This document shows positions 1 through 64,000 of a DNA stretch of 64,000 nucleotides, one piece after another. Position 1 is the stretch's first letter; every line of letters starts with the position of its first letter. This DNA comes from an uncultured Burkholderiales bacterium (GTDB lineage: Bacteria > Pseudomonadota > Gammaproteobacteria > Burkholderiales > Burkholderiaceae_C). The DNA is taken from NCBI GenBank assembly GCA_903820745.1, contig CAIJIT010000229.1, positions 1-64,000 of the forward strand. The letters are read 5' to 3'. The position numbers and the translations under genes are program-made. The notes beneath the pieces were generated by a model that did not search any database, was not told the DNA's origin, and saw nothing but the letters and a program-made list of their open reading frames with translations.

Positions 1-120
1 ACCTGCTGGGGGTGTGAGAGTTTGCATGATCGTGATGTGAACGCTGCTCGCAATATCCTGTCAAAGTTCAGAGCCGGCTGCGGACATGCAGCCCCTGTAG
101 AGGGAATCCCCGCCCTTTAG
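1..120 (+). CDS. tnpB: TnpB (IS200/IS605 OrfB) transposase/RNA-guided nuclease, C-terminal fragment
   Basis: The window opens inside a reading frame that runs in frame 1 to a TAG at 118-120 (39 residues). It contains two close cysteines (CWGC), then HDRDVNAARNIL, the conserved end of the TnpB/OrfB family: the second half of the C-terminal zinc finger and the last RuvC aspartate (DxNAARNI). TnpB proteins are RNA-guided nucleases carried by IS200/IS605 elements. Only the C-terminus is visible, so whether the upstream gene is intact cannot be judged. The frame ends inside the right-end hairpin of the element, as is usual for this family. Confidence 0.8.
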   Translation, partial: TCWGCESLHDRDVNAARNILSKFRAGCGHAAPVEGIPAL

Positions 121-137
121 GGCGGGGAGGATGTCAA
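61..137 (+). mobile_element. Right end of an IS200/IS605-family element, with a possible omega-RNA 3' end
   Basis: A perfect 8-bp stem (108-115 with 120-127, loop TTTA) overlaps the tnpB stop codon and is followed by GGAGGATGTCAA ending at 137. This hairpin-plus-TCAA arrangement is typical of right ends of IS605/IS1341-type elements. There TnpA recognises the hairpin, and the TnpB guide RNA scaffold ends at the element boundary. The bases after about 137 would then act as guide sequence. The exact boundary is inferred from pattern, not from an empty-site comparison. Confidence 0.65.
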
Positions 138-269
138 GGCATGGAACTCCGGTGAGGCCGAACGGCCAGCAGCCAACCATTATTGGCCGCAGCATCAGTG
201 TAGGTAAATGCTGCTGATAAGTGCTTTCTGAAACTCGTAAATAAATCGGTGTTTGAGCAATAATATTTC

Positions 270-282
270 TTCATTCAATGAA
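270..282. promoter_or_regulatory. Perfect palindrome upstream of the Lrp-type gene
   Basis: TTCATT-C-AATGAA is a perfect inverted repeat with 6-base arms, 5 bp before the first candidate start codon of the Lrp/AsnC gene, in an AT-rich stretch. Lrp-family genes are commonly autoregulated, so an operator is plausible. No binding consensus for this particular protein is known to me. Confidence 0.35.
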
Positions 283-287
283 TTGAG

Positions 288-854
288 ATGCAATTGATGC
301 TCGAAAAATCAAAACAAGGGAAAACCATAGGTCCGACGGATGCGGCTGTGGCGGCTGAACCGACCCTGCAGGGCGACGTGCTCGACCGGTACCACATCGC
401 GATTCTGGCGCTGCTGCAAACCGAAGCCCGGCTGTCGAATGCCGAACTGGCAACGCGCATCGGCCTGTCCACCGCGCCGACCTGGCGACGGTTGCGCTGG
501 CTCGAGGAGCAGGGCTACATCACCGGCTACCGGGCTGAAATCGACCGGCGCAAGATCGGCCTGGGCGTGCTGGCCTTTGTGCGCTTGACCGCTGATCGCA
601 ACAATGGCGCCACCACCAAGCAACTTGAGGATGAAATCCGCCTGCTGCCCGAGGTGACGGCTTGTCACTACATCTCAGGTACCGGTACCTTCGAGCTGCA
701 GGTGATGGCCACCGACCTCGACGCCTTCTCGCGTTTTTCGATCGACCGGCTGCTCAATCTACCGAATGTGAAGGACATCCACACCAGCTTTTCGCTCGGC
801 GAGGTCAAGGCCAGTTCGGCCCTGCCGCTGACCCATCTCAAAAGCCCAGACTGA
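288..854 (+). CDS. Lrp/AsnC-family transcriptional regulator
   Basis: The 188-residue protein has an N-terminal helix-turn-helix (about residues 27-75; ILALLQTEARLSNAELATRIGLSTAPTWRRLRWLEEQGYI) and a C-terminal RAM/AsnC effector domain (about 90-170). The family forms octamers or other oligomers and senses amino acids or related ligands. The first roughly 25 residues are a non-conserved extension, and the ATG at 297 is an alternative start. Its 3' end overlaps the convergent frdD gene by 17 bp. The regulated target is unknown. The inserted element end lies just upstream. Confidence 0.85.
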   Translation: MQLMLEKSKQGKTIGPTDAAVAAEPTLQGDVLDRYHIAILALLQTEARLSNAELATRIGLSTAPTWRRLRWLEEQGYITGYRAEIDRRKIGLGVLAFVRLTADRNNGATTKQLEDEIRLLPEVTACHYISGTGTFELQVMATDLDAFSRFSIDRLLNLPNVKDIHTSFSLGEVKASSALPLTHLKSPD

Positions 855-1197
855 GCAGGCTCGCTCCAGCGACCAGGGTCAAGGCCATCGCGCCGCCATA
901 GCAGATCAGCTTGGCCACTGTGCCCTTGTGGATGCCGATGTCATGCAGGCTGCACAAAATCCGGTGCGCCGCATGCCAGGCGAACAGCGAGATCACGGCG
1001 ACCAACAGACCCTTGCCGACCCAATGCTGGGCAAAGGCGAGCATCTGCGGATAAGCCAGCTTCGACCCTGTCAAAGGCCAGGCCAGCGGTATGGCCAGGC
1101 CGGTGATGAAGACCAGCATCGGCCCCAACAGCGCCGCGAGCATGCCACCAGCGCCGAACAGCAGCCAGAAAATCGGCGAATTCGAACGCTTCATCAT
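838..1197 (-). CDS. frdD: Fumarate reductase membrane subunit D
   Basis: 119-residue integral membrane protein with three hydrophobic segments, starting MMKRSNSPIFWLLFGAGGMLAALLGPM. The SPIFW...G motif near the N-terminus and the size match FrdD. With FrdC it anchors the FrdAB catalytic part in the inner membrane and takes electrons from menaquinol or ubiquinol. Its ATG overlaps the frdC stop codon, indicating translational coupling. It is the last gene of frdABCD, and its end overlaps the convergent Lrp gene. Confidence 0.9.
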   Translation of the reverse strand: MMKRSNSPIFWLLFGAGGMLAALLGPMLVFITGLAIPLAWPLTGSKLAYPQMLAFAQHWVGKGLLVAVISLFAWHAAHRILCSLHDIGIHKGTVAKLICYGGAMALTLVAGASLLSLGF

Positions 1198-1598
1198 GAT
1201 TGCCCCAGCAGTGCCAGCAGCAGCAAGGAAGCGACGACCGTCGCGGCCCAACCGATGCGGGTGATCGTCACAGCCTGCAGACGCTTGCCGCCAATGAAGA
1301 TCATCGGCATCGTCTTGGGCATGATCTCGAACCAGCTCTTGGCATGCACCGCCATCGCCAGCAACAGCAAGGCATGCAGTAGCAGCGATGCCGGGCTTTG
1401 CAAGGCAGCCAGCCAACCGTTCCAGGCCGCCTCGCCTTGCGCTAGCCGCACTGCACCAACGGCCAGTATCAGCGCATAGGCCGCCACGCCGAAAGCCGTG
1501 GTTTCGCGCGCCATATAGCGGACGAAAAAGGGATCGCGCCGCCACCAGCCCTTCATTGGCCGGATATAGGGTTTCGCAGTCGGGGCTTGCTTGCTCAT
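1194..1598 (-). CDS. frdC: Fumarate reductase membrane subunit C
   Basis: 134-residue membrane anchor with three transmembrane segments. The N-terminal region (YIRPMKGWWRRDPFFVRYMARE) is the conserved FrdC cytoplasmic leader, and a conserved AVHAKSWFEIMPKT lies before the last segment, including the His and Glu region involved in quinone handling. I chose MSKQ (1598) rather than the longer frame because it matches family length (about 130) and overlaps the frdB stop by 4 bp. Confidence 0.9.
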   Translation of the reverse strand: MSKQAPTAKPYIRPMKGWWRRDPFFVRYMARETTAFGVAAYALILAVGAVRLAQGEAAWNGWLAALQSPASLLLHALLLLAMAVHAKSWFEIMPKTMPMIFIGGKRLQAVTITRIGWAATVVASLLLLALLGQS

Positions 1599-2350
1599 GC
1601 CCTGTCTCCCTGGAAGAAGCGCAGGAAATAGTCCTTGGCGCTGTTGACCTTGTTCTGGTTTACCGCATGGGCCGGGTCGACATGTTTGGGGCAGACCTCG
1701 GAGCAATAGCCGACCGCCGTGCAACTCCACACGCCTTCAGCCGCATTGACAACTTCCATCCGCTCGGCCTGTCCGCCATCGCGCGAGTCGGCGTTGTAGC
1801 GGTGCAGCAGGGCCAGCGCAGCCGGCCCGACGAAGTTCGGGTCGAGCCCGTACTGCGGACAGGCGGCATAACAGAGCAGGCAGTTGATGCAGCTGCTGTA
1901 TTGCTCGAACTGCTCGAGCTGTTCGGGCGTTTGCAGGTATTCGCCCTCGTCGAGGCGGCGCGGCGTTTTCGGGATGATGTAGGGCTTGATGCTTTCGAGC
2001 TTCTCGACGAATTTGTCGACGCTGACGACCAGGTCGCGCTCGATCGGGAAATGTGCCAGCGCCTCAACACGCACCGGCCCTGGCAGCAGGTCGCGCAAAA
2101 AAGTCTTGCAGGACAGCTCGGGCTTGCCGTTGATCATCATGCCGCAGCTCCCGCAGATCGCCATCCGGCAGGACCAGCGAAAGCTCAGGCTGCCGTCCTG
2201 ATCATCCTTGATCTGCTGCAGCCCTTGCAGGACCGACATATCGTCGGTGAACGGTACTGCAAAGGTCTGCCAGAAGGGCTGATCCTCCTGCTCGGGTCGG
2301 TAGCGCTGCACCTCGATCGCGATCATCTTCTGGCTCGATGCTTCAGACAT
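1595..2350 (-). CDS. frdB: Fumarate reductase iron-sulfur subunit B
   Basis: 251 residues. The plant-type [2Fe-2S] ligands are C61, C66, C69 (CRMAICGSCG) and C81. The ferredoxin-like half carries SSCINCLLCYAACP and a CSEVCPKHVDP motif for the [4Fe-4S] and [3Fe-4S] clusters. It relays electrons between the quinone site in FrdCD and the flavin in FrdA. The start MSEASSQ overlaps the 3' end of frdA by 8 bp. Confidence 0.93.
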   Translation of the reverse strand: MSEASSQKMIAIEVQRYRPEQEDQPFWQTFAVPFTDDMSVLQGLQQIKDDQDGSLSFRWSCRMAICGSCGMMINGKPELSCKTFLRDLLPGPVRVEALAHFPIERDLVVSVDKFVEKLESIKPYIIPKTPRRLDEGEYLQTPEQLEQFEQYSSCINCLLCYAACPQYGLDPNFVGPAALALLHRYNADSRDGGQAERMEVVNAAEGVWSCTAVGYCSEVCPKHVDPAHAVNQNKVNSAKDYFLRFFQGDRA

Positions 2351-4142
2351 GGCTGGCCTCCTTGGCAAGGCGTTGGGCCGCATCGGCCTGCTCGCCGGCT
2401 GCGCCATAGGCGCGCGTTCCCGGCGGCGAGCTGGTGATTCTGACCTCGCCATAAGTGATCGTCGGGGCGTCGTCGCCCTGGTAATGCGCCAGGCTGTGCT
2501 GCAGGAAGTTCTGATCGTCACGCAACTCGAACCCGTCGAGCCGCTGGTGCGAGCCACGCGACTCCTCGCGGTTCAAGGCCGAATGCGCCATCGCTTGCGC
2601 CACGTCGAGCAGATAACCGAGCTCGATCGCCAGTAGCCATTCGGTGTTCCAGGCTTTCGAGTGGTCGTCGAGTTGCACCCGCTTGTAGCGCTGCTTCAAC
2701 TCGGCGAGCTTGTCGCACGTGGCCTGCATCGTCGCTGCGCTGCGGTAGATGCCACAGCCTTCTTCCATGCTCTGTGCCATTTCGCGGCGCAGCGTGGCGA
2801 TGCGTTCATTGCCGTCGCTGCGCTGGACGATGGTCATGACCTTGCGGCGCGAATTTTCGGCCAATTTGTCGAGCAAGTCGGTCTTGCCATGGTCCACCGA
2901 TTTCGCGAAGGTCGCGGCCTCGAGCCCTGCGACCTTGCCGAACACGAGCAACTCGGTCAGCGAGTTCGAGCCAAGCCGGTTCGCTCCATGGATGCCAACG
3001 CTCGAGCATTCGCCCACCGAATAGAGTCCGGGCAAGGGTGAAGCGGTTTTGCCGTCGGCGGTGATGCCGCCCATCGTGTAATGGACCGCCGGCAAGATCG
3101 GGATCGGCTCCTTGGCCGGGTCGACGCCGAGGTATTCGACCGCCAGCTCGTAGATCTGCGGCAGGCGCTCGCGCAACTTTTTTTCGCCCAGATGGCGCAG
3201 GTCGAGGTGCAGCACATCGCCGTGGATGCCGCTGATCGTGCGGCCTTTTTGCTTTTCATGCCAATAAGCCTGGCTGAGGCGGTCGCGCGGCCCCAGCTCC
3301 ATCGCCTTGTTGCGCGGGGTCGGGCCAGCCGGTCCGAGGCCGTAGTCCTGCAAGTAGCGATAGCCGTCCTTGTTGATCAGAAACCCCCCTTCGCCGCGGC
3401 AGGCTTCAGTGAACAAAAGGCCGGTGCCGGGCATGCAGGTCGGGTGGTACTGGACGAATTCCATGTCGCGCAGCGGCACGCCGTGCCGGTAAGCCAGCGC
3501 CATGCCGTCGCCGGTGACGATGCCGCCATTGGTGTTCTCGCGGAACACCCGGCCGGCGCCGCCGGTGGCGATGATCACCGCCTTGGCCTGGATCAGGGTG
3601 AATTCGCCGCTGGCGATTTCGATCACGACAGCGCCCTGGACGCGGCCTTCGCCCTCGACCAGGTCAACGCAGAAATACTCGTCAAAGCGCTTGATCGACG
3701 GGAATTGGATCGAGGTCTGGAACAGCGTGTGCAACATGTGGAAACCGGTCTTGTCGGCAGCGAACCAGGTGCGCTCGATCTGCATGCCACCAAAGGCGCG
3801 CACATTCGCATGGCCGTCTTCCTTGCGACTCCAGGGGCAGCCCCAATGGTCCATCTGCACCATTTCTTCATGCGCATGGGCGACGAAATACTCGACCACA
3901 TCCTGTTCGCAGAGCCAATCACCGCCGGCCACGGTGTCGTGAAAATGGGCTTCGAGGCTGTCATGGGCCTGCGTCACTGCGGCCGCGCCGCCTTCGGCGG
4001 CCACCGTGTGGCTGCGCATCGGATAAACCTTGGAGACCAGCGCGATGCTCAGCCCCGGGTCGCTTTGGGCCACCGCAATCGCGGCCCTCAGACCGCCGCC
4101 GCCGGCACCAATGATCAAGACATCGGCTTTGTAATTGTTCAT
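2343..4142 (-). CDS. frdA: Fumarate reductase flavoprotein subunit A
   Basis: 599 residues. The Rossmann dinucleotide motif GAGGGG is at 12-17. H45, in RSHTVAAEGG, is the expected covalent FAD attachment residue, and the catalytic HPT/RGEGG/HGANRLGSNSL blocks are all present. It reduces fumarate to succinate, or runs in reverse. I chose MNNYKADV as the start because GAGG lies 6 nt before it; an in-frame ATG two codons earlier (4148) is possible. With FrdB, C and D it forms a complete operon of four overlapping genes. A weak FNR-like sequence (TTGAT-N4-GTCAT, 4210-4223) lies upstream. Confidence 0.95.
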   Translation of the reverse strand: MNNYKADVLIIGAGGGGLRAAIAVAQSDPGLSIALVSKVYPMRSHTVAAEGGAAAVTQAHDSLEAHFHDTVAGGDWLCEQDVVEYFVAHAHEEMVQMDHWGCPWSRKEDGHANVRAFGGMQIERTWFAADKTGFHMLHTLFQTSIQFPSIKRFDEYFCVDLVEGEGRVQGAVVIEIASGEFTLIQAKAVIIATGGAGRVFRENTNGGIVTGDGMALAYRHGVPLRDMEFVQYHPTCMPGTGLLFTEACRGEGGFLINKDGYRYLQDYGLGPAGPTPRNKAMELGPRDRLSQAYWHEKQKGRTISGIHGDVLHLDLRHLGEKKLRERLPQIYELAVEYLGVDPAKEPIPILPAVHYTMGGITADGKTASPLPGLYSVGECSSVGIHGANRLGSNSLTELLVFGKVAGLEAATFAKSVDHGKTDLLDKLAENSRRKVMTIVQRSDGNERIATLRREMAQSMEEGCGIYRSAATMQATCDKLAELKQRYKRVQLDDHSKAWNTEWLLAIELGYLLDVAQAMAHSALNREESRGSHQRLDGFELRDDQNFLQHSLAHYQGDDAPTITYGEVRITSSPPGTRAYGAAGEQADAAQRLAKEASHV

Positions 4143-4294
4143 CCGCATCCTCAACTTTTATCGCTTGCGCAAGGCCAGTTCAGTGTGTGCGGCCGGCTGC
4201 CGACCGACCTTGATAGATGTCATTGCAGCGGCAACGAAGGCCAGGGTTCTCCGGCAAGCCACAATCGGGCTCCACTTTCGAACGCCTGACCACC

Positions 4295-4765
4295 ATGTAC
4301 AACGCATTCAAATTGATCCACCTGGTGGCCGCCATCATCTGGATGGGCGGTATGACCTTCATGCTGCTGGCCCTGCGCCCGGCGGCCTTGGCGATGCTGC
4401 AGCCGCAGCCGCGCGCCAAGCTGATGGTGGCGGTTTGGCAGCGCTTCTTCTTGCTGGTGGTGGGGGCGATTGCGGCCTTGTTGGCGACCGGCTCACATCT
4501 CTACAGCAGCGCTTTCCGGGCTGCCAAGGCCGCCACCGGGACCGGCGCTGTGCCGCTCGGCTGGACGCTGATGCTGGGACTTGGCTTGCTGATGATGCTG
4601 ATCTTCGGCCACGTCTATTTCGCCGGATTCCGCAAATTCAAGGGTGCCGTCGAAGCCGCGCAATGGCCTGAAGCGGCGCGGGCTGCCGGTCAGATCCATC
4701 TGCTGATGTCGACCAATTTCGTCCTCGGCTGGCTGGCGATTGCCGCCCTCCGGTTGCTGCCATGA
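4295..4765 (+). CDS. CopD-like/DUF-type four-helix integral membrane protein
   Basis: 156 residues with four predicted membrane helices. The first (FKLIHLVAAIIWMGGMTFMLL) contains an H and a WMGG pattern seen in CopD and related heme- or copper-associated membrane families, and further histidines occur in the helices (HVYF, QIHLLMSTNFVLGW). The function is not known. It is divergent from frdA across a 152-bp gap, and its stop precedes the next transporter by only 10 bp, so the two are probably co-transcribed. I used the ATG at 4295 rather than an upstream start because hydrophobic homology begins there. Confidence 0.65.
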   Translation: MYNAFKLIHLVAAIIWMGGMTFMLLALRPAALAMLQPQPRAKLMVAVWQRFFLLVVGAIAALLATGSHLYSSAFRAAKAATGTGAVPLGWTLMLGLGLLMMLIFGHVYFAGFRKFKGAVEAAQWPEAARAAGQIHLLMSTNFVLGWLAIAALRLLP

Positions 4766-4775
4766 CCGGCGTGAA

Positions 4776-5669
4776 ATGACGGCCCGATTACCGCTGAATC
4801 ATTTCCTGCTGGCGATGCTGGTTGTCGCCATCTGGGGCAGCAATTTCGTCATCATCCGCTTTGGCCTGGAGTCGCTGCCCCCGCTGCTTTTTGCCTGTCT
4901 GCGCTTTGTCTTCGCAGTGCTGCCAGCGATATTTTTTCTGCCCAGGCCCGACCTGCCCTGGCGCAACCTGGCCAGCTACGGGGTGCTGAGCGCAACGCAA
5001 TTCGGGCTCTTGTTCCTGGCCATGCGCGGGCATATTTCTCCAGGCCTGGCGTCGCTGGTGCTGCAGGCGCAAGTCTTTTTCACGCTGATGCTGGCAAGGC
5101 GGATCAGCCAGGAGCGCGTGCAGGCCTATCAATGGCTGGCCTTGCTGCTGGCCGCTTCGGGCATTGCGGTGATCGTTGTTCATACCGACGGCAGCGTCAC
5201 CGTTTTGGGCTTGCTGCTGATCCTGTCTGCGGCCTTTTGCTGGGCCAGTGCGAACCTGGTCGTGAAGAGTGCCGGCCGAGTCAATACGCTGGCCTATGTC
5301 GTCTGGACCAGCGTCTATGCCGTGCCGCCGCTGCTGCTGCTGTCGCTGTTGTTCGAAGGCCCGGCCGTTGTCGCGCAGGCCTTGCGTCAAGCCGATTGGA
5401 TGACCTGGGGATCGGTGCTGTCGCAGTCGCTGGGCAATGCCTTGCTCGGTTATGGCATCTGGGGCTGGTTGCTGTCGCGCCATGCGGCCGCCACGGTCGT
5501 GCCGATGTCCTTGGCCGTGCCTGTCATCGGCATGAGCACGGCGGCCTGGATCTTGGGCGAGAGTCTGCCAGGCTGGAAGTTGCTTGCCGCTGCCCTGGTG
5601 CTGGGCGGTCTGGCCTTGAACCTGCTGTGGCCGCAGCGCCGGCGGCTGTTCGCCGCTAACGCGGCCTGA
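4776..5669 (+). CDS. EamA/DMT-superfamily permease
   Basis: 297-residue membrane protein with about ten hydrophobic helices arranged as two EamA repeats (roughly 8-135 and 145-285). It begins with the characteristic LLAMLVVAIWGSNFVIIRFGLE. DMT permeases export amino acids or metabolites such as O-acetylserine; this substrate is unknown. It lies directly behind the CopD-like gene and its 3' end overlaps the convergent flavin reductase gene by 14 bp. Confidence 0.85.
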   Translation: MTARLPLNHFLLAMLVVAIWGSNFVIIRFGLESLPPLLFACLRFVFAVLPAIFFLPRPDLPWRNLASYGVLSATQFGLLFLAMRGHISPGLASLVLQAQVFFTLMLARRISQERVQAYQWLALLLAASGIAVIVVHTDGSVTVLGLLLILSAAFCWASANLVVKSAGRVNTLAYVVWTSVYAVPPLLLLSLLFEGPAVVAQALRQADWMTWGSVLSQSLGNALLGYGIWGWLLSRHAAATVVPMSLAVPVIGMSTAAWILGESLPGWKLLAAALVLGGLALNLLWPQRRRLFAANAA

Positions 5670-6273
5670 ACATCCGGAAGCGCTGGGCGATGTCGATTTC
5701 GAAATAGTCGGCAGGGCCGCCACCGCGCAGCACAGGGTGCGCTGCGGCAGTGTCGTAAACACCGCCGATCAGCAAGTTGTCGGCAATATGCACGCCGACG
5801 ACTTCACCGAGTACCAGCCAGCTGTCGACTTCCACGCCGTTGGCACCGCGCAAGCGGATCAATTGGCTGAGCTTGCATTCGAACGCCACCGGGCACTCGG
5901 CCACGCGCGGCGGCTTGACCAGGCTTGAGGCCTGCGGCGTCAGCCCGGCGAGTTCGAATTCATTCACCTCCGGCGCGACGGCGGCGCAGCTCAGGTTCAT
6001 CGCTTCGGCCAAGTCGCGCGTGACCAGATTCCAGACGAACTCGCCGGTTTGTTCGATATTGCGCACCGTGTCCTTGTAGCCGATGCTGGAAAAGCCAATC
6101 AATGGCGGCGTGTAGTTGAAGGCATTGAAAAAGCTGTAGGGCGCCAGATTCAACAGGCCTGCGCTACTTTGCGAGGAAATCCAGCCGATTGGTCGTGGGC
6201 CGACGATCGCGTTGAACGGGTCATGGGGCAGGCGGTGGCCTTGGGAGGGTTCGTAGAAATGCACTGGGTTCAC
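5656..6273 (-). CDS. Flavin reductase-like (DIM6/NTAB) domain protein
   Basis: 205 residues of the FMN-binding split-barrel type. It begins HDPFNAIVGPRPIGWISS..GLLNLAPYSFFNAFNYTPPLIGFSS, the signature of the flavin reductase domain family that reduces or carries FMN for partner monooxygenases. No partner oxygenase is adjacent. It is divergent from the 3-hydroxyacyl-CoA dehydrogenase gene across an intergenic region with two palindromes, which may control both. Confidence 0.85.
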   Translation of the reverse strand: MNPVHFYEPSQGHRLPHDPFNAIVGPRPIGWISSQSSAGLLNLAPYSFFNAFNYTPPLIGFSSIGYKDTVRNIEQTGEFVWNLVTRDLAEAMNLSCAAVAPEVNEFELAGLTPQASSLVKPPRVAECPVAFECKLSQLIRLRGANGVEVDSWLVLGEVVGVHIADNLLIGGVYDTAAAHPVLRGGGPADYFEIDIAQRFRMFRPR

Positions 6274-6297
6274 CTTTTTGGATCAGCCATTGTGGCC

Positions 6298-6313
6298 GAG
6301 CAATCGATTGCTC
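6298..6313. promoter_or_regulatory. Perfect 16-bp palindrome between divergent genes
   Basis: GAGCAATC/GATTGCTC is a perfect, uninterrupted 16-bp inverted repeat 25 bp upstream of the flavin reductase start. It probably binds a dimeric regulator that is not encoded nearby. The role is inferred from symmetry and position. Confidence 0.45.
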
Positions 6314-6333
6314 AATCCAGGGCGGCGCCATCG

Positions 6334-6363
6334 AATTGATCACGCCGGTGATAAATTTATAAA
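6334..6363 (+). promoter_or_regulatory. 24-bp near-palindrome overlapping a promoter for the 3-hydroxyacyl-CoA dehydrogenase gene
   Basis: The arms AATTGATCAC (6334-6343) and GTGATAAATT (6348-6357) are inverted with 9 of 10 matches around GCCG. TTGATC (6336-6341) and TATAAA (6358-6363) at 16-bp spacing could be the -35 and -10 elements, so a bound repressor would cover the promoter. Confidence 0.45.
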
Positions 6364-6430
6364 AATTTCTGAATTGACGTATGTAGCGGGAGTTTCTAGA
6401 CTCGACGGCCTTCAAAGAACGAAAGCGAAC

Positions 6431-7405
6431 ATGAGTGAATCGAACAAGACGGTGATCGGCGCCAAGGCCGTGATCGTCGGTGGTGGAACGATGGGCGCCG
6501 ATGTCGCGGTGGTGCTGACGCGCGGCGGTTTTGTCGTCACCGTGGTCGAGCGCGATGGCGCGCGGCGCGCCGGCATCCGCAGCCATGTGGCCGACCGCCT
6601 CGGCGATGTCGGGCTGGCGCAACGGGCTGAAAGCCTTGGCTTGGCTGCCGATCTGGCCGATGTCGACTGGCCGGCCATCGACCTGGTGGTCGAATGTATT
6701 CCTGAACAGCTGGCCTTGAAGCAATCCTTGTTTGCCGATCTGGAACGGCTGGCGCGGCCTGACTGCGTCTTGACCAGCAACAGCTCGAGCTTCCCGATTA
6801 GCGCAATTGCCGAAGGGCGTGCGAGCCAGCAGCGCATGTATGGCCTGCATTTCTTCATGCCGGCGCATCTGGTGCCGCTGGTCGAAGTCGTGCTCGGTGC
6901 GCGCAGCGAATTGGCTGGTGCTGAATCACTTTGCGATGCGATGCGCGACTGCGGCCTGGTGCCAGTGCTGGTGCGCAAGGACAAGCCCGGCTTTCTTGCC
7001 AACCGGCTGCAGCATGCCCTGGCGCGCGAAGCCTTTGCGCTGATCGATGAAGGTGTGGTCAGCGCCGAAGACGTCGATGCTGCGGTTCGGTTCGGTTTCG
7101 GTTTCCGCTTTCTGGCGGCCGGGCCGGTGCTGCAGCGGGACCATGCCGGCCTCGACGTGCATTGCGCCGCTGCCGCTTCGATGTACCCGAGCCTGAGCAA
7201 TGCCAGCGAGCCTTCGGCCCTGCTGCGCGGTCATGTGGCTGCAGGACGCCTGGGCATGAAGACCGGCGCCGGATTTTCGGTCTGGCCCGAAGCCGAGCGC
7301 CAGGCCGAACGGCTGCGCTATGACCAGATGCTCAAGCGCGGCCTGGACTTGTTGAAAGACGATTTGCCGCCCTTGCGCACTACTGCCCGCCCTGGCAACC
7401 ATTGA
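6431..7405 (+). CDS. 3-hydroxyacyl-CoA dehydrogenase family protein
   Basis: 324 residues. The N-terminal NAD-binding domain has GGGTMG near residue 16 and an ERDGARRAG acidic strand end. The catalytic region has LTSNSSSFPIS and YGLHFFMPAHLVPLVEVV (His of the HFFxP motif), followed by the small helical 3HCDH domain with DKPGFLANRLQHALAREA. The family oxidises 3-hydroxyacyl-CoA or related hydroxy acids (carnitine or hydroxybutyryl types). The substrate cannot be assigned. It precedes a Bug receptor by 43 bp, probably in one transcript, so it may act on the imported acid. Confidence 0.85.
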   Translation: MSESNKTVIGAKAVIVGGGTMGADVAVVLTRGGFVVTVVERDGARRAGIRSHVADRLGDVGLAQRAESLGLAADLADVDWPAIDLVVECIPEQLALKQSLFADLERLARPDCVLTSNSSSFPISAIAEGRASQQRMYGLHFFMPAHLVPLVEVVLGARSELAGAESLCDAMRDCGLVPVLVRKDKPGFLANRLQHALAREAFALIDEGVVSAEDVDAAVRFGFGFRFLAAGPVLQRDHAGLDVHCAAAASMYPSLSNASEPSALLRGHVAAGRLGMKTGAGFSVWPEAERQAERLRYDQMLKRGLDLLKDDLPPLRTTARPGNH

Positions 7406-7448
7406 GCGAGCAAAGCTTGCGCAAAACTTATAACCCACAGGAGAAGAG

Positions 7449-8426
7449 ATGAACCGCCGACAACTGCTCGCACCGATGCTGCTGGCCATGGCCACGCTAG
7501 CCCTGCCCGTCATGGCTCAGGAGGCCTACCCGTCCAAGCCGATCCGCTTCGTCGTGCCCTATCCGCCCGGCGGCCCGACCGACCTGATGGCGCGCTTGTT
7601 GCAGCCTGAACTGCAGCAAAGGCTGGGCGTGACCATCCTGGTCGAAAACAAGGGCGGCGCCGGTGGCAACGTCGGCACCAACGAGGTGGCGCATCAGTCG
7701 GCTGCCGACGGCTACACCTTGCTGCTGGCTGCGAGCGGCCCGATGGCGGTGAACCAGAGCCTGTTCAAGACCATGCCCTACAACCCGCTGACCGACCTGG
7801 TGCCGGTGATCCAGATCTCGTCGTTTCCGCTGGTGCTGGAAGTGCATCCATCGCTGGGCATCAAGACGGTCAAGGAGTTGATCGCCTTGAACAAGGCCAA
7901 GCCGGATCTGCTCAGCTACGGCTCGGCCGGCAATGGCACACCGCAGCATCTGGCCGGCGAAACCTACAACAAAATCACGGGCTCGAAGATGGCCCATGTG
8001 CCTTATCGCGGCGCAGGTCCGGCTTTGAACGACCTGCTCGGCGGGCAGATCAAGGTCATGTTCGACGTGCTCGGCAGCTCGCTGCAGTACATCAACACCG
8101 GCAAGCTGGTCGCCTTGGCCGTCACATCGTCCAAGCGCAGCCCGCAACTGCCGAATGTGCCAACACTGGCCGAAGCGGGTCTGCCCGGCTATGAGATGAC
8201 CGGATGGCATGGCATCGCAGTGCGTGCCGGCACGCCGCCGGAGCATGTGACCAAGCTCAACAGCGTGCTCAATGCGATCTTCAAGGACCCGGTGTTTCGC
8301 AAGAAATGGGAGCAGCTCGGCACACCGGTTGTCGCCGGCACGGCCGAGCAATTCGGGCAGCTGATCCGCACTGAGTCGGTCCGCCTTGGCCGCATCGTGC
8401 GCGAATCCGGCGTCACGGCCGACTGA
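7449..8426 (+). CDS. Bug/TctC-family periplasmic solute-binding protein
   Basis: 325 residues with a signal peptide ending MAQEA. The family landmarks are YPSKPIRFVVPYPPGGPTDLMARLLQ at the N-terminus, VENKGGAGGNVGTNEV, SYGSAGNGTPQHLAGE and VPYRGAGPALNDLLGGQIKVMFD. Bug proteins bind carboxylates, amino acids or nicotinate-like ligands for tripartite tricarboxylate transport. AGGAG lies just before the ATG. No TctA/TctB permease gene is in the window, so the transporter partner is elsewhere or the protein is a sensor. It follows the hydroxyacyl-CoA dehydrogenase gene. Confidence 0.92.
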   Translation: MNRRQLLAPMLLAMATLALPVMAQEAYPSKPIRFVVPYPPGGPTDLMARLLQPELQQRLGVTILVENKGGAGGNVGTNEVAHQSAADGYTLLLAASGPMAVNQSLFKTMPYNPLTDLVPVIQISSFPLVLEVHPSLGIKTVKELIALNKAKPDLLSYGSAGNGTPQHLAGETYNKITGSKMAHVPYRGAGPALNDLLGGQIKVMFDVLGSSLQYINTGKLVALAVTSSKRSPQLPNVPTLAEAGLPGYEMTGWHGIAVRAGTPPEHVTKLNSVLNAIFKDPVFRKKWEQLGTPVVAGTAEQFGQLIRTESVRLGRIVRESGVTAD

Positions 8427-8506
8427 AGCAGGCCGTGCTCTGACGGTTCTCAATCCCGCCTCAGACGTTGCCCCCAAGATGGCGGCCTCAGTAGCAAGGG
8501 GCCGGC

Positions 8507-9166
8507 ATGCGTATTCTGATCATTCAAGGTCATCCCGACTCGGCGGCGCCGCATTTTTGCCATGCCCTGGGGCAAGCCTACAAGGACGGTGCCGCAATCG
8601 GCGGGCATGAATTGCGCGAAATCGATGTGGCCGCCTTGAACTTCCCGCTGTTGCGCTCGCAAGCCGAATGGGAGCATGGTCAGCTGCCGCCGGAGTTGCT
8701 GCCAGCCCAGCAGGCGATCGAGTGGTGCCAGCATCTGCTGATCATTTTTCCGCTCTGGCTGGGCGATATGCCGGCGCTGCTGAAGGGTTTTCTGGAGCAG
8801 GTGGCGCGGCCCGGCTTCGCATTCAAGAAGGTCGGCGCCAGCCCGTTCGGGCAAAAAAGCCTCAGCGGCCGCTCCGCTCATGTGCTGGTCACGATGGGCA
8901 TGCCAACCCTGCTTTACCGCTGGTTCTTTCGGGCCCACAGCGTCAAGTCGCTGGAGCGCAATGTGCTCGGTTTTGTCGGCTTTGCACCGGTCCACGCGAC
9001 CTTGCTCGGCGGCATCGACGGCATGAATGAGATCGCGCGCCTCGACTGCCTCGAAAAGCTGCGCCAGCTCGGCCAGTCAGGCCATGGTGGCGCGGGTCAC
9101 AGCGTCAGCGAAGTCGTCAAGTCGGTCGGCGCAGCATTCTCGAGCGGCCACATTCGCGGCGATTGA
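8507..9166 (+). CDS. NAD(P)H dehydrogenase (quinone)-like flavodoxin-fold protein
   Basis: 219 residues starting MRILIIQGHPDSAAPHFCHALGQAY, the N-terminus typical of the NQO/MdaB/KefF family. IIFPLWLGDMPALLKGFLEQVARPGFAF follows, the family's flavin- and dimer-contacting block. Such proteins reduce quinones or related substrates by two electrons using FAD or FMN. The C-terminal third (after about residue 150) is less conserved. It sits alone between a Bug receptor and a peptide receptor. Confidence 0.85.
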   Translation: MRILIIQGHPDSAAPHFCHALGQAYKDGAAIGGHELREIDVAALNFPLLRSQAEWEHGQLPPELLPAQQAIEWCQHLLIIFPLWLGDMPALLKGFLEQVARPGFAFKKVGASPFGQKSLSGRSAHVLVTMGMPTLLYRWFFRAHSVKSLERNVLGFVGFAPVHATLLGGIDGMNEIARLDCLEKLRQLGQSGHGGAGHSVSEVVKSVGAAFSSGHIRGD

Positions 9167-9226
9167 TGGCTGGGCGCTCCGGCCCGCCAACTGTCGGACA
9201 ATGCGCAGTCAATCCGGAGGCTCCGC

Positions 9227-10819
9227 ATGACCCGATTCGATTTCATCCGTCGCGGCGCAATCGCCATCACGCTGCTGTGCGGCTTGCCTGCCTTGGCGCT
9301 GACACCCAAGGACTCGCTGGTGCAGGCGATGGCCTTCGACGACATCATCACGCTCGACCCGGCGGAATCCTTTGAGATTTCGGGCGGCGAGATCATCGGC
9401 AACAGCTATCAGCGGCTGATGCAATTCGAGGTCAGCGACCCGTCCAAGCTGAGCGGCATGCTGGCCGGCAGCTGGACCGTGTCAAAGGACGGCAAGACCT
9501 TCAGCTTCGAGCTGCGCCCTGGTTTGAAGTTTGCTTCGGGCAACCCGCTGGGCGCTGAGGAGATGGTGTTTTCGCTGCAACGCGCGGTGCTGCTGGACAA
9601 AACGCCTGCTTTCATCCTGACCCAGTTCGGCTGGAACAAGGCCAATGTGGCTGACAAGGTCAAGCAGACCGGGCCGTTGACGCTGACGATTGAAACTGAC
9701 AAGGCCTATGCGCCGAGCTTCGTGCTGAACTGCCTGACCGCCAATGTCGCTTCGGCTGTCGACAAGAAGCTGCTTTTGGGCAAGGCACAGAACGGTGATC
9801 TGGGCGCCGCCTGGCTGAAGAACAACCATGCCGGATCTGGCGCCTGGAAGCTGCGTGAATGGCGCGCCAACGAGATCCTGGTGCTCGACCGCAACGAAGC
9901 CTTTGTCGGCCCGCAACCGGCGCTGGCCCGAATCATCTACCGCCATGTGAAGGAAGCCGCCACACAGCGCCTGCTGCTGGAGAAGGGTGATGTCGACATC
10001 GCCCGCAATCTGGCGCCACAGGACCTGGCGGCCATGGCTGGCAACAAGGACATCAAGCTGGAATCCCGGCCCAAGGGCACGGTTTATTACCTCAGCTTGA
10101 ACCAGAAGAATGCATTTCTGGCCAAGCCCGAGGTGCGCGAGGCGTTCAAATGGTTGGTCGACTATGACGCGATCGGCGCCACCTTGATCAAGGACATCGG
10201 TGTGGTGCACCAGAACTTCCTGCCGCTGGGCCTGCTCGGCGCCAGCAGCGACAAGCCGTTCAAGTACGACCTGGTCAAGGCCAAGACTCTGCTGGCCAAA
10301 GCCGGGTTGGCCGGCGGCTTCAAGGTGACGATGGACACCCGCTCGGCGCAGCCGGTGCAGGGCATTGCCGAGGCGATCCAGCAGACCGCCAAGCGCGTTG
10401 GCATCGACATCGAGATCATCCCCGGCGACGGCAAGCAGACCCTGACCAAGTACCGGGCGCGCAAGCATGACATCTACATCGGCGAATGGGCTGCCGATTA
10501 CTGGGATCCGCATACCAATGCCGATGTTTTTGCGCGCAACCCCGACAACAGCGATGAGGCCAGGCTGAAGCCACTCACCTGGCGCAACGCCTGGGCGATT
10601 CCGGAACTGACCGCCAAGGCCGATGCGGCCTTGCTGGAGCGCGATCCGGTCAAGCGCGCCAAGCAATACCAGGCGATACAGGCCGAATTCCGCAACAGCA
10701 GCCCGTTCGTGATGCTGTTCCAGCAGACCCAAGTCGCGGCCATGCGCGCCAACATCGACGGCTTCAAGCTCGGCCCGACCTCGGACTCGACCTATGTCGG
10801 GCCGGTGAGCAAGCGCTAG
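9227..10819 (+). CDS. ABC transporter substrate-binding protein, dipeptide/oligopeptide type (SBP_bac_5)
   Basis: 530 residues with a signal peptide (about 1-24). The order is that of DppA/OppA-type receptors: ITLDPAESFEISGGEIIGNSYQRLMQF near the start, SFELRPGLKFASGNPLGAEEMVFSLQRAV, then DYDAIGATLIKDIGVVHQNFLPLGLLG. GGAGG lies 7 nt before the ATG. It is probably the receptor for the DppBCDF operon at 12.1-15.6 kb, although a pseudogene and a toxin-antitoxin pair now separate them. Confidence 0.92.
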   Translation: MTRFDFIRRGAIAITLLCGLPALALTPKDSLVQAMAFDDIITLDPAESFEISGGEIIGNSYQRLMQFEVSDPSKLSGMLAGSWTVSKDGKTFSFELRPGLKFASGNPLGAEEMVFSLQRAVLLDKTPAFILTQFGWNKANVADKVKQTGPLTLTIETDKAYAPSFVLNCLTANVASAVDKKLLLGKAQNGDLGAAWLKNNHAGSGAWKLREWRANEILVLDRNEAFVGPQPALARIIYRHVKEAATQRLLLEKGDVDIARNLAPQDLAAMAGNKDIKLESRPKGTVYYLSLNQKNAFLAKPEVREAFKWLVDYDAIGATLIKDIGVVHQNFLPLGLLGASSDKPFKYDLVKAKTLLAKAGLAGGFKVTMDTRSAQPVQGIAEAIQQTAKRVGIDIEIIPGDGKQTLTKYRARKHDIYIGEWAADYWDPHTNADVFARNPDNSDEARLKPLTWRNAWAIPELTAKADAALLERDPVKRAKQYQAIQAEFRNSSPFVMLFQQTQVAAMRANIDGFKLGPTSDSTYVGPVSKR

Positions 10820-10884
10820 CAGGGCCAGACCAGCAGCCTTCGCTTCGAACTCCCAGGAGCCTCCCCCCGGCTTGCCCTGGCACC

Positions 10885-11033
10885 TCAGGCCTCTTCAGCC
10901 ATGGCCAGGATGGTTTGATCGGTTGCGCGCCGACCAGTTCCGGATGGGCTACGGCGACATGTTCAGTCACGGCGGCAATCAACTCTTCGTCGGTGTCTCG
11001 CCGGGTAATCAGACCGCATTCGCAATGAATCAC
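10885..11033 (-). pseudogene. DUF1059 family small protein, frameshifted near its C-terminus
   Basis: From a GTG at 11033 the frame reads MIHCECGLITRRDTDEELIAAVTEHVAVAHPELVGAQP, which matches small DUF1059 proteins (CxCG, D/E-rich helix, AHPELVG). It then leaves the family pattern. In the neighbouring frame the expected ending DQTILAMAEEA and a TGA (10885-10887) appear at once. The shift lies at about 10918-10923 and fits loss of one base. Without it the protein would be about 50 residues. Either a real mutation or a sequencing error is possible. The function of the family is unknown. Confidence 0.6.
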
Positions 11034-11191
11034 TTTGCCCGTAATTGACCATTTAAAGTATTTGTCGCGAAGTTTTCCACTAAATTGGAGAAATGGCTAT
11101 GCAAGACATTGGCAAAACATTGGTGTAATCGGCGAGAACCGGATTTCCCTGGCGCCTGCATTGCTCACATTGGGCGTGAGATGGTCTCGTG

Positions 11192-11230
11192 TTTGTGAGG
11201 TTCACAAAACAGTACTGAAAACGGTATCAT
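11192..11230 (+). promoter_or_regulatory. Operator and promoter of the Phd/PIN toxin-antitoxin pair
   Basis: TTTGTGA-GGT-TCACAAA (11192-11208) is a perfect inverted repeat with 7-base arms, 51 bp before the antitoxin ATG. TTCACA (11201-11206) and TATCAT (11225-11230) at 18-bp spacing could be -35 and -10, so the operator would cover the -35 box. Antitoxins of this class normally repress their own promoter. Confidence 0.5.
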
Positions 11231-11259
11231 TCAATCTATCACATTTAGAGCCTCAGACC

Positions 11260-11526
11260 ATGAACAACACCGTCACCATCGCTGAAATCAAGCGCCGCGG
11301 CATGGCCGCCATTGAAGAGGGGCTGCGCCGCGGACCACTGCACATCGTCAAGCGCAACAAGCCCGCAGCCGTAGTTCTGTCGGAAGACGAATACCTGCGT
11401 CTTGCCAACGGCAAGGCCGCCCAACCGGGCCTGACTGCTGTGCAGTGGTTGCTGGCACAGCCGGCCACCGGCAAGCGAAGCAAGGCTGAAATTGACGCCA
11501 GTCTGGATGCCGAGCGGGCTTGGTGA
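11260..11526 (+). CDS. Phd/YefM-type antitoxin
   Basis: 88 residues. The N-terminal part (TVTIAEIKRRGMAAIEEGLRRGPLHIVKRNKPAAVVLSEDEYLRLANG) is the Phd/YefM DNA-binding and dimerisation fold. The C-terminal tail (TAVQWLLAQPATGKRSKAEIDASLDAERAW) would wrap and neutralise the toxin. I chose the ATG at 11260 over a longer frame because the family fold begins there and the operator lies upstream. The stop codon overlaps the toxin start, so the two are translated together. Confidence 0.85.
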   Translation: MNNTVTIAEIKRRGMAAIEEGLRRGPLHIVKRNKPAAVVLSEDEYLRLANGKAAQPGLTAVQWLLAQPATGKRSKAEIDASLDAERAW

Positions 11527-11933
11527 TTGCATTCCTTGACGCCAATGCGCTGATCTATCTGGTCGAGGGTAGAGAACCTTTTGTCAAGAGAGTGCGCCAG
11601 GAACTGGCAGCGATCGCCGCGAGTCACCGCGGCGTCAGTGCGGCCCTGAGCCGACTGAGCTGGCTGGAATGCCGGGTCGGCCCGATGAAAGCCCAAAATC
11701 AAGCATTGCTGGGAGCTTATGACGCTTTCTTTAGCCGCAGTGATCTGGTCTGGGTTGACCTGACCCGGGACGTGGTGGAACTGGCCGCAGCGATTCGGGC
11801 CAAGCATGGCTTGCGCACGGCGGATTGTCTGCAAGCCGCCAGCTGCCTGCAGCTGGGCGACTCGCATGTTTTCTTGACCGGTGATGCCCAGTTCGCACGG
11901 GTCTCAGGCTTGCATGTGCAGTTGCTGACGTGA
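11523..11933 (+). CDS. PIN-domain toxin (VapC-like ribonuclease)
   Basis: 136 residues. The acidic residues expected to bind Mg2+ in PIN nucleases are present: D6 (FLDAN), E49 (WLECRV), D101 (LRTADCLQAA) and D121 (FLTGDAQF). PIN toxins cut tRNA or rRNA unless bound by antitoxin. No ATG exists; GTG at 11523 overlaps the antitoxin TGA, and TTG at 11520 is an alternative. The pair lies between a peptide receptor and its presumed permease genes. Confidence 0.87.
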   Translation: MIAFLDANALIYLVEGREPFVKRVRQELAAIAASHRGVSAALSRLSWLECRVGPMKAQNQALLGAYDAFFSRSDLVWVDLTRDVVELAAAIRAKHGLRTADCLQAASCLQLGDSHVFLTGDAQFARVSGLHVQLLT

Positions 11934-12077
11934 CGCAGGTGCTTAGGGCGCCGCGATGTGCCCGTTGTTCGGCCGACGCTGATGGCTTGCCCTTGACAGG
12001 CAGGCACAATGCGGGCGATCCATGGACCTATGCATGAGCCCGACTGATTCCGGTTTCCACCGCTGCGTGGCCTTATC

Positions 12078-13106
12078 TTGCTGAAGAAGCCTTGGCGCCG
12101 CACTGCGACGGGGCTGGGCGGCTTTGTCCTGAGCTTGGCGCTGACCTATCTGGGCCTGCTGGCGGTGACCTTTTTCATCGGGCGGGTGGTGCCGGTGGAT
12201 CCAGCGCTGGCCGTCGTTGGCGACCGCGCCAGCGAGGAGCAAATCGCCAGGGTGCGCGAAGAAATGGGGCTGAATCAGCCCTTGCCGCGCCAGTTCCTGC
12301 TTTACGTCAGCAAGGTGGCGCAGGGTGACCTCGGCGTCTCGCTGTTGACATCAAGACCGGTGCTCGACGACATCGCACGGACTTTTCCGGCGACGCTGGA
12401 GCTGGCCAGCGCGGGCATCCTGATCGGCGTGCTGCTGGGCGTGCCGCTGGGGGTCTGGGCGGCGGCGCGGCGCGGGCGTTTTGCTGATCAGCTGGTGCGG
12501 GTGATGGGCTTGATCGGCTATTCAGTGCCGATCTTCTGGCTCGGCCTGATGGGGCTGGTGCTGTTCTACGCCAGGCTCGGCTGGGTGGCCGGCCCCGGGC
12601 GCATTGACATCGCTTTCGAATACAGCATCGCGCCGGTGACGCGCTTGATGCTGGTCGACACTGCGCTGGCCGGCGATTGGCCGGCTTTTTGCAACGCGCT
12701 CGCCCATCTGGCCTTGCCGGCGGCGCTGCTCGGTTATTTTTCGCTCGCCTATATCAGTCGCATGACGCGCAGCTTCATGTTGAAGGAGCTGGGGTCCGAG
12801 TACATCATCGCGGCGCGCGCCAAGGGCTTGAGCGAGTCGCGCATCATCTGGCGCCATGCGCTGCGCAATGCCGCGGTGCCGCTGGTCACCGTCATCGCTC
12901 TGAGCTATGCGGGGCTGCTCGAAGGCTCGGTGCTGACCGAGACGGTGTTCGCCTGGCCGGGCCTGGGCCTGTACATCACCAATTCGCTGCAGAACGCCGA
13001 CATGAATGCGGTGCTGGGCGGCACGCTGGTGGTCGGTTCGGTCTTCATCGCGCTGAACCAGTTGTCCGACCTGCTCTACCGGATGCTTGATCCGCGCACG
13101 AGATGA
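12078..13106 (+). CDS. Dipeptide-type ABC transporter permease (DppB-like)
   Basis: 342 residues with six membrane helices. The N-terminal GRVVPVDPALAVVGDRASEEQIARVREEMGLNQPLPRQF is typical of DppB/OppB, and the BPD_transp_1 core carries the EAA loop (EYIIAARAKGLSESRIIWRHALRNA). No ATG is available; TTG at 12078 is the first usable start and has no clear ribosome site, so the start is uncertain. Its end overlaps the next permease gene by 4 bp (ATGA). Confidence 0.88.
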   Translation: MLKKPWRRTATGLGGFVLSLALTYLGLLAVTFFIGRVVPVDPALAVVGDRASEEQIARVREEMGLNQPLPRQFLLYVSKVAQGDLGVSLLTSRPVLDDIARTFPATLELASAGILIGVLLGVPLGVWAAARRGRFADQLVRVMGLIGYSVPIFWLGLMGLVLFYARLGWVAGPGRIDIAFEYSIAPVTRLMLVDTALAGDWPAFCNALAHLALPAALLGYFSLAYISRMTRSFMLKELGSEYIIAARAKGLSESRIIWRHALRNAAVPLVTVIALSYAGLLEGSVLTETVFAWPGLGLYITNSLQNADMNAVLGGTLVVGSVFIALNQLSDLLYRMLDPRTR

Positions 13107-14011
13107 GCGCTGAAACCTTGACCCAATGGCTGCTCAGCGAGCAGCCGCAATCGCGCCGGCAGGCGGCGCTGGGCCGGGCTTATGCCGGCTGGCGCAGCTT
13201 CGCGCGCAACCGGCTGGCCCTGCTCGGCCTGCTGCTGGTGCTGGGCCTGATCTTGCTGGCAGCGCTGGCGCCATGGCTCGCACCTTACCCCCCCGATGTC
13301 GGCGACCTGATGACGACCCGGCTGCTGCCACCGTCTGGCGTTCATTGGCTGGGCACCGATGACCAGGGGCGCGACATTTATTCACGCATTCTTTACGGTG
13401 CGCGCATCACGCTGTTCATCGTCACGCTGGTGGCGCTGCTGGCCGCGCCGATCGGGCTGCTCGTCGGCACGCTGGCCGGCTACGTTGGCGGTTGGGCCGA
13501 TGCGCTGCTGATGCGCATCACCGACATCTTCCTGGCTTTCCCCCGGCTGATCCTGGCGCTGGCCTTTGTCGCCGCGCTCGGCCCCGGCATCGAGAACGCG
13601 GTGCTGGCGATCGCGATCACCTCCTGGCCACCTTATGCGCGGTTGGCGAGGTCCGAGACGCTGACGATCCGCCAGGCCGATTACATTGCTGCGATGCGCT
13701 TGCTGGGCGCTTCGCCCTGGCGCATCGTGCTGCGCCACATCATGCCCTTGTGCCTGCCGTCGGTGATCGTGCGGGTGACGCTGGACATGGCCGGCATCAT
13801 CCTGACCGCTGCCGGTCTGGGCTTTCTCGGCCTCGGCGCCCAGCCGCCCAGCCCTGAATGGGGCGCGATGATCGCAGCCGGGCGCGCTTATGTGCTCGAC
13901 CAATGGTGGGTCGCCGCCGGGCCCGGCCTGGCGATTTTCATCGTCAGCCTGGCCTTCAATCTGCTTGGCGATGGCCTGCGCGACGCACTCGATCCGAAAG
14001 CCACGCCATGA
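13103..14011 (+). CDS. Dipeptide-type ABC transporter permease (DppC-like)
   Basis: 302 residues. The N-terminal region has a first helix followed by PPSGVHWLGTDDQGRDIYSRILYGARITL, the standard DppC/OppC periplasmic motif. The EAA loop DYIAAMRLLGASPWRIVLRHIMPLCLPS precedes the last helices. It pairs with the preceding DppB-like subunit to form the channel. It overlaps both neighbours by ATGA junctions, showing tight coupling of the operon. Confidence 0.9.
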   Translation: MSAETLTQWLLSEQPQSRRQAALGRAYAGWRSFARNRLALLGLLLVLGLILLAALAPWLAPYPPDVGDLMTTRLLPPSGVHWLGTDDQGRDIYSRILYGARITLFIVTLVALLAAPIGLLVGTLAGYVGGWADALLMRITDIFLAFPRLILALAFVAALGPGIENAVLAIAITSWPPYARLARSETLTIRQADYIAAMRLLGASPWRIVLRHIMPLCLPSVIVRVTLDMAGIILTAAGLGFLGLGAQPPSPEWGAMIAAGRAYVLDQWWVAAGPGLAIFIVSLAFNLLGDGLRDALDPKATP

Positions 14012-14871
14012 GTGCAACCGAAGGCTTTCAGGCAGCGCAGCCCTTGCTCGAAGTGGAGAACCTGCGCGTCAGCTTTCGCGCCCGCGACGGCGCCTTGGTT
14101 GAAGCGGTGCGCGACGTCAGCTTCACGATGGGTGCCGAGCGGCTCGGCATCGTCGGCGAATCGGGTTCGGGCAAATCGCAGTTGGGCCGCGCGATCCTCG
14201 GCCTGTCGGCACCGGAAGCGATCATCAGCGCCGAGCGGCTCAATTTCAAGGGTGTCGATCTGTTGCAATCCAGTGCTGCCGAGCGCCGCCTGATGCTGGG
14301 TCGGCGCATGGCGATGATTCTGCAGGACCCCAAATATTCGCTCAATCCGGTGCTGCGCATCGGTGCGCAGATCAGCGAGACCTTGCTGGCGCATCAGGCC
14401 CTGCCTGCCGCCGAGGTCAGGCGACTTGTGCTGCGCTCACTCGCCGATGTAGCGATCGCCGACCCGGCGCGAGTGTGTGAGTTGTACCCGCACCAGTTGT
14501 CGGGCGGCATGGGGCAGCGCGTGATGATGGCGATGATGCTGATCGCCGAGCCCGAATTGTTGATTGCCGACGAGCCGACTTCGGCGCTTGATGTCACGGT
14601 GCAGTTGCAGGTGCTGGCCCTCCTCGACCAGTTGACCGCGCAGCGCGGCATGGGCTTGATCTTCATCTCGCATGATCTGCGGTTGGTGGCGAGTTTTTGC
14701 GACCGCGTGCTGGTCATGTATGCCGGGCGTATCGTCGAGGAAATCGCCGCGCAGCAACTACAGCAAGCCCGCCATCCCTACACCCAGGGCCTGCTGAACT
14801 GCTTGCCGCAATTGTTGGCGCAGCGTCATCCCTTGCCAACGCTGCAGCGTCAGCCGGAGTGGCTGCGATGA
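14008..14871 (+). CDS. Peptide ABC transporter ATP-binding protein (DppD-like)
   Basis: 287 residues. The Walker A is GESGSGKSQ (about residue 50), the signature is LSGGMGQRVMMAMML, the Walker B is [12 protein letters not shown], and the H-loop is FISHDL. The C-terminal oligopeptide extension is short (QARHPYTQGLLNCLP then ends), lacking the cysteine-rich cluster of typical DppD. The start MSATEGF is set by the 4-bp overlap with the upstream permease. It energises import with the next subunit. Confidence 0.9.
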   Translation: MSATEGFQAAQPLLEVENLRVSFRARDGALVEAVRDVSFTMGAERLGIVGESGSGKSQLGRAILGLSAPEAIISAERLNFKGVDLLQSSAAERRLMLGRRMAMILQDPKYSLNPVLRIGAQISETLLAHQALPAAEVRRLVLRSLADVAIADPARVCELYPHQLSGGMGQRVMMAMMLIAEPELLIADEPTSALDVTVQLQVLALLDQLTAQRGMGLIFISHDLRLVASFCDRVLVMYAGRIVEEIAAQQLQQARHPYTQGLLNCLPQLLAQRHPLPTLQRQPEWLR

Positions 14872-15647
14872 AGCTGGGGTTGGAGGTGAAAAACCTGCAG
14901 GTGCGCTACGGCGAATTCACGGCCCTACATGACCTGAGTTTTGCGGTCGGGCCGGGCGAGAGCTTCGGGCTGGTCGGTGAATCGGGCTCGGGTAAATCAA
15001 CCGTGTTGCGCGCGATCTGCGGCTTGGCCACGATTCAAGCCGGCAGCGTCAAACTCAGCGGCGAGGGTGCGTTGCCAGCGCCGGGCAGCAAGGCCTTCCG
15101 GCGCAGCGTGCAAATGGTTTTTCAGGACCCCTATGGCTCGCTGCATCCGCGCCATACGGTCGACCGGACTCTGGCCGAACCGCTGGCGATCCACGGCATC
15201 GGCGACAGCGAACGCCGCATCACCGACATGCTCGATGCGGTCGGCTTGGGGCGGGGCTTTCGCTGGCGTTATCCGCACCAGCTGTCGGGCGGCCAGCGCC
15301 AGCGTATAGCGATCGCCCGCGCCTTGATTCTGGAGCCTTCTTTGCTGCTACTCGACGAGCCCACCTCGGCGCTCGACGCGTCGGTGCAGGCCGAGGTCTT
15401 GAATCTGCTGGAGTCGCTGCGCCGTGAGCGCGGTTTGAGCTTCCTGATGGTCAGCCATGATCTGGCCGTCGTCACCCATCTTTGCGAGCGCTTGATGGTG
15501 ATGCAGTCCGGCCGGGAGGTCGAAACGCTGTCGGCCCAAGCACTGGCGGCGGGTCGCGTCGAACGCGATTACACCAAGCAACTGATGCGCGCAGCCCAGG
15601 GCTTTCAGCGCCAGGCCGCGCCCTCCGGGCAAGCGCTACGTCCTTGA
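14868..15647 (+). CDS. Peptide ABC transporter ATP-binding protein (DppF-like)
   Basis: 259 residues. Walker A GESGSGKSTV, Q-loop MVFQDPYGSLHPRHTV, signature [15 protein letters not shown], Walker B LLLLDEPTSALD and H-loop MVSHDLAVV are all intact. It has almost no oligopeptide C-terminal domain, so it is shorter than most DppF proteins (about 320). It is the last gene of the permease and ATPase operon; the matching receptor is probably the gene at 9.2 kb. Confidence 0.9.
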   Translation: MKLGLEVKNLQVRYGEFTALHDLSFAVGPGESFGLVGESGSGKSTVLRAICGLATIQAGSVKLSGEGALPAPGSKAFRRSVQMVFQDPYGSLHPRHTVDRTLAEPLAIHGIGDSERRITDMLDAVGLGRGFRWRYPHQLSGGQRQRIAIARALILEPSLLLLDEPTSALDASVQAEVLNLLESLRRERGLSFLMVSHDLAVVTHLCERLMVMQSGREVETLSAQALAAGRVERDYTKQLMRAAQGFQRQAAPSGQALRP

Positions 15648-15710
15648 CTTCCATCAAGGGTGGAACTGGCCTTTGCCAGATGATCGGCATCTTTGCCCGA
15701 AGCATCAGCC

Positions 15711-16379
15711 ATGATTTCATTCAGAGCCGCCCTGTTCCTTGTCGCCGCCGCTCCCTTGCTGGCGTTTGCCATCGAGGCCACCGACTTGAAAGGTGAAGTG
15801 ATCGACATCAAGAACGTCGACAGCTACACCTATCTGCAACTGAAGACCGCGGAAGGCAAGGTCTGGGCTGCCGTGCCGACCGCTGCAGTCAAGAAAGGCG
15901 CGCAGGTCACGGTCAGCAAGCCGGTGCTGATGCAGAACTTCGAGAGCCGGACGCTGAAGACCAAATTCGACAAGATCTGGTTCGGCTATCTGGCCGACCC
16001 CGCTAAACCGCAAGCCGCGGCCAATATTGCAACGGTTGCAACTGGCGCAGCGTTGGTCAGCGTGGCCAAGGCCAGCGGCGCCGATGCGAAGACAGTGGCC
16101 GAACTGGTCAAAGGTCGGCTCGCATTGAAGGACAAGCCGGTGCAGTTGCGCGGCCAGGTGATGAAGATCAGCTTGGGCATCATGGGCAAGAACTGGCTGC
16201 ATCTGCAGGACGGTTCCGGCAATGCCGCCGATGGCAGTCACGACATCGTTGTGACCAGCAAGGACAGCGCCGCCGTCGGCGATGTCGTCACCGCGCAGGG
16301 CCTGGTTCGCACCGATGTGAATCTTGGATCGGGCTATGCCTATGCGGTCCTGATCGAGGACGCTGCGCTGCGCAAATGA
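15711..16379 (+). CDS. Exported OB-fold (nucleic-acid-binding-like) protein
   Basis: 222 residues with a clear signal peptide (MISFRAALFLVAAAPLLAFA). Two beta-barrel-like segments are visible: GEVIDIKNVDSYTYLQLKTAEGKVWAAVPT (about 30-60) and VQLRGQVMKISLGIMGKNWLHLQDGSG (about 145-172). The latter is the usual OB-fold pattern of exported proteins annotated as nucleotide-binding. The ligand is unknown. It is monocistronic, starting 64 bp after the peptide ATPase gene. Confidence 0.7.
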   Translation: MISFRAALFLVAAAPLLAFAIEATDLKGEVIDIKNVDSYTYLQLKTAEGKVWAAVPTAAVKKGAQVTVSKPVLMQNFESRTLKTKFDKIWFGYLADPAKPQAAANIATVATGAALVSVAKASGADAKTVAELVKGRLALKDKPVQLRGQVMKISLGIMGKNWLHLQDGSGNAADGSHDIVVTSKDSAAVGDVVTAQGLVRTDVNLGSGYAYAVLIEDAALRK

Positions 16380-16502
16380 AGTTCTGACCTGATTTGTGGG
16401 CATCGATTTGGGCCTGTTGACAACGATTCAGTGACGGATCTCCAGTTACACAGTAAAATCCGCGATTCGTCTGAAAACCAATTCCTCTGACCGGAGCCAA
16501 TC

Positions 16503-16670
16503 ATGGCCAACAAAATAGTTACTGAAGCTGATCGCCGTGCCACTCCCCGGCCTGCAAGTCCTGTTGGCGTGACCGCCACCGCTGGCCATGGCCAGAAGCG
16601 CAGCCTTGAGCGCGGCGCCCATACCCGCAGCAAGAAGAACCCGGGCAAGCGCCCAAGCAAAGGCGGCTGA
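16503..16670 (+). CDS. Small basic protein of unknown function (55 residues)
   Basis: A short frame begins MANKIVTEADRRATPRPASP and ends in an Arg/Lys-rich tail (SLERGAHTRSKKNPGKRPSKGG). GGAG sits 7 nt before the ATG, and an intrinsic terminator follows the stop within 45 bp, so it looks like a real, independently transcribed gene. The composition (about a quarter Lys and Arg, no hydrophobic core) suggests a disordered nucleic-acid or ribosome-binding protein. I recognise no family. Confidence 0.6.
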   Translation: MANKIVTEADRRATPRPASPVGVTATAGHGQKRSLERGAHTRSKKNPGKRPSKGG

Positions 16671-16713
16671 TAGCCCGCTGGGCAGGCTGCTTGCCAGCCC
16701 TGCCCACATTGAC

Positions 16714-16750
16714 AACAGGTCCTCTCGTTTGAAAGGGCCTGTTTCTTTTT
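16714..16750 (+). terminator. Rho-independent terminator after the small basic protein gene
   Basis: A 10-bp stem (16714-16723 with 16734-16743, one G-U pair) with a 10-base loop is followed by TCTTTTT. It separates the small basic protein gene from the flavoprotein gene that starts directly behind. Confidence 0.75.
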
Positions 16751-16763
16751 GCCCGATGCAATC

Positions 16764-18431
16764 ATGCTGCGCCTGACCGAACTCCGTCTGCCGCTGAACC
16801 ATGGCGAGGAAGCCTTGCGCCCTGCTTTGCTGCAGCGCCTGGCCTTGGCGGACGCTGCGCTGCTGGGTTTCACGGTCTTCAAACGCAGCTACGACGCGCG
16901 CAAGAAATCGTCGGTTCAGCTGATCTATACGGTCGATTGCGAACTCGCCGACGAATCGGCGGCCTTGCTGCGCTGGGCTGGCGACCCTCATGTCCGGCCG
17001 ACGCCCGATATGAGCTACCGCTTTGCCGGCCATGCGAGTGCTGACTTTTATGCCGCGTCAAAGCCGCGCCCGCTGGTGATCGGCTTCGGACCTTGCGGCA
17101 TTTTTGCCGCCTTGATTCTGGCGCAGATGGGCTTGCGGCCGATCGTGCTCGAACGCGGCAAGGCAATGCGCGAGCGCACCAAGGACACTTGGGCGCTGTG
17201 GCGCCAGGGGCAGTTGGACCCCGAATCGAATGTGCAGTTCGGTGAAGGCGGCGCTGGCACTTTTTCGGACGGCAAGCTCTGGAGCCAGATCAGCGACCCG
17301 CGCCATCTGACGCGCAAGGTGCTGGACGAATTCGTCAAGGCCGGCGCCCCGGAAGAAATCCTCTTTGTCGCCAAGCCGCATATCGGCACTTTCCGCCTGG
17401 TCACCGTGGTCAGCCGGATGCGCGCTGAAATCGAAGCGCTGGGTGGCGAGGTCCGTTTCGAGCAGCGTGTCAGCGATGTCCTGATCGAGGACGGCCCGGC
17501 CGGGAAATCCATTCGCGGCGTGACGCTGGCTTCGGGCGAGCAGATTGATGCCGACCATGTGATCCTGGCGCTCGGCCACAGCGCACGCGACACTTTTACG
17601 ATGCTGCACCAGCGCGGCGTCCGCATGGAAGCCAAGCCGTTTTCGATCGGCTACCGCATCGAGCATCCGCAAAGCCTGATCGATCGCGCCCGCTTCGGCC
17701 CGAATGCCGGCAACCCGATACTCGGCGCTGCCGATTACAAGCTGGTCCACCATGCGTCGAACGGCCGATCGGTCTACAGCTTTTGCATGTGTCCCGGCGG
17801 CACGGTGGTGGCAGCGACCTCGGAGGTCGAGCGGGTCGTCACCAACGGCATGAGCCAATATTCGCGCAATGAGCGCAACGCCAATGCCGGCATCGTCGTC
17901 GGCATTTCGCCCCAGGATTACCGGCAGGATGGCCGCCACGAAGGCCTGGTCAACCCGCTCGACGGCATGGCTTTCCAGCGCATCTGGGAGTCGCGCGCCT
18001 ACCAACTCGGCGAAGGCGGCTATCGCGCGCCGGGCGCGCTGGTCGGCGATTTCATCAAGCGCCAGCGCAGCAGCGCAATCGGTTCGGTCGAGCCTTCGTA
18101 CAAGCCCGGCATCACGCTGACCGATCTGGCTGAGCCGGGCCGCGGCAGCCTGCCCGACTATGCGCTCGATGCGATCCGCGAGGCGCTGCCAGCCTTCGAG
18201 CGCCAGATCAAGGGTTTTGCGATGCCCGACGCGGTGCTGACCGGCGTTGAAACGCGCACTTCATCGCCGCTGCGCATCAACCGCGGCAGGAATCTGCAAA
18301 GCGTCAATGTTGCCGGCCTCTATCCGGCAGGCGAAGGCGCCGGCTATGCGGGTGGCATCATGTCGGCCGGCGTTGACGGCATCGAGGTGGCCGAAGCGCT
18401 GGGCGCTGCGATGCTTGAACTGACTGCCTAG
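16764..18431 (+). CDS. FAD-dependent dehydrogenase of the COG2509 type
   Basis: 555 residues. An N-terminal extension of about 95 residues (VFKRSYDARKKSSVQLIYTVDCEL) precedes the Rossmann motif VIGFGPCGIFAALILAQMG. NVQFGEGGAGTFSDGKLWSQISD and the C-terminal NLQSVNVAGLYPAGEGAGYAGGIMSAGVDGIEVAEAL complete the pattern of this widespread but uncharacterised flavoprotein family, distantly related to BaiN/HI0933 proteins. The substrate is unknown. I took the ATG at 16764 over a TTG at 16749 that falls in the terminator tail. The 3' end overlaps the convergent gene by 4 bp. Confidence 0.88.
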   Translation: MLRLTELRLPLNHGEEALRPALLQRLALADAALLGFTVFKRSYDARKKSSVQLIYTVDCELADESAALLRWAGDPHVRPTPDMSYRFAGHASADFYAASKPRPLVIGFGPCGIFAALILAQMGLRPIVLERGKAMRERTKDTWALWRQGQLDPESNVQFGEGGAGTFSDGKLWSQISDPRHLTRKVLDEFVKAGAPEEILFVAKPHIGTFRLVTVVSRMRAEIEALGGEVRFEQRVSDVLIEDGPAGKSIRGVTLASGEQIDADHVILALGHSARDTFTMLHQRGVRMEAKPFSIGYRIEHPQSLIDRARFGPNAGNPILGAADYKLVHHASNGRSVYSFCMCPGGTVVAATSEVERVVTNGMSQYSRNERNANAGIVVGISPQDYRQDGRHEGLVNPLDGMAFQRIWESRAYQLGEGGYRAPGALVGDFIKRQRSSAIGSVEPSYKPGITLTDLAEPGRGSLPDYALDAIREALPAFERQIKGFAMPDAVLTGVETRTSSPLRINRGRNLQSVNVAGLYPAGEGAGYAGGIMSAGVDGIEVAEALGAAMLELTA

Positions 18432-19228
18432 CGCTGGCAGGCGCCGTCTTCTTCGCTGCACATCGCGTCCAGAAAAGCCGTATCCAGGGTCTGACCCGGC
18501 AGCAGCAATTCCTCGTTCGGCCAGCGCTTGAGCAGATTGCCATTGGCCACACCGACCCGATTGACCTGCTGGTAGGCGCGCCGATGCTGCATCGTGATGC
18601 CGGCGTTGGCGTTGGCAATCAAGCGGCTTTCACCCAGTTGCCAGGGCTCGAAATAGGCGTCGGCTGCCAGGTCAACCTGCCTGAAATATTCGCGCGCTGC
18701 TTCCGCCTCGAGGTTGCGCCGCACAGTGCGGGTGATCAGACCCTGCAATGGGTCGAGCAGCGCATCGTTGCCTTCGGCCTGGGCGGCGCAGTCGATGATG
18801 GCCTGGCTGCCGGCCAGCTCATCTGGCAGCATCCTGAGCATCGCTGCGACCACCTCGCGGTGCGGCGCCACTGCGGTGGCGACCGAGCGGGTCACGTTCT
18901 GGTAAGGGCAGCGGATTTCGACGAAACGGGGTTTTTGCGGTCCCGAGCAGCCGTCGTGGTGGTAATACTCGCCCTGGCTGAGCCGGCCTTTGCTCGAGCG
19001 GCCGCGCACATCGCGATAGCTCGGGTGACTGGTCGGCAGATTCAGGCAGACCACCAGACCAGTCGCATCGATCAGGTCGTAGAAGGCCTCGCGGCAGGTT
19101 GGTGCGAGCAGGACGTCGTGCAGGTAATCGCCCTGTTGGTCGGCCGCCAGACCGGCCAGCCCTTCAAATACCAGCACGAAGGGTTTGGGGCGGCGGACCA
19201 TCCAGCGTTGACCTCCAAAGTCGAACAT
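18428..19228 (-). CDS. Putative Fe(II)/2-oxoglutarate-dependent oxygenase-like protein
   Basis: 266 residues from MFDFGGQRWMV, which has AGGA 9 nt upstream; an upstream in-frame ATG (19285) gives 285 residues. GEYYHHDGCSGPQKPRF could supply an HxD pair (H90, D92). Near the C-terminus, SRLIANANAGITMQHRRAYQQVNRVGVANGNLLKRW resembles the distal His/Arg block (N..H.R...) of TauD/clavaminate-synthase-like enzymes, with H215 as third iron ligand. This is pattern matching only. No substrate clue comes from the neighbours. Confidence 0.45.
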   Translation of the reverse strand: MFDFGGQRWMVRRPKPFVLVFEGLAGLAADQQGDYLHDVLLAPTCREAFYDLIDATGLVVCLNLPTSHPSYRDVRGRSSKGRLSQGEYYHHDGCSGPQKPRFVEIRCPYQNVTRSVATAVAPHREVVAAMLRMLPDELAGSQAIIDCAAQAEGNDALLDPLQGLITRTVRRNLEAEAAREYFRQVDLAADAYFEPWQLGESRLIANANAGITMQHRRAYQQVNRVGVANGNLLKRWPNEELLLPGQTLDTAFLDAMCSEEDGACQR

Positions 19229-19442
19229 AACGCCGATTCCTGCCGGAAGCGCTGATTTTTCAGTTTGAACAAAAGAAACATTCATCTGCAGTCAGGGCAT
19301 GATCAAGGGCGGATTCGCGGGGCTTGCGCTTGTCAGCTTTTGGCCGAAAACCAGGGCTGTCCGCCTTTCGGAGATTCTGGTGTTTTGGCTCAGCTGAAAC
19401 AGTTTGCGCAATGCTGTCAAAGATGGATTGTCCCTCAACCCA

Positions 19443-20573
19443 ATGATCGACCAAGCGCTGCGATTTGCTGCGATCCAGCCGCGGGCCTCGCTGGAGGGTC
19501 CCAGGTTGCGCCGCTGCGTGACGCTGGCGCTGCTGCTGCATTTGCTGGTGATCATCTTGTTCGGCAGCGCGCCGGCTGGCATGGCGCTGCGCGGTGATGG
19601 CGTCTGGGGACGCTTGAGCGTCAGCCTGACCGGTGCCCAAACGCCCAGCAAGGTTCCCACAGCCAGCCTCGAGGCTTACAAGCGGCCGCAAGGAGAACTG
19701 CAGCGCCCTGGCGGATTGCCGCGCGAGGCCGAATTACCGCGCGCAATTGCGCCGCCGCAGGCCGCAGCTGCGGCAACTCCACTCGCGGCCTTGAACCCGG
19801 AAAATTCCGCGCAGCCCGGCGACACGGCTGCGCCAGTCTTGCCTACCATGCCCGAGTTGCCGCAGCCGACCGCGATGCCGGCAGCAGCCTTGCCAGCGCA
19901 GTCGACGCTGGCCCCGCCCACCGCGGCTTTGCGCCGCTTGTCGAGCGAATCGATCGGCCGGCCCAGGATTGAGCGCGCGGCCAAGTTGTCGGCAATCGGC
20001 GCGGCGGCCGAACAGGCGGTTCAGCCGATCAAGCCTGATTTGCCGGTGGCGGATGCCGCCAAGCCCATCGCGCCGATCACGCCGGCGCGCATCGTCACCC
20101 TGTCCGACATCGCCGCAACGCCAACATCGCGGCAAGAACCGGTGCAAGCCATGGCGCCAGCAGCAAGCGAGCCGGCGGTGGCCAAGCTTGAGCCGCTGCA
20201 ACCGTTGCAGCCTTTGGAGGGAAATACCCCGCCGCTCAGCCCAATCGGTAGCCTGGCCGGAACCACGCCGCATCTCCCAGGACCTGGGTCCGCCGAGGCC
20301 AAGCCAGCGCCCGATGCGGCGCCGCCGGTCGCAGCTGCGCCGTTGGCGCCAAGGCTGAATTTGAATCTGCCGCGCGGCGGCGAGACTTCGCGCGGGGCCT
20401 CGCATGGCTTGTTGCAGATGCTGCCGCGTCCACCCGAGCGGCCCTCCAGGCTGGCCGATGAAGTCGCCAAGGCCGCCAAGAAGGACTGTCGCCAGGCCTA
20501 CAGCGGCATGGGCTTGCTGGCGGTGGTGCCGCTGGTCGCCGGCGCAGTCAAGGGTGATGGCTGTAACTGGTAG
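19443..20573 (+). CDS. Proline/alanine-rich TonB-like single-pass membrane protein
   Basis: 376 residues. A short cytoplasmic N-terminus is followed by one membrane helix (CVTLALLLHLLVIILFG, about 22-40). A long low-complexity Pro/Ala-rich periplasmic stretch (about 60-330) leads to a compact C-terminus KAAKKDCRQAYSGMGLLAVVPLVAGAVKGDGCNW with two cysteines. The helix plus Pro-rich layout resembles TonB, but no TonB C-terminal domain is present. The function is unknown. It is a single gene, and no ribosome site is evident before the ATG at 19443. Confidence 0.6.
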   Translation: MIDQALRFAAIQPRASLEGPRLRRCVTLALLLHLLVIILFGSAPAGMALRGDGVWGRLSVSLTGAQTPSKVPTASLEAYKRPQGELQRPGGLPREAELPRAIAPPQAAAAATPLAALNPENSAQPGDTAAPVLPTMPELPQPTAMPAAALPAQSTLAPPTAALRRLSSESIGRPRIERAAKLSAIGAAAEQAVQPIKPDLPVADAAKPIAPITPARIVTLSDIAATPTSRQEPVQAMAPAASEPAVAKLEPLQPLQPLEGNTPPLSPIGSLAGTTPHLPGPGSAEAKPAPDAAPPVAAAPLAPRLNLNLPRGGETSRGASHGLLQMLPRPPERPSRLADEVAKAAKKDCRQAYSGMGLLAVVPLVAGAVKGDGCNW

Positions 20574-20660
20574 CCGGGTACATTCAAGCTCTAGTTCTTC
20601 TTGGCCAGCAAAAAACCGCGGCCTTGCTGCGGCCATGAAATTTTCATTCAAGGAAAACCG

Positions 20661-21293
20661 ATGATCACTCTGTATGACTACGGCATGGCGCCGAGCCCGC
20701 GCCGCGCGCGCATCCTGCTGGCCGAAAAGGGCATCAGCCATGCAACTGTCAGCGTCGACCTGACCCAGGCCGAACAGCTCGGCGCTGCCTACCGTGTGAT
20801 CAACCCGCTTTGCACGATCCCGGCGCTGCAGTTGGAAGACGGAGCGGTGTTGACCGATAACGCCGCTATCACCGCTTATCTGGAAGCGCGCTACCCCGAG
20901 CCGCCTTTGCTGGGCCGCACGCCGCTGGAGAAAGCCGAGATCGCCAGCTGGAACTGGCGCTGCGAATTCGACGGCCTGATGGCTGTTGCCGAAGCGCTGC
21001 GCAATGGCTCGCCAGCCATGAAAGGTCGGGCCTTGCCGGGGCCGGTCGACTATGCGCAAATTCCCGAACTGGCGCAACGTGGCCTCGATCGCGTCCAGCG
21101 CTTCTTCGATGCGATCGACACGCAGGTGGGGGATCGCGACAGCATCGCCAGCTGCGGCTTCAGCATCGCTGACATCACGGCCGTGGTGGTGGTCGACTTC
21201 GCGCGGGTTTTGCGCGTGCGGCCCGGTGAACAGCATCAGAACCTGAAGCGCTGGCGTGCCGCGATGGCGCTGCGACCGTCGATGGCGCTGTAA
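20661..21293 (+). CDS. Glutathione S-transferase family protein
   Basis: 210 residues. The thioredoxin-like N-terminal domain (MITLYDYGMAPSPRRARILLAEKG) has the GST motif S-P-x-x-R-R and the cis-proline segment CTIPALQLEDGAVLTDNAAITAYLE. An all-helical C-terminal domain follows, ending in a SIADITAVVVVDFARVL motif. It conjugates or reduces electrophiles using glutathione; the substrate is unknown. AAGGAAA sits just upstream of the ATG. Confidence 0.9.
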   Translation: MITLYDYGMAPSPRRARILLAEKGISHATVSVDLTQAEQLGAAYRVINPLCTIPALQLEDGAVLTDNAAITAYLEARYPEPPLLGRTPLEKAEIASWNWRCEFDGLMAVAEALRNGSPAMKGRALPGPVDYAQIPELAQRGLDRVQRFFDAIDTQVGDRDSIASCGFSIADITAVVVVDFARVLRVRPGEQHQNLKRWRAAMALRPSMAL

Positions 21294-21328
21294 CCGCGCA
21301 GTCCCCTCGATTTGCCCTGCCCGGCAGG

Positions 21329-21377
21329 CTGACAGGTCTATCGGATTTGATCTATATAATATCATTCGATAGTATTA
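21329..21377 (+). promoter_or_regulatory. Promoter and MarR-type operator for the marR-RND operon
   Basis: TATAAT at 21355-21360 is a perfect -10 box; CTGACA at 21329-21334 may be a -35 at long (20 bp) spacing. A near-palindrome, TAATATCATTCGATAGTATTA (21357-21377), overlaps the -10 and has a perfect TATC-N4-GATA core (21360-21371). A MarR dimer bound there would block RNA polymerase, fitting autorepression of the efflux operon. Confidence 0.55.
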
Positions 21378-21392
21378 ATTAAAAAATTCAAA

Positions 21393-21902
21393 TTGCTGAA
21401 TACCGGATCGATCGACCCTTTGCGCAATTTCGGCTTCCTGATCCGGGATCTGTCGCGCCTGTACGCGCGCAACTTCGAACGCCACTCGGTCGACCTTGGC
21501 CTGACGCTCGATCAATGCAAGGCGCTTTGCTATTTGCAGCGCAACCAAGGCATTTCACAGGTACGCCTGGCTTACCTGACCGACATCGATCCGATGACGC
21601 TCGGGCGCCTGCTCGAACGGATGGCGGCCGATGGCCTGATCGAACGTCGGCCTGACCCCAGCGACGGACGCGCACACCAACTGTTCCTGTTGAGCCAGGC
21701 CCGTCAGGTGCTGGAAGAAATCTGGCGCGTGTCAGATGATTCACGCGCTGAGTCGATGGCCGGCTTGTCGGGCGCCGAGCGCGAGCAGTTGCTGCTGCTG
21801 CTGCAGCGCCTGCATGTCAACCTCGATGAACTGATTCCCGGCGCTGCTGACCGTATCGGTGGCGCCTCCAAAAACAAAAAACTGCTGGTCGCGAAACAAT
21901 GA
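21393..21902 (+). CDS. MarR-family transcriptional regulator
   Basis: 169 residues. The winged helix is QVRLAYLTDIDPMTLGRLLERMAADGLIERRPDPSDGRAHQLFLL (about 63-110), with the DxRxxxL wing motif of MarR proteins. Helices on both sides form the dimer. It is the first gene before the RND efflux genes (50-bp gap), with an operator at its own promoter, so it is most likely their local repressor. The start is a TTG or CTG; no ATG is available upstream of the fold. Confidence 0.88.
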   Translation: MLNTGSIDPLRNFGFLIRDLSRLYARNFERHSVDLGLTLDQCKALCYLQRNQGISQVRLAYLTDIDPMTLGRLLERMAADGLIERRPDPSDGRAHQLFLLSQARQVLEEIWRVSDDSRAESMAGLSGAEREQLLLLLQRLHVNLDELIPGAADRIGGASKNKKLLVAKQ

Positions 21903-21951
21903 AATTGAATAGACCCTTCGATACCGCTTTGCCGCGGACCGGGAGCTCGAC

Positions 21952-24900
21952 TTGCTGGTAGGCATCGTCCGCATCGCGCTGCAGCGGCCCTATACCTTCG
22001 TGGTGATGGCTTTGCTGATGTTGATCATCGGCCCGCTGGCTGCGCTGCGCACGCCGACCGACATCTTCCCCGAGATCAGGATCCCGGTGATCTCGGTTGC
22101 CTGGCAATACACCGGCCTGTCGCCCGAGCAGATGTCGGGCCGCATCCTGATGCCCTATCAGCGCAGCCTGACGACGACAGTCAACGATATCGAACATATC
22201 GAGGCCAACTCTTACGCCGGCATCGGCATCGTCAAGATCTTCTTCCAGCCTGGCGTCAATGTTGCGGTGGCGAATGCGCAGGTCACCTCGATTTCGCAGA
22301 CGGTGGTCAAGCAGATGCCGCCCGGCATCACGCCGCCGCTGATCCTTAACTACAACGCATCGACCGTGCCGATCCTGCAGTTGGCCATGTCGGGCGCGGG
22401 GCTGTCCGAGCAGAATCTGTTCGACCTCGGAGTGAACCTGGTGCGCCCGCCGCTGGTGACGATTCCAGGAGCGGCGATTCCCTGGCCTTATGGCGGCAAG
22501 CAGCGGCAGGTGCAGATCGACCTCGACGTGCCAGCGATGCAGGCGCGCGGGCTCTCGGCGGTGGATGTGGCGAACGCGCTGGCGGCGCAGAACGTGCTGG
22601 TGCCGATCGGCACGCAAAAGATCGGCAGCCTTGAATATTCGCTGCGCTTGAACAATGCGCCGGTCGAGATCATCGGCCTGGCTGACCTGCCGATCAAGGT
22701 GGTCGGCGGCAACATGATTTATATCCGCGATGTGGCCAATGTGCATGACGGCAGTGCGCCGCAGACGAATATCGTCCATGTCGACGGCGCGCGTTCGGTG
22801 CTGATGTCGGTGCTGAAGAACGGGGCGACCTCGACGCTGGCGATCGTCGACGGCATCCGCACCAAACTTGGCGACATGAGGGATTCATGGCCCGAGCAGC
22901 TGACGGTGGTGCCGCTCAATGACCAGTCGATTTTTGTCCGCGCGGCGATCAGCGGCGTCGCGATCGAAGGCATCATCGCCGCGGCTTTGACCAGCTTGAT
23001 GATTCTGCTGTTTCTCGGAAGCTGGCGTTCGACCGTGATCATCGCGGTGTCGATCCCGCTGTCGATCTTCGGCTCGATCATCGGGCTGGCGGCGATCGGC
23101 GAGACGCTCAACATCATGACCCTGGGCGGCCTCGCGCTGGCGGTCGGAATTCTGGTCGACGATGCCACGGTGACGATTGAAAACATCAACTGGCACCTCG
23201 AACAGGGCAAGGATGTAGAAACCGCCATCATGGACGGTGCGAACCAGATCGTCACCCCGGCATTCGTCTCGCTGCTGTGCATCTGCATCGTCTTCGTGCC
23301 GATGTTCTTCCTGCAAGGTGTGGCGCGCTTCCTGTTCGTACCGATGGCCGAAGCGGTGATGTTCGCGGTCGCCTGCTCGTTCATGCTCTCGCGCACGCTG
23401 GTGCCGACGATGTCGAAATACCTGCTGCGCGCGCATGCAGCCCATACCGACATGCATGGCACCGAAGCGGCCCTGCCGCCGACCCGCAACCCGCTGGTGC
23501 ATTTCCAGCGCGCCTTCGAATTGCGCTTTGAACGCTTCCGCGATGGCTACCTTGACCTGCTCAAGCTGGCCTTGCGGCATCGGCCGGGCTTCGTGGTTGG
23601 CTTCATGGCTTTCGTGCTGGCGTCTTTTGCCTTGCTGCCATTCCTGGGCAGCAACTTCTTCCCCGCGGTCGACGGCGGCCAGATCCTGCTGCATGCCAGG
23701 GTGCCTTCCGGCACCAGGGTGGAGGAATCCGCAGTGCGCTTTGCCGCGATCGAGGACGCGATCCGTCGCGTCATTCCTGCCGATGAAATCAGCACCTTGG
23801 TCGACAACATCGGCCTGCCGCCGAGCAGCATCAACCTGACTTACAACAACACCGGCGTCGTCGGCACCCAGGATGGCGACATCCAGATTGCCTTGCGCAA
23901 GGACCATCTGCCGACCGCCGACTATGTGCGCGAGTTGCGCGAGTTGCTGCCGCGCGAATTCCCTGACACCGTCTTCTCCTTCCCGCCTGCCGACATTGTC
24001 AGCCAGATCCTGAATTTCGGTGCGCCAGCGCCGATCGACTTGCAGATTCGCGGCAACAACCTGAACGCCAATTTCGCCTATGCCAGCCAGTTGCTGAAGG
24101 CGATCAAGCGCATTCCTGGCGTCGCCGATGCGCGCATCCAGCAATCAAACCGGAACCCGGTGTTCGAGGTCAATGTCGATCGCACAAGGGCCCAGGATCT
24201 CGGTCTGACCGCACGCGATGTGACCAACAGCCTGGTGATCAACCTGGCCGGCAGCAACCAGGTGGCGCCGACCAACTGGCTCAATCCGGCCAACGGCGTG
24301 TCCTACCCGGTCGTGATGCAGACGCCGCAGTACCAGCTTGATTCGCTCAATGCCCTGGCGAACCTGCCGGTCAGCGGCAGCAGTGGCGGCGCGCCGCAGG
24401 TTCTGGGCGGCCTGGCAAGTTTTACCCGCAATAACGCCAACACCGTGCTCAGCCAGTACGACCTGCAGACCCTGGTGCAGATCAATGCGACCACGCAGGA
24501 CCGTGACCTCGGCGCAGTGGCCGACGAAATCCGCCGCGTCATCACCGAGACCGCGGCCGACGTGCCCAAGGGCTCGTCGGTGGTGCTGCTCGGCCAGGTG
24601 CGGACGATGGACCGGGCTTTTTCCGGGCTGTTGTTCGGCCTGCTCGGTGCGATCGTGCTGATCTATTTTCTGATCGTCGTGAACTTCCAGTCCTGGAGCG
24701 ATCCGTTCGTGATCATCTCGGCCTTGCCGGCAGCGCTGGCGGGAATCATCTGGATGCTGTTTGCAACGCATACAACGCTGTCGGTGCCGGCCTTGACCGG
24801 CGCCATCATGTGCATGGGTGTGGCCACCGCCAACAGCGTGCTGGTGATCAGCTTTGCGCGCGAGCGGCTCGAGCAACTCGGCAATGCGCTTGACGCCGCG

Positions 24901-25158
24901 ATCGATGCCGGCCTGGTGCGTTTCCGCCCGGTCTTGATGACGGCTCTGGCGATGATCATCGGCATGCTGCCGATGGCCCTGGGCCTGGGCGAGGGCGGCG
25001 AGCAGAATGCGCCGCTGGGCCGCGCAGTGATCGGTGGCCTGCTGCTTGCCACTGTCGCCACCCTGATGTTCGTACCGGTTGTTTTCAGTCTTGTGCACGC
25101 GCGGCATGGCAAACCTGCCCTGCCGGACGCTGCCATTGGAGTAAATCATGTCGCCTGA
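21952..25158 (+). CDS. RND efflux transporter, inner-membrane pump
   Basis: 1068 residues, twelve membrane helices and two large periplasmic loops. TM4 carries LALAVGILVDDATVTIENI with the paired acidic residues of the proton relay, and LRTPTDIFPEIRIPVISVAWQYTGLSPEQM is the usual beginning of the first loop. It would take up drugs or toxic organics from the periplasm and inner membrane, driven by protons. Unusually for a tripartite operon it precedes the adaptor gene. Start is TTG; the end overlaps the adaptor start by 11 bp. Confidence 0.93.
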   Translation: MLVGIVRIALQRPYTFVVMALLMLIIGPLAALRTPTDIFPEIRIPVISVAWQYTGLSPEQMSGRILMPYQRSLTTTVNDIEHIEANSYAGIGIVKIFFQPGVNVAVANAQVTSISQTVVKQMPPGITPPLILNYNASTVPILQLAMSGAGLSEQNLFDLGVNLVRPPLVTIPGAAIPWPYGGKQRQVQIDLDVPAMQARGLSAVDVANALAAQNVLVPIGTQKIGSLEYSLRLNNAPVEIIGLADLPIKVVGGNMIYIRDVANVHDGSAPQTNIVHVDGARSVLMSVLKNGATSTLAIVDGIRTKLGDMRDSWPEQLTVVPLNDQSIFVRAAISGVAIEGIIAAALTSLMILLFLGSWRSTVIIAVSIPLSIFGSIIGLAAIGETLNIMTLGGLALAVGILVDDATVTIENINWHLEQGKDVETAIMDGANQIVTPAFVSLLCICIVFVPMFFLQGVARFLFVPMAEAVMFAVACSFMLSRTLVPTMSKYLLRAHAAHTDMHGTEAALPPTRNPLVHFQRAFELRFERFRDGYLDLLKLALRHRPGFVVGFMAFVLASFALLPFLGSNFFPAVDGGQILLHARVPSGTRVEESAVRFAAIEDAIRRVIPADEISTLVDNIGLPPSSINLTYNNTGVVGTQDGDIQIALRKDHLPTADYVRELRELLPREFPDTVFSFPPADIVSQILNFGAPAPIDLQIRGNNLNANFAYASQLLKAIKRIPGVADARIQQSNRNPVFEVNVDRTRAQDLGLTARDVTNSLVINLAGSNQVAPTNWLNPANGVSYPVVMQTPQYQLDSLNALANLPVSGSSGGAPQVLGGLASFTRNNANTVLSQYDLQTLVQINATTQDRDLGAVADEIRRVITETAADVPKGSSVVLLGQVRTMDRAFSGLLFGLLGAIVLIYFLIVVNFQSWSDPFVIISALPAALAGIIWMLFATHTTLSVPALTGAIMCMGVATANSVLVISFARERLEQLGNALDAAIDAGLVRFRPVLMTALAMIIGMLPMALGLGEGGEQNAPLGRAVIGGLLLATVATLMFVPVVFSLVHARHGKPALPDAAIGVNHVA

Positions 25159-26329
25159 TACTGCGCGGCTGTCGCGCCGCAAGTTGCAAGTCTCTGCCCT
25201 CGCCCTGGCGCTGCTGGCGGTCTTCATCGTCGTCAGCGGCATCACCACGCGTCGTTCTGAAGCCGCGCAACTGCGCGAGCGCACCGATGCCCGGGCCGTA
25301 CCGACCGTCGCGGTGATCACACCAGGCCAGGCCGGGGCCGCGTCGACGCTCGATCTGCCGGGCCGCATCGAAGCCCATGCGCGGGCCCCGATCTACGCCC
25401 GCGTCAGCGGCTATCTGAAGAGCTGGCAGGTCGACATCGGTGCCAAGGTCAAGGCCGGGCAGTTGTTGGCCGAAATCGAAACCCCCGATCTCGACCAGCA
25501 GTTGCTGCAAGCCCAGGCCGAGCTCGCCAGCGCCAAGGCCAATGCGACCTTGTCAGCCAGCACTGCCAAACGCTGGCAAGCCCTGCTCGCCAGCGATTCG
25601 GTGTCGCGCCAGGAGGCCGAAGAAAAAGCCAGCGACCTGAACACCAAGCAGGCCATCGTCAACGCCTTGCAGGCCAATGTCGACCGCGTTCTGACGCTCA
25701 AACGCTTCACCCGCATCGTCGCGCCTTTTGACGGGGTCATTACCGCGCGCAATACCGATGTCGGCGCCTTGATCAGCGTAGGCGGCGCGCTGGGCTCCGA
25801 GCTTTTCGTGGTCTCGGATCTGCAGCAGCTGCGCGTCTATGTGAGCCTGCCGCAGACCTATGTCAGCGCCATCAAGAAAGGTACGAAAGCGCGCCTGAGC
25901 GTGCCCGAGAGCCCGGGCAATTTTCATCCAGCGACGGTGCAATCGATGTCGCAGGCGATCAGCGGCGGCAGCATGCTGATCCAGCTCGCCGCAGAAAATG
26001 CCCAGGCGGGTCTGCTGCCGGGTGGATTTGCCACGGTCAGCTTTGATCTGGCCCGCAAAGTCGGCGGCTTCAGCATTCCGCCAAGCGCGCTGATTTTCGG
26101 CCAGGCCGGGTTGCGCGTTGCGACTGTCGGTGCCGACAGCAAGGTGCTGCTGAAACCCGTCAGTATCAGCCGCGATCTCGGTGCGGTGATCGAGCTGGCT
26201 GCCGGACTTGCGGCCGAAGACCGGGTGATCGAAAGTCCGCCCGACGGCATCGCCAATGGCGATCTGGTGCAGGTTGCTGCGGCCAAGCCGGTCAACTCTT
26301 CAGGAAAGCCCGCCAGTGCAAAGCAATAA
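25148..26329 (+). CDS. RND efflux periplasmic adaptor (membrane fusion protein)
   Basis: 393 residues. One N-terminal membrane anchor (ALALALLAVFIVVSGI) precedes a lipoyl/barrel-sandwich domain split around a hairpin: ARAPIYARVSGYLKSWQVDIGAKVKAGQLLAEIETPDLDQQL, then a coiled coil (about 118-180), then RIVAPFDGVITARNTDVGALI. Beta-barrel and proximal domains follow. It links the pump to the outer-membrane channel. GGAG lies 7 nt before the ATG, inside the pump gene. Confidence 0.92.
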   Translation: MSPDTARLSRRKLQVSALALALLAVFIVVSGITTRRSEAAQLRERTDARAVPTVAVITPGQAGAASTLDLPGRIEAHARAPIYARVSGYLKSWQVDIGAKVKAGQLLAEIETPDLDQQLLQAQAELASAKANATLSASTAKRWQALLASDSVSRQEAEEKASDLNTKQAIVNALQANVDRVLTLKRFTRIVAPFDGVITARNTDVGALISVGGALGSELFVVSDLQQLRVYVSLPQTYVSAIKKGTKARLSVPESPGNFHPATVQSMSQAISGGSMLIQLAAENAQAGLLPGGFATVSFDLARKVGGFSIPPSALIFGQAGLRVATVGADSKVLLKPVSISRDLGAVIELAAGLAAEDRVIESPPDGIANGDLVQVAAAKPVNSSGKPASAKQ

Positions 26330-27740
26330 GGCCAGGCTTGCTTGCAGTCTGCTGTGCCTGGCGCTGGGCGCCTGCACGCAAACGCCCTTGCTGAAGGTCC
26401 CGGTAGTTCCGATGGCGGGCGCTTTCAAGGAAGCCGGCCCCTGGAGCGCCGCCAAACCCGCCGACCACCTGCCACGACAGGCCTGGTGGACCCTGTACGC
26501 TGACGCCGACCTGAATGCTTTACAGCAGCGGCTGATCGCCAACAGCCCGGATCTCGCCGCGGCGCTGGCGCGCTATCAACAGTCGCAGGCCAGCACCGAA
26601 CAGATCCGTGCCAGCCAATTCCCGACGCTGAGCGCCTCGCTGAACACGCAGGGCGACCGGCAGTCGCAGCAGCGGCCGCTGCGCGTGCTCGGGCCCTCGT
26701 CGCCCGATTACTACAAGTCGACCACGCTGGGCTTTGATATTTCCTATGAAGTCGACCTGTGGGGGCGGGTGAACCAGCTGGTCGCTGCAGGCTTGGCGCA
26801 GGACCAGGCGGCCCAAGCCGATCTGGAGTCAGCGCGGCTGATTCTGCAGGCCCAGCTGGCCGACAGCTATATCGCGCTGCGCGGGCTCGACCGCGATGCG
26901 GCCTTGCTGCTCGAGACCGACAAAGCCTATGCCCGCGCGCTGGAGATGGTCACCCGGCGTCGCGACGGCGGCGTGGCTTCCGGGCTTGATCTGGCCCGTG
27001 CGCAAGCCCAGCTTGAGTCCACGCGCTCGCAAGCCCGTCAATCCGATGCGCAACGGGCCTTGATCGAACATGCCATCGCTGCCCTGGTCGGCGAGACCGC
27101 TGCCGGCTTTGCCTTGGCGCCGCGCGTTACCGACATCGTGTTGCCGGATATTCCGACCGGTCTGCCTTCGACCCTGCTGCAGCGCCGCCCCGACATCGCC
27201 GCGGCCGAGCGCCGCGTCGCTGCCTCCAACGCCAGCGTCGGCGTGGCCCAGGCCGCCTTGTTTCCAGCCGTCACGCTCAGCGCCTTGCTGGGCTACCAGA
27301 GCAGTGACGCAGGCAGCCTGATCCGGACGCCGAATACTTTCTGGGCCATCGGCCCGACCCTGGTGGTGAACTTGTTCGATGGCGGCCGGCGCAAGGCCGA
27401 GATCAGCCGCGTGCAAGCTGTGCTCGACGAGACCGGTGCCCGTTACCGCAGCGTCGTCATCGGCGCGTTCCAGCAAGTCGAAGACAGCCTGGTGCAATTG
27501 AAGCAATATGGTGCTGCCGCAAGGTTCGAAAGCGCAGCGCTCGTTGCGGCCCAGCGCTCGCTGGAGCTGGCTGACTCTCGCTACCGCGAAGGCGCAGCCA
27601 ATTACCTCGAAGTCATCAGCGCCCAGACCACCGCGCTGCAGGCCCAGCGCAACGCGCAAGACCTGTCGACCCGGCAAAAGCGCGCCAGCGTGCAGCTGAT
27701 CCGTGCGCTCGGCGGCGGCTGGACTGCCGCGGCTGAATAG
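26316..27740 (+). CDS. RND efflux outer-membrane channel lipoprotein (NodT/OprM family)
   Basis: 474 residues from a GTG at 26316, which has AGGAAAG upstream and overlaps the adaptor stop by 14 bp. The signal ends in a lipobox (LCLALGAC), so the mature N-terminus is a lipidated Cys. Two OEP repeats (about 70-255 and 270-460) include the conserved LPSTLLQRRPDIAAAERRVAASNASVGVAQAALFPAVTLS. It forms the trimeric exit duct. It is the last gene of the marR-pump-adaptor-channel operon. Confidence 0.93.
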   Translation: MQSNKARLACSLLCLALGACTQTPLLKVPVVPMAGAFKEAGPWSAAKPADHLPRQAWWTLYADADLNALQQRLIANSPDLAAALARYQQSQASTEQIRASQFPTLSASLNTQGDRQSQQRPLRVLGPSSPDYYKSTTLGFDISYEVDLWGRVNQLVAAGLAQDQAAQADLESARLILQAQLADSYIALRGLDRDAALLLETDKAYARALEMVTRRRDGGVASGLDLARAQAQLESTRSQARQSDAQRALIEHAIAALVGETAAGFALAPRVTDIVLPDIPTGLPSTLLQRRPDIAAAERRVAASNASVGVAQAALFPAVTLSALLGYQSSDAGSLIRTPNTFWAIGPTLVVNLFDGGRRKAEISRVQAVLDETGARYRSVVIGAFQQVEDSLVQLKQYGAAARFESAALVAAQRSLELADSRYREGAANYLEVISAQTTALQAQRNAQDLSTRQKRASVQLIRALGGGWTAAAE

Positions 27741-27783
27741 GGCGAATCAGCGTTCTTGAATTGGCTGGCGACCGTGTACTGTG

Positions 27784-27821
27784 CGACTTGTTCGGCCGAC
27801 TTGACGGATGGGCTGGCAGCG
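27784..27821 (+). repeat. Left copy of an imperfect 38-bp direct repeat flanking the catabolic island
   Basis: The segment begins CGACTTGTTCGGCCGACTTG and continues ACGGATGGGCTGGCAGCG. By eye 31 of 38 bases match the copy at 34921-34958, including an 11-base identical core (CCGACTTGACG). It lies in the gap between the RND operon and the alpha/beta hydrolase gene. Confidence 0.5.
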
Positions 27822-27830
27822 CCGGTGAAT

Positions 27831-28583
27831 CTATGACCTGTGATCGAGAAATGCTTTCACCGCCTCCGCAAAACGATCAGGCTGCTCGATGTGCGGTGCA
27901 TGCCCAGCGCCGGGGATGGTGAGCAAAACGGCGTTGACGAGGTTCTCGGACAGGGTCCGCGAAACATCCACGCCGGTCACCCGATCGTCTTCTCCGCAGA
28001 GGATCAGCGAGGGCTGTTTGATGGGGCTCAGCCAACTGCGAGCATCCGTCGTTGCGATCGTCCTGGCCACGGACATATAGCCCGCCGGCCGTGCCCGGCG
28101 CATGTGCAGGGCGATCTCCTCGATGACATCCTGGGAGGCCTGCGGGCTAGCAATTTCGGCGGCGCGCTCGACGCTCCGCGTCGCGAGCTCCTGCGCAAGC
28201 GTTTCCCGGTGCAGCAACCAGCGGTCACGCTCTGCTTCGCCAAGGGAGGCCCTGCCGAGAGTGGCATCCGCGAGAACAAGTGTGCGTACGAGATCCGGAC
28301 GGAAACTGGCCATGCCGAGTGCGGCCAGCGCGCCGAACGACACACCCAGGATATGCGCAGGCTTTCCATCAAGGACATCCGCAACTTCCTCGACGAGCGA
28401 GCGCAGGCCGGTACCGGCCGGGTCGGGCGAATCGCCGTACCCTGGCAAGTCCGGTGCAATGCAGGTGTAGTCCCTGCCCAGGCGTTCCATCTGTTTTGAC
28501 CAGGCTGTGGCGCTGGATCCGATCCCGTGAAGCAGCAGCAGGGTCGGCCCTTGGCCGCCGCGCAGGACGTTTAGGTGGCTCAT
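27831..28583 (-). CDS. Alpha/beta hydrolase
   Basis: 250 residues from MSHLNVLRGG; an ATG at 28610 would add nine residues and overlap the SDR remnant. The oxyanion strand is LLLLHGIGSSATAW, the nucleophile is in GVSFG (S82), the acid is probably D in CGEDDRVTG, and the His is in GAGHAPHIEQPDRF. The size and motifs resemble ring-fission-product or carboxyester hydrolases of aromatic pathways, which fits the dioxygenase genes nearby. It is probably cotranscribed with the SDR remnant just upstream. Confidence 0.88.
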   Translation of the reverse strand: MSHLNVLRGGQGPTLLLLHGIGSSATAWSKQMERLGRDYTCIAPDLPGYGDSPDPAGTGLRSLVEEVADVLDGKPAHILGVSFGALAALGMASFRPDLVRTLVLADATLGRASLGEAERDRWLLHRETLAQELATRSVERAAEIASPQASQDVIEEIALHMRRARPAGYMSVARTIATTDARSWLSPIKQPSLILCGEDDRVTGVDVSRTLSENLVNAVLLTIPGAGHAPHIEQPDRFAEAVKAFLDHRS

Positions 28584-28587
28584 CGCG

Positions 28588-28871
28588 TCAGATACCCCTG
28601 AGTTCGCCATCGTCGATCAGATGGCCAGTGCCGGCGATGAACTGGGTGGCTGCCCCGCAGAGTGAAGCAACGAATGGCCCGAAGTCATCGGGCCGGCCGA
28701 TCACCTTGTTCGTCACACCCAGCTCCCGGGCGCGGTCGGTGTCATGTGGACCGGCGCACACCGCGTTGACCGTGATGCCGCTCTCATATGGGGCCGGAGC
28801 AGCGCGCTTCGCCCAAGCCCACCGCGCTTTGCGGTAACGAGGGCGACCTTGTCTTTGAGTCCGAGATCCAT
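28588..28871 (-). pseudogene. Short-chain dehydrogenase/reductase with the central region deleted and frames mismatched
   Basis: From an ATG at 28871 (AAAGGA upstream) the frame reads MDLGLKDKVALVTAKRGGLGRS, an SDR N-terminus with its glycine-rich loop. About 20 residues on, a different frame continues YESGITVNAVCAGPHDTDRARELGVTNKVIGRPDDFGPFVASLCGAATQFIAGTGHLIDDGELRGI, a normal SDR C-terminus. About 150-160 residues, including the catalytic Ser and YxxxK, are missing at the junction near 28800-28815. It cannot be an active enzyme. Confidence 0.8.
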
Positions 28872-28960
28872 CGTCGTCCTTTCTCAACCGGCAGCGGCCG
28901 GTAGAATGTGTCATACAACCAGCAGCCGGGTGCTCGGCGCCATGAGGGTTCCCAATCGCG

Positions 28961-29641
28961 ATGTCATCGCTTCCAAGTCTGGTTCGTTCAGAGAGTCTTG
29001 CTCAGCAGGGCTACAGCACAATCCGTCGTGCCATTCGCGATGGGAACATCGCGCGCGGCCAGGTATTTTCCGAAAGTTCCCTGGCGGCATTGCTCGGCGT
29101 TTCCCGCACGCCGGTGCGCGAGGCTCTTCTGAACTTGTACCGCGATGGCGTCGTCGAGATCATTCCCAAGCGCGGTTACCGTTTGGTCGAGTTGGACGCA
29201 GACGCGATCAGCGAAATCCGGCTGCTTCGCGTCGCCCTGGAACAGATCGTCGTCGGCCGCCTGTGCGAGACGGCCACGCCGAGTGACATCAATGAGTTGC
29301 GTGCCATCCTCAAAGGCAAGGGCCGTAGCCAGGAGGACATGTACAGCATCGACGAGGCCTTCCATATCTGCATGGCGGATCTTGCCGGGCTGCGCCAGAT
29401 TCGCCGGGAACTCCTCAGCGTGCGCGGAAAAATGTACCTGATCGCGAGTGGTATGCGCGTGACCTCGTTGCGTAACGACAAGGTCGTCAGTGAACATGCC
29501 GAGCTTGTGGATGCACTCGAGCGGCATGACTGCAAGACGGCCAAACGGGTGATTACCGAGCATGTCGAGCGCTCTATTGATGCGTTTGTGGCAGCTCGGG
29601 CCCAGACGGTGGAGCAGGAACCGATGGAGCGGCTTGCCTGA
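28961..29641 (+). CDS. GntR-family regulator, FadR/VanR (FCD) subfamily
   Basis: 226 residues. The N-terminal winged helix (YSTIRRAIRDGNIARGQVFSESSLAALLGVSRTPVREALLNLYRDGVVEIIPKRGYRL) is typical GntR. The all-helical C-terminal FCD domain (about 85-215) contains DEAFH and SEHAELVDAL, histidine and acidic residues that usually bind a metal and an organic acid effector. It is transcribed opposite to the dioxygenase genes and is probably the local repressor of the island. Its 3' end overlaps the convergent LigA-like gene by 68 bp. Confidence 0.9.
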   Translation: MSSLPSLVRSESLAQQGYSTIRRAIRDGNIARGQVFSESSLAALLGVSRTPVREALLNLYRDGVVEIIPKRGYRLVELDADAISEIRLLRVALEQIVVGRLCETATPSDINELRAILKGKGRSQEDMYSIDEAFHICMADLAGLRQIRRELLSVRGKMYLIASGMRVTSLRNDKVVSEHAELVDALERHDCKTAKRVITEHVERSIDAFVAARAQTVEQEPMERLA

Positions 29642-29897
29642 GTTCGACCGCCGAAATACAGTTGTAATAGTGGTCATTGGTCCAACCGCAGGCGCGCGCG
29701 AAGTAGAGAAGTGCCATCGGATGTGCGCCCGCTGACCACAACGCGGCAATATCGTGCTTGCGCACGGTGCCTTTCATCCGTTCGCTCAGCAACGATGAGT
29801 TGAGCAGGAGTTCAGGGTTGGCGGACTGGTGTTCGGGCGACGCGCGCTCCGGCCAGGCTGCCATGTCAGGGAAGTGAACGGTGGCTGCGGCCAGCAA
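29574..29897 (-). CDS. Small LigA-like (extradiol dioxygenase alpha-subunit type) protein
   Basis: 107 residues from TTG at 29897, with GGGAG 6 nt upstream. The central part (LLSERMKGTVRKHDIAALWSAGAHPMALLYFARACGWTNDHYYNCISA) resembles the helical LigA domain found as the small subunit of protocatechuate 4,5-dioxygenase and as a C-terminal domain in related enzymes. The first 35 residues (VHFPDMAAWPERASPEHQS) are not recognised. No LigB catalytic subunit is nearby. It begins 13 bp after the dioxygenase beta-subunit stop, clearly in the same operon. Confidence 0.45.
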   Translation of the reverse strand: MLAAATVHFPDMAAWPERASPEHQSANPELLLNSSLLSERMKGTVRKHDIAALWSAGAHPMALLYFARACGWTNDHYYNCISAVELRQAAPSVPAPPSGPELPQTHQ

Positions 29898-29910
29898 GGT
29901 GGGCTCCCGG

Positions 29911-30414
29911 TTAGAAAAATACGCTCAGGCCTTGATTTCCGACGGCCTGCCGATCGAGTACGACGCGCCGCTGCTGTAATCGCAAGCCGCCTTCCCCCGC
30001 GACCAGGGTATCGGTGCGAGCGCCGCTGAACTGTTGTTCCATGTTCCATCTGTACTGGAGCAGCAGTAGATTGCTGCGAGCGACAACCGCCCCGTCCTCC
30101 TGGCGCGAAACATCGATGACCTGCACGAAGTAACGCAATCGGGAAGGAGGCTGCTCTACCCAGGACTGCTTGCTTTCGAGTTTCGCCACGCGAGCCCTCA
30201 GAAGCTCAATGTCTTCGTCGTAGTAGCCCAGCTCGTCTTCGCGGGTAACCAGGCCCTCCAGCGTCGAGGTGGTGACGGGGACGCGATAGGAGATCGCGGG
30301 GTCCATGGTCTCCAGCCACTCGGCGTAGCGGCGATCCTGCAGTAGCAGAACCTCGCGGCGATAAAACCATTCGACCTCCTGCCACAGCGAGGCGTTCGAC
30401 ATGTCACCCATCAT
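29911..30414 (-). CDS. Ring-hydroxylating dioxygenase beta subunit
   Basis: 167 residues from the ATG at 30414 (AGAGG upstream). The pattern WQEVEWFYRREVLLLQDRRYAEWLETMDPAISYRVPV, then YYDEDIELLRARVAKLESKQSWVEQPPSRLRYFVQVIDV, is the SnoaL-like cone of aromatic dioxygenase small subunits (BphE/BenB type). It contributes to the alpha3beta3 assembly and has no metal site. It follows the alpha-subunit gene by 54 bp. Confidence 0.92.
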   Translation of the reverse strand: MMGDMSNASLWQEVEWFYRREVLLLQDRRYAEWLETMDPAISYRVPVTTSTLEGLVTREDELGYYDEDIELLRARVAKLESKQSWVEQPPSRLRYFVQVIDVSRQEDGAVVARSNLLLLQYRWNMEQQFSGARTDTLVAGEGGLRLQQRRVVLDRQAVGNQGLSVFF

Positions 30415-30468
30415 TTTTGCCTCTGGTTTCAAGCAAGAGCACGAGCATTTCTTTGCGGGTAAATGGGC

Positions 30469-31785
30469 CTATGCCGACATGACCTTCGCATAGTGCCGGT
30501 AGAACGCACGCTGGTTGGCTTCGGTCATCAACATGTCGCTGCAACTGCCTGGGAAGGGTGGGCCATAGCGTTCGACTGTCGGGGCTTCTCGTCCGACCCC
30601 CATTTGGTAGTCGAAGCGGCCCTGCTGCCCGATGTGGCCGCGCATGGCGTCCTGAACGCTCTGCCAGACATCACCGTCGTCCTGCTCGAAGATGCCACTG
30701 GGTCCAAACGCGAGCGAGTACTGCCGCCGCACCGCCGCCTTGAGTTCCGCCGGCAACGCCTTGTCGACGATGCACCAGGAGTGCACTTCGATCTTGTCGA
30801 CGCCGCGTGGATGCCATACGCGGAATGAGCGAAAGCGCGCACTGTCGAGGAAGGACATATTGGGGAAGATCGTGCCGACGCCGATCGGAACAAAGGCCGC
30901 CGCCGCTTCGCCATGCTTTGCGATCAGCTCCGCGCGACTTTGTTTCATGTAACCCTCGTACTCCGTCTTCACAGCCGTGCCCTGCTGCGCCCCGCCGCGC
31001 TCGCTCCCGATTGAGTGGCCGTTGCCGGTCTGGATGCAGTACCCATTGTTGGTGAGCGGGCTGCGAAAGCCCATCTGCACGCCTGCGCCGTGGGTCGACG
31101 GTACATGGTAATGGTCTCCTGCAAAATTCTCGGCAGGGATCTTCCAGTTCACGTTGATCGTCCATTTATGGACACCGCCGATGGCTTCGGTACCGCCATC
31201 CATACGCGAGAGCATGAGTTCCAGGTAGAAAGCCATGTCGCCGAGGTACTCGCGCAGCGTGGGGGCTTGCGGGCTCCAGTTCCCGAAGATCATCCCGCCG
31301 AACGATTCCAGCTGTGGCACTTCGCGCAGGCCGAGTTGGCTGCGGTCCAGGGCATCCCCGTAGGCCGGCCCCATGCGAGGCACACCGACCAGTTGACCTT
31401 CGGTGTTGTAGGTCCATGCGTGGTAAGGGCATCTGAACAGGGTGGTCACTCCGGAGTCGACCCGGCAAACCTTCGCGCCGCGGTGACTGCAGCTGTTCAG
31501 GAAGGCCCGCAATCGACCGGTTTGGTCGCGAACCACGATCACTGGGTCCTCGCCCATGGTTGTGGTGAAAAAAGAGCCATGCTCAGGTATTGCGCTCTCA
31601 TGCCCGAGGTAAAGCCAGCACTTGGCGAAGATGCTTTCTTGCTCCTGGCGATAGATGGCGTCGCTCACGAACAAGCGCCGGTCGACGGATGAACCATCTG
31701 CTGCGATCAGCTCTGCGGCCCTGAAGGGTCCGATGCGGGCATCCTCGGCGACCAATGGCGGTAGCGGCGTGTAATTGCGCGTCAT
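30469..31785 (-). CDS. Rieske aromatic-ring-hydroxylating dioxygenase alpha subunit
   Basis: 438 residues from MTRNYTPLPP; the frame is open further upstream but homology starts here. The Rieske [2Fe-2S] ligands are C99, H101, C119 and H122 (CSHRGAKVC...FRCPYHAW). The mononuclear iron site is ENFAGDHYHVPSTH with D224, H227 and H232. The enzyme would insert O2 into an aromatic ring to give a cis-diol or hydroxylated acid, receiving electrons from a ferredoxin and reductase that are not encoded in this island. The substrate is unknown. Confidence 0.93.
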   Translation of the reverse strand: MTRNYTPLPPLVAEDARIGPFRAAELIAADGSSVDRRLFVSDAIYRQEQESIFAKCWLYLGHESAIPEHGSFFTTTMGEDPVIVVRDQTGRLRAFLNSCSHRGAKVCRVDSGVTTLFRCPYHAWTYNTEGQLVGVPRMGPAYGDALDRSQLGLREVPQLESFGGMIFGNWSPQAPTLREYLGDMAFYLELMLSRMDGGTEAIGGVHKWTINVNWKIPAENFAGDHYHVPSTHGAGVQMGFRSPLTNNGYCIQTGNGHSIGSERGGAQQGTAVKTEYEGYMKQSRAELIAKHGEAAAAFVPIGVGTIFPNMSFLDSARFRSFRVWHPRGVDKIEVHSWCIVDKALPAELKAAVRRQYSLAFGPSGIFEQDDGDVWQSVQDAMRGHIGQQGRFDYQMGVGREAPTVERYGPPFPGSCSDMLMTEANQRAFYRHYAKVMSA

Positions 31786-31855
31786 GGCAGGATCTTGAGT
31801 TTTACGCAGGTCTTGCGCGTAGGGTTGAATTGCGAGGAACGAAGTCGGTGTCGGG

Positions 31856-32149
31856 TCACATGCGAGGGCCGTGAATGGCTGCACCGCCGTCCAGTTGAAG
31901 CACCGTTCCGGCCGCCGTTGTTGAGCAGGTATTCGAGGCGAGGAAGACGTAGGCTTCAACAGAGTCCGCCATGTGCGCAACGGCCCGCAGGGGAAGTTGG
32001 TCGGTTTTGGGCCCCGTCGAACTCTTTAGTTGGCCGAGGCTTTCGAGGCTACGTAGTTCCTTCGGAACATAGCCCGGCACCACCGCACGCCCGATCCCGC
32101 TCGTGGCACCCGTGACCACTGCAACTTTTCCTTCAAGCTGACGCGACAT
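31856..32149 (-). pseudogene. Short-chain dehydrogenase/reductase with an in-frame internal deletion
   Basis: 97 residues against the usual 250. The N-terminus MSRQLEGKVAVVTGATSGIGRAVV has the intact TGxxxGIG cofactor loop. The C-terminus PLRAVAHMADSVEAYVFLASNTCSTTAAGTVLQLDGGA is the usual SDR ending. Between them stand only about 25 unrelated residues, so the NNAG strand and the catalytic Ser and YxxxK are gone. The frame stays open. It is probably a remnant, first in the dioxygenase operon, where a cis-dihydrodiol dehydrogenase would be expected. Confidence 0.8.
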
Positions 32150-32228
32150 GGATTCCCTTTCACAGGTCGACGCGGAACGAGCCCATCGAGTGTTTCAGCC
32201 AACAGGTTGACCAAGCATGGGTCGAAGA

Positions 32229-32254
32229 GTAGTATTCTACCGTAGTATGCTACC
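32229..32254. promoter_or_regulatory. Two tandem 13-bp operator-like repeats
   Basis: GTAGTATTCTACC (32229-32241) is followed directly by GTAGTATGCTACC (32242-32254), 12 of 13 identical. Each is itself an inverted repeat (GTAG-N4-CTAC). They lie 80 bp before the SDR/dioxygenase operon and 113 bp before the divergent ABC receptor gene, a natural place for shared control. Confidence 0.5.
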
Positions 32255-32288
32255 AAACGGCGCTGGCGGCACTGGTAAAAAAAGTCCT

Positions 32289-32298
32289 TTGTATACCA
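32289..32298. promoter_or_regulatory. Possible GntR/FadR-type box
   Basis: TTGTATACCA with a GTATAC palindromic centre resembles the TTGTATACAA-type sites of VanR/FadR-subfamily GntR proteins. It stands 69 bp before the ABC receptor start in the same intergenic region as the tandem repeats. The GntR gene of the island is the obvious candidate to bind it. Confidence 0.35.
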
Positions 32299-32366
32299 TT
32301 TAGAACCGAATACGGTTGCTCCTGCAGCCGCCGATCTGTCCTCCGCATTCATTGAAAGGAATCCGT

Positions 32367-33494
32367 ATGAAAAAGAAACTGCTTTGCGTGCTGTTGGCTG
32401 GGGCCTCGGGGACGCTGTTCGCGGAAATAGTGGTCGGCGTCTCGGTCAGCTCGACCGGCCCGGGCGCGTCACTGGGCGTGCATGTAGCCAATACGATCGC
32501 TCTCCTGCCGAAGTCCATCGGCGGCGAAACGATTCGCTACGTCGTGTTGGACGATGCGAGCGACCCGACGGCAGGGACCAAGAACGCACGTCGGTTTGCG
32601 AGCGAAGACAACGTGGACGTCATCCTGGGCTCGAGTACCGTGCCGGTCGCGCTCGCACAGGGCTCGGTGGCGAACGAGACAGCCGTCCCCTTCGTCGCGC
32701 TTTGTCCAATTCCGATCGACCCGGCAAAGCAGCCCTTCATCTTCGCCGTACCGCAGCCGATCTCGCTGATGGTGGATGCCGTGGCAGAGCACATGCAGGC
32801 CAACAAGGTGAAAACTGTTGGCTTCATCGGCTTCTCGGATTCATGGGGCGAAGGCAACTTCGTCGCCATCAAGGGCAAGCGCACAACCGCGGGTCTCGAG
32901 GTCAGCACGAACGAGCGCTACTCCCGCGGCGACACCTCCGTCACATCTCAGATGTTGAAGGTGCTGGCAACGAACCCCGACGCGATCTTTGTCGGAGCCT
33001 CCGGCACGCCGGCCGTTCTGCCACAGATAGCCGCGCTGGAGCGCGGCTATCGCAAGCAGATTTACCACACGCATGGCGTGGTGAATCGCGACTTTATCCG
33101 TGTTGGCGGCAAGAGCGCGGAAGGCGTGATCGCGCCCAGCGGGGCTGTCGTGGTGGCCGAGCAACTCCCCAACGACCATCCGCTGAAAGCCGCAGGGCTG
33201 GAATTCCTCAAGCGCTACGAGGGCGCGTACGGCGCTGGCAGTCGCAACGCGTTTGCCGCCTATGCCTGGGACGCTAGCGCGATCATCCAGGCAGCGTTGC
33301 CGGTGGCGCTGAAGGTCGCTAAGCCCGGCACGGCGGCATTCCGTCAGGCGCTACGTGATGCAATTGAGGGCGGTGGGGAAGTGAAGGGCACGCATGCGGT
33401 CTACAGCATGAGCCCGACCGACCATTACGGCGTCGACAAGCGCGCCCGCGTGCTCGTGCGGGTGGAGGCTGGTGACTGGAAGTTGGTTCGGTAG
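32367..33494 (+). CDS. Branched-chain-amino-acid-type ABC receptor (LivK-like periplasmic binding protein)
   Basis: 375 residues with a signal peptide ending TLFA. The type-I binding-protein order is seen: EIVVGVSVSSTGPGASLGVHVANTIALLP, VVLDDASDPTAGTKNARRFASEDNVDVILGSSTVPVALA, then AVAEHMQANKVKTVGFIGFSDSWGEGN. In catabolic clusters such receptors often bind aromatic acids rather than amino acids. AAGGA precedes the ATG. No LivHMGF genes are adjacent, so it depends on a transporter elsewhere. Confidence 0.88.
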   Translation: MKKKLLCVLLAGASGTLFAEIVVGVSVSSTGPGASLGVHVANTIALLPKSIGGETIRYVVLDDASDPTAGTKNARRFASEDNVDVILGSSTVPVALAQGSVANETAVPFVALCPIPIDPAKQPFIFAVPQPISLMVDAVAEHMQANKVKTVGFIGFSDSWGEGNFVAIKGKRTTAGLEVSTNERYSRGDTSVTSQMLKVLATNPDAIFVGASGTPAVLPQIAALERGYRKQIYHTHGVVNRDFIRVGGKSAEGVIAPSGAVVVAEQLPNDHPLKAAGLEFLKRYEGAYGAGSRNAFAAYAWDASAIIQAALPVALKVAKPGTAAFRQALRDAIEGGGEVKGTHAVYSMSPTDHYGVDKRARVLVRVEAGDWKLVR

Positions 33495-33534
33495 GACCGC
33501 CCCGATCACTTGGCCGCAGTCCAGAGGAGATGAC

Positions 33535-33957
33535 ATGATTGGATTCACAGTCAGACGGCTTGCGCAAGCGGAGCATGTGTCTTACGGCCCCCAGAGCGAT
33601 CTGCGCGTGCTGGTGGGCGATGACCAAAAAAGTTCACCGATCCGGGTGGCCCTGCAGACCTGCCAGCCGGCTTACGACGTGCCGTTCCACTCTCACCCTT
33701 ATACCGAGTACCTGATCGTGCTGGAAGGCTCGGCGGAGTTCAGGATCGAGGTGGATGGCATACAGAAAGTTGAATTGCACAAGGGCGACACGGTGGAGCT
33801 TCAAGCCAATGTGTGGCACGCCTTCACCACCAGCGCGAAAGAGGTCAGTTGCCTACTCGGTATCCATATTTCGTCGGAGCGTATCGTCAACTACAAGGGG
33901 GGCGTCAAGACCGACTCCCGTGGTTTCCGCATCGAGCCCGGCGTCGCCCTTGCATAA
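33535..33957 (+). CDS. Cupin-domain protein
   Basis: 140 residues. One cupin barrel has the first motif FHSHPYTEYLIVLEGSAEFRIEVDG (two His and a Glu as metal ligands) and the second motif ELQANVWHAFTT. Single-cupin proteins may be metal-dependent dioxygenases, isomerases or decarboxylases, or sensors, and the sequence does not say which. AGAGGAGATGAC precedes the ATG. It is 40 bp after the ABC receptor and 71 bp before the aspartate dehydrogenase gene. Confidence 0.85.
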   Translation: MIGFTVRRLAQAEHVSYGPQSDLRVLVGDDQKSSPIRVALQTCQPAYDVPFHSHPYTEYLIVLEGSAEFRIEVDGIQKVELHKGDTVELQANVWHAFTTSAKEVSCLLGIHISSERIVNYKGGVKTDSRGFRIEPGVALA

Positions 33958-34028
33958 CATTGCGCATATGGCTAGCCGTAATGATGTTCATCGGCCATAT
34001 CAAGACACCGTCCCTATAGAAGGCCGCA

Positions 34029-34838
34029 ATGGTTAAGCTGGCGGTGGTCGGGTTCGGCGCCATAGGGCAGGAAGCTGCCCGCATGCTGCGCGGCGATGCT
34101 CGTCTGCAGCTTACACAGATTGTCGTAAAGCCGCACGCAGTGGACGAGACCAGGCGGATGGCAGCAGAAGTCGCACCGGGTGCCTGCGTCCTGACTGAGC
34201 TCGATGTCTCCCTGCCGCTGCGTCCCGATTTGCTGGCTGAATGCGCTGGGCATTCTGCGGTGATGTCGCACGTCATCATGGCCTTGCAGGCGGGCATCCC
34301 CTGTGTCGTGGCCTCTTTGGGGGCCTTGCATAAAGCCGATAGCTACGCCCGTTTGGAGGCGGCGGCGGAATGCGGTGGCACGCGGGTGCAACTCATCTCG
34401 GGTGCCGTCGGTGGCATGGATGCGTTGGCAGCAGCGTGCATGGGCGGTGTAGACCGCGTGGTCTACATTGGGCGCAAGCCGCCGCGCAGTTGGTACGGCA
34501 CGCCGGCCGAGCAAGTGTGCGCATTGTCCGAACTTACCGCGCCTTGTGTCATCTTCGCGGGAAGTGCACGGGAAGCGGCCAGGAAATTCCCGAAAAATGC
34601 CAACGTGGCCGCGACTGTTGCCCTCGCTGGGTTGGGGCTCGAGCGGACCCAGGTCGAGCTCATCGCCGACCCGGGCATAGAGCGCAACGTGCACCGCATG
34701 GAAGTCACAGGCTCCTTCGGGCGCCTCGAAATCCAGCTCGAAAATCTACCTCTTCTGACCAATCCCAAAACCTCAGCGTTGGCCGTCTACAGCCTCGTAA
34801 GCGCCGTGCGCAACGCCTCGGCCAGGATCTTTTTCTGA
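34029..34838 (+). CDS. nadX: L-aspartate dehydrogenase (NadX-type)
   Basis: 269 residues. The Rossmann motif is AVVGFGAIGQEAARML. The C-terminal FPKNANVAATVALAGLGLERTQVELIADPGIERNVHRMEVTG is diagnostic of NadX/DUF108 aspartate dehydrogenases, which interconvert L-aspartate and iminosuccinate or oxaloacetate plus ammonia with NAD(P). No nadA or nadC gene lies near, so a role in NAD synthesis is less likely than one in catabolism linked to the island. Similar genes occur in dioxygenase clusters of Burkholderiales (from memory). Confidence 0.82.
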   Translation: MVKLAVVGFGAIGQEAARMLRGDARLQLTQIVVKPHAVDETRRMAAEVAPGACVLTELDVSLPLRPDLLAECAGHSAVMSHVIMALQAGIPCVVASLGALHKADSYARLEAAAECGGTRVQLISGAVGGMDALAAACMGGVDRVVYIGRKPPRSWYGTPAEQVCALSELTAPCVIFAGSAREAARKFPKNANVAATVALAGLGLERTQVELIADPGIERNVHRMEVTGSFGRLEIQLENLPLLTNPKTSALAVYSLVSAVRNASARIFF

Positions 34839-35324
34839 CAGTGGGTGCGGGTAGCGGCGCAATGCCGCGCCCTGAGTAAGGTTCCGTGCGCCGGTCGGAT
34901 TGCTCCCCCGCTGTTCTGGGCGGCTTGTTAGACCGACTTGACGAATAGGCTGGCTGCCAGGCTGCAATACGGCGCTCATGTCCCCCGGCGTCTGCGCCGC
35001 CTCCTCCGGGACCCTAGATGCGGCAGTTGACCGCTCCCACCGCCTCGCAGGCCGTATGCCTCCTGCGATTTTCCTGCCCGCCGGCCACCACCCAAGGGGT
35101 TAGAACGCTGAGCAGCCGATTGAGCCGCGCTGCGGCACGCTGGCTGCGTTGCTTCTCCTGGTGGGCATCAGCCCACTGCGTCGGCGCGCCTTGCCAGCGC
35201 ACCGCATCGCAGCCCACTCGGCCGTGTCCAACTACCGAATCTAGGGTTACTTCGCTCCGCAAGACACCCAGCCAGCGCGTCCTCGCAGACCTGGTTGGCA
35301 AACCCAGCGCCAAGCCAGGCTTGC
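34839..35324. other. Gene-free stretch after the island (about 490 bp)
   Basis: Open frames here (for example 35018-35335 plus) have no recognisable motif, no ribosome site and an odd Arg/Ser/Cys-rich composition. The stretch holds the right copy of the 38-bp repeat and otherwise looks like eroded or foreign DNA. No tRNA, hairpin terminator or transposase remnant was recognised. Confidence 0.5.
34921..34958 (+). repeat. Right copy of an imperfect 38-bp direct repeat flanking the catabolic island
   Basis: The segment begins CGGCTTGTTAGACCGACTTG and continues ACGAATAGGCTGGCTGCC. It matches 27784-27821 at 31 of 38 positions in the same orientation. It follows the aspartate dehydrogenase gene, the last island gene, by 82 bp. 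Confidence 0.5.
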
Positions 35325-37316
35325 CTATCGCGTGACCAGCGGGAAGTTGCCCGGCGCCTGGTCGAGCAGACTGAAGAAGCGGCCGAGGTCGATGCGGCTG
35401 CCTTCGATTCTGGTTTGATCCGACAGCAGCAGGTCTTTGGCGCCGGCGCTGCCGGTCATCATGCGCAGGAAGAATGCCTTGGTTAGCGTCAGGCTGGCAT
35501 TGGCATCCGGCGCTTCAGGGGCCTGGCGGAAATGCAGCACCGCGTTCTCGATCTGCAACACATAGTTTTGGTCCAGATCCGAAAAAATCAGGTTGATCTT
35601 CAGGTTCAGTCCAGCGGCTTTCTTGCCGTTGAGCGAGGCTGCCATCGCTTCGAGGAAACGCTCGATCGGTGTGTGCTGAAGCATGTCGAGCATCTTTTCG
35701 CGGCTCAATCCCTTGTCAGGCGGGCCCTGGCGCAGCTCCAACGCACCGCTGAGGTAGAAGTTGCGCCAGGGCGCTGATTCGGCCATATAGCCCATTTGCT
35801 CGAACGAGCGGGCGAGCAACTCGCTGGCGGCCTTGTTCTTCGGCTCGGCATAAACGGCATGTTTAAGCAACTCGGCCGACCAGCGGAACTCACCGGCATC
35901 GAATGCCTTCTGCGCCGCAGCGATGATCTTGTCGATACCGCCGGCGAGCTCGACATAGCGCTTGGCGGCATCGACCGGCGGCAAGCTGTCGAGATTGGAG
36001 GGATGGGCATCGAACCAGCCGAGATAGAACTGGTACACCGCTTTGATGTTGTGGCTCAAGGTGCCGTAATAGCCGCGGTTGTTCAGATAGCTTTGCAGCG
36101 AATCGGGCAACTGCAGCTGCTCGGCGATCTCGGACGCGCTCAGGCCGGCGTTCATCAGGCGCACGGTCTGGTCGTGGATAAAGCTGAAGGTGTCGCGCTG
36201 CTTGGTGATCGATTCGCGGATCCTTGCCTGGCCCCAGACCGGCCAATGGTGCTGGTTGAACAGCACCTCGGCGTCGGCCGACTGTGCCAGCGCCGCATCG
36301 AGGAAGCCGGCCCATTTGCTCGCATCGCGGACCTTGGCGCCGCGCAGCGTGTAGAGGTTGTGCAGCGTCTGGCTCATCATTTCGGCGCCGCCGAAGGCCT
36401 TCAGTTCGGGCAGATAGAAAGTGAATTCGGCCGGCGCTTCGCTACCGCCGACATTGTGGAAAACGAAGCGCAGTCCGTCGATCAGCAGCTCCTGCTCGGC
36501 CTTCTTGATCAGCAATGTCGGCGGCAGGATGCCGACGCTACCAAAAGCCACCGCCTTGCCCAGGCCGGTATCGATCAGGCCATTGGCATCGCGCGGCAGG
36601 CGGCTGCCGTACATAGACATCGAGCGCCGCCCCATCGCGATGCCCATCAATACGTTCTCGCTGGTCGCTTCCTCGATGAAACCGGCTGGCGCGATCACTG
36701 GCAGCTGGCGCGACTTGGCTTCTTCGGCGCTGATGATGCCCAGCGCGCCGCCAAAATGGTCGACATGGCTGTGCGTGAAAATCAAGGCCGAAACTGGTTT
36801 GTCGCCGATATGCTGGCGCGCGAACAGCATCGCCGCCGCTGCCGTTTCGCGCGAGGTCAGCGCGTCAACGACGATCCAACCGGTCTTGCCTTCGATCAGC
36901 GTGATGTTGGCGAGGTCGAAGCCGCGCAACTGCCAGATCCGCTCGCTGACCTTGAACAGGCCGATCTGGTTGTTCAGCAAGGCCTGGCGCCATAGGCTCG
37001 GGTTGACCGTTGCCGGCGCCGCCCCTTTGACGAAGGCAAAAGCGTCGTAATCCCAGACCACCACACCCTCGGCATCGCGCACCTGCCCTTTTGGCGCGGC
37101 GATGAAGCCGCGCCTGGCATCGGCAAACGAGGCCGGATCGTTCAAGTCGGCGGCCTTGGCGACTGCGGCATTGGCCGCCAATACCGTGGGTGTGGCTTGG
37201 GCTTCGACTGCGATTTCGTTACGCGAACAGGCGGCCAGCAGGGCAGCCACCAGCAGCGGTAGCAGCAGCGGTAGCAGCAGATCGGCGCTTCGGTTGTGCG
37301 ATTTTCTTGCGCTCAT
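35325..37316 (-). CDS. Alkyl sulfatase, SdsA1-type metallo-beta-lactamase lipoprotein
   Basis: 663 residues from MSARKSHN, with GGGAG 5 nt upstream. The signal (LLLPLLLPLLVAALLAAC) ends in a lipobox. The metallo-beta-lactamase motif is THSHVDHFGG, binding two zinc ions. An alkyl-sulfatase dimerisation domain and a C-terminal SCP2-like domain (about 540-660, FSDLDQNYVLQIENAVLHF) follow. The family hydrolyses primary alkyl sulfates such as SDS to the alcohol and sulfate. It is a single gene, divergent from the rhomboid gene. Confidence 0.92.
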   Translation of the reverse strand: MSARKSHNRSADLLLPLLLPLLVAALLAACSRNEIAVEAQATPTVLAANAAVAKAADLNDPASFADARRGFIAAPKGQVRDAEGVVVWDYDAFAFVKGAAPATVNPSLWRQALLNNQIGLFKVSERIWQLRGFDLANITLIEGKTGWIVVDALTSRETAAAAMLFARQHIGDKPVSALIFTHSHVDHFGGALGIISAEEAKSRQLPVIAPAGFIEEATSENVLMGIAMGRRSMSMYGSRLPRDANGLIDTGLGKAVAFGSVGILPPTLLIKKAEQELLIDGLRFVFHNVGGSEAPAEFTFYLPELKAFGGAEMMSQTLHNLYTLRGAKVRDASKWAGFLDAALAQSADAEVLFNQHHWPVWGQARIRESITKQRDTFSFIHDQTVRLMNAGLSASEIAEQLQLPDSLQSYLNNRGYYGTLSHNIKAVYQFYLGWFDAHPSNLDSLPPVDAAKRYVELAGGIDKIIAAAQKAFDAGEFRWSAELLKHAVYAEPKNKAASELLARSFEQMGYMAESAPWRNFYLSGALELRQGPPDKGLSREKMLDMLQHTPIERFLEAMAASLNGKKAAGLNLKINLIFSDLDQNYVLQIENAVLHFRQAPEAPDANASLTLTKAFFLRMMTGSAGAKDLLLSDQTRIEGSRIDLGRFFSLLDQAPGNFPLVTR

Positions 37317-37499
37317 CTTGTCTCCCATGGGGCTCGCTGCGGTTTCGGTGGCGCTGCAGCGGCATCGCACGATACATCGGAATAGATGGCATCCGGTGTT
37401 TCATTGCATCGTCAGCACAGGAACAATGTCGCTGCCATACCTAGCCAGGGCGGGGATGGCAAGGCAAAAGGTCGGGCTTTGCGATGTAATGCCCGCTGC

Positions 37500-38657
37500 A
37501 TGAATGAAACTATCCCCCCGCAAGCCCCCGACGCCAACCGCTTGACCCAACTGATGCAGACCAGCGTCTTGCGCTCGCCGGTCACGCTGACCTTGCTGGT
37601 CGCCAATCTGCTGGTCTTCGCGCTGACGCTGGCTTACGGCGCCGGCCTTTGGCACAACAACAATGGCGTGCAACTGGCTTGGGGCGCCAACTTCGGTCCG
37701 GCCACGCAAGACGGCCAATGGTGGCGGCTGGCGACTGCCATGTTCCTGCATTTCGGCATCCTCCACCTGGCGCTGAATATGTGGGCGCTATGGGATGTCG
37801 GCCGGCTGATGGAGAACCTGCTCGGGCCGGCCCGCTTCGCCTGCCTTTACCTGGGCAGCGGCATCTTCGGCAACCTGCTGTCACTGGTGGTTCAGGGCAA
37901 TCAGGCGGTGTCGGGCGGCGCTTCCGGGGCGATTTTCAGCCTCTATGGCGCGCTGCTGGTTTTCCTGTGGCGTGAGCGCAAGCAGGTCGACCGCGGCGAG
38001 TTCCGCTGGCTGTTCGGCGCCGCCCTGGTATTTACCTTGTTCACGCTCGGGATGGGGTTGGTCATCACCGGCATCGACAACGCCGCCCATCTTGGCGGTC
38101 TGGCTGCCGGTGCCTTGCTGGCCGTCGCGCTGGCACGCCCCTGGACCGTCTTCAGCCCGCGCCCGCGCCATGCCCGGACGCTTGCGGCGCTATTGCTGAC
38201 CGCTGTCACAGCCTTGCTGACGACCCATATTCCGGCACCGAGTTACCGGATGGGCGAGGAGCTGAAGGCGCGCGCAGCGATCAACGAGTTCCTGGCAGAA
38301 GACCGGCGTATCAGCCAACGCTGGGGATCGATCCTGAGCAAGGGCCAAGCCGAAGGGGCTTCGTTCGAACAACTGGCCGGGCGGATTGAAGAAGGCGTGA
38401 CTTCTGACTACCGCGAAAGCTTCGAGCAGTTGTCGGCACTCAAGCTCGATGCCGGTGCGCCATCGGCCAAGATGCTGGAGCAATTGCGTCGCTATGCTGA
38501 GCTGCGCGAGCAGGCCTCGCAGCAGTTGTCCGAAGGCCTGCGCAAGAAAGATCCCTCGCAGATTCGCCAGGCGCTGGCGAATGCGCAGCAAGCGCCCGAA
38601 GCTGCGAAGCAAGCAGTTCAAGCCGGACAGCCGGCGTCGCAGGCGGGAAAAAAGTAG
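37500..38657 (+). CDS. Rhomboid-family intramembrane serine protease with a helical C-terminal extension
   Basis: 385 residues. Membrane helices contain WWRLATAMFLHFGILHLALNMWALWDVGRLME, the catalytic serine motif SGGASGAIFSLYG and the catalytic histidine NAAHLGGLAAG. After the core (about residue 245), a long charged helical or coiled-coil region (EELKARAAINEFLAEDRR...QASQQLSEGLRKKD) ends in an Ala/Gln-rich tail. Rhomboids cut membrane proteins within the bilayer; the substrate is unknown. The start MNETIPPQ was chosen over a longer frame lacking homology. Confidence 0.9.
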   Translation: MNETIPPQAPDANRLTQLMQTSVLRSPVTLTLLVANLLVFALTLAYGAGLWHNNNGVQLAWGANFGPATQDGQWWRLATAMFLHFGILHLALNMWALWDVGRLMENLLGPARFACLYLGSGIFGNLLSLVVQGNQAVSGGASGAIFSLYGALLVFLWRERKQVDRGEFRWLFGAALVFTLFTLGMGLVITGIDNAAHLGGLAAGALLAVALARPWTVFSPRPRHARTLAALLLTAVTALLTTHIPAPSYRMGEELKARAAINEFLAEDRRISQRWGSILSKGQAEGASFEQLAGRIEEGVTSDYRESFEQLSALKLDAGAPSAKMLEQLRRYAELREQASQQLSEGLRKKDPSQIRQALANAQQAPEAAKQAVQAGQPASQAGKK

Positions 38658-38661
38658 ACGT

Positions 38662-38707
38662 AGCTTCCAGGCAGGAGGCATCAGCTACGGAAGCTTGGGT
38701 GGTTTTT
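38662..38707 (+). terminator. Possible intrinsic terminator after the rhomboid gene
   Basis: AGCTTCC (38662-38668) pairs with GGAAGCT (38689-38695) around a 20-base loop, with TTTTT at 38703-38707 a few bases on. The long loop and spacing make it only moderately convincing. Confidence 0.35.
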
Positions 38708-38711
38708 CTCC

Positions 38712-38731
38712 ATTATTGTTAGTACAATAAT
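38712..38731. promoter_or_regulatory. Perfect palindromic operator of the brnTA pair
   Basis: ATTATTGT-TAGT-ACAATAAT is a perfect inverted repeat with 8-base arms, ending 4 bp before the brnT ATG. TACAAT inside it could be the -10 box, which would make the message almost leaderless. BrnA antitoxins bind and repress their own promoter, so this is the likely site. Confidence 0.6.
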
Positions 38732-38735
38732 TCAT

Positions 38736-38996
38736 ATGCGAATCGAATTCGACACCGAAAAGCGCAACAAGAATCTGACTGAACGGGGCTTGGACTTTGC
38801 ACGCGCTGGTGAGGTTTTTGAATCGGTTTCAGCGACAGCACCGGATTTACGGCAAGCCTATGGTGAGCCACGCTTTGTGACCTTGGGTTTGCTGGATTCG
38901 CGCTTGGCTGTGTTGGTTTGGACAACTCGCGGCGATGCTCGCCGCATCATCAGCATGAGGAAAACCAATGAACGCGAAATTGCCAAATACGGCTAA
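38736..38996 (+). CDS. brnT: BrnT-family ribonuclease toxin
   Basis: 86 residues: IEFDTEKRNKNLTERGLDFARAGEVF, then YGEPRFVTLGLLDSRLAVLVWTTRGDARRIISMRKTNERE. This is the RelE-like BrnT pattern, including the conserved D-x-x-K-x-x-x-N-x-x-x-H/R-G-x-x-F start and the RIIS-RKAN-E-x-x-x-Y end. BrnT cleaves RNA during stress. The gene precedes and overlaps its antitoxin by 29 bp. Confidence 0.92.
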   Translation: MRIEFDTEKRNKNLTERGLDFARAGEVFESVSATAPDLRQAYGEPRFVTLGLLDSRLAVLVWTTRGDARRIISMRKTNEREIAKYG

Positions 38997-39273
38997 ACCC
39001 TGGATTGATCCCGAAGATGCGCCGGAACTGAGCGAGGATTTCGGCGATCGGGCGATCTGGTCAATCGGTGGGGCACAGGTAACACAAGGCGTGGGGCGGA
39101 CTGCGACGCGCGTTGCGCGCGGCCGTCCACATGCGGTAGCGCCCAAAGTGGCGACCACCATCCGATTCGATGCTGACCTGCTGGCTGTACTCAAGGCCAG
39201 CGGTCGGGGCTGGCAGACTCGTGTGAATGCCTTGCTGCGTGAGGCAGTTGATCAGGGCCGTGTGAAGCCCTGA
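38968..39273 (+). CDS. brnA: BrnA-family antitoxin
   Basis: 101 residues. WIDPEDAPELSEDFGDRA is the toxin-binding segment found in BrnA. PKVATTIRFDADLLAVLKASGRGWQTRVNALLREAVDQG is the C-terminal ribbon-helix-helix DNA-binding domain. It neutralises BrnT and represses the pair through the palindrome upstream. The toxin-first order is normal for brnTA. Confidence 0.92.
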   Translation: MNAKLPNTAKPWIDPEDAPELSEDFGDRAIWSIGGAQVTQGVGRTATRVARGRPHAVAPKVATTIRFDADLLAVLKASGRGWQTRVNALLREAVDQGRVKP

Positions 39274-39301
39274 ATACAGGCAGGGCGCTGGTCCTTGCTG
39301 G

Positions 39302-40300
39302 CTACTCCGCCTTCACCGCCGCCGCCGAGATCACCTTGGCCCATTTGGCCACTTCGTCGTCGAGGAAATGCGCGGCCTGCTCGGGTGAGCCGCCGACGGG
39401 CTCGATACCCAGGGCCTCGAACTTGGCCTTCAGGTCGGCTGAAGCGACCGCCTTGCCGGTCTCGGCAGCCATTCGATTGACCATATCGCGCGACATGCCG
39501 GCCGGCGCCAGGAACATGACCCAGGTGGCAGCCTCAAGCGCGGGCCCGCCTGCTTCGGCGATGGTCGGTACTTCCGGGGCGCCTTGCAGGCGCGCGGCAG
39601 AGAACATGCCCATCGCCCGGATCTTGCCGCCACGCACCAGCGGCATCAGCGCGCTCGGGGTATCGACGAGGATCTGGATGTTGCCGCCGATCAGGTCCTG
39701 CAAGGCCGGTGCGGTGCCCTTGTAAGGCACATGCACCATGCTGACGCCGGTCGTCTGTTTGAACAGTTCGGTGGTCAGATGGGCTGCCGCGCCGATACCC
39801 GAAGAGCCAAAGGAAAGCTTGTCCGGATTGGCCTTGGCGTAGGAGATCAGTTCCTTGATGTCCTTGGCCGGCAGCGCGTTGGTGACGGTCATGACCAGCG
39901 GCGCGATGCCCACCAGCGATACCGGGGCGAAGCTCTTCACCGGGTCATAGGGAATGCGCCCGGTGTACAGCGTGGCGTTGGCGGCATGGGCGGCGATGAC
40001 GGTGAGGAAGGTATAACCATCGGGCGCCGACTTGGCCACGAGGTCAGCGCCGAGCAGCGAATTCGCGCCCGGCTTGTTTTCGACCACGATCACCCAACCA
40101 GTCTGCTCCTGCACTTTCTGCAAGACCATGCGCGTGGCGCTGTCGGTGATGCCGCCGGGCGGATAGGGGATGACCCATTTGATCGGCTTGACCGGCCATT
40201 TCGGCGCCGGGCCGCTGTTCTGGGCCGCCGCGCTGGCGCAAAAAACTGCAAGCGCCCATGCGCTGAGTCTGCCGAGTCTGCCAAGTTGCTGCAATCTCAT
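39302..40300 (-). CDS. Bug/TctC-family periplasmic solute-binding protein
   Basis: 332 residues. A signal peptide (to about ASAAAQ) is followed by KWPVKPIKWVIPYPPGGITDSATRMVLQKVQ, VENKPGANSLLGADLVAKSAPDGYTFL, SFGSSGIGAAAHLTTELFKQTTG and HVPYKGTAPALQDLIGGNIQILVD, the standard Bug landmarks. The ligand is unknown and no membrane subunits are nearby. It lies 96 bp downstream of prfC on the same strand, but a functional link is not evident. Confidence 0.92.
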   Translation of the reverse strand: MRLQQLGRLGRLSAWALAVFCASAAAQNSGPAPKWPVKPIKWVIPYPPGGITDSATRMVLQKVQEQTGWVIVVENKPGANSLLGADLVAKSAPDGYTFLTVIAAHAANATLYTGRIPYDPVKSFAPVSLVGIAPLVMTVTNALPAKDIKELISYAKANPDKLSFGSSGIGAAAHLTTELFKQTTGVSMVHVPYKGTAPALQDLIGGNIQILVDTPSALMPLVRGGKIRAMGMFSAARLQGAPEVPTIAEAGGPALEAATWVMFLAPAGMSRDMVNRMAAETGKAVASADLKAKFEALGIEPVGGSPEQAAHFLDDEVAKWAKVISAAAVKAE

Positions 40301-40396
40301 GGTCTGGTCCTATGCTGGTCAAAGGAGACGCCCGCATAGTACCCGCAAGCCAGCCAGGACAACGCATTGATTTGCGTCGTTCTGGTCGGCGGGAAA

Positions 40397-42046
40397 TTAG
40401 TCAGTCATGCGCTTCTGGAACACCAGACCGGCATGTTCGCGCAGGGCGTGGAACTTGATCTTCGGCCAGTTGGCTTCGATCGCACGCAGTTCGGGCGCAT
40501 ATTCGACCAGCACGGTCGGCGCATCGACCGCGTCGTAAGCCATCCGGTGATCATTGGCGTCGATGAAGCGGCGCAGCTCGGCCGCGTCGTCGCAGGTGAC
40601 CCAGCGCGCGACCTGAAAACGGCTCGGCATGATGCGGGCCTTGACGCCATATTCATGCTCGAGCCGATGCGCGACGACTTCGAACTGCAGCTGCCCGACT
40701 GCGCCGAGCAGCAGCACGCTGCCGGCGATCGGGCGGAAGACCTGGATCGCACCTTCTTCGCCGAGCTGGGTCAGACCGGCTTTGAGCTGCTTGGTGCGCA
40801 GCGGATCAGCGACTTCGACCGCGCGGAACATTTCGGGCGCGAAGAAAGGCAGGCCGGTGAACTGCAAGGCCTCGCCTTCGGTGATCGTGTCGCCAAGCTG
40901 CAGCACGCCATGGTTCGGGATGCCGATGATGTCGCCGGCGAAAGCCTCGTCGAGCAGTTCGCGCCGCTGGCTCAGAAAGCTGACCACCGTGTTCGGCCGC
41001 AACTCCTTGCCCGAGCGCACCACCTTCAAGCGCATGCCGCGCTCAAAATGTCCGCTGACGACGCGCAGGAAAGCGATCCGGTCGCGGTGTGAAGGGTCCA
41101 TATTGGCCTGGATCTTGAAGACCACACCGGTGAATTTGGGCTCGGTCGGCTTGACCACCCGCTGCATCGCGGCGCGCTCGGCCGGTGCTGGCGCCATCTC
41201 GACCAGCGCATCGAGGATTTCCTGCACGCCAAAGTTGTTGACGGCCGAGCCGAAGAACATCGGCGTCTGGCGACCAGCAAGGAACTCTTCCAGATCGAAG
41301 GTCGCCGCTGCGTCGCGTACCAGTTCGATCTCGCCCTTGGCCTGGTCATATTCCATGCCGAAACGTTCGGCATAAGCCGGGTTGTCGATGCCGCTGAGGA
41401 TCTCGTCGTCGCCACCAGCCTTGCCCTCGCCGGGCGTGAAGACGCGCATCTGCTGCTTGCGCAAATCCATCACGCCGTGGAAATGCTTGCCCATGCCGAC
41501 CGGCCAGGTGAAGGGCACGACGGTCATGCCGAGTTCGCGCTCGATCTCGTCCATCAACGTCAGCGGATCCTGTACTTCACGGTCCATCTTGTTGACGAAG
41601 GTCAGGATCGGCGTGTTGCGTGCGCGGCAGACCTGCAGCAGGCGACGCGTCTGCGGCTCGACGCCGTTGGCCGCGTCGATCACCATCAGCGCCGCGTCGA
41701 CGGCGGTCAGCACGCGGTAGGTGTCTTCGGAGAAATCCTGGTGTCCGGGGGTGTCGAGCAGATTGATCACGCAGTCGCGGTATTCCATCTGCATCACGCT
41801 CGAAGCCACCGAGATGCCGCGCTGCTTTTCGATTTCCATCCAGTCCGAGGTCGCATGCCGCGTGGCTTTGCGCGCCTTGACCGAGCCGGCGATCTGGATC
41901 GCGCCCGAGAACAGCAGCAGCTTTTCAGTCAGCGTGGTCTTGCCCGCGTCAGGGTGAGAAATGATGGCAAAAGTGCGGCGGCGCAGGACTTCGCCTTCGA
42001 TTTGGGAAGGGACGCGCTTGGGCAGATCGGTGGACGGGGCGGACAT
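40397..42046 (-). CDS. prfC: Peptide chain release factor 3
   Basis: 549 residues. The GTPase domain shows G1 SHPDAGKTT (about 30-38), G2 with EKQRGISV, G3 DTPGHQDFSEDTYR and G4 NKMDRE. Domain II and the C-terminal RF3 domain (GAVGQLQFEVVAHRLEHEYGVKARIMP) follow. RF3 is a translational GTPase that removes RF1/RF2 from the ribosome after peptide release. Length and motifs fit an intact housekeeping gene. The start MSAPSTDL is at 42046; the upstream open frame is unrelated. Confidence 0.97.
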   Translation of the reverse strand: MSAPSTDLPKRVPSQIEGEVLRRRTFAIISHPDAGKTTLTEKLLLFSGAIQIAGSVKARKATRHATSDWMEIEKQRGISVASSVMQMEYRDCVINLLDTPGHQDFSEDTYRVLTAVDAALMVIDAANGVEPQTRRLLQVCRARNTPILTFVNKMDREVQDPLTLMDEIERELGMTVVPFTWPVGMGKHFHGVMDLRKQQMRVFTPGEGKAGGDDEILSGIDNPAYAERFGMEYDQAKGEIELVRDAAATFDLEEFLAGRQTPMFFGSAVNNFGVQEILDALVEMAPAPAERAAMQRVVKPTEPKFTGVVFKIQANMDPSHRDRIAFLRVVSGHFERGMRLKVVRSGKELRPNTVVSFLSQRRELLDEAFAGDIIGIPNHGVLQLGDTITEGEALQFTGLPFFAPEMFRAVEVADPLRTKQLKAGLTQLGEEGAIQVFRPIAGSVLLLGAVGQLQFEVVAHRLEHEYGVKARIMPSRFQVARWVTCDDAAELRRFIDANDHRMAYDAVDAPTVLVEYAPELRAIEANWPKIKFHALREHAGLVFQKRMTD

Positions 42047-42232
42047 GGCGGCTTTGGGCGCGAACAGGCCGGGGCCACGCGCAGTGCAGGGACAACCGGC
42101 GATTATCGCAGCCGCGCTGTGCTGGCCGGATCTGATTTCTCGGCCAGGCCTCGGGAACGCAGCGATTTGGCCGTAAGCTGCGGCAGGCCTTGAATGGCTC
42201 AATGCTTGGTTCGAGTTCTGGAGATGAGAAAA

Positions 42233-43201
42233 ATGCCGCGTTTTGCCCTTGCCCTGTTCTGCGCCTTGTTGGCGCTGCTTGTCGCCCAGCCCGCCTGGGC
42301 GCAGCAATATCCTGACCGGACCATCCGCCTGATTTGTCCCTATGCGCCCGGTGGCGGCACCGATCTGGTGGCGCGACTGCTGGGGCAGCAACTGTCGGCT
42401 CGACTCGGCCAGACGGTGGTGATCGAAAACCGGCCCGGTGCCGGCGGCGTCGTCGGAACTCAATCGGTGGTGACGGCGAAACCGGATGGCTACACGATCC
42501 TGTTTGCCTCGACCTCGCCGATGGTCGTGATGCCCCACATGATGAAACAGATCAGCTTTGACCCGCTGAAGGATCTGGCGCCGATCACCTTGATTGCCCA
42601 GGTCCCGGCCCTGATGGTGGTCAACCCTTCGCTGCCTGCGAACAATGTCAAGGAGTTTCTCGACCTGGCCAAGGCGCGCCCGAAACAGCTGACTTTTTCA
42701 TCCTCGGGGCTTGGCGGTACGGCACAACTGGCCGGTGAAATGATGCGGCTGATGGGCGGCGCCGACATGCTGCATATCCCTTACAAGGGCACCGGCCCGG
42801 CCAATATCGCGGTGCTGGCCGGGGAGGTCTCGATGACCTTTACCGACATCACCGCGGGCCTGCAATTCGTCAAGGAAGGCAAGATGAAAGCGCTGGCGGT
42901 GACGACGCTACGACGCTCGTCAGTCGTGCCGGATCTGCCCGCCATCAGCGAGACGCTGCCGGGCTTCAGCGCCTATGTCTGGTACGGCCTGCTGGCCCCT
43001 GCCAAAACCCCGCCGGCGATCATCAACAAGCTCAACGCCACCTTGATCCAGATCTTGAACGATCCGGCCTTCAAACAAAGGATGGCGGAGATGGGCGCTG
43101 ACACCATCGGCAACTCGCCTGCGGAGTTTTCAAGCTTCATGACGACCGAAAGCGCCCGGTGGAAGAAGATCGTCCAGGACACCCATATGACCGTCGAATG
43201 A
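42233..43201 (+). CDS. Bug/TctC-family periplasmic solute-binding protein
   Basis: 322 residues from the ATG at 42233, which has GGAG 9 nt upstream; the ATG at 42224 abuts that site and is less likely. A signal peptide ends AWAQQ. YPDRTIRLICPYAPGGGTDLVARLLGQQL, ENRPGAGGVVGTQSVVTAKPDGYTI and HIPYKGTGPANIAVLAGEVSMTF identify the family. It is divergent from prfC and converges on the 2-hydroxyacid dehydrogenase gene. The ligand is unknown. Confidence 0.92.
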   Translation: MPRFALALFCALLALLVAQPAWAQQYPDRTIRLICPYAPGGGTDLVARLLGQQLSARLGQTVVIENRPGAGGVVGTQSVVTAKPDGYTILFASTSPMVVMPHMMKQISFDPLKDLAPITLIAQVPALMVVNPSLPANNVKEFLDLAKARPKQLTFSSSGLGGTAQLAGEMMRLMGGADMLHIPYKGTGPANIAVLAGEVSMTFTDITAGLQFVKEGKMKALAVTTLRRSSVVPDLPAISETLPGFSAYVWYGLLAPAKTPPAIINKLNATLIQILNDPAFKQRMAEMGADTIGNSPAEFSSFMTTESARWKKIVQDTHMTVE

Positions 43202-43228
43202 GGACCGCCGACTGAGCGGCAGGATTAA

Positions 43229-44218
43229 TCAGCGACGCAGCGCTGCGCTTTGCAAGACGGCCGGGTTGACCACATGGCTGGGCTGGCCGGCAATGTAGGC
43301 TTTGATCTGGTCAAAGACATCGCCGAACTGGATTTCATACTGGTCAAAGGTCGAGTAGCCGATATGCGGCGTGCAGACCACTTGCGGCAGATTGAGCAAG
43401 GCATTGCTGGTGTCGCGCAGCGGCTCGGCGTCAAACACATCGACAGCCGCATTGCCGGGCCGGCCCGCGGCCAGCGCCTGCTCGAGCGCGCCGCTTTCGA
43501 TCAAGCCAGCGCGGCTGGTGTTGACGATCAAGGCGCTTGGTTTCATCAAGGCCAGATGCTCAGCCTTGACGATGCCACGGGTGGCCGGATAAAGCCGCAG
43601 ATGTAGGCTCAGCACATCGCAGACTGAAAAGAACTGTTCGACGCTGCTGGCGCTGGCATAGCCCTCTGCCTTGGCTTTCAGCCTTGAGGCCTCGCTGCCC
43701 CAGACCAGCACTTCGGCGCCAAAGGCCTTGGCATAACCGGCCACCATGGCGCCGATCTGCCCATAACCGTAAATGCCGAAGATCTTGTAGCGCATCGTGC
43801 TGCCAACGCCCATTTGCCAGTTGCCGGCTTTGAGCGACTGCATCTGCTGTGGAATCTGGCGCATCGCTGACAGCGCCAAGGCGAAAGTCAGTTCGGCGGC
43901 CGGCGCGCAGGGCGTGTCGGTATGTTGATAGGAAGAGACGATGATGCCGAGCCGGCTGCAGCAATCAACATCGATATGCGGATACACGCTGCGCTGGCTG
44001 ATCAGCTTGAGCTTGGGCAGGCGCTCCAGCAAGGCCGTGCGAATCTGCGTTCTTTCACGAATGAGCACCAGGATTTCGGTGTCTTTCAAGCGTTCGGCAA
44101 GGGTATCGACGTCTTGCACATGGTCATGCCAGATCTTGACTTCATGGCCATCGATTTGTTTGAAGCATGCGAGGCTTCTGACGGTCTCGAAGTAATCATC
44201 CAGGATCGAAATTTTCAA
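43229..44218 (-). CDS. D-2-hydroxyacid dehydrogenase (NAD-dependent)
   Basis: 329 residues from a TTG at 44218, which has GGGAG 7 nt upstream; no ATG fits. The catalytic domain carries [29 protein letters not shown]. The NAD domain has [28 protein letters not shown], then [20 protein letters not shown], and the catalytic His in [10 protein letters not shown]. It reduces 2-oxo acids or oxidises D-hydroxy acids (phosphoglycerate-dehydrogenase-like family); the substrate is unassigned. It is divergent from the next Bug receptor gene. Confidence 0.88.
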
Positions 44219-44431
44219 GCCATTGCTCCCTGTTTTTGGCGTCGTTGCCGCCGGCTGGCAGACGCCGGATCGTACCAAGAATGAAAATTTCCAGGCTGCC
44301 CTCGGCCTGGAATTGGGCGACTCATTGCTTGGCACCAATGCAAGTATCATCGGTCTTCACCGTTGCATGGCAATGCTGCCGCTGTAGCCAGTTCGACCCA
44401 GATTTCACCTTGCAAGGCGAGCACAGACCCG

Positions 44432-45442
44432 ATGAAATTCTCGATTGCCGCCAGTCCCCAAAGCCTGTTCACTGCCCCGGCCTTGCGGCTTTGCGGCCGC
44501 TGGTTCGCAACGCTGGCGCTTGCCGCGACAGCGACTGCAGCGCTGGCCGAATTTCCCGATCGCCCGCTGCATCTGATCGTGCCGTTCGCTCCCGGTGGCG
44601 CGGTGGACGGCATCGCCCGCCTGACTGCAGTCGAGTTCGGCCGCACTCTCGGGCAGACGGTGGTGATCGATAACCGACCAGGCTCGGGTGGAACCATCGG
44701 CATCATGGCGGCCAACAATGCAGCGCCCGATGGCTATACCTTGCTGCTCGGAAATATCGCCTTGGCGGCTGCGCCGGCGCTGTATCCGAAATCGGGTATC
44801 AATCCGAAGCAATTCGAGCCTCTCGGCCTGATCGGCCGGTCGGCCTATGTGCTGGCCGTGAAGAACGATTTCCCCGCCAGGACGGTGGCCGAGTTGGTCG
44901 CGCTGGCCAAAGCCAATCCGGGCAAGTACAACTACGCTTCAGCCGGTGCGGGATCGGCGATCCACCTGGCGGCCGAGCTGTTCAAGAACAAGACTGCCAT
45001 CGATGTCGTGCATGTGCCTTACAAGGGCGCCGGCCCGGCGATGAACGCCTTGCTGGCTGGCGAAGTCGAAATGATGTTCGGCTCGCTGTCGGAGATGAAG
45101 GCGCAGATCGCCGGCAAGCGGCTCAGGCCGCTGGCGGTCACTGCCGGCCGGCGCGTTCAGGCGCTGCCCGATCTGCCGACCTTTGCCGAAGCTGGTGTGC
45201 GCGATTTCGAGGTGGCGGGCTGGTATGGCTTGTATGCGCCGGCCAAGGTCAGCCCGGAAACCCTGCGCAAGCTCCAGGCCGCCGCGCAAACGGCTTTGCA
45301 GTCGCCGGCGATGCGCCAGCGCTTGGCCGTCTACGACATGGAACCTGCCAGCGGTCTTTCCAAGGAAGCGGGCGAGATGCTCGATGCAGAAGTCAAACGC
45401 TGGACCGAGGTGGTCCGGCAGGCCACCATCAGCGTGGAGTAA
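44432..45442 (+). CDS. Bug/TctC-family periplasmic solute-binding protein
   Basis: 336 residues with a long signal region (cleavage near AALAE). EFPDRPLHLIVPFAPGGAVDGIARLTAVEF, DNRPGSGGTIGIMAANNAAPDGYTLLL, NYASAGAGSAIHLAAELFK and HVPYKGAGPAMNALLAGEVEMMFG are the family blocks. It is 8 bp ahead of the first MmgE/PrpD gene, so it is probably the receptor for the substrate of those enzymes. Confidence 0.92.
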   Translation: MKFSIAASPQSLFTAPALRLCGRWFATLALAATATAALAEFPDRPLHLIVPFAPGGAVDGIARLTAVEFGRTLGQTVVIDNRPGSGGTIGIMAANNAAPDGYTLLLGNIALAAAPALYPKSGINPKQFEPLGLIGRSAYVLAVKNDFPARTVAELVALAKANPGKYNYASAGAGSAIHLAAELFKNKTAIDVVHVPYKGAGPAMNALLAGEVEMMFGSLSEMKAQIAGKRLRPLAVTAGRRVQALPDLPTFAEAGVRDFEVAGWYGLYAPAKVSPETLRKLQAAAQTALQSPAMRQRLAVYDMEPASGLSKEAGEMLDAEVKRWTEVVRQATISVE

Positions 45443-45450
45443 GGCAGCGA

Positions 45451-46809
45451 ATGGGAATGCATATCCGGGCTGGCGATGCGCCGGCCTACACCGAAGAATT
45501 CGCTGCCTTCATCGCCGGCCTCAAGTTCACCGATCTGCCGGCTGCAGCAGTCCATGCGGCAAGCCGTGGTCTGCTTGACTGGCTTGGCTGCGCCCTCGCT
45601 GCCAGCGCGCACAAGACGCTCGACAAAACCATCACGGTGCTCGAGTCGATGGGCAGCAGTCCGAAGGCAACGGTGCTGGGCCGGGCGTTGCAGCTGTCGC
45701 ATGGCGATGCGGCGCTGGTCAACGGCCAGATGGGCCATCTGCTCGATTTCGACGACACCCATATGGGCGGCGTCGTGCTGCATGCGAGCTCGCCGATCCT
45801 GGCGGCCTTGCTGTCAGCTGCCGAGCGCCGGGTGACCTCGGGGCAGGACTTGATCCTCGCCTATGTTTGCGGCTTTGAAGCCGGCATTCGCGTCGGTCGC
45901 TCGGCGCCAGGCCATCATCCGGGCGGCTGGCATCTGACCGGCACCTTGGGGACATTCGCTGCCGCTACCGCAGTCGCCAAGCTGCAGCAACTGGACGCGC
46001 CGGCGATCACCCATGCGCTGGGCATTGCCGGCACCCAGGCTGCGGGCATGCAGCAGAACCGAGGCACGATGTGCAAGTCGTTTCATGCCGGCCGCGCTGC
46101 CTCCAACGGCCTGCTGGCCGCGCTGCTGGCAGAGCAGGGTTTCGACAGTAGCGCTGAAATCATCGAAGGCAAGCGTGGCTTTGCGCGCATCTACAGCGAT
46201 GTGGCAACGCCCGAGCAGATGACGGCCTCGCTCGGCGCCGAATGGCAGATCCTCGGCAACGGCCACAAGCCTTACGCCTGCGGCGTGGTGCTGCATCCGG
46301 CGATCGACGCGATGATCGGCCTGCGCCAGCAGGGTCCGCTCGACCCGGACCATATCGACAGCATCACGCTCTGGGTCAACCCGCTGGTAGTGTCGATCAC
46401 CGGCACGGTCGCGCCGACCACCGGCCTGCATTCCAAATTCAGCATTTATCACAGTGCCGCCGTGGCCTTGATCGATGGCGAGGCCGGCATCGCCCAGTAC
46501 AGCGATCAGCGGGTACAGGATCCGCGGGTGACTTCGGTGAGTCGCAAGATCACCGTCCGCGTCGATGCCGGCCTGCGCCGGGACGAGGCTGTGGCCGAGT
46601 TGGTGCGGGACGGCCAGGTGCAGCGCGTACATGTCGAACATGCCAGCGGCACGGTGCTCAATCCGATGTCGGATGCCGCGCTGACCGCCAAATTTCTCGC
46701 CAACGCCCTGCCCGTCATTGGGGCTGCCAAGGCGGGCCAGGTGGTCGAGTTGGCCTTCGGGCTCACCATGCTCGATGATGTTCGTCAACTGATTGAACTT
46801 TGCGCATGA
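45451..46809 (+). CDS. MmgE/PrpD-family protein (first of three)
   Basis: 452 residues. The N-terminal helical domain begins AFIAGLKFTDLPAAAVHAASRGLLDWLGCALAAS. VNGQMGHLLDFDDTHMGG is the MmgE/PrpD signature, and MCKSFHAGRAASNGLLAALLAEQGF the lysine-containing block. The family includes 2-methylcitrate dehydratase, cis-aconitate decarboxylase and iminodisuccinate epimerase, all acting on small polycarboxylates. Which reaction applies is not clear. It starts directly after a Bug receptor gene and overlaps the next family member by 4 bp. Confidence 0.88.
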   Translation: MGMHIRAGDAPAYTEEFAAFIAGLKFTDLPAAAVHAASRGLLDWLGCALAASAHKTLDKTITVLESMGSSPKATVLGRALQLSHGDAALVNGQMGHLLDFDDTHMGGVVLHASSPILAALLSAAERRVTSGQDLILAYVCGFEAGIRVGRSAPGHHPGGWHLTGTLGTFAAATAVAKLQQLDAPAITHALGIAGTQAAGMQQNRGTMCKSFHAGRAASNGLLAALLAEQGFDSSAEIIEGKRGFARIYSDVATPEQMTASLGAEWQILGNGHKPYACGVVLHPAIDAMIGLRQQGPLDPDHIDSITLWVNPLVVSITGTVAPTTGLHSKFSIYHSAAVALIDGEAGIAQYSDQRVQDPRVTSVSRKITVRVDAGLRRDEAVAELVRDGQVQRVHVEHASGTVLNPMSDAALTAKFLANALPVIGAAKAGQVVELAFGLTMLDDVRQLIELCA

Positions 46810-48212
46810 GCCATCCGACAAACAATGAGCCGCAGACATGGGTCGACGGCAAGATCACGCCAACGCCGGCCCTGGCGGCCTATATCGCTCGAGCCCTCAG
46901 CATCGATTTGCCTGATGAGGTCATCGAGAAGGCCAAATTTCACCTGCTCGACACCCTGGCCTCGATGGTTTCGGGGTCGCGCCTGCTGGCCGGTCGTCAG
47001 GCCATTGCTTTCGTCAAGGCGCAGGGGGCGGCTGCACCGCAGGCCTTGCTGGCCGGCACCAACTTGCGCAGCACCGCGATCAACGCCGCGCTGGCCAACG
47101 GCATGTTTGCCCATGCCGACGAGACCGACGATTCGCATGCCGAGTCCTTGACCCACCCGGGTTGCGGCATCGTCCCTGCGATGTTGGCAGCGGCCGAGCT
47201 TTACGGCAGCAGCGGCACGGCGATATTGCGCGCGATGACGCTCGGCTATGACGTCTGCTGCCGGTTGACGCTGTCGCTCGACCCCTACCCGTTTCGCGCC
47301 GCCGGGCATTCGACCCATACCTTCGGCCCGACCTTCGGCGCGGCTGCGGCCGCAGGCGCATTGGCCGGCGTCGATGCCGTGCAAGCGCGTTATCTGATGT
47401 CCTATGCGGCGCAGCAGGCCTCGGGCGTGTCCTGCTGGATGCGCGACAAGGACCATGTCGAGAAGGCTTTCGACTTCGGCGGCATGGCAGCGCGCAACGG
47501 GATCAGCGCAGCGATGATGGTGGCGCTGGGCTTCACCGGTGTCGAGGATGTGTTCTCGGGTGAGCGCTGCTTCTACGATGCCTATGGCGTCGACCCGGAC
47601 CGCGGTGCGCTCGGACGCGAGCTCGGTTCGCGCTATGAAATCCTCGCCACCAGCATCAAGCGCTGGACCGTCGGCTCACCGATCCAGGCGCCACTCGATG
47701 CGCTCGACAGCCTGTTGCGCCGCCATCGGCTCAAAGCGGCCGATGTGCGGGCGATCAATGTCGCCATTCCCCATCATTCGCTGACGATCGTCGACAACCG
47801 CGAGATGCCTGAAATTTGCCTGCAGCATCTGCTCGCTGCCATGCTGGTCGACGGCCGGATGGGCTTCAACTCGGCCCATGACCGGGCGCGCATGCAGGAT
47901 CCGGAGGTGCTCGCCGTGCGTGCCGGCATCACCCTGCGCGGCGATGATGAGTTGTCGCGTGCGATGCCCAGCCGCCAGGGCATCGTCGAGTTGTTGCTGA
48001 ACAGCGGCGAAACCCTGCGCGAGCATACGCAGGCCGTCCGCGGCACGCCGGCCAATCCGATGACCAGGCAGGAACTGCAGGAAAAGAGCCTGGAACTGCT
48101 GGTGCCGGTACTCGGCCAAGAGCAGTCGAGCTTGCTTTGCGCCGCGGTCTGGCAGCTTGAACAAGCACCCGATGCAAAGCAACTGGTGAGCCTGCTGCAA
48201 GCGCCCGATTGA
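46806..48212 (+). CDS. MmgE/PrpD-family protein (second of three)
   Basis: 468 residues from the ATG overlapping the preceding stop. LAAYIARALSIDLPDEVIEKAKFHLLDTLASMVSGSRL, then NGMFAHADETDDSHAESLTHPGCGIVPAMLA, carries the family's conserved D/H-rich loop. CWMRDKDHVEKAFDFGGMAARNGI is the lysine-containing block, divergent from that of its neighbours. It is clearly a paralogue, not a recent duplicate, of the first copy. The likely substrate is a dicarboxylate or a derivative. Confidence 0.88.
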   Translation: MSHPTNNEPQTWVDGKITPTPALAAYIARALSIDLPDEVIEKAKFHLLDTLASMVSGSRLLAGRQAIAFVKAQGAAAPQALLAGTNLRSTAINAALANGMFAHADETDDSHAESLTHPGCGIVPAMLAAAELYGSSGTAILRAMTLGYDVCCRLTLSLDPYPFRAAGHSTHTFGPTFGAAAAAGALAGVDAVQARYLMSYAAQQASGVSCWMRDKDHVEKAFDFGGMAARNGISAAMMVALGFTGVEDVFSGERCFYDAYGVDPDRGALGRELGSRYEILATSIKRWTVGSPIQAPLDALDSLLRRHRLKAADVRAINVAIPHHSLTIVDNREMPEICLQHLLAAMLVDGRMGFNSAHDRARMQDPEVLAVRAGITLRGDDELSRAMPSRQGIVELLLNSGETLREHTQAVRGTPANPMTRQELQEKSLELLVPVLGQEQSSLLCAAVWQLEQAPDAKQLVSLLQAPD

Positions 48213-48245
48213 TTGCATTGCCAACAAAAAACAAGAGGAATCCCG

Positions 48246-49721
48246 ATGAATGAAACCAATCCAAGACGCCAGTTCCTGAGCGGTGCAGCCGGCCTTGCGG
48301 CGGCGTCGCCATTGGTCGGTTTGGTCCTGCCCGCAACTGCCTCGGCGGCTGAAAATCCGGGCGCTGTTGGCGTCGCTGCCGGCCAGACCCGCCAGTTGGC
48401 TGAATATGCGTCCAGGCTGCGCTATGATGACATTCCGCAGGATGTCATCAACCGCGCCAAGCAGGTCATCACCGACACGGTGGCCACGATCATGTATGGC
48501 AGCGAGTTGCCCTGGAGCAAGATGATTGCGCAATATGCGCAAGCCAACGGTCCAGGCGGCAAGAGCAAGATCCTGGGTATGAAGAACACCCTGGTGCATG
48601 CGCCGATGGCGGCGCTGACCAGCGGTGCGTTCGCCCATGCGTTCGAACTCGATAACCTGACCAAGCCCAATTCCGGTTCGCATCCGGGTGCGACGGTGTT
48701 TGCCTCGCTGCTCGCAGTCGGCCAGGAGACCGGCGCCAATGGGCGTGACTTGATCACCGCCTTTGTCGCCGGAGTCGAAGTCATGATCCGGATCGGACAT
48801 GCGACCAAACATAGCCAGGAGCAGCATGGGTTTCATGCGCCGGGAACCACCGGGCCTTTCGGCGCGGCGATCGGCAATGCGCGCTTGCTGGGACTCAGCG
48901 CCGACAAGACCCAGCATGCGATCGGCATCGCTGCGTCGACTGCTGGCGGTTTGCTTGAATTTGCCAAGGCCGGCAATGGCGGCATGGTCAAGCGCCTGCA
49001 TCTGGGCCGCGCGGCTGAATCAGGCGTGCTCGCGGTGCGACTGGCCGAAGCAGGTTTCACCAGTCCCAGCACCAGCCTGGAGGGCGAGTTTGGTTTCCTG
49101 CGCGTCTTCTGCCGCGACTACGACATGAATGCGCTGACCCATGGACTGGGCAGTGAATGGCAGACCAGAACCATCATGCTCAAGCGCTACGCCTGTCATA
49201 TCACCGCGCATACGCCGGTCGAGGGCACCTTGGCATTGAAAACCGAACACCGTTTCAGCGGCGACGATGTGGCTGAAATCACTGTGCAGACCACCTCGCG
49301 TGCCGTGCGCGTGAACAGCATCGCGCAGCCCAAGGACATCCTGCTGGGCCAGTACAGCATCCCGTTCTGCGTCGCGCTGGCGCTGTATCGCAATCCGGTC
49401 GATCCGCGCTCGTTCGATGAATCAGCGATTGCCGATGCGCGGATCATGGGCCTGGCAGCCCGCGTCAAGATGGTCGAACTGCCGCCGCCCGAGAACCGCT
49501 CCGACATGACCAGCGTCGTCACGATCACCCTGAAGGACGGGCGTCAGCACCAGATCCGCACCACGGCGTTCTCGGGCACGCCCGAAAAACCGCTCTCGCA
49601 GGCCGACCTGCGCGACAAGTTCCTGATGCTGACCCGGCAGTTCGGGGAAGCGGGCATGGCAAGGGTATTCGCCCGCCTGCAGGACCTCGAGATCGAAAAA
49701 GACCTGGGCTGGATCGGCTGA
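48246..49721 (+). CDS. MmgE/PrpD-family protein with a twin-arginine (Tat) signal (third of three)
   Basis: 491 residues; GAGGA precedes the ATG. The N-terminus NPRRQFLSGAAGLAAASPLVGLVLPATASAAE is a Tat-like signal: R7-R8 in an RRxFL motif, a hydrophobic stretch and an ASA-AE cleavage site. The mature part has the family order TRQLAEYASRLRYDDIPQDVINRAKQVITDTVA, then GAFAHAFELDNLTKPNSGSHPG and MVKRLHLGRAAESGVLAVRLAE. Most family members are cytoplasmic, so export to the periplasm would be unusual. Confidence 0.85.
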   Translation: MNETNPRRQFLSGAAGLAAASPLVGLVLPATASAAENPGAVGVAAGQTRQLAEYASRLRYDDIPQDVINRAKQVITDTVATIMYGSELPWSKMIAQYAQANGPGGKSKILGMKNTLVHAPMAALTSGAFAHAFELDNLTKPNSGSHPGATVFASLLAVGQETGANGRDLITAFVAGVEVMIRIGHATKHSQEQHGFHAPGTTGPFGAAIGNARLLGLSADKTQHAIGIAASTAGGLLEFAKAGNGGMVKRLHLGRAAESGVLAVRLAEAGFTSPSTSLEGEFGFLRVFCRDYDMNALTHGLGSEWQTRTIMLKRYACHITAHTPVEGTLALKTEHRFSGDDVAEITVQTTSRAVRVNSIAQPKDILLGQYSIPFCVALALYRNPVDPRSFDESAIADARIMGLAARVKMVELPPPENRSDMTSVVTITLKDGRQHQIRTTAFSGTPEKPLSQADLRDKFLMLTRQFGEAGMARVFARLQDLEIEKDLGWIG

Positions 49722-49832
49722 TGCAATGCTGGCTGCCCGCGGCAGTCTCAGGAATAACTGGTTCGAATTTTCGCGGTTGAAAATACATCGAAAATATATT
49801 TGAAAAGATTAATTTTCAAGGAGTGAAAATCA

Positions 49833-50585
49833 ATGTTTTACGGAATTCCAACCAGTAGATTGAGCGAGATGCAACAGGCGATGACGGTAATTGCTGACAT
49901 CTTCAAAGGTCAGTTCTACGCCAATGACATGCTGATAACCATCGGCCGCAACATGTCATTCAAGAGAGACAAGAAGTTTATGGCTTGTTTTTCGGCTGCA
50001 GTCCAGAGCGATCAGGAGCTGAGCCTGCTGTGGCGCTTGCACACGCTGGCATGGGCGGCCAAGAATTCATTGAATATTGAAGGTGACTTTGTTGAATGCG
50101 GGGTATTCAAAGGCTTCTGTTCAGGCGTGCTTTTTGATTACCTGGATTTTCAAGATCTTCCGCGTCAAGCCTATCTTTATGACACTTTCGAGGGGCTTCC
50201 CGAAGAAACCTCCACCGAGGCGGAGCGTATTGCTTGGGATTATACCGGGCATGACAAGGATTTGATATATAACGGAGTTTGTGAAAAGTTCTCGAAATTC
50301 GGTAATGTCAATATCGTCCGTGGCACCGTACCGGACAGTTTTAAAGTGGCAGTCCCTGAGAAAATTGCCTTCTTGCATATCGACATGAACTCGGAACAAG
50401 CCGAGATGCTGGCGCTTGAACATCTGTTCGATAAAGTGACTCCCGGGGGCTTTATCGTTTTTGATGATTTCGGCTGGATGAGCAACAGGAATCAGATGTC
50501 GGCCGAACTGGCTTTCATGAACGAGCGCGGCCAACATGTGATGGAGTTGCCAACAGGTCAGGGTCTCGTCATCAAGATGGCCTGA
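49833..50585 (+). CDS. TylF/MycF-like O-methyltransferase-fold protein
   Basis: 250 residues. LNIEGDFVECGVFKGFCSGVLFDYLDFQD, then YLYDTFEGLPEETSTEAERIAWDY, and FLHIDMNSEQAEMLALEHLFDKVTPGGFIVFDDFGW match the TylF macrocin O-methyltransferase family, with the SAM loop ECGVFKG and metal-binding acidic residues (HIDMN, DDF). Such genes usually modify sugars in surface polysaccharides or natural products. The DNA is visibly more AT-rich than its neighbours, and the gene stands alone, suggesting transfer. AAGGAG lies 10 nt before the ATG. Confidence 0.8.
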   Translation: MFYGIPTSRLSEMQQAMTVIADIFKGQFYANDMLITIGRNMSFKRDKKFMACFSAAVQSDQELSLLWRLHTLAWAAKNSLNIEGDFVECGVFKGFCSGVLFDYLDFQDLPRQAYLYDTFEGLPEETSTEAERIAWDYTGHDKDLIYNGVCEKFSKFGNVNIVRGTVPDSFKVAVPEKIAFLHIDMNSEQAEMLALEHLFDKVTPGGFIVFDDFGWMSNRNQMSAELAFMNERGQHVMELPTGQGLVIKMA

Positions 50586-50743
50586 TCGTCGGTCGACTCA
50601 GGCCGCCAGACCGTTCAACCAGGCCGCCGCCGGCCGCAATTCGATGCGGCTGAGGTCCTGGCTGATGCGATCAGCCGACTATCTTGCAGAAGATTGAACA
50701 AAAGTCGCGACTAATCGATATTCATCTATCAAAAAGTCGCCAT

Positions 50744-51628
50744 TTATTGCTGACGGGGATCGAGCGCGTCGCGCAGCCCATCTCCGAGCAGATTGAATGA
50801 CAGCACCAGCGCAAAGATCGCCAAGCCGGGCCAGATCGCCATCCAGGGTGCGTTGTCGATGAAGTTCTTGGCGGTGTTGAGCATGCTGCCCCAGCTTGGC
50901 GCCGGTGGCTGCTGGCCCAGGCCGAGGAAGGACAGACTGGCTTCGGCGATCACCGCCGAGGCGATCGCCAGCGTGGCCTGCACCATCAGCGGCGCGGTGA
51001 TATTGGGCAGCACATGACGCAAGGCGATGCGCAGCGGCGGGTTGCCCACTGCACGCGCGGCCTCGATGTAATCCTCGACCTTGATGTTGAGCACCTGCGC
51101 CCTGGTCAGCCGCACGAAGATCGGCGTCGCTGAGACGCCAATCGCGATCATCGCGTTGGTCAGGCTCGGCCCCAGAAAGGCCGCCAGCGCGATCGCCAGA
51201 ATCAGGAAGGGACAGGCCAGGAAGGCATCGGTGATGCGCGAGATCAGGCCGTCGGTGAAGCCGCCGAGAAAACCTGCCGCCAGTCCGATCGGCACGCCCA
51301 GCAGCAGCGAAATCGAGACCGACACGACGCCGGCCGCTAGCGACGCTCTTGTGCCCCAGACCACGCGCGACAGCATGTCGCGACCGATCTCGTCGGTGCC
51401 GAACCAATGGGCGGCGCTGGGTGCTTTGCGGATCGCACCCCAGTCGGTGGCGATCGGATCCTGCGACGCAATCCAGGGCGCGAACAAGGCCATGGCGATG
51501 AACAGCAGGACGACGATCAGGCCGAGCAGTGCGCCGCGGCGGCGCTTCAAGCGGCGCCAGCCAAGCTGCCAGGGTCCGGCCTCATGTGCATCCTCATGCG
51601 CGGCCGTTGCTGCCGTTGCTGCGCTCAT
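50744..51628 (-). CDS. Dipeptide-type ABC transporter permease (DppC-like), second operon
   Basis: 294 residues. Six membrane helices with KAPSAAHWFGTDEIGRDMLSRVVWGTRASL after the first, and the EAA loop DYIEAARAVGNPPLRIALRHVLPNITAPL. It forms the pore with the preceding DppB-like subunit, whose stop it overlaps by ATGA. It is the last gene of an operon that runs amidase, two ATPases, receptor, DppB, DppC. Confidence 0.92.
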   Translation of the reverse strand: MSAATAATAAHEDAHEAGPWQLGWRRLKRRRGALLGLIVVLLFIAMALFAPWIASQDPIATDWGAIRKAPSAAHWFGTDEIGRDMLSRVVWGTRASLAAGVVSVSISLLLGVPIGLAAGFLGGFTDGLISRITDAFLACPFLILAIALAAFLGPSLTNAMIAIGVSATPIFVRLTRAQVLNIKVEDYIEAARAVGNPPLRIALRHVLPNITAPLMVQATLAIASAVIAEASLSFLGLGQQPPAPSWGSMLNTAKNFIDNAPWMAIWPGLAIFALVLSFNLLGDGLRDALDPRQQ

Positions 51629-52566
51629 GTCCTGAGCCTCGGATTGACCAGGAAGTAAGCCATGTCGGCGAGCAGATTCAGCAGGATATAGGCGCTGGCG
51701 GTGACCAGCACGACGCCTTGCACGACCGAGTAGTCGCGGTTGAACACCGAGTCAACGATCAGCTTGCCGAAGCCGGGAATGGTGAAGACCTGCTCGGTCA
51801 GCACCGCACCCGACAGCAGGGTGCCCAGTTCCAGCGCGCCCAGCGTGATGATCGGCGTCAGCGCATTACGCAAGGCATGCTTGAGTACGACCGTGCGAGC
51901 GCTCAGACCTTTGGCGCGCGCCGTGCGTACATAGTCGCTGGCGAGCACTTGCAGCATCGCGCTGCGCGTATGCCGCATCAGCACGGCGGCGATCGCATTG
52001 CCCAGCACGAAGGCCGGCATGATCATCGCGCGCAGGTTGGCGCCGAGATCCTCGAAGGGGCTGATATAGCCCGAAGCCGGCAGCCAGCCGAGCTGTACCG
52101 AGAACAGCAGAATCATCAGGATGCCGAGCCAGAAGTTGGGCGTCGACAAGCCCCAGAGCGCGAACAAATTGGCGCCATAGTCCCAGGCCGTGCCGCGGCC
52201 GACCGCCGAGATAATGCCGGCCGGGATGCCGATCAGCAGCGCAATCGCAAAAGCCAGCAGCGCCAGCTCCAAGGTCACCGGCAGTTTCTGCCCGATCAGC
52301 TCGAGTACCGGTTGCTGCGTGCGGATCGACTCGCCCAGGTCACCATGCAGCACGCCATCGACCCAATAGGCATAGCGCATCGGCAACGGCTCATCCAGGT
52401 GCAGCTTGACGCGCAGATAAGCCACCACCGTGGGATCCTGGTCTTCGCCGGCGAGGATCAGCGCCGGATCGCCGGGCAGCAACTGCTGCAGGCCGAAGAT
52501 CAGCATCGAGACGAAAACCAGCGTCGGCAGGATGCTGGCAAGTCGTTTGACGAGGAAATCAAACAT
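51625..52566 (-). CDS. Dipeptide-type ABC transporter permease (DppB-like), second operon
   Basis: 313 residues from MFDFLVKRLASILPTLVFVSMLIFGLQQLLPGDPALIL, the standard DppB/OppB start. VAYLRVKLHLDEPLPMRYAYWVDGVLHGDLGESIRTQQPVLELI follows, and the EAA loop is DYVRTARAKGLSARTVVLKHALRNALTPII. It begins 20 bp after the receptor gene ends and overlaps the DppC-like gene by 4 bp. Confidence 0.92.
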   Translation of the reverse strand: MFDFLVKRLASILPTLVFVSMLIFGLQQLLPGDPALILAGEDQDPTVVAYLRVKLHLDEPLPMRYAYWVDGVLHGDLGESIRTQQPVLELIGQKLPVTLELALLAFAIALLIGIPAGIISAVGRGTAWDYGANLFALWGLSTPNFWLGILMILLFSVQLGWLPASGYISPFEDLGANLRAMIMPAFVLGNAIAAVLMRHTRSAMLQVLASDYVRTARAKGLSARTVVLKHALRNALTPIITLGALELGTLLSGAVLTEQVFTIPGFGKLIVDSVFNRDYSVVQGVVLVTASAYILLNLLADMAYFLVNPRLRT

Positions 52567-52585
52567 CAGTGCGACAAGCAAATCT

Positions 52586-54091
52586 TCATGGCGCCAGAGT
52601 CAAGCCGGTCACGCGCAGCAGACCATCAGGAATATTGCGCACGCCGGCCAGCTTGTTGCTGTAAGCCCAGAGCCAGTTGCGGTGGTAGACATAGATGATG
52701 GCGCGCTCTTTCATGACGCGCGCGGCAATCTGCTCGAACAACTTCTTGCGCAGGGCGGGATCGCGCTGCGCACGTGACTGGTTCAGCAGGCTCTCTGTTT
52801 CAGCATCGCAATAGCCGGCGTAGTTCAAGGGCTGCTTGCAGCCATAGAAGCTGAACAGATTGCCATCAGGGTCAGCGCGGCCGCTCCAGGCCAGTACATA
52901 GGCTTCGAACTCGCCCTTGTCGGCCATGTTCAGCGAGGTGGCGAATTCAGCCGCTTGGATCTTCACGTCGAAACCGGCTTCGCGGCTCATCGCCTGCACC
53001 ACCAGCGCCAGTCGCTGCGCGTCCGAGGTCGTCGGCGTCACCAGCGTGAAACTCGGGCGCGGCACGCCGGCCTCCTTCAGCAGCGCTTTGGCGCGCGCGA
53101 TGTCGCGTTTGGGCATCGGCATGTTCTTGGCGTAATAGCTGTTGGTCGGCGGCACCCATTGGTTGCCCACGGTCGCCTCGTTGTCCATCACCACCTGGGC
53201 CAGACCCTGGCGGTCAAGCGACAACTCGAACGCTTCGCGCACCAGCGCGCTGCGGCCCAGCGGGTTCTTCTGCGCCAGCTCGCTCTTGCCGATATTGATC
53301 GTGATGCCCTGGTAACCGATTTCGGTGATGCGCGAGATCTTCAGCTTCTTGTCAGACTGCAGCTTCTCCATGTCGCTCGGTGCCAGGCGCTCGGCGAAGT
53401 CGAGCTGGCCCGATTTCAGATTGGCCAAGCGCACGGTCGCATCGGGAATCGGCGTGTAGATGACCTTGTCGAAATGCACCGCGTCCTTGTTCCAGTAAGC
53501 GCCGAAACGCTCGAACAGGATGCGGTCCTGCGCCACCCGCTCGACGAACTTGAACGGGCCCGAGCAGACGGGCTTCAAGCCGAACTTCTCGCCCGCGGCC
53601 AGCGCCGCTTTGGGCGAGACCATCATGCCGGCGCGGTCGGCCAGTTGGGCCAGCAGCGGCGAAAACGGCGCCGACAAGTTCAGCTTGACGGTGGCGGCAT
53701 CGATCACCTCGACGCTGCTCACCGGCGCCAACTCGCCGCGGCGGTTCGACCCGGGCATGGTCTTGTGGCGCTCGAGATTGAACTTGACCGCCGCCGCATC
53801 GAACTTCTCGCCGTCATGGAAGGTCACGCCGGGTCGCAGTTTCAGCGTCAGCGCTTTGCTGTCGGCCGACCATTCATAGCCGGTGGCCAGTTGCGGCACG
53901 ATCGCGAGCTTCTCGTCGATGTCGAACAACTTGTCGCACAGTGCGGCGAAAACGACCCGGCCGACAAAGCTGCGCGCCAGGCTCGGGTCGAGCACATCGG
54001 GGTCTTCAGCCAGCCCGACGCGCAAGGTCTGCCCATGCACTGCCAGGGGTAGCAGCAAGGCGGCGATGATGGTTCTGGTGCTGTTTTTCAT
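52586..54091 (-). CDS. ABC transporter substrate-binding protein, dipeptide type (SBP_bac_5)
   Basis: 501 residues from MKNSTRTII with a signal peptide ending AVHGQ. LRVGLAEDPDVLDPSLARSFVGRVVFAALCDKLFDID, KLRPGVTFHDGEKFDAAAVKFNLERHKTM and YCDAETESLLNQSRAQRDPALRKKLFEQIAARVMKE are typical of DppA/GsiB-like receptors. The operon also encodes an amidase, so the ligand could be a peptide, glutathione-like compound or amide-containing molecule that is then cleaved inside the cell. Confidence 0.93.
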   Translation of the reverse strand: MKNSTRTIIAALLLPLAVHGQTLRVGLAEDPDVLDPSLARSFVGRVVFAALCDKLFDIDEKLAIVPQLATGYEWSADSKALTLKLRPGVTFHDGEKFDAAAVKFNLERHKTMPGSNRRGELAPVSSVEVIDAATVKLNLSAPFSPLLAQLADRAGMMVSPKAALAAGEKFGLKPVCSGPFKFVERVAQDRILFERFGAYWNKDAVHFDKVIYTPIPDATVRLANLKSGQLDFAERLAPSDMEKLQSDKKLKISRITEIGYQGITINIGKSELAQKNPLGRSALVREAFELSLDRQGLAQVVMDNEATVGNQWVPPTNSYYAKNMPMPKRDIARAKALLKEAGVPRPSFTLVTPTTSDAQRLALVVQAMSREAGFDVKIQAAEFATSLNMADKGEFEAYVLAWSGRADPDGNLFSFYGCKQPLNYAGYCDAETESLLNQSRAQRDPALRKKLFEQIAARVMKERAIIYVYHRNWLWAYSNKLAGVRNIPDGLLRVTGLTLAP

Positions 54092-54126
54092 GGCGTTGAC
54101 CTCGGTTGAAAGATTGAAACGATAGC

Positions 54127-55197
54127 TCAGACCGCGCTGGGGATGAAGGCCGACTGCAGCCTGGCCAGCCGCAGCCGGGCGGCCGTCATGGCCGGCCTCG
54201 GGGGCAGTACCGCTGCAGCCGGCAGCTCGCGCCAGAAATGGCAAGCGACGGCCTGTGATGCATCGGCCCCTGCAGCTTCCAGGCGCGGCGTTGCCTGGGC
54301 GCAGAGCGCCTGCGCGTAGGGGCAGCGGGTGTGGAAATGGCAGCCCGCAGGCGGATTAACGGGGCTCGGCACATCGCCGGCCAGCAGCAAGCGCTGCCGC
54401 TGCAGCCCTGGCTCGGGCAGCGGAATCGCCGCCAGCAGCGCCTGCGTGTAGGGGTGGCGCGGCGCGGCGAACAAGGCCTCCTTGTCGCCGATTTCGACGA
54501 TGCGGCCGAGGTACATCACCGCGATCCTGGTGGCGATATGTTTCACCACCGCCAGGTCATGGGCGATGAACAGATAGGCGATGCCGAACTGCTGTTGCAG
54601 GTCCTGCAGCAGGTTGACCACCTGTGCCTGCACCGACACATCGAGGGCCGAGACCGCTTCATCGCAGACGATCAAATCAGGCTCGACCGCCAGCGCCCGC
54701 GCGATGCCGATGCGCTGCCGCTGGCCGCCCGAGAACTGATGCGGATAGCGCTGCTTGTGCTCGGGAGCCAGGCCGACGATGCGCAGCAACTCGGCCACCC
54801 GCTCAGCATGCCGCCCCTGATGCAGGCCATGCAGCAGCAGCGGCTCGGTCAAGGTCTGGCCGACCGTCATGCGTGGATTCAGCGACGAATAAGGGTCCTG
54901 AAAAATGATCTGCATCGAGCGTCGCCTGGCGCGCAGCGCATCAGCGTCGAGGCTGCCGAGGTCCTGGCCGCCGAAGCTGACGCGGCCCGCCGTCGGCTCG
55001 ATCAAGCGCAGCACCAAGCGGCCCAACGTCGATTTGCCGCAACCCGATTCGCCGACGATGCCGAGCGTCTCGCCACGCGCGAGGCTGAAGTCGACGCCAT
55101 CGACCGCGCGCACTGCACCGCTGACACGGCCGAACAGGCCCTGGCGGATCGGGAAATGCTTGACCAGACCGGTCACTTCGAGCAAGGGCTGATTCAT
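54127..55197 (-). CDS. Peptide ABC transporter ATP-binding protein (DppF-like)
   Basis: 356 residues. Walker [14 protein letters not shown]-loop [20 protein letters not shown], signature [15 protein letters not shown], Walker [13 protein letters not shown] and H-loop FIAHDLAVV. Note the A in place of P in the usual DEPxSALD. The oligopeptide C-terminal domain is present ([32 protein letters not shown]), followed by a unique Ala-rich tail. It overlaps the DppD-like gene by 4 bp. Confidence 0.92.
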
Positions 55198-56201
55198 GCA
55201 GTCTCCGGCCAGTTCGCCATCAAGACCTGCGGGTCAAGCGGCGCTTTCCAGCAGGCCGAGAAATGGTCAGTGCCGACTTGCTGCAATGCCGGCGCCTGGG
55301 CATGGCAATGGGCGTCGGCAAAAGGGCAGCGCTCGGCAAAGCTGCAGCCGGCCGGCCGGCGCAGCGGGCTCGGCACCTGGCCTTCGATCGATGCCAGCCG
55401 GTCGAGCTGTCCGTCCAGGCGCGGTATCGAGCCGAGCAGACCGATCGTGTAGGGGTGCTGCGGCGCCTCGAACAAGGTCTGCACCGGCGCGCGCTCGACC
55501 ACCCGGCCGGCATACATCACCAGCACTTCATCGGCGACTTCGGCGACCACACCGAGATCATGGGTGATCAGGATGATCGCGGCGCCGGTCTCCTGCTGCA
55601 ACCCGCGCATCAAGGCGAGGATCTGCGCCTGGATCGTCACATCGAGCGCGGTCGTCGGCTCGTCGGCAATCAGCAGGCGCGGCTCGCAAGCCAAGGCCAT
55701 CGCGATCATCGCGCGCTGGCGCATGCCGCCCGACAGCTTGTGCGGATGCTCGGCAAAGCGCTGTTCGGGCGCCGGCATGCGCACCTTGCGCAGCATCTCG
55801 AGCGCCCGCTCTTTCGCTTCGGCGCGGCCAATTTTGCGGTGCCGCAGCAGGCCTTCGACGATCTGCTCGCCGATCGTGAAGACCGGGTTCAGCGAGCTCA
55901 TCGGTTCCTGGAAGATCATCGCGATGCCGTTGCCGCGCAGGTCTTGCAGCTCGGCTTCAGGCGCGCCGACCAGCTCGCGGCCCTCGAAGCGGATCGACCC
56001 GCCCTTGATGAAACCGGGCGGGTTGGGCACCAGGCCCATGATCGACAGCGAGGTCACGCTCTTGCCGCAACCCGACTCGCCGACGATGGCCAGGGTACGG
56101 CCGGCTTCGACCGAAAAGCTGATGCCGTCAACCGCCGGGAACTCGCCGTCATCAGTCCTGAAATGAGTGCGCAACTCGCGCACTTCGAGCAAGGCCGTCA
56201 T
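55194..56201 (-). CDS. Peptide ABC transporter ATP-binding protein (DppD-like)
   Basis: 335 residues from [14 protein letters not shown], whose ATG overlaps the amidase stop. Walker [25 protein letters not shown]-loop [20 protein letters not shown], signature [15 protein letters not shown], Walker [13 protein letters not shown] and H-loop [14 protein letters not shown]. The C-terminal oligopeptide domain has the [15 protein letters not shown] cysteines found in DppD. It energises the second dipeptide-type importer. Confidence 0.93.
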
Positions 56202-57490
56202 TCGTTTTTCAACCATTCATGCAATTGATGGGCAAGCGCCAGCAAGGATTTGTCCTGCCCCCAACGGCCCACCAGTTGCAGCCCGATCGGCAGGCCCAGG
56301 CGGCCTTGGGTGAAGGGCAGATGCACGCAGGGCAGACCGAGCAAGGTCCAGCCGCGGCAGAACACCGGGTCGCCGGTGGCGCTGATGCCAGCAGGCGCCT
56401 CGCCGGTAGCGCTCGGCGCCAGGATCACATCGAAGCGGTCGAACAGTGCATCGACCACGCGCTGCGCTGCCGCGGTGGCGACAAGTTCGCGCAGATGCTG
56501 GTCGCCGCCGATGGTCATGCCTTCATCGAGCAGGGCCAGCAGCCTGACGCTGAGGCGGTCCCGGTGCTGCACCCGCTCATGGCTCAAGGCCCGCGCCATC
56601 TCGAAAGCCATCACTGATTTTTGCAAAGCGACCAGGCCATGGAGCGCTGGTGGCAGCGCGAGGTCGGCCAGACTGGCATGAGGCGCCAGGCGCTTCACCG
56701 CCAGCTCCCAAGCCTGTCCCATATCAGCATCGGCAAGATGCCATTCAGGCCCGCGGCACAAGCCGATGTTTGGCCGGAAGTCCGCTGGCAGGGCCTCGGG
56801 CATACGCATATCGCCGCTCAGCACCGCGCCGAGCAGGGTGACATCGCGCACGCTGCGGCCGAATCCGCCAATGACGTCGAGCGCTTCAGACAGGCTTTTC
56901 ACCCCGGCGCGCGGCACCAGGCCCAGGCTCGGCTTGTAGCCGACCACGCCGCAATAGGCGGCCGGCCGGATGATTGACCCGGCAGTCTGTGTGCCCAGCG
57001 CCAGCGGCAGCATGCAGGCAGCAACCGCGGCGGCCGATCCGCTCGACGATCCGCCCGGTGTATGCGGGCTGCCGGCCTGGCTGTGTGGGTTGACCGTGGG
57101 GCCGGGCTGGAAATAGGCGAATTCGGTGCTGACCGTCTTGCCCGGCAGCAAGGCGCCGGCCTCGCGGCACAGCGCCACGACGGCAGCATCGGCCACCGGT
57201 TGGTGCCCGGCGTAAAGCGCTGAACCGTAACTGGTCGGCATCCCGGTCGTATCGATCAGGTCTTTCACCCCCAGCGGCAGACCATGCAGCAGGCCGCGCA
57301 GCGGACCAGCGTCGAGTGCCCTGGCATGCGCCAGCGCCGCGTCGGCGTCGAGATGCGCAAAGGCGTGGACCTCGGCTTCGCGCAGCTCGATCTGGGCTAG
57401 GCAGGCGCGCATCAGATCGACCGCGCTGATCTCGCGCCTCGCCAGCAGCGCTGCGGCTTGCCAAGCTTGCAACTGGTGCAGGTTTTTCAT
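56198..57490 (-). CDS. Amidase (amidase-signature family)
   Basis: 430 residues. The Ser-cisSer-Lys triad is visible: K in [20 protein letters not shown], the Gly/Ser-rich block [45 protein letters not shown] with the cis-Ser and nucleophile Ser. It hydrolyses an amide to acid and ammonia or amine. It lies inside a dipeptide transporter operon, overlapping the upstream peptidase remnant (TGATG) and the downstream ATPase gene, so it probably acts on the imported compound. Confidence 0.92.
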
Positions 57491-57630
57491 CAAGCTGTCC
57501 CGTTCCAGTCCTTGATCAGGTCGTTGAACAAGGTGGTGGCTTCAGCGATCCGGTCGACATGGCAATATTCATCGGTCTGGTGTGCCATCTCGGCTTGACT
57601 GGGCCCGAGGATTACCATCCGCGGGCCGCC
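57490..57630 (-). pseudogene. C-terminal remnant of an M20-family peptidase/deacetylase
   Basis: The frame ends GGPRMVILGPSQAEMAHQTDEYCHVDRIAEATTLFNDLIKDWNGTA, which matches the last 45 or so residues of M20/ArgE-like metallohydrolases, including the conserved AHQTDEY with its metal-binding His. Nothing of the catalytic core precedes it; upstream bases to about 57879 do not continue the homology. The stop still overlaps the amidase start, so an M20 gene was probably once the first gene of this operon. Confidence 0.7.
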
Positions 57631-57879
57631 GCGAGGCTGCTGCGGAGTTGATTGGTGTAGGGCATCAAGAAATCCTCGGTAAAAGGGAAATTGACAAACA
57701 ACAGTGGCGATGGCGATTGTGGGGCCTTCCAACCCGGTCGGGTCAGATCAATTCTGACCTTGCAAGTTCTGCGCCAACAGCTGGCGTTCCGTTGCTGAGC
57801 GGCAGTTCTGGCCACAAAGCATCGCCACAGCCAGGATTGATGCACCAGGTTGATGCATCAATGCCCACGACGGACGGCT

Positions 57880-58782
57880 TCAGGCCATCGGCGCAATGGC
57901 GCTGTCCGGGCGTTCGAAGACCTGGGCGAGGCAACTGAGGAATTCGGCGCACAAGGCCTGCTCGATGCGCTGGCGGGCATGGACCGAATAGACCCTGAAT
58001 TCCACCGCCGGTTCGAAGCGAATTGCTTTCACCCGGGGCATCTGCAAGGTCCTGACCACCAGCGGGTTGACGACGCTGACGCCCAGGCCCATGCCTACCA
58101 TCGTGCAGATGGTGGCCGCATAAGGCGTTTCGAGGTTCATGCGGCGGCTGCCAGGCTTGAATGCAGCGTCGACCTTGCTGCGGCTTTCGTCGCCGCTGCC
58201 CAGCGAAATGAATGACTCGTCGTCCAGATCCTTGGCCCTGATCAGTTGCTTCGATGCCAGTCGGTGCTTTGCAGGAACGATGCAGAGTCCGTTTTCGCGG
58301 TACAGCAGCCGCTCCTTGACCTCTTGCAAATCGGGCACATAGGAAGCCAGACCGAAATCACAAAAACCGGAGGCAACCCATTTGCAGACTGTGGCCGAGT
58401 CGCTGGTGTGAACGCGGATCAGCACATCCGGGTGCGCGATGCGAAACGACTGGATCGCATGCGGCAGGACACCGATGGCCAAAGCCGGCGAGGCACCGAT
58501 CCTGAGACCGCCCGTCCCCAAAGCCTTGATCGCGGTCGCAGCATCGCGGATGTTGTGCAAGCCGACAAAGGTCCGTTCCACTTCCACATACAGGGCTTCT
58601 GCCTCGGGGGTTGGCACCAACCTGAGCCCGACCCTTGCGAACAGCTTGAGGTCCAGTTCGCGCTGCAACTTTGTGATCAGTCGGCTGATATTGGGCTGGG
58701 AGGTATGCAGTTGTGCCGCTGACAAAGTCATCGACCGGGTCAGCATGACGGAGCGAAAGGCCTCGATTTGCTTGAAGTCCAA
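57880..58782 (-). CDS. LysR-family transcriptional regulator
   Basis: 300 residues. The N-terminal winged helix is MDFKQIEAFRSVMLTRSMTLSAAQLHTSQPNISRLITKLQRELDLKLFARVG. An effector-binding domain (about 90-295) contains LRIGASPALAIGVLPHAIQSF. Its sequence resembles the OccR/NocR-like group that senses opines and amino-acid derivatives, but only loosely. It is divergent from the ArgH-like operon over a 95-bp gap, the classical arrangement for a LysR activator of that operon. Confidence 0.9.
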   Translation of the reverse strand: MDFKQIEAFRSVMLTRSMTLSAAQLHTSQPNISRLITKLQRELDLKLFARVGLRLVPTPEAEALYVEVERTFVGLHNIRDAATAIKALGTGGLRIGASPALAIGVLPHAIQSFRIAHPDVLIRVHTSDSATVCKWVASGFCDFGLASYVPDLQEVKERLLYRENGLCIVPAKHRLASKQLIRAKDLDDESFISLGSGDESRSKVDAAFKPGSRRMNLETPYAATICTMVGMGLGVSVVNPLVVRTLQMPRVKAIRFEPAVEFRVYSVHARQRIEQALCAEFLSCLAQVFERPDSAIAPMA

Positions 58783-58799
58783 GAGATCACCCCGGTCTG

Positions 58800-58821
58800 A
58801 TGCTCCATATCAAAATTGCAT
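58800..58821. promoter_or_regulatory. Candidate LysR-type binding site
   Basis: ATGC (58800-58803) and GCAT (58818-58821) form a weak interrupted dyad in the 95-bp gap between the lysR gene and the divergent ArgH-like operon. The arms are short, so this is suggestive only. Confidence 0.25.
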
Positions 58822-58877
58822 GAAGCTTGAGAAAGTCGGTATTTGACTGCATTTTCCTCGCTTGCGATACTGATTTG

Positions 58878-60392
58878 GTGAACAAGTCAAAAGTAAGCCG
58901 CAGGTTGACCGAGTCCACGGCCCCCGAGGTGTGTGAACATATTTACGCGCCCCGCCTGGCGAGAGACTTTCCCTCGGGCTTTGAGTACCTCGGTGACATC
59001 AACCAGGCGCATCTGTTGATGCTGCACCGGGCCGGCCTGCTTTCTGATGAGGACGCATCCGGGCTGGCCCAGGCCCTGTTGCGGATGGAAGCCGAGGGCG
59101 CCAGCGCAGTGCCGCTTGACCCGGCGCTCGAGGATGCCTACTTCAACTTCGAAGCCCAGCTGATGCGCTTGGCCGGGGCTCATCTTGGCGGTTGCTTGCA
59201 TGTGGCCCGCAGCCGCAACGACATTCTGGCAACGCTGGACAGGATGCGGGCGCGCCAGCTCGCCGTCAGCCTGATCGACGGCTTATGCGCTGCCCGTTGC
59301 ACGGCGCTTGAGGGGGCGATCCGGCATGCCCAGGTGGTCATGCCGGGCTATACCCATCTGCAGCCGGCTCAGCCGATCACCTTTGGTTTTTACCTGTTGG
59401 GCCTGGCCGAAGCACTCGGCCGGGACATCACGCGCATCCGGCAATTGCAAGCCGGCCTCGACCTTTGCCCGCTGGGAGCCGGGGCAATTGCCGGCACATC
59501 GTTTCCGATCCTGCAGCAAGAAAGTGCCCGCCTGCTCGGCTTCAGCAAAGCTGCGGCCCATTCGCTCGACGCCGTAGCCTCACGTGATTTCGCACTCGAA
59601 TTGATGTCGGCGATGGCCATCGCCGGCATTGGTTCAAGCCGGATCGCCCAGGACTTCTATGTCTGGTGCACGCATGAGTTCAGTCTGGTGGATTTCCCGG
59701 ACAGCGTGGCGGGTACCTCGAGCATGATGCCGCAGAAGAAAAACCCGGTGGTGCTTGAATATCTGAAGGGCAAGGCAGGCCACCTGGTGGGCCTGTTGAT
59801 GGCCGCGATGGCGACCATGAAGGGCGTGAATTTCACCCATACCGGCGATGGCAGCCGTGAAACCATGCGCAGTTTGTGGGAGGCGGGCGACGAATCGCTG
59901 CATGTCCTCAAGATGCTCGATCTGGTCCTGCGCACGGCCATACCCAATGAAGAAGCGATGCTGCGCCGGGCCCGTGAGGATTTCTGTGCAGCCACGGATC
60001 TGGCCGATGCGCTGGTGCGAACTTCGGGCTTGTCGTTCCGCGAGGCCCATCATGTGGTGGGTGCCGTGGTCAGGTCTGCCATGACCCGTTTGCTGGCTGC
60101 GCATCAGATCAGCTCGGAGATGGTCGACGAGGCCGCTTTGGCGCAGATCGGCCGGCGTCTGGAACTGGGAGATCAGGCGGTGCGCGATTGTCTGGACCCC
60201 GCCCGCAGCGTCAGCAGCAGAACCTTTGGCGGCGGACCTGCGCCGGCCATCGTGCTGGAGCGAGCCGCCCTTTTGCTCAAGGAATGCGCGCTCGAACAGC
60301 AGGCCAACCTTGAACGCAGCCATGCCTTCGCACAGGCGCGGCTTGAGCTGAAGCGATCGCTGCGCGCGCTGATCATCCCTGCCCCAGCTTGA
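58878..60392 (+). CDS. Argininosuccinate lyase-like (ArgH/fumarase superfamily) lyase
   Basis: 504 residues from a GTG; TTG codons upstream are alternatives. HVARSRNDI, GYTHLQPAQPITFGFYLL and the flexible signature loop GTSSMMPQKKNP, with its catalytic Ser, define the superfamily. Members cleave C-N bonds to release fumarate. True ArgH is about 460 residues and usually near arg genes. Here the gene is longer, follows a LysR gene and leads a Bug receptor/oxidase operon, so it more likely splits an N-substituted aspartate, as EDDS lyase does. That role is inferred. Confidence 0.85.
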   Translation: MNKSKVSRRLTESTAPEVCEHIYAPRLARDFPSGFEYLGDINQAHLLMLHRAGLLSDEDASGLAQALLRMEAEGASAVPLDPALEDAYFNFEAQLMRLAGAHLGGCLHVARSRNDILATLDRMRARQLAVSLIDGLCAARCTALEGAIRHAQVVMPGYTHLQPAQPITFGFYLLGLAEALGRDITRIRQLQAGLDLCPLGAGAIAGTSFPILQQESARLLGFSKAAAHSLDAVASRDFALELMSAMAIAGIGSSRIAQDFYVWCTHEFSLVDFPDSVAGTSSMMPQKKNPVVLEYLKGKAGHLVGLLMAAMATMKGVNFTHTGDGSRETMRSLWEAGDESLHVLKMLDLVLRTAIPNEEAMLRRAREDFCAATDLADALVRTSGLSFREAHHVVGAVVRSAMTRLLAAHQISSEMVDEAALAQIGRRLELGDQAVRDCLDPARSVSSRTFGGGPAPAIVLERAALLLKECALEQQANLERSHAFAQARLELKRSLRALIIPAPA

Positions 60393-60429
60393 CCCTCGCC
60401 CATCCCGCCACTGATCACAGGAGTTCCGC

Positions 60430-61404
60430 ATGAACGCCATGACTTTTTGCAAAGCTGTTTCGTCCGTCCTGCTCTGCGCCGCTGGGAGCCTGGCATTCGC
60501 CCAGGACTTGCCGCCAGCGCCGATCAGGATGGTGGTCGGGTTCGCGCCTGGCGGGGCCAATGACGTCATCGCAAGAGTGATTGCGACGCCGTTGCAGGCG
60601 CAGATCAAGTCGACGGTGATCGTCGAAAACAAGCCCGGCGGCGGCAGTACCGTCGCAACTGCCGAACTCGCGAAGGCGCCGGCGACCGGGCAAATGCTGT
60701 TGCTCGGCTCGACCGGCGGACAAGCAATCGCGCCAGCGATCTACGACAAACTTCCCTACGACCCGGTCAAGAACGTCCAACCGGTCACGATGGTCGCCAA
60801 GTCGGCCATCGCCATTGTCGTCAACGATGCGCTGCCGGTCAAAAATGTCCAGGAATTGATCGCCTATGCGAAAGCCCATCCCGGGCAACTGAATGTGGCT
60901 TCGCCGGGCAATGGCACCGGTTCGCACCTGGCAGCTGAGCTCTTCAAGAGCATGGCCGGTGTTGCCATGACCCATATTCCCTACCGTGGCGATGCGCCTG
61001 CGATGCAAGATGTGATGGGCGGTCAGGCGCAGCTGACTTTTGCCAGTCTGCCTTCGGCGATTGCCGGTGCACAGACCAATCGCGCCAGAATCATTGCGGT
61101 GACCAGCGCCAATCGCGTGCCGATGCTGGCCAGCACCCCGACGGTGATCGAATCCGGGCTGCCAGGGTATGAGGTGCTCACTTGGTATGGCGTTTTCACC
61201 ACCGGCGGTACGCCGGTAGCGGTCGTGAACCGGTTGGCTGCGGAAATCGGTCAAGTGCTGGCCCAACCTGCCGTGCGCGAGGCGATCAGCAAGATGGGCA
61301 TGGAGGCCGCACCCTCCAGCCCGGAAGAATTCAGCCGGGTCGTCAACAGCGACATGGCCCGTTGGGGCGCGGTGGTGCGTTCGGTCGGCATCAAGGTGGA
61401 CTGA
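60430..61404 (+). CDS. Bug/TctC-family periplasmic solute-binding protein
   Basis: 324 residues with a signal ending LAFAQ. LPPAPIRMVVGFAPGGANDVIARVIATPLQ, ENKPGGGSTVATAELAKAPATGQMLLL, NVASPGNGTGSHLAAELFKSMAG and HIPYRGDAPAMQDVMGGQAQLTF match the family. AGGAG precedes the ATG. It lies 37 bp after the ArgH-like gene, and its stop overlaps the next start (TGATG), so it probably binds the substrate of this catabolic operon. Confidence 0.92.
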   Translation: MNAMTFCKAVSSVLLCAAGSLAFAQDLPPAPIRMVVGFAPGGANDVIARVIATPLQAQIKSTVIVENKPGGGSTVATAELAKAPATGQMLLLGSTGGQAIAPAIYDKLPYDPVKNVQPVTMVAKSAIAIVVNDALPVKNVQELIAYAKAHPGQLNVASPGNGTGSHLAAELFKSMAGVAMTHIPYRGDAPAMQDVMGGQAQLTFASLPSAIAGAQTNRARIIAVTSANRVPMLASTPTVIESGLPGYEVLTWYGVFTTGGTPVAVVNRLAAEIGQVLAQPAVREAISKMGMEAAPSSPEEFSRVVNSDMARWGAVVRSVGIKVD

Positions 61405-62546
61405 TGGCCGATGCCGGATTGAGCTCTGACTGCATCGTGGTGGGCGGTGGCCTGGTAGGCGCCTCGATCGCCTATGGCCTGGCGCGCTCGGGCGCCAGCG
61501 TGATCGTGCTTGACGAAGATGACAAGGCCTTGCGTGCCACCCGCGGGAACTTCGGCCTGATCTGGGTGCAGAACAAGGGCATCAGCATGCCCCAGTATTC
61601 GGCCTGGAGCCGGGATGCGGCCAGACTCTGGCCAGGTTTTGCCAGTCAGTTGTTGTCCGAGACCGGGGTCGACGTCAATTTGCAACAGCCAGGGGGCTTA
61701 TGTCTATGTCTTTCTGAGGCCGAACTGCTCGAACGCGAGCAAAGCCTGCTTGCCATCCAGAAAGCCGTGTGCGGCGACTATCCCTTCGAAATGCTCGACC
61801 AGCAGGCGCTGCGCCAACGGCTCCCGGCGATCGGCCCTGAGGTTGTCGGTGCGAGCTTCACACCGATGGATGGGCATGTGAACCCGCTCAAGCTCTATCT
61901 TGCCTTGCTGCAGGCCTGCCGGCAAATGGGCGTGCGGATCTGTCATGCCGCCCATGCCGGAAAGATCGAAGCCTCGGATGACAAGGGTTTCCGCGTGAGT
62001 TGCGGCCCGGTCAACTACCGGGCTGGCAAGATCGTGCTGGCCGCCGGGTTGGGTAACCGGGACTTGGCCGAGCAGGTCGGCCTCTACGCGCCAGTGGTGC
62101 CGACCCGAGGCCAGGTGTTGGTGACCGAGCGGCTGCGGAAATTTCTCGATTACCCGACCAACAAGCTGCGCCAGACGGATGAGGGCGCCGTGCATATCGG
62201 CGACTCGGTCGAGGATGTCGGCTTCGACGACCGCACCACCACCGATGTGCTGCAGTTCATGGCCCGCCGCGCGGTCAAGTCATTTCCCTTGCTGCGGGAT
62301 GTCAACCTGGTGCGCGCCTGGGGCGCATTGAGGGTGATGACGCCCGACGGGTTTCCCCTTTACGAGCAGTCGACCCTTCACCCCGGCGCTTATGTGGTCA
62401 CCTGTCACAGCGGCGTGACGCTTGCAGCCGCGCATGCGCTGCGGGTGGCGCCCTGGATTGCTGGCGGCTCGGTTCCGGCCGAGATCAGCGAATTCACTGC
62501 CGCGCGCTTCAGCCGTGGCCTGGCCCGTCCGATGTACGTCAATTGA
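61404..62546 (+). CDS. DAO-type FAD-dependent oxidoreductase (opine oxidase/hydroxyproline dehydrogenase beta-like)
   Basis: 380 residues. The Rossmann motif is CIVVGGGLVGASIAYGLARSGASVIVLDE. RATRGNFGLIWVQNKGISMPQYSAWS and the C-terminal GVTLAAAHALRVAPWIAGG belong to glycine/D-amino-acid-oxidase-type flavoproteins. With the next two genes it matches the three-subunit dehydrogenases for opines, D-hydroxyproline or HCN synthesis, in which this subunit oxidises the C-N bond. The exact substrate is not determined. Confidence 0.87.
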   Translation: MADAGLSSDCIVVGGGLVGASIAYGLARSGASVIVLDEDDKALRATRGNFGLIWVQNKGISMPQYSAWSRDAARLWPGFASQLLSETGVDVNLQQPGGLCLCLSEAELLEREQSLLAIQKAVCGDYPFEMLDQQALRQRLPAIGPEVVGASFTPMDGHVNPLKLYLALLQACRQMGVRICHAAHAGKIEASDDKGFRVSCGPVNYRAGKIVLAAGLGNRDLAEQVGLYAPVVPTRGQVLVTERLRKFLDYPTNKLRQTDEGAVHIGDSVEDVGFDDRTTTDVLQFMARRAVKSFPLLRDVNLVRAWGALRVMTPDGFPLYEQSTLHPGAYVVTCHSGVTLAAAHALRVAPWIAGGSVPAEISEFTAARFSRGLARPMYVN

Positions 62547-62552
62547 GCCCTC

Positions 62553-62885
62553 ATGAGTGACACCCCTGCCTTCAGAACCTTGTCGGAAAACGCAGCAAGC
62601 CGGGTCGAAATTTTCTTCGATGGACGGCCGCTGCAGGTGCCGGCCGGCCAATCGGTGGCGGCTGCTTTGCTGGTCGGGGGTGTGCAGATCTTCCGGGAGA
62701 CGCCGGTCTCCGCAGCGCCGCGCGGCCCCTATTGCATGATGGGTGTCTGCTTTGAATGCCTGCTGGAAATCGATGGCCTGCAGAACCGCCAGGCCTGCCT
62801 GACAACGGTGCGCGAAGGCATGAAAATCCGCACGCAAATGGGTGCCCGCATGCTCGCGGCCGGGGGAGCTGTTGATGCTGGATGA
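62553..62885 (+). CDS. Small [2Fe-2S] subunit (HcnA/opine oxidase gamma-like)
   Basis: 110 residues. EIFFDGRPLQVPAGQSVAAALLVGGVQIFRETPVSAAPRGPYCMMGVCFECLLEIDGLQNRQACLTTVREGM is the ferredoxin-like fold with C-x4-C-x2-C and a later Cys for one [2Fe-2S] cluster. It shuttles electrons between the two flavoprotein subunits. It starts 6 bp after the DAO-type gene and overlaps the next gene by 11 bp. Confidence 0.88.
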   Translation: MSDTPAFRTLSENAASRVEIFFDGRPLQVPAGQSVAAALLVGGVQIFRETPVSAAPRGPYCMMGVCFECLLEIDGLQNRQACLTTVREGMKIRTQMGARMLAAGGAVDAG

Positions 62886-64000
62886 GCCGATCGAACTGGC
62901 CATCGTCGGTGCCGGGCCGGCCGGCATGGCTGCAGCCCTGACCGCGCGCTCGGCAGGTCTGTCGGTCGTGGTTCTCGACGAACAGGCCGCACCGGGCGGG
63001 CAGATCTATCGCGCGGTGACATCGGCAACGACCGGGCGCTGCGATGTCCTGGGTCCTGACTATGCTGCTGGCCGCGAGTTGGCGCGTGACTTCGAGGCCA
63101 GCGGCGCGCGCCATGAATACGGCGCTGCGGTCTGGCAGGTCACGCCAGAGGGTCGGGTCCATTACCTGCAGGCGGGCCAGTCCAGGATGATTGAACCCGG
63201 CAAGGTCATCCTGTGCACCGGCGCCATGGAGCGGCCCTTCCCCATTCCCGGTTGGACCTTGCCTGGGGTGCTGACGGCCGGTGCTGCCCAGATTCTGCTC
63301 AAGACCGGCGATGTCGTGCCTGCCGATCCGGTGGTGCTTGCGGGTTGTGGACCCTTGCTGTACCTGCTCGCCTGGCAATATCTGCGCGCCGGTGTTCCCA
63401 TCAAGGCCTTCATCGAGACCACGAGTCCGGCCGACTATCGCCGGGCGCTGGTGAAGTTGCCTGCTGCGCTGATTCAGTGGCGCTTGCTGGCCAAGGGCAT
63501 CGGCCTGAAGGCGGCGCTGCTCGGGAGCGGCGTGCCCATTTTCAGTGGCGCCCGGGAGTTGAGGATCGAGGGCGGCAAGTCAGCCGAGGCGATCGAATTC
63601 CGCACAGGCAACCAGCAACACCGGGTCGAAGCGCGGGTCTTCTTGTTGCATCAGGGGGTGGTGCCGAATACCCAGATCACCTGGTCATTGCGCGCCAGCC
63701 ACGTCTGGGATCAGGCGCAGCTTTGCTGGACGCCGCAGGCTTCAGTTGGTGGTGAACTGATCGGTTTGCCAGGCATCTTCATTGCCGGAGATGGTGCCGG
63801 CATCATCGGTGCCGAGGCCTCCAGGCTGAGCGGCCGGGTGGCCGCGCTGGCCGCGCTGCAAGCGCTGCGGGGCAGCCATAGCGATGCGCAATTCGAGAGT
63901 GAAGCCGCAGCCTTGTTGCGCGACCTGCGCCGCGCGACTGCAGCGCGGCCCTTTCTTGACGCGCTGTATCGACCCAGAGCCGAATTCCGGATTCCGGCAG
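62875..64000 (+). CDS. FAD/NAD(P)-binding oxidoreductase subunit (HcnB/OoxA-like), truncated by the window end
   Basis: Open from an ATG at 62875 to the end of the window (375 codons, no stop). MLDEPIELAIVGAGPAGMAAALTARSAG is the FAD Rossmann motif, then DEQAAPGGQIYR. CTGAMERPFPIPGWTLPGVLTAGAAQILLK, and VVLAGCGPLLYLLAWQYLRAGVPI with FIAGDGAGIIGAEASRLSGRVAALAAL, follow. This is the alpha subunit of opine-oxidase or hydroxyproline-dehydrogenase-type complexes. A BFD-like [2Fe-2S] domain would be expected beyond the window. Confidence 0.85.
   Translation, partial: MLDEPIELAIVGAGPAGMAAALTARSAGLSVVVLDEQAAPGGQIYRAVTSATTGRCDVLGPDYAAGRELARDFEASGARHEYGAAVWQVTPEGRVHYLQAGQSRMIEPGKVILCTGAMERPFPIPGWTLPGVLTAGAAQILLKTGDVVPADPVVLAGCGPLLYLLAWQYLRAGVPIKAFIETTSPADYRRALVKLPAALIQWRLLAKGIGLKAALLGSGVPIFSGARELRIEGGKSAEAIEFRTGNQQHRVEARVFLLHQGVVPNTQITWSLRASHVWDQAQLCWTPQASVGGELIGLPGIFIAGDGAGIIGAEASRLSGRVAALAALQALRGSHSDAQFESEAAALLRDLRRATAARPFLDALYRPRAEFRIPA

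Follow-up and report, generated by a model that had tools for sequence, protein, structure and literature searches.

The right-hand end of the window (the whole 64,000-nucleotide stretch of DNA analyzed) carries genes for an ArgH-like lyase, a Bug receptor and the three subunits of a complex of the opine-dehydrogenase kind, next to a divergent LysR gene. We put it somewhat above an even chance that this is, as the preliminary description proposed, a LysR-controlled catabolic operon in which lyase and dehydrogenase serve the use of an N-substituted aspartate. The two enzymes probably break down an aspartate-containing compound jointly, and this is most likely an imino-diacid, that is, one whose aspartate nitrogen also carries a second group with a carboxyl function. 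This compound or a companion would be the ligand of the Bug receptor. The lyase would cut the aspartate C2-nitrogen bond, yielding fumarate together with an amine or amino acid; the membrane-linked α-β-γ flavin/Fe-S dehydrogenase would then oxidize a C-N bond to an imine, in the lyase product or alternatively in an opine-like companion compound. The imine would hydrolyze to a keto acid, with electrons passing to the respiratory chain. That the lyase acts first is roughly an even bet; dehydrogenase first, and parallel action of the two on related compounds, are lesser possibilities of equal weight.

Layout of the operon and its regulatory region

The genes and the candidate control site are the following:

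57880-58782, minus strand: regulator of the LysR family, divergent from the lyase gene and starting with TTG; HTH_1 and LysR_substrate domains
58807-58847, plus strand: candidate operator- or promoter-like sequence, ATATCAAA-N4-CATG-N-ATTTGAC, followed by a -10-like hexamer (GATACT)
58878-60392, plus strand: ArgH-like lyase, 504 aa; Lyase_1 and ASL_C2 domains, placed by tree and active-site comparison
60430-61404, plus strand: Bug/TctC periplasmic solute receptor (PF03401, 220.9 bits)
61404-62546, plus strand: DAO-type flavoprotein of the β (catalytic) subunit type (PF01266; GGGLVG and RAW motifs)
62553-62885, plus strand: [2Fe-2S] protein of the γ subunit type (Fer2_4; C-x4-C-x2-C-x12-C)
62875-64257, plus strand, leaving the window past 64000: FAD/NAD(P) protein of the α subunit type (Pyr_redox_2, SO_alpha_A3, Fer2_BFD)
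64464-65480, plus strand, outside the window, right of the FAD/NAD(P) gene: M19 dipeptidase
65499-66488, plus strand, outside the window, right of the dipeptidase gene: second Bug

The gene order from lyase to FAD/NAD(P) subunit is thus as first described; the regulator lies just left of the range covered then, and the genes to the right, which were to be inspected, continue on the same strand. (The right end of the operon was read from the continued contig, C229, of 120,580 bases, in a draft genome with an estimated contamination of 4.25%.) The lyase start at GTG 58878 matches the MESKVSRR start of aligned relatives. The DAO gene start overlaps the Bug stop (both at 61404), and the FAD/NAD(P) gene, starting at ATG 62875 or GTG 62842, overlaps the Fer2 gene; the operon genes are presumably co-transcribed.

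The operon block is 94-100% identical in the close relative G014 (locus L118) and 93-99% identical in G017 (locus L119), in the latter up to the end of the contig; a search of 17 other genomes of the genus found the lyase in two. Since the block is conserved in these relatives and the pairing recurs in Cupriavidus, the grouping of the genes exceeds chance. A left-hand Dpp/Opp transporter was considered as a further part of the unit, and its case is weakened: it is present at L119, and in the stretch of L118 that was examined no high-identity transporter match adjoins the amidase.

The LysR protein is 53-60% identical to those beside type-A lyase loci (for example L009, L156, L165 and L168). 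The operator-like motif, searched with one mismatch allowed per part, occurs upstream of the lyase in eight of 14 lyase loci tested. In its own genome it occurs at a single place (backward control, 0), and the stretch is a candidate LysR site.

The dehydrogenase complex and the Bug receptor

The β-γ-α gene order with overlaps, 61404-64257, is that of flavin-containing opine dehydrogenases, and the nopaline-oxidase genes of the C58 Ti plasmid pTiC58 are matched at 41% (β, NoxB-like), 38% (γ) and 40% (α). The β subunit has GxGxxG as GGGLVG and RxW as RAW, and the γ cysteines fit the opine-dehydrogenase pattern C-x4-C-x2-C-x11-12-C. Order, overlaps, and FAD and [2Fe-2S] motifs are shared with OdhABC, Nox and Oox as far as excerpts of the published account go (PMC4575208); the differences are the junction with a lyase, seen here, and the α subunit, in which four cysteines are spaced C-x-C-x27-C-x4-C (Fer2_BFD matches), against C-x-C-x15-20-C-x4-C in the same excerpts. 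A three-subunit complex of the opine kind is therefore borne out by gene order, motifs and similarity to the pTiC58 genes; of the earlier label, opine-oxidase-type, the second word gives way to dehydrogenase if the complex behaves like the characterized relatives in those excerpts.

The Bug protein may serve to transport the operon's compound. Among solved structures its first match is the terephthalate-binding protein 8hka, with BugD lower, and these matches indicate no ligand.

Pairing of lyase and dehydrogenase

A LysR-DAO-Fer2-FAD/NAD(P)-Bug module, in a gene order different from that of the window, is present in 17 of 60 Cupriavidus genomes drawn evenly from the larger genus. All 17 also have the lyase, which is found in 39 of the 60 overall (Fisher p 1.8e-4, a value that ignores the relatedness of the genomes). 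Module and lyase are adjacent in six of the 17; in nine of the 11 non-adjacent cases they lie on different contigs of drafts, and where they share a contig they are about 22 kb (G1163) or about 116 kb (G1171) apart. Conversely, of 43 lyase loci in Cupriavidus, 37 are without a neighboring DAO module.

A clade uniting the window lyase with that of a Cupriavidus locus in which the module is adjacent is rejected (AU p 5e-4). Simple inheritance from a single linked pair, nested together, therefore does not explain the joining. The window complex is 60-62% identical to complexes of ABC-transporter/RidA loci that have no lyase, against 48-50% to the Cupriavidus module (the DAO tree includes one very long branch, L011). 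Because most lyase loci lack a neighboring dehydrogenase and the window dehydrogenase has closer matches than that of Cupriavidus, the pairing is optional; and since the window Bug is 66-70% identical to the Bug of the 17 Cupriavidus modules, the histories of receptor and complex differ. The proposed two-enzyme unit is supported to the extent that it recurs in a second lineage; it speaks against a strict unit that most clade members are without an adjacent complex and that the closest complexes lie in lyase-free loci.

These observations bear on the possibility that two independent catabolic units merely lie side by side, LysR and lyase for one compound, Bug and DAO complex for another. Each unit does occur alone, and the operator-like motif is found only at the lyase: the same one-mismatch-per-part search finds it at none of 23 DAO loci that have no lyase beside them, a result that also counts against the joint operon that we favor. 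The overlapping genes, which form one apparent operon, and the co-occurrence and adjacencies in Cupriavidus argue the other way, and we regard independence of the two as rather unlikely.

Neighbors of related lyases and the leaving group

Clade lyases elsewhere lie beside an asparaginase (L157, L159, L160, L287), an aspartate racemase (L166), a D-amino-acid-dehydrogenase-like protein (L008) and an epimerase-type MmgE/PrpD protein (L160, L287), whose best PDB match in the case of L160 is iminodisuccinate epimerase (2hp0, 1e-59). Agrobacterium tumefaciens BY6 reportedly has a pathway consisting of iminodisuccinate epimerase and a C-N lyase, which the arrangement at L160 resembles; the near-identical loci L118 and L119 differ from it in that no MmgE/PrpD epimerase gene was matched within 7 kb of the lyase.

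Since asparaginase, aspartate racemase and the iminodisuccinate-epimerase-like protein are among these neighbors, the leaving group would be nitrogen rather than sulfur. It is improbable, in our estimate, that the enzyme is an S-(2-succino) lyase (2SL) that recovers cysteine from succinated thiols, with γ-glutamyltransferase (GGT)- and M19-type enzymes trimming glutathione adducts. GGT does adjoin the lyase in C. respiraculi, an M19 dipeptidase follows the window operon, and two SfnB sulfur-acquisition genes lie beside the lyase in L225, L226 and L227; 2SL is likewise a fumarate-releasing lyase-class-I enzyme of a catabolic locus (PMC9706529, in excerpt). However, 2SL loci carry an acetyltransferase and an M20 deacetylase, and neither is present among the window genes scanned. 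(The comparison with 2SL is by description, the tree being one without 2SL.)

The lyase and its ArgH relatives

In the tree the window lyase falls in a separate ArgH-related clade with no characterized member. A branch with SH-aLRT 100 sets off each of the window clade, the ArgH group and the EDDS-lyase group; the sequences that served as references for EDDS lyase and ArgH are partial. (The tree left out two rows, L014_Fluvi and L118_G014, that are present in the active-site alignment.) The window and G017 lyases together are excluded from ArgH (AU p 1.07e-5) and from EDDS lyase (AU p 6.2e-41); the whole window clade as neighbor of either is not rejected (p 0.058 and 0.16, respectively).

The fumarate-binding half of the active site is conserved and the amine half is different. 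The lyase retains the catalytic loop TSSMMPQKKNP, R113, N114, T159, H160 and N289; the arginine-side motif of ArgH, YNKDxQEDK, is replaced by THTGDGSRETM. Substrate residues of EDDS lyase, according to the part of the source drawn on (PMC12363623), are R112, N113, Q159, N288, D290 and Y320. The equivalents of R112, N113 and N288 are kept, and Q159, D290 and Y320 correspond to H160, V291 and H321.

EDDS lyase of Chelativorans sp. BNC1 (6g3d) is itself an ArgH relative, 31-32% identical in structural alignment, and provides the best Foldseek matches of the AlphaFold2 model (pLDDT 90.3); it also leads the PDB sequence search at 6.5e-71, with Thermus thermophilus ArgH barely behind at 1e-70. A narrow EDDS/iminodisuccinate aminopolycarboxylate pathway, combining EDDS lyase with an iminodiacetate-oxidase-like step, could draw further on Neoroseomonas marina, whose lyase locus includes an NtaA/DmoA monooxygenase, a Dpp/Opp transporter and a DAO complex. 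That lyase falls outside the window clade, however, no monooxygenase is found among the window operon genes, and the tree and the three changed residues rule out membership in the EDDS clade, so that such a pathway, too, is improbable, fractionally more so than release of a thiol.

Kinship with ArgH was correctly foreseen. Had the enzyme been the only argH of its genome and complemented arginine auxotrophy, this would have refuted the proposal, but a canonical argH (619 bits, YNKDNQEDK) lies on another contig, C16. In fold, tetramer-type catalytic loop and fumarate-side residues the lyase resembles ArgH, from which its N-terminal part differs, and it scores 367.2 bits against the argH equivalog model TIGR00838 (cut-off 279.5); other clade members also pass, at 342-383 bits, so this cut-off does not discriminate. 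A second argininosuccinate lyase, in an operon for exogenous argininosuccinate or an arginine opine whose arginine would go to the dehydrogenase, has that score and the argH names of clade members in public records on its side, and is very improbable given the missing arginine-side motif, the replaced D290 and Y320 positions, the rejected grouping and the canonical gene elsewhere.

Misannotation of the clade as argH is likely to be widespread. Tentatively, and short of an even chance, the clade may be a catabolic family that frees fumarate from natural N-substituted aspartates, wired here to a subunit-swapped opine dehydrogenase in a two-cut route for an aspartate-type opine (imino-diacid). 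In the open-access literature searched, we found neither a paper on such an operon nor an aspartate-derived imino-diacid as a bacterial nutrient. If correct, this would define a catabolic branch of ArgH-like lyases, now named argH, in the 39 lyase-bearing Cupriavidus genomes, and would point to a natural pool of N-substituted aspartates, for which clade lyases are possible biocatalysts. The compact gene set and single operator-like site offer a handle for finding the substrate by growth, binding and enzyme tests.

It counts against our favored reading that other members of the superfamily remove groups attached through sulfur or oxygen as well (2SL, for example, in the excerpt of PMC9706529); the match of the window lyase to XcbC is below cut-off.

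Organization of the operon

All genes of the operon were located (58878-64257), in the order first described (lyase, Bug, DAO, Fer2, FAD/NAD(P)), in a 5.1-Mb draft genome of 357 contigs whose contig C229 supplies the window (C229:1-64000).

Genes of the operon and its divergent regulator
57880-58782, - strand: LysR regulator, divergent from the lyase
58878-60392, + strand: lyase, divergent from LysR
60430-61404, + strand: Bug (TctC-type periplasmic solute receptor), overlapping DAO
61404-62546, + strand: DAO (beta-type subunit), overlapping Bug
62553-62885, + strand: Fer2 (gamma-type subunit), overlapping the FAD/NAD(P) gene
62875-64257, + strand: FAD/NAD(P) gene (alpha-type subunit), overlapping Fer2 and ending past the window

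The divergent gap between LysR and lyase is 95 bases. The Bug/DAO and Fer2/FAD-NAD(P) overlaps suggest a single transcript. GC3 of the operon genes is 0.70-0.78; the 47 genes called to the left of 57 kb have a median of 0.77, so the base composition is not unusual. Inspection further right, proposed at the outset, disclosed an M19 dipeptidase and then a second Bug. On the left, an 80-aa minus-strand ORF (57490-57732) between amidase and LysR is 86% and 96% identical in compared genomes G014 and G017, respectively, and matches no Pfam model at 1e-6 and no NCBIfam model at 1e-10. The amidase and a dipeptide/glutathione-type ABC transporter, its SBP closest to GsiB, occupy 51625-57493 (- strand). 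Right of the operon, locus L007 holds two genes (7861-8808 and 14644-15723) that by appearance are formamidase/acetamidase (FmdA)-like; the first scores 79 bits with the FmdA model, below cut-off.

The lyase

Automatic annotation would name the window lyase argH, because its 367.2 bits exceed the 279.5 cut-off of the argH model. It is not the cell's argH: among six PF00206 members of the genome, the canonical argH, on contig C16, scores 619 bits and carries the YNKDNQEDK motif, so the refuting case given in the preliminary description, a lyase that is the only argH of the genome, does not apply. The YNKDxQEDK stretch of ArgH contacts the arginine half of the substrate; the window lyase lacks it, with THTGDGSRETM at the position of YNKDxQEDKE, but keeps the catalytic loop TSSMMPQKKNP, R113, N114, T159, H160 and N289. 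Compared with EDDS lyase residues named in PMC12363623, D290 and Y320 are replaced by V291 and H321, and Q159 by H160, the last as in ArgH.

In a 53-row tree, window clade (18 rows), ArgH (19) and EDDS lyase (3) are each set apart by a branch with an SH-aLRT of 100, and FastTree with 55 rows agrees. For the window and G017 lyases, AU tests rejected both a position within ArgH (p 1e-5) and a grouping with EDDS lyase (p 6e-41). Neither ArgH (p 0.058) nor EDDS lyase (p 0.16) was rejected as neighbor of the whole clade. The proposed relation to ArgH is supported; membership in the EDDS lyase group is not. The best match of the AlphaFold2 model (pLDDT 90.3) is EDDS lyase (1.6e-29), followed by ArgH (3.4e-26).

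Other ArgH-like lyases were noted. One in the same genome (L006 1138-2733, C130), with relatives in G017 and G014, has by eye a Sec signal peptide-like start and adjoins a Bug gene (L124); it is possibly a periplasmic fumarate-releasing lyase. A paralog (L005 1099-2733, C309; L123) scores 212 bits, below the 279.5 argH cut-off, and is followed by several Bug genes. In Neoroseomonas marina (L011 2048-16764), NtaA/DmoA monooxygenase, DAO/Fer2/FAD-NAD(P) genes, a Dpp/Opp transporter, DAO and glutaminase A occur with a lyase outside the window clade. Three 2.4-2.9 Mb genomes of one family (G053, contig C22, L120; G736; G651) have several, G053 with eight matches including weak ones; our guess is fumarate supply for respiration.

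The dehydrogenase complex

The complex is 41, 38 and 40% identical to three C58 Ti plasmid genes beside arginase and ornithine cyclodeaminase, which by their position we take to be the nopaline-oxidase genes. At the loci of its nearest relatives (60-62% identical), L223, L277, L278 and L279, the neighbors include an ABC transporter and RidA but no lyase. Gene order (beta-gamma-alpha) and motifs are those reported for flavin-containing opine dehydrogenase in PMC4575208, except for an x27 Cys spacing in alpha. The opine-type three-subunit assignment is upheld. PMC4575208 reported dehydrogenase rather than oxidase activity, and a change of function when the catalytic subunit is swapped; the suggested oxidase would accordingly be a dehydrogenase if it behaves like these characterized enzymes.

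Recurrence in Cupriavidus

Of 60 Cupriavidus genomes, 39 have the lyase and 30 a DAO relative at E 1e-50. A fixed LysR-DAO-Fer2-FAD/NAD(P)-Bug module is present in 17, all with the lyase (17/17 versus 22/43 others; Fisher p 1.8e-4, ignoring kinship of genomes), which adjoins the module in six (G565, G1166, G1167, G1176, G1187, G1188). The Bug of this module shares 66-70% identity with that of the window, against 33-38%, and 41% in one case, for other Bugs in the vicinity of such complexes. At E 1e-100 only G565 has a further relative of the window Bug among 300 genomes of the order. The window complex is closest to the ABC-transporter/RidA loci and only 48-50% identical to the Cupriavidus module, so Bug and complex have no one common nearest source. 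A clade of the window and G565 lyases is rejected (AU p 5e-4), so the linkage, occurring at two places on the lyase tree, does not reduce to a single nested pair.

Each of the 43 lyase loci found in Cupriavidus was read: no DAO module adjoins the lyase in 37, a LysR match does in 36 (two in two pieces), and Bug lies directly downstream in 27. The lyase's operator-like motif was present at 8 of the 14 lyase loci examined and absent from all 23 DAO loci without adjacent lyase, but it is found once in the window genome. The 37 places without a DAO module, the differing Bug and complex relatives, and the absence of the motif from those DAO loci argue against a tight lyase-dehydrogenase unit.

Possible substrates

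We lean slightly toward a scheme in which substrate would enter through a Bug receptor, the lyase would release fumarate and an amine or amino acid, and the dehydrogenase would oxidize either the latter or an accompanying opine-like compound. The genome has TctA permease genes at two sites, of which one is on C229. The closest named candidate substrates are presumably iminodisuccinate, succinopine-type opines and fructosyl-aspartate.

Clade lyases adjoin asparaginase (L157, L159, L160, L287), MmgE/PrpD protein (L160, L287; at L160 the best PDB match is iminodisuccinate epimerase, 1e-59, then IRG1, 3e-42), SIS protein (L159, L160, L287), PfkB kinase (L160), aspartate racemase (L166; 134 bits, cut-off 93), or gamma-glutamyltransferase, TcuAB and a D-amino-acid-dehydrogenase-like protein (L008). 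Judged from gene content, the asparagine-to-aspartate, epimerase and racemase neighbors would be consistent with a lyase whose substrate is an N-substituted aspartate and from which an amino acid or amine remains; because neighbors vary from locus to locus, substrates may differ likewise.

L159, L160 and L287 all combine clade lyase, asparaginase, amino-acid ABC transporter and SIS protein, with fructoselysine 6-kinase at L159 and PfkB kinase at L160; these clusters resemble an Amadori-compound route, where fructosyl-aspartate might be cleaved to fumarate and fructosamine. At L225, L226 and L227 the lyase is followed by two SfnB-type sulfur-acquisition oxidoreductase genes, and the latter two loci also carry MetQ and an ABC ATPase.
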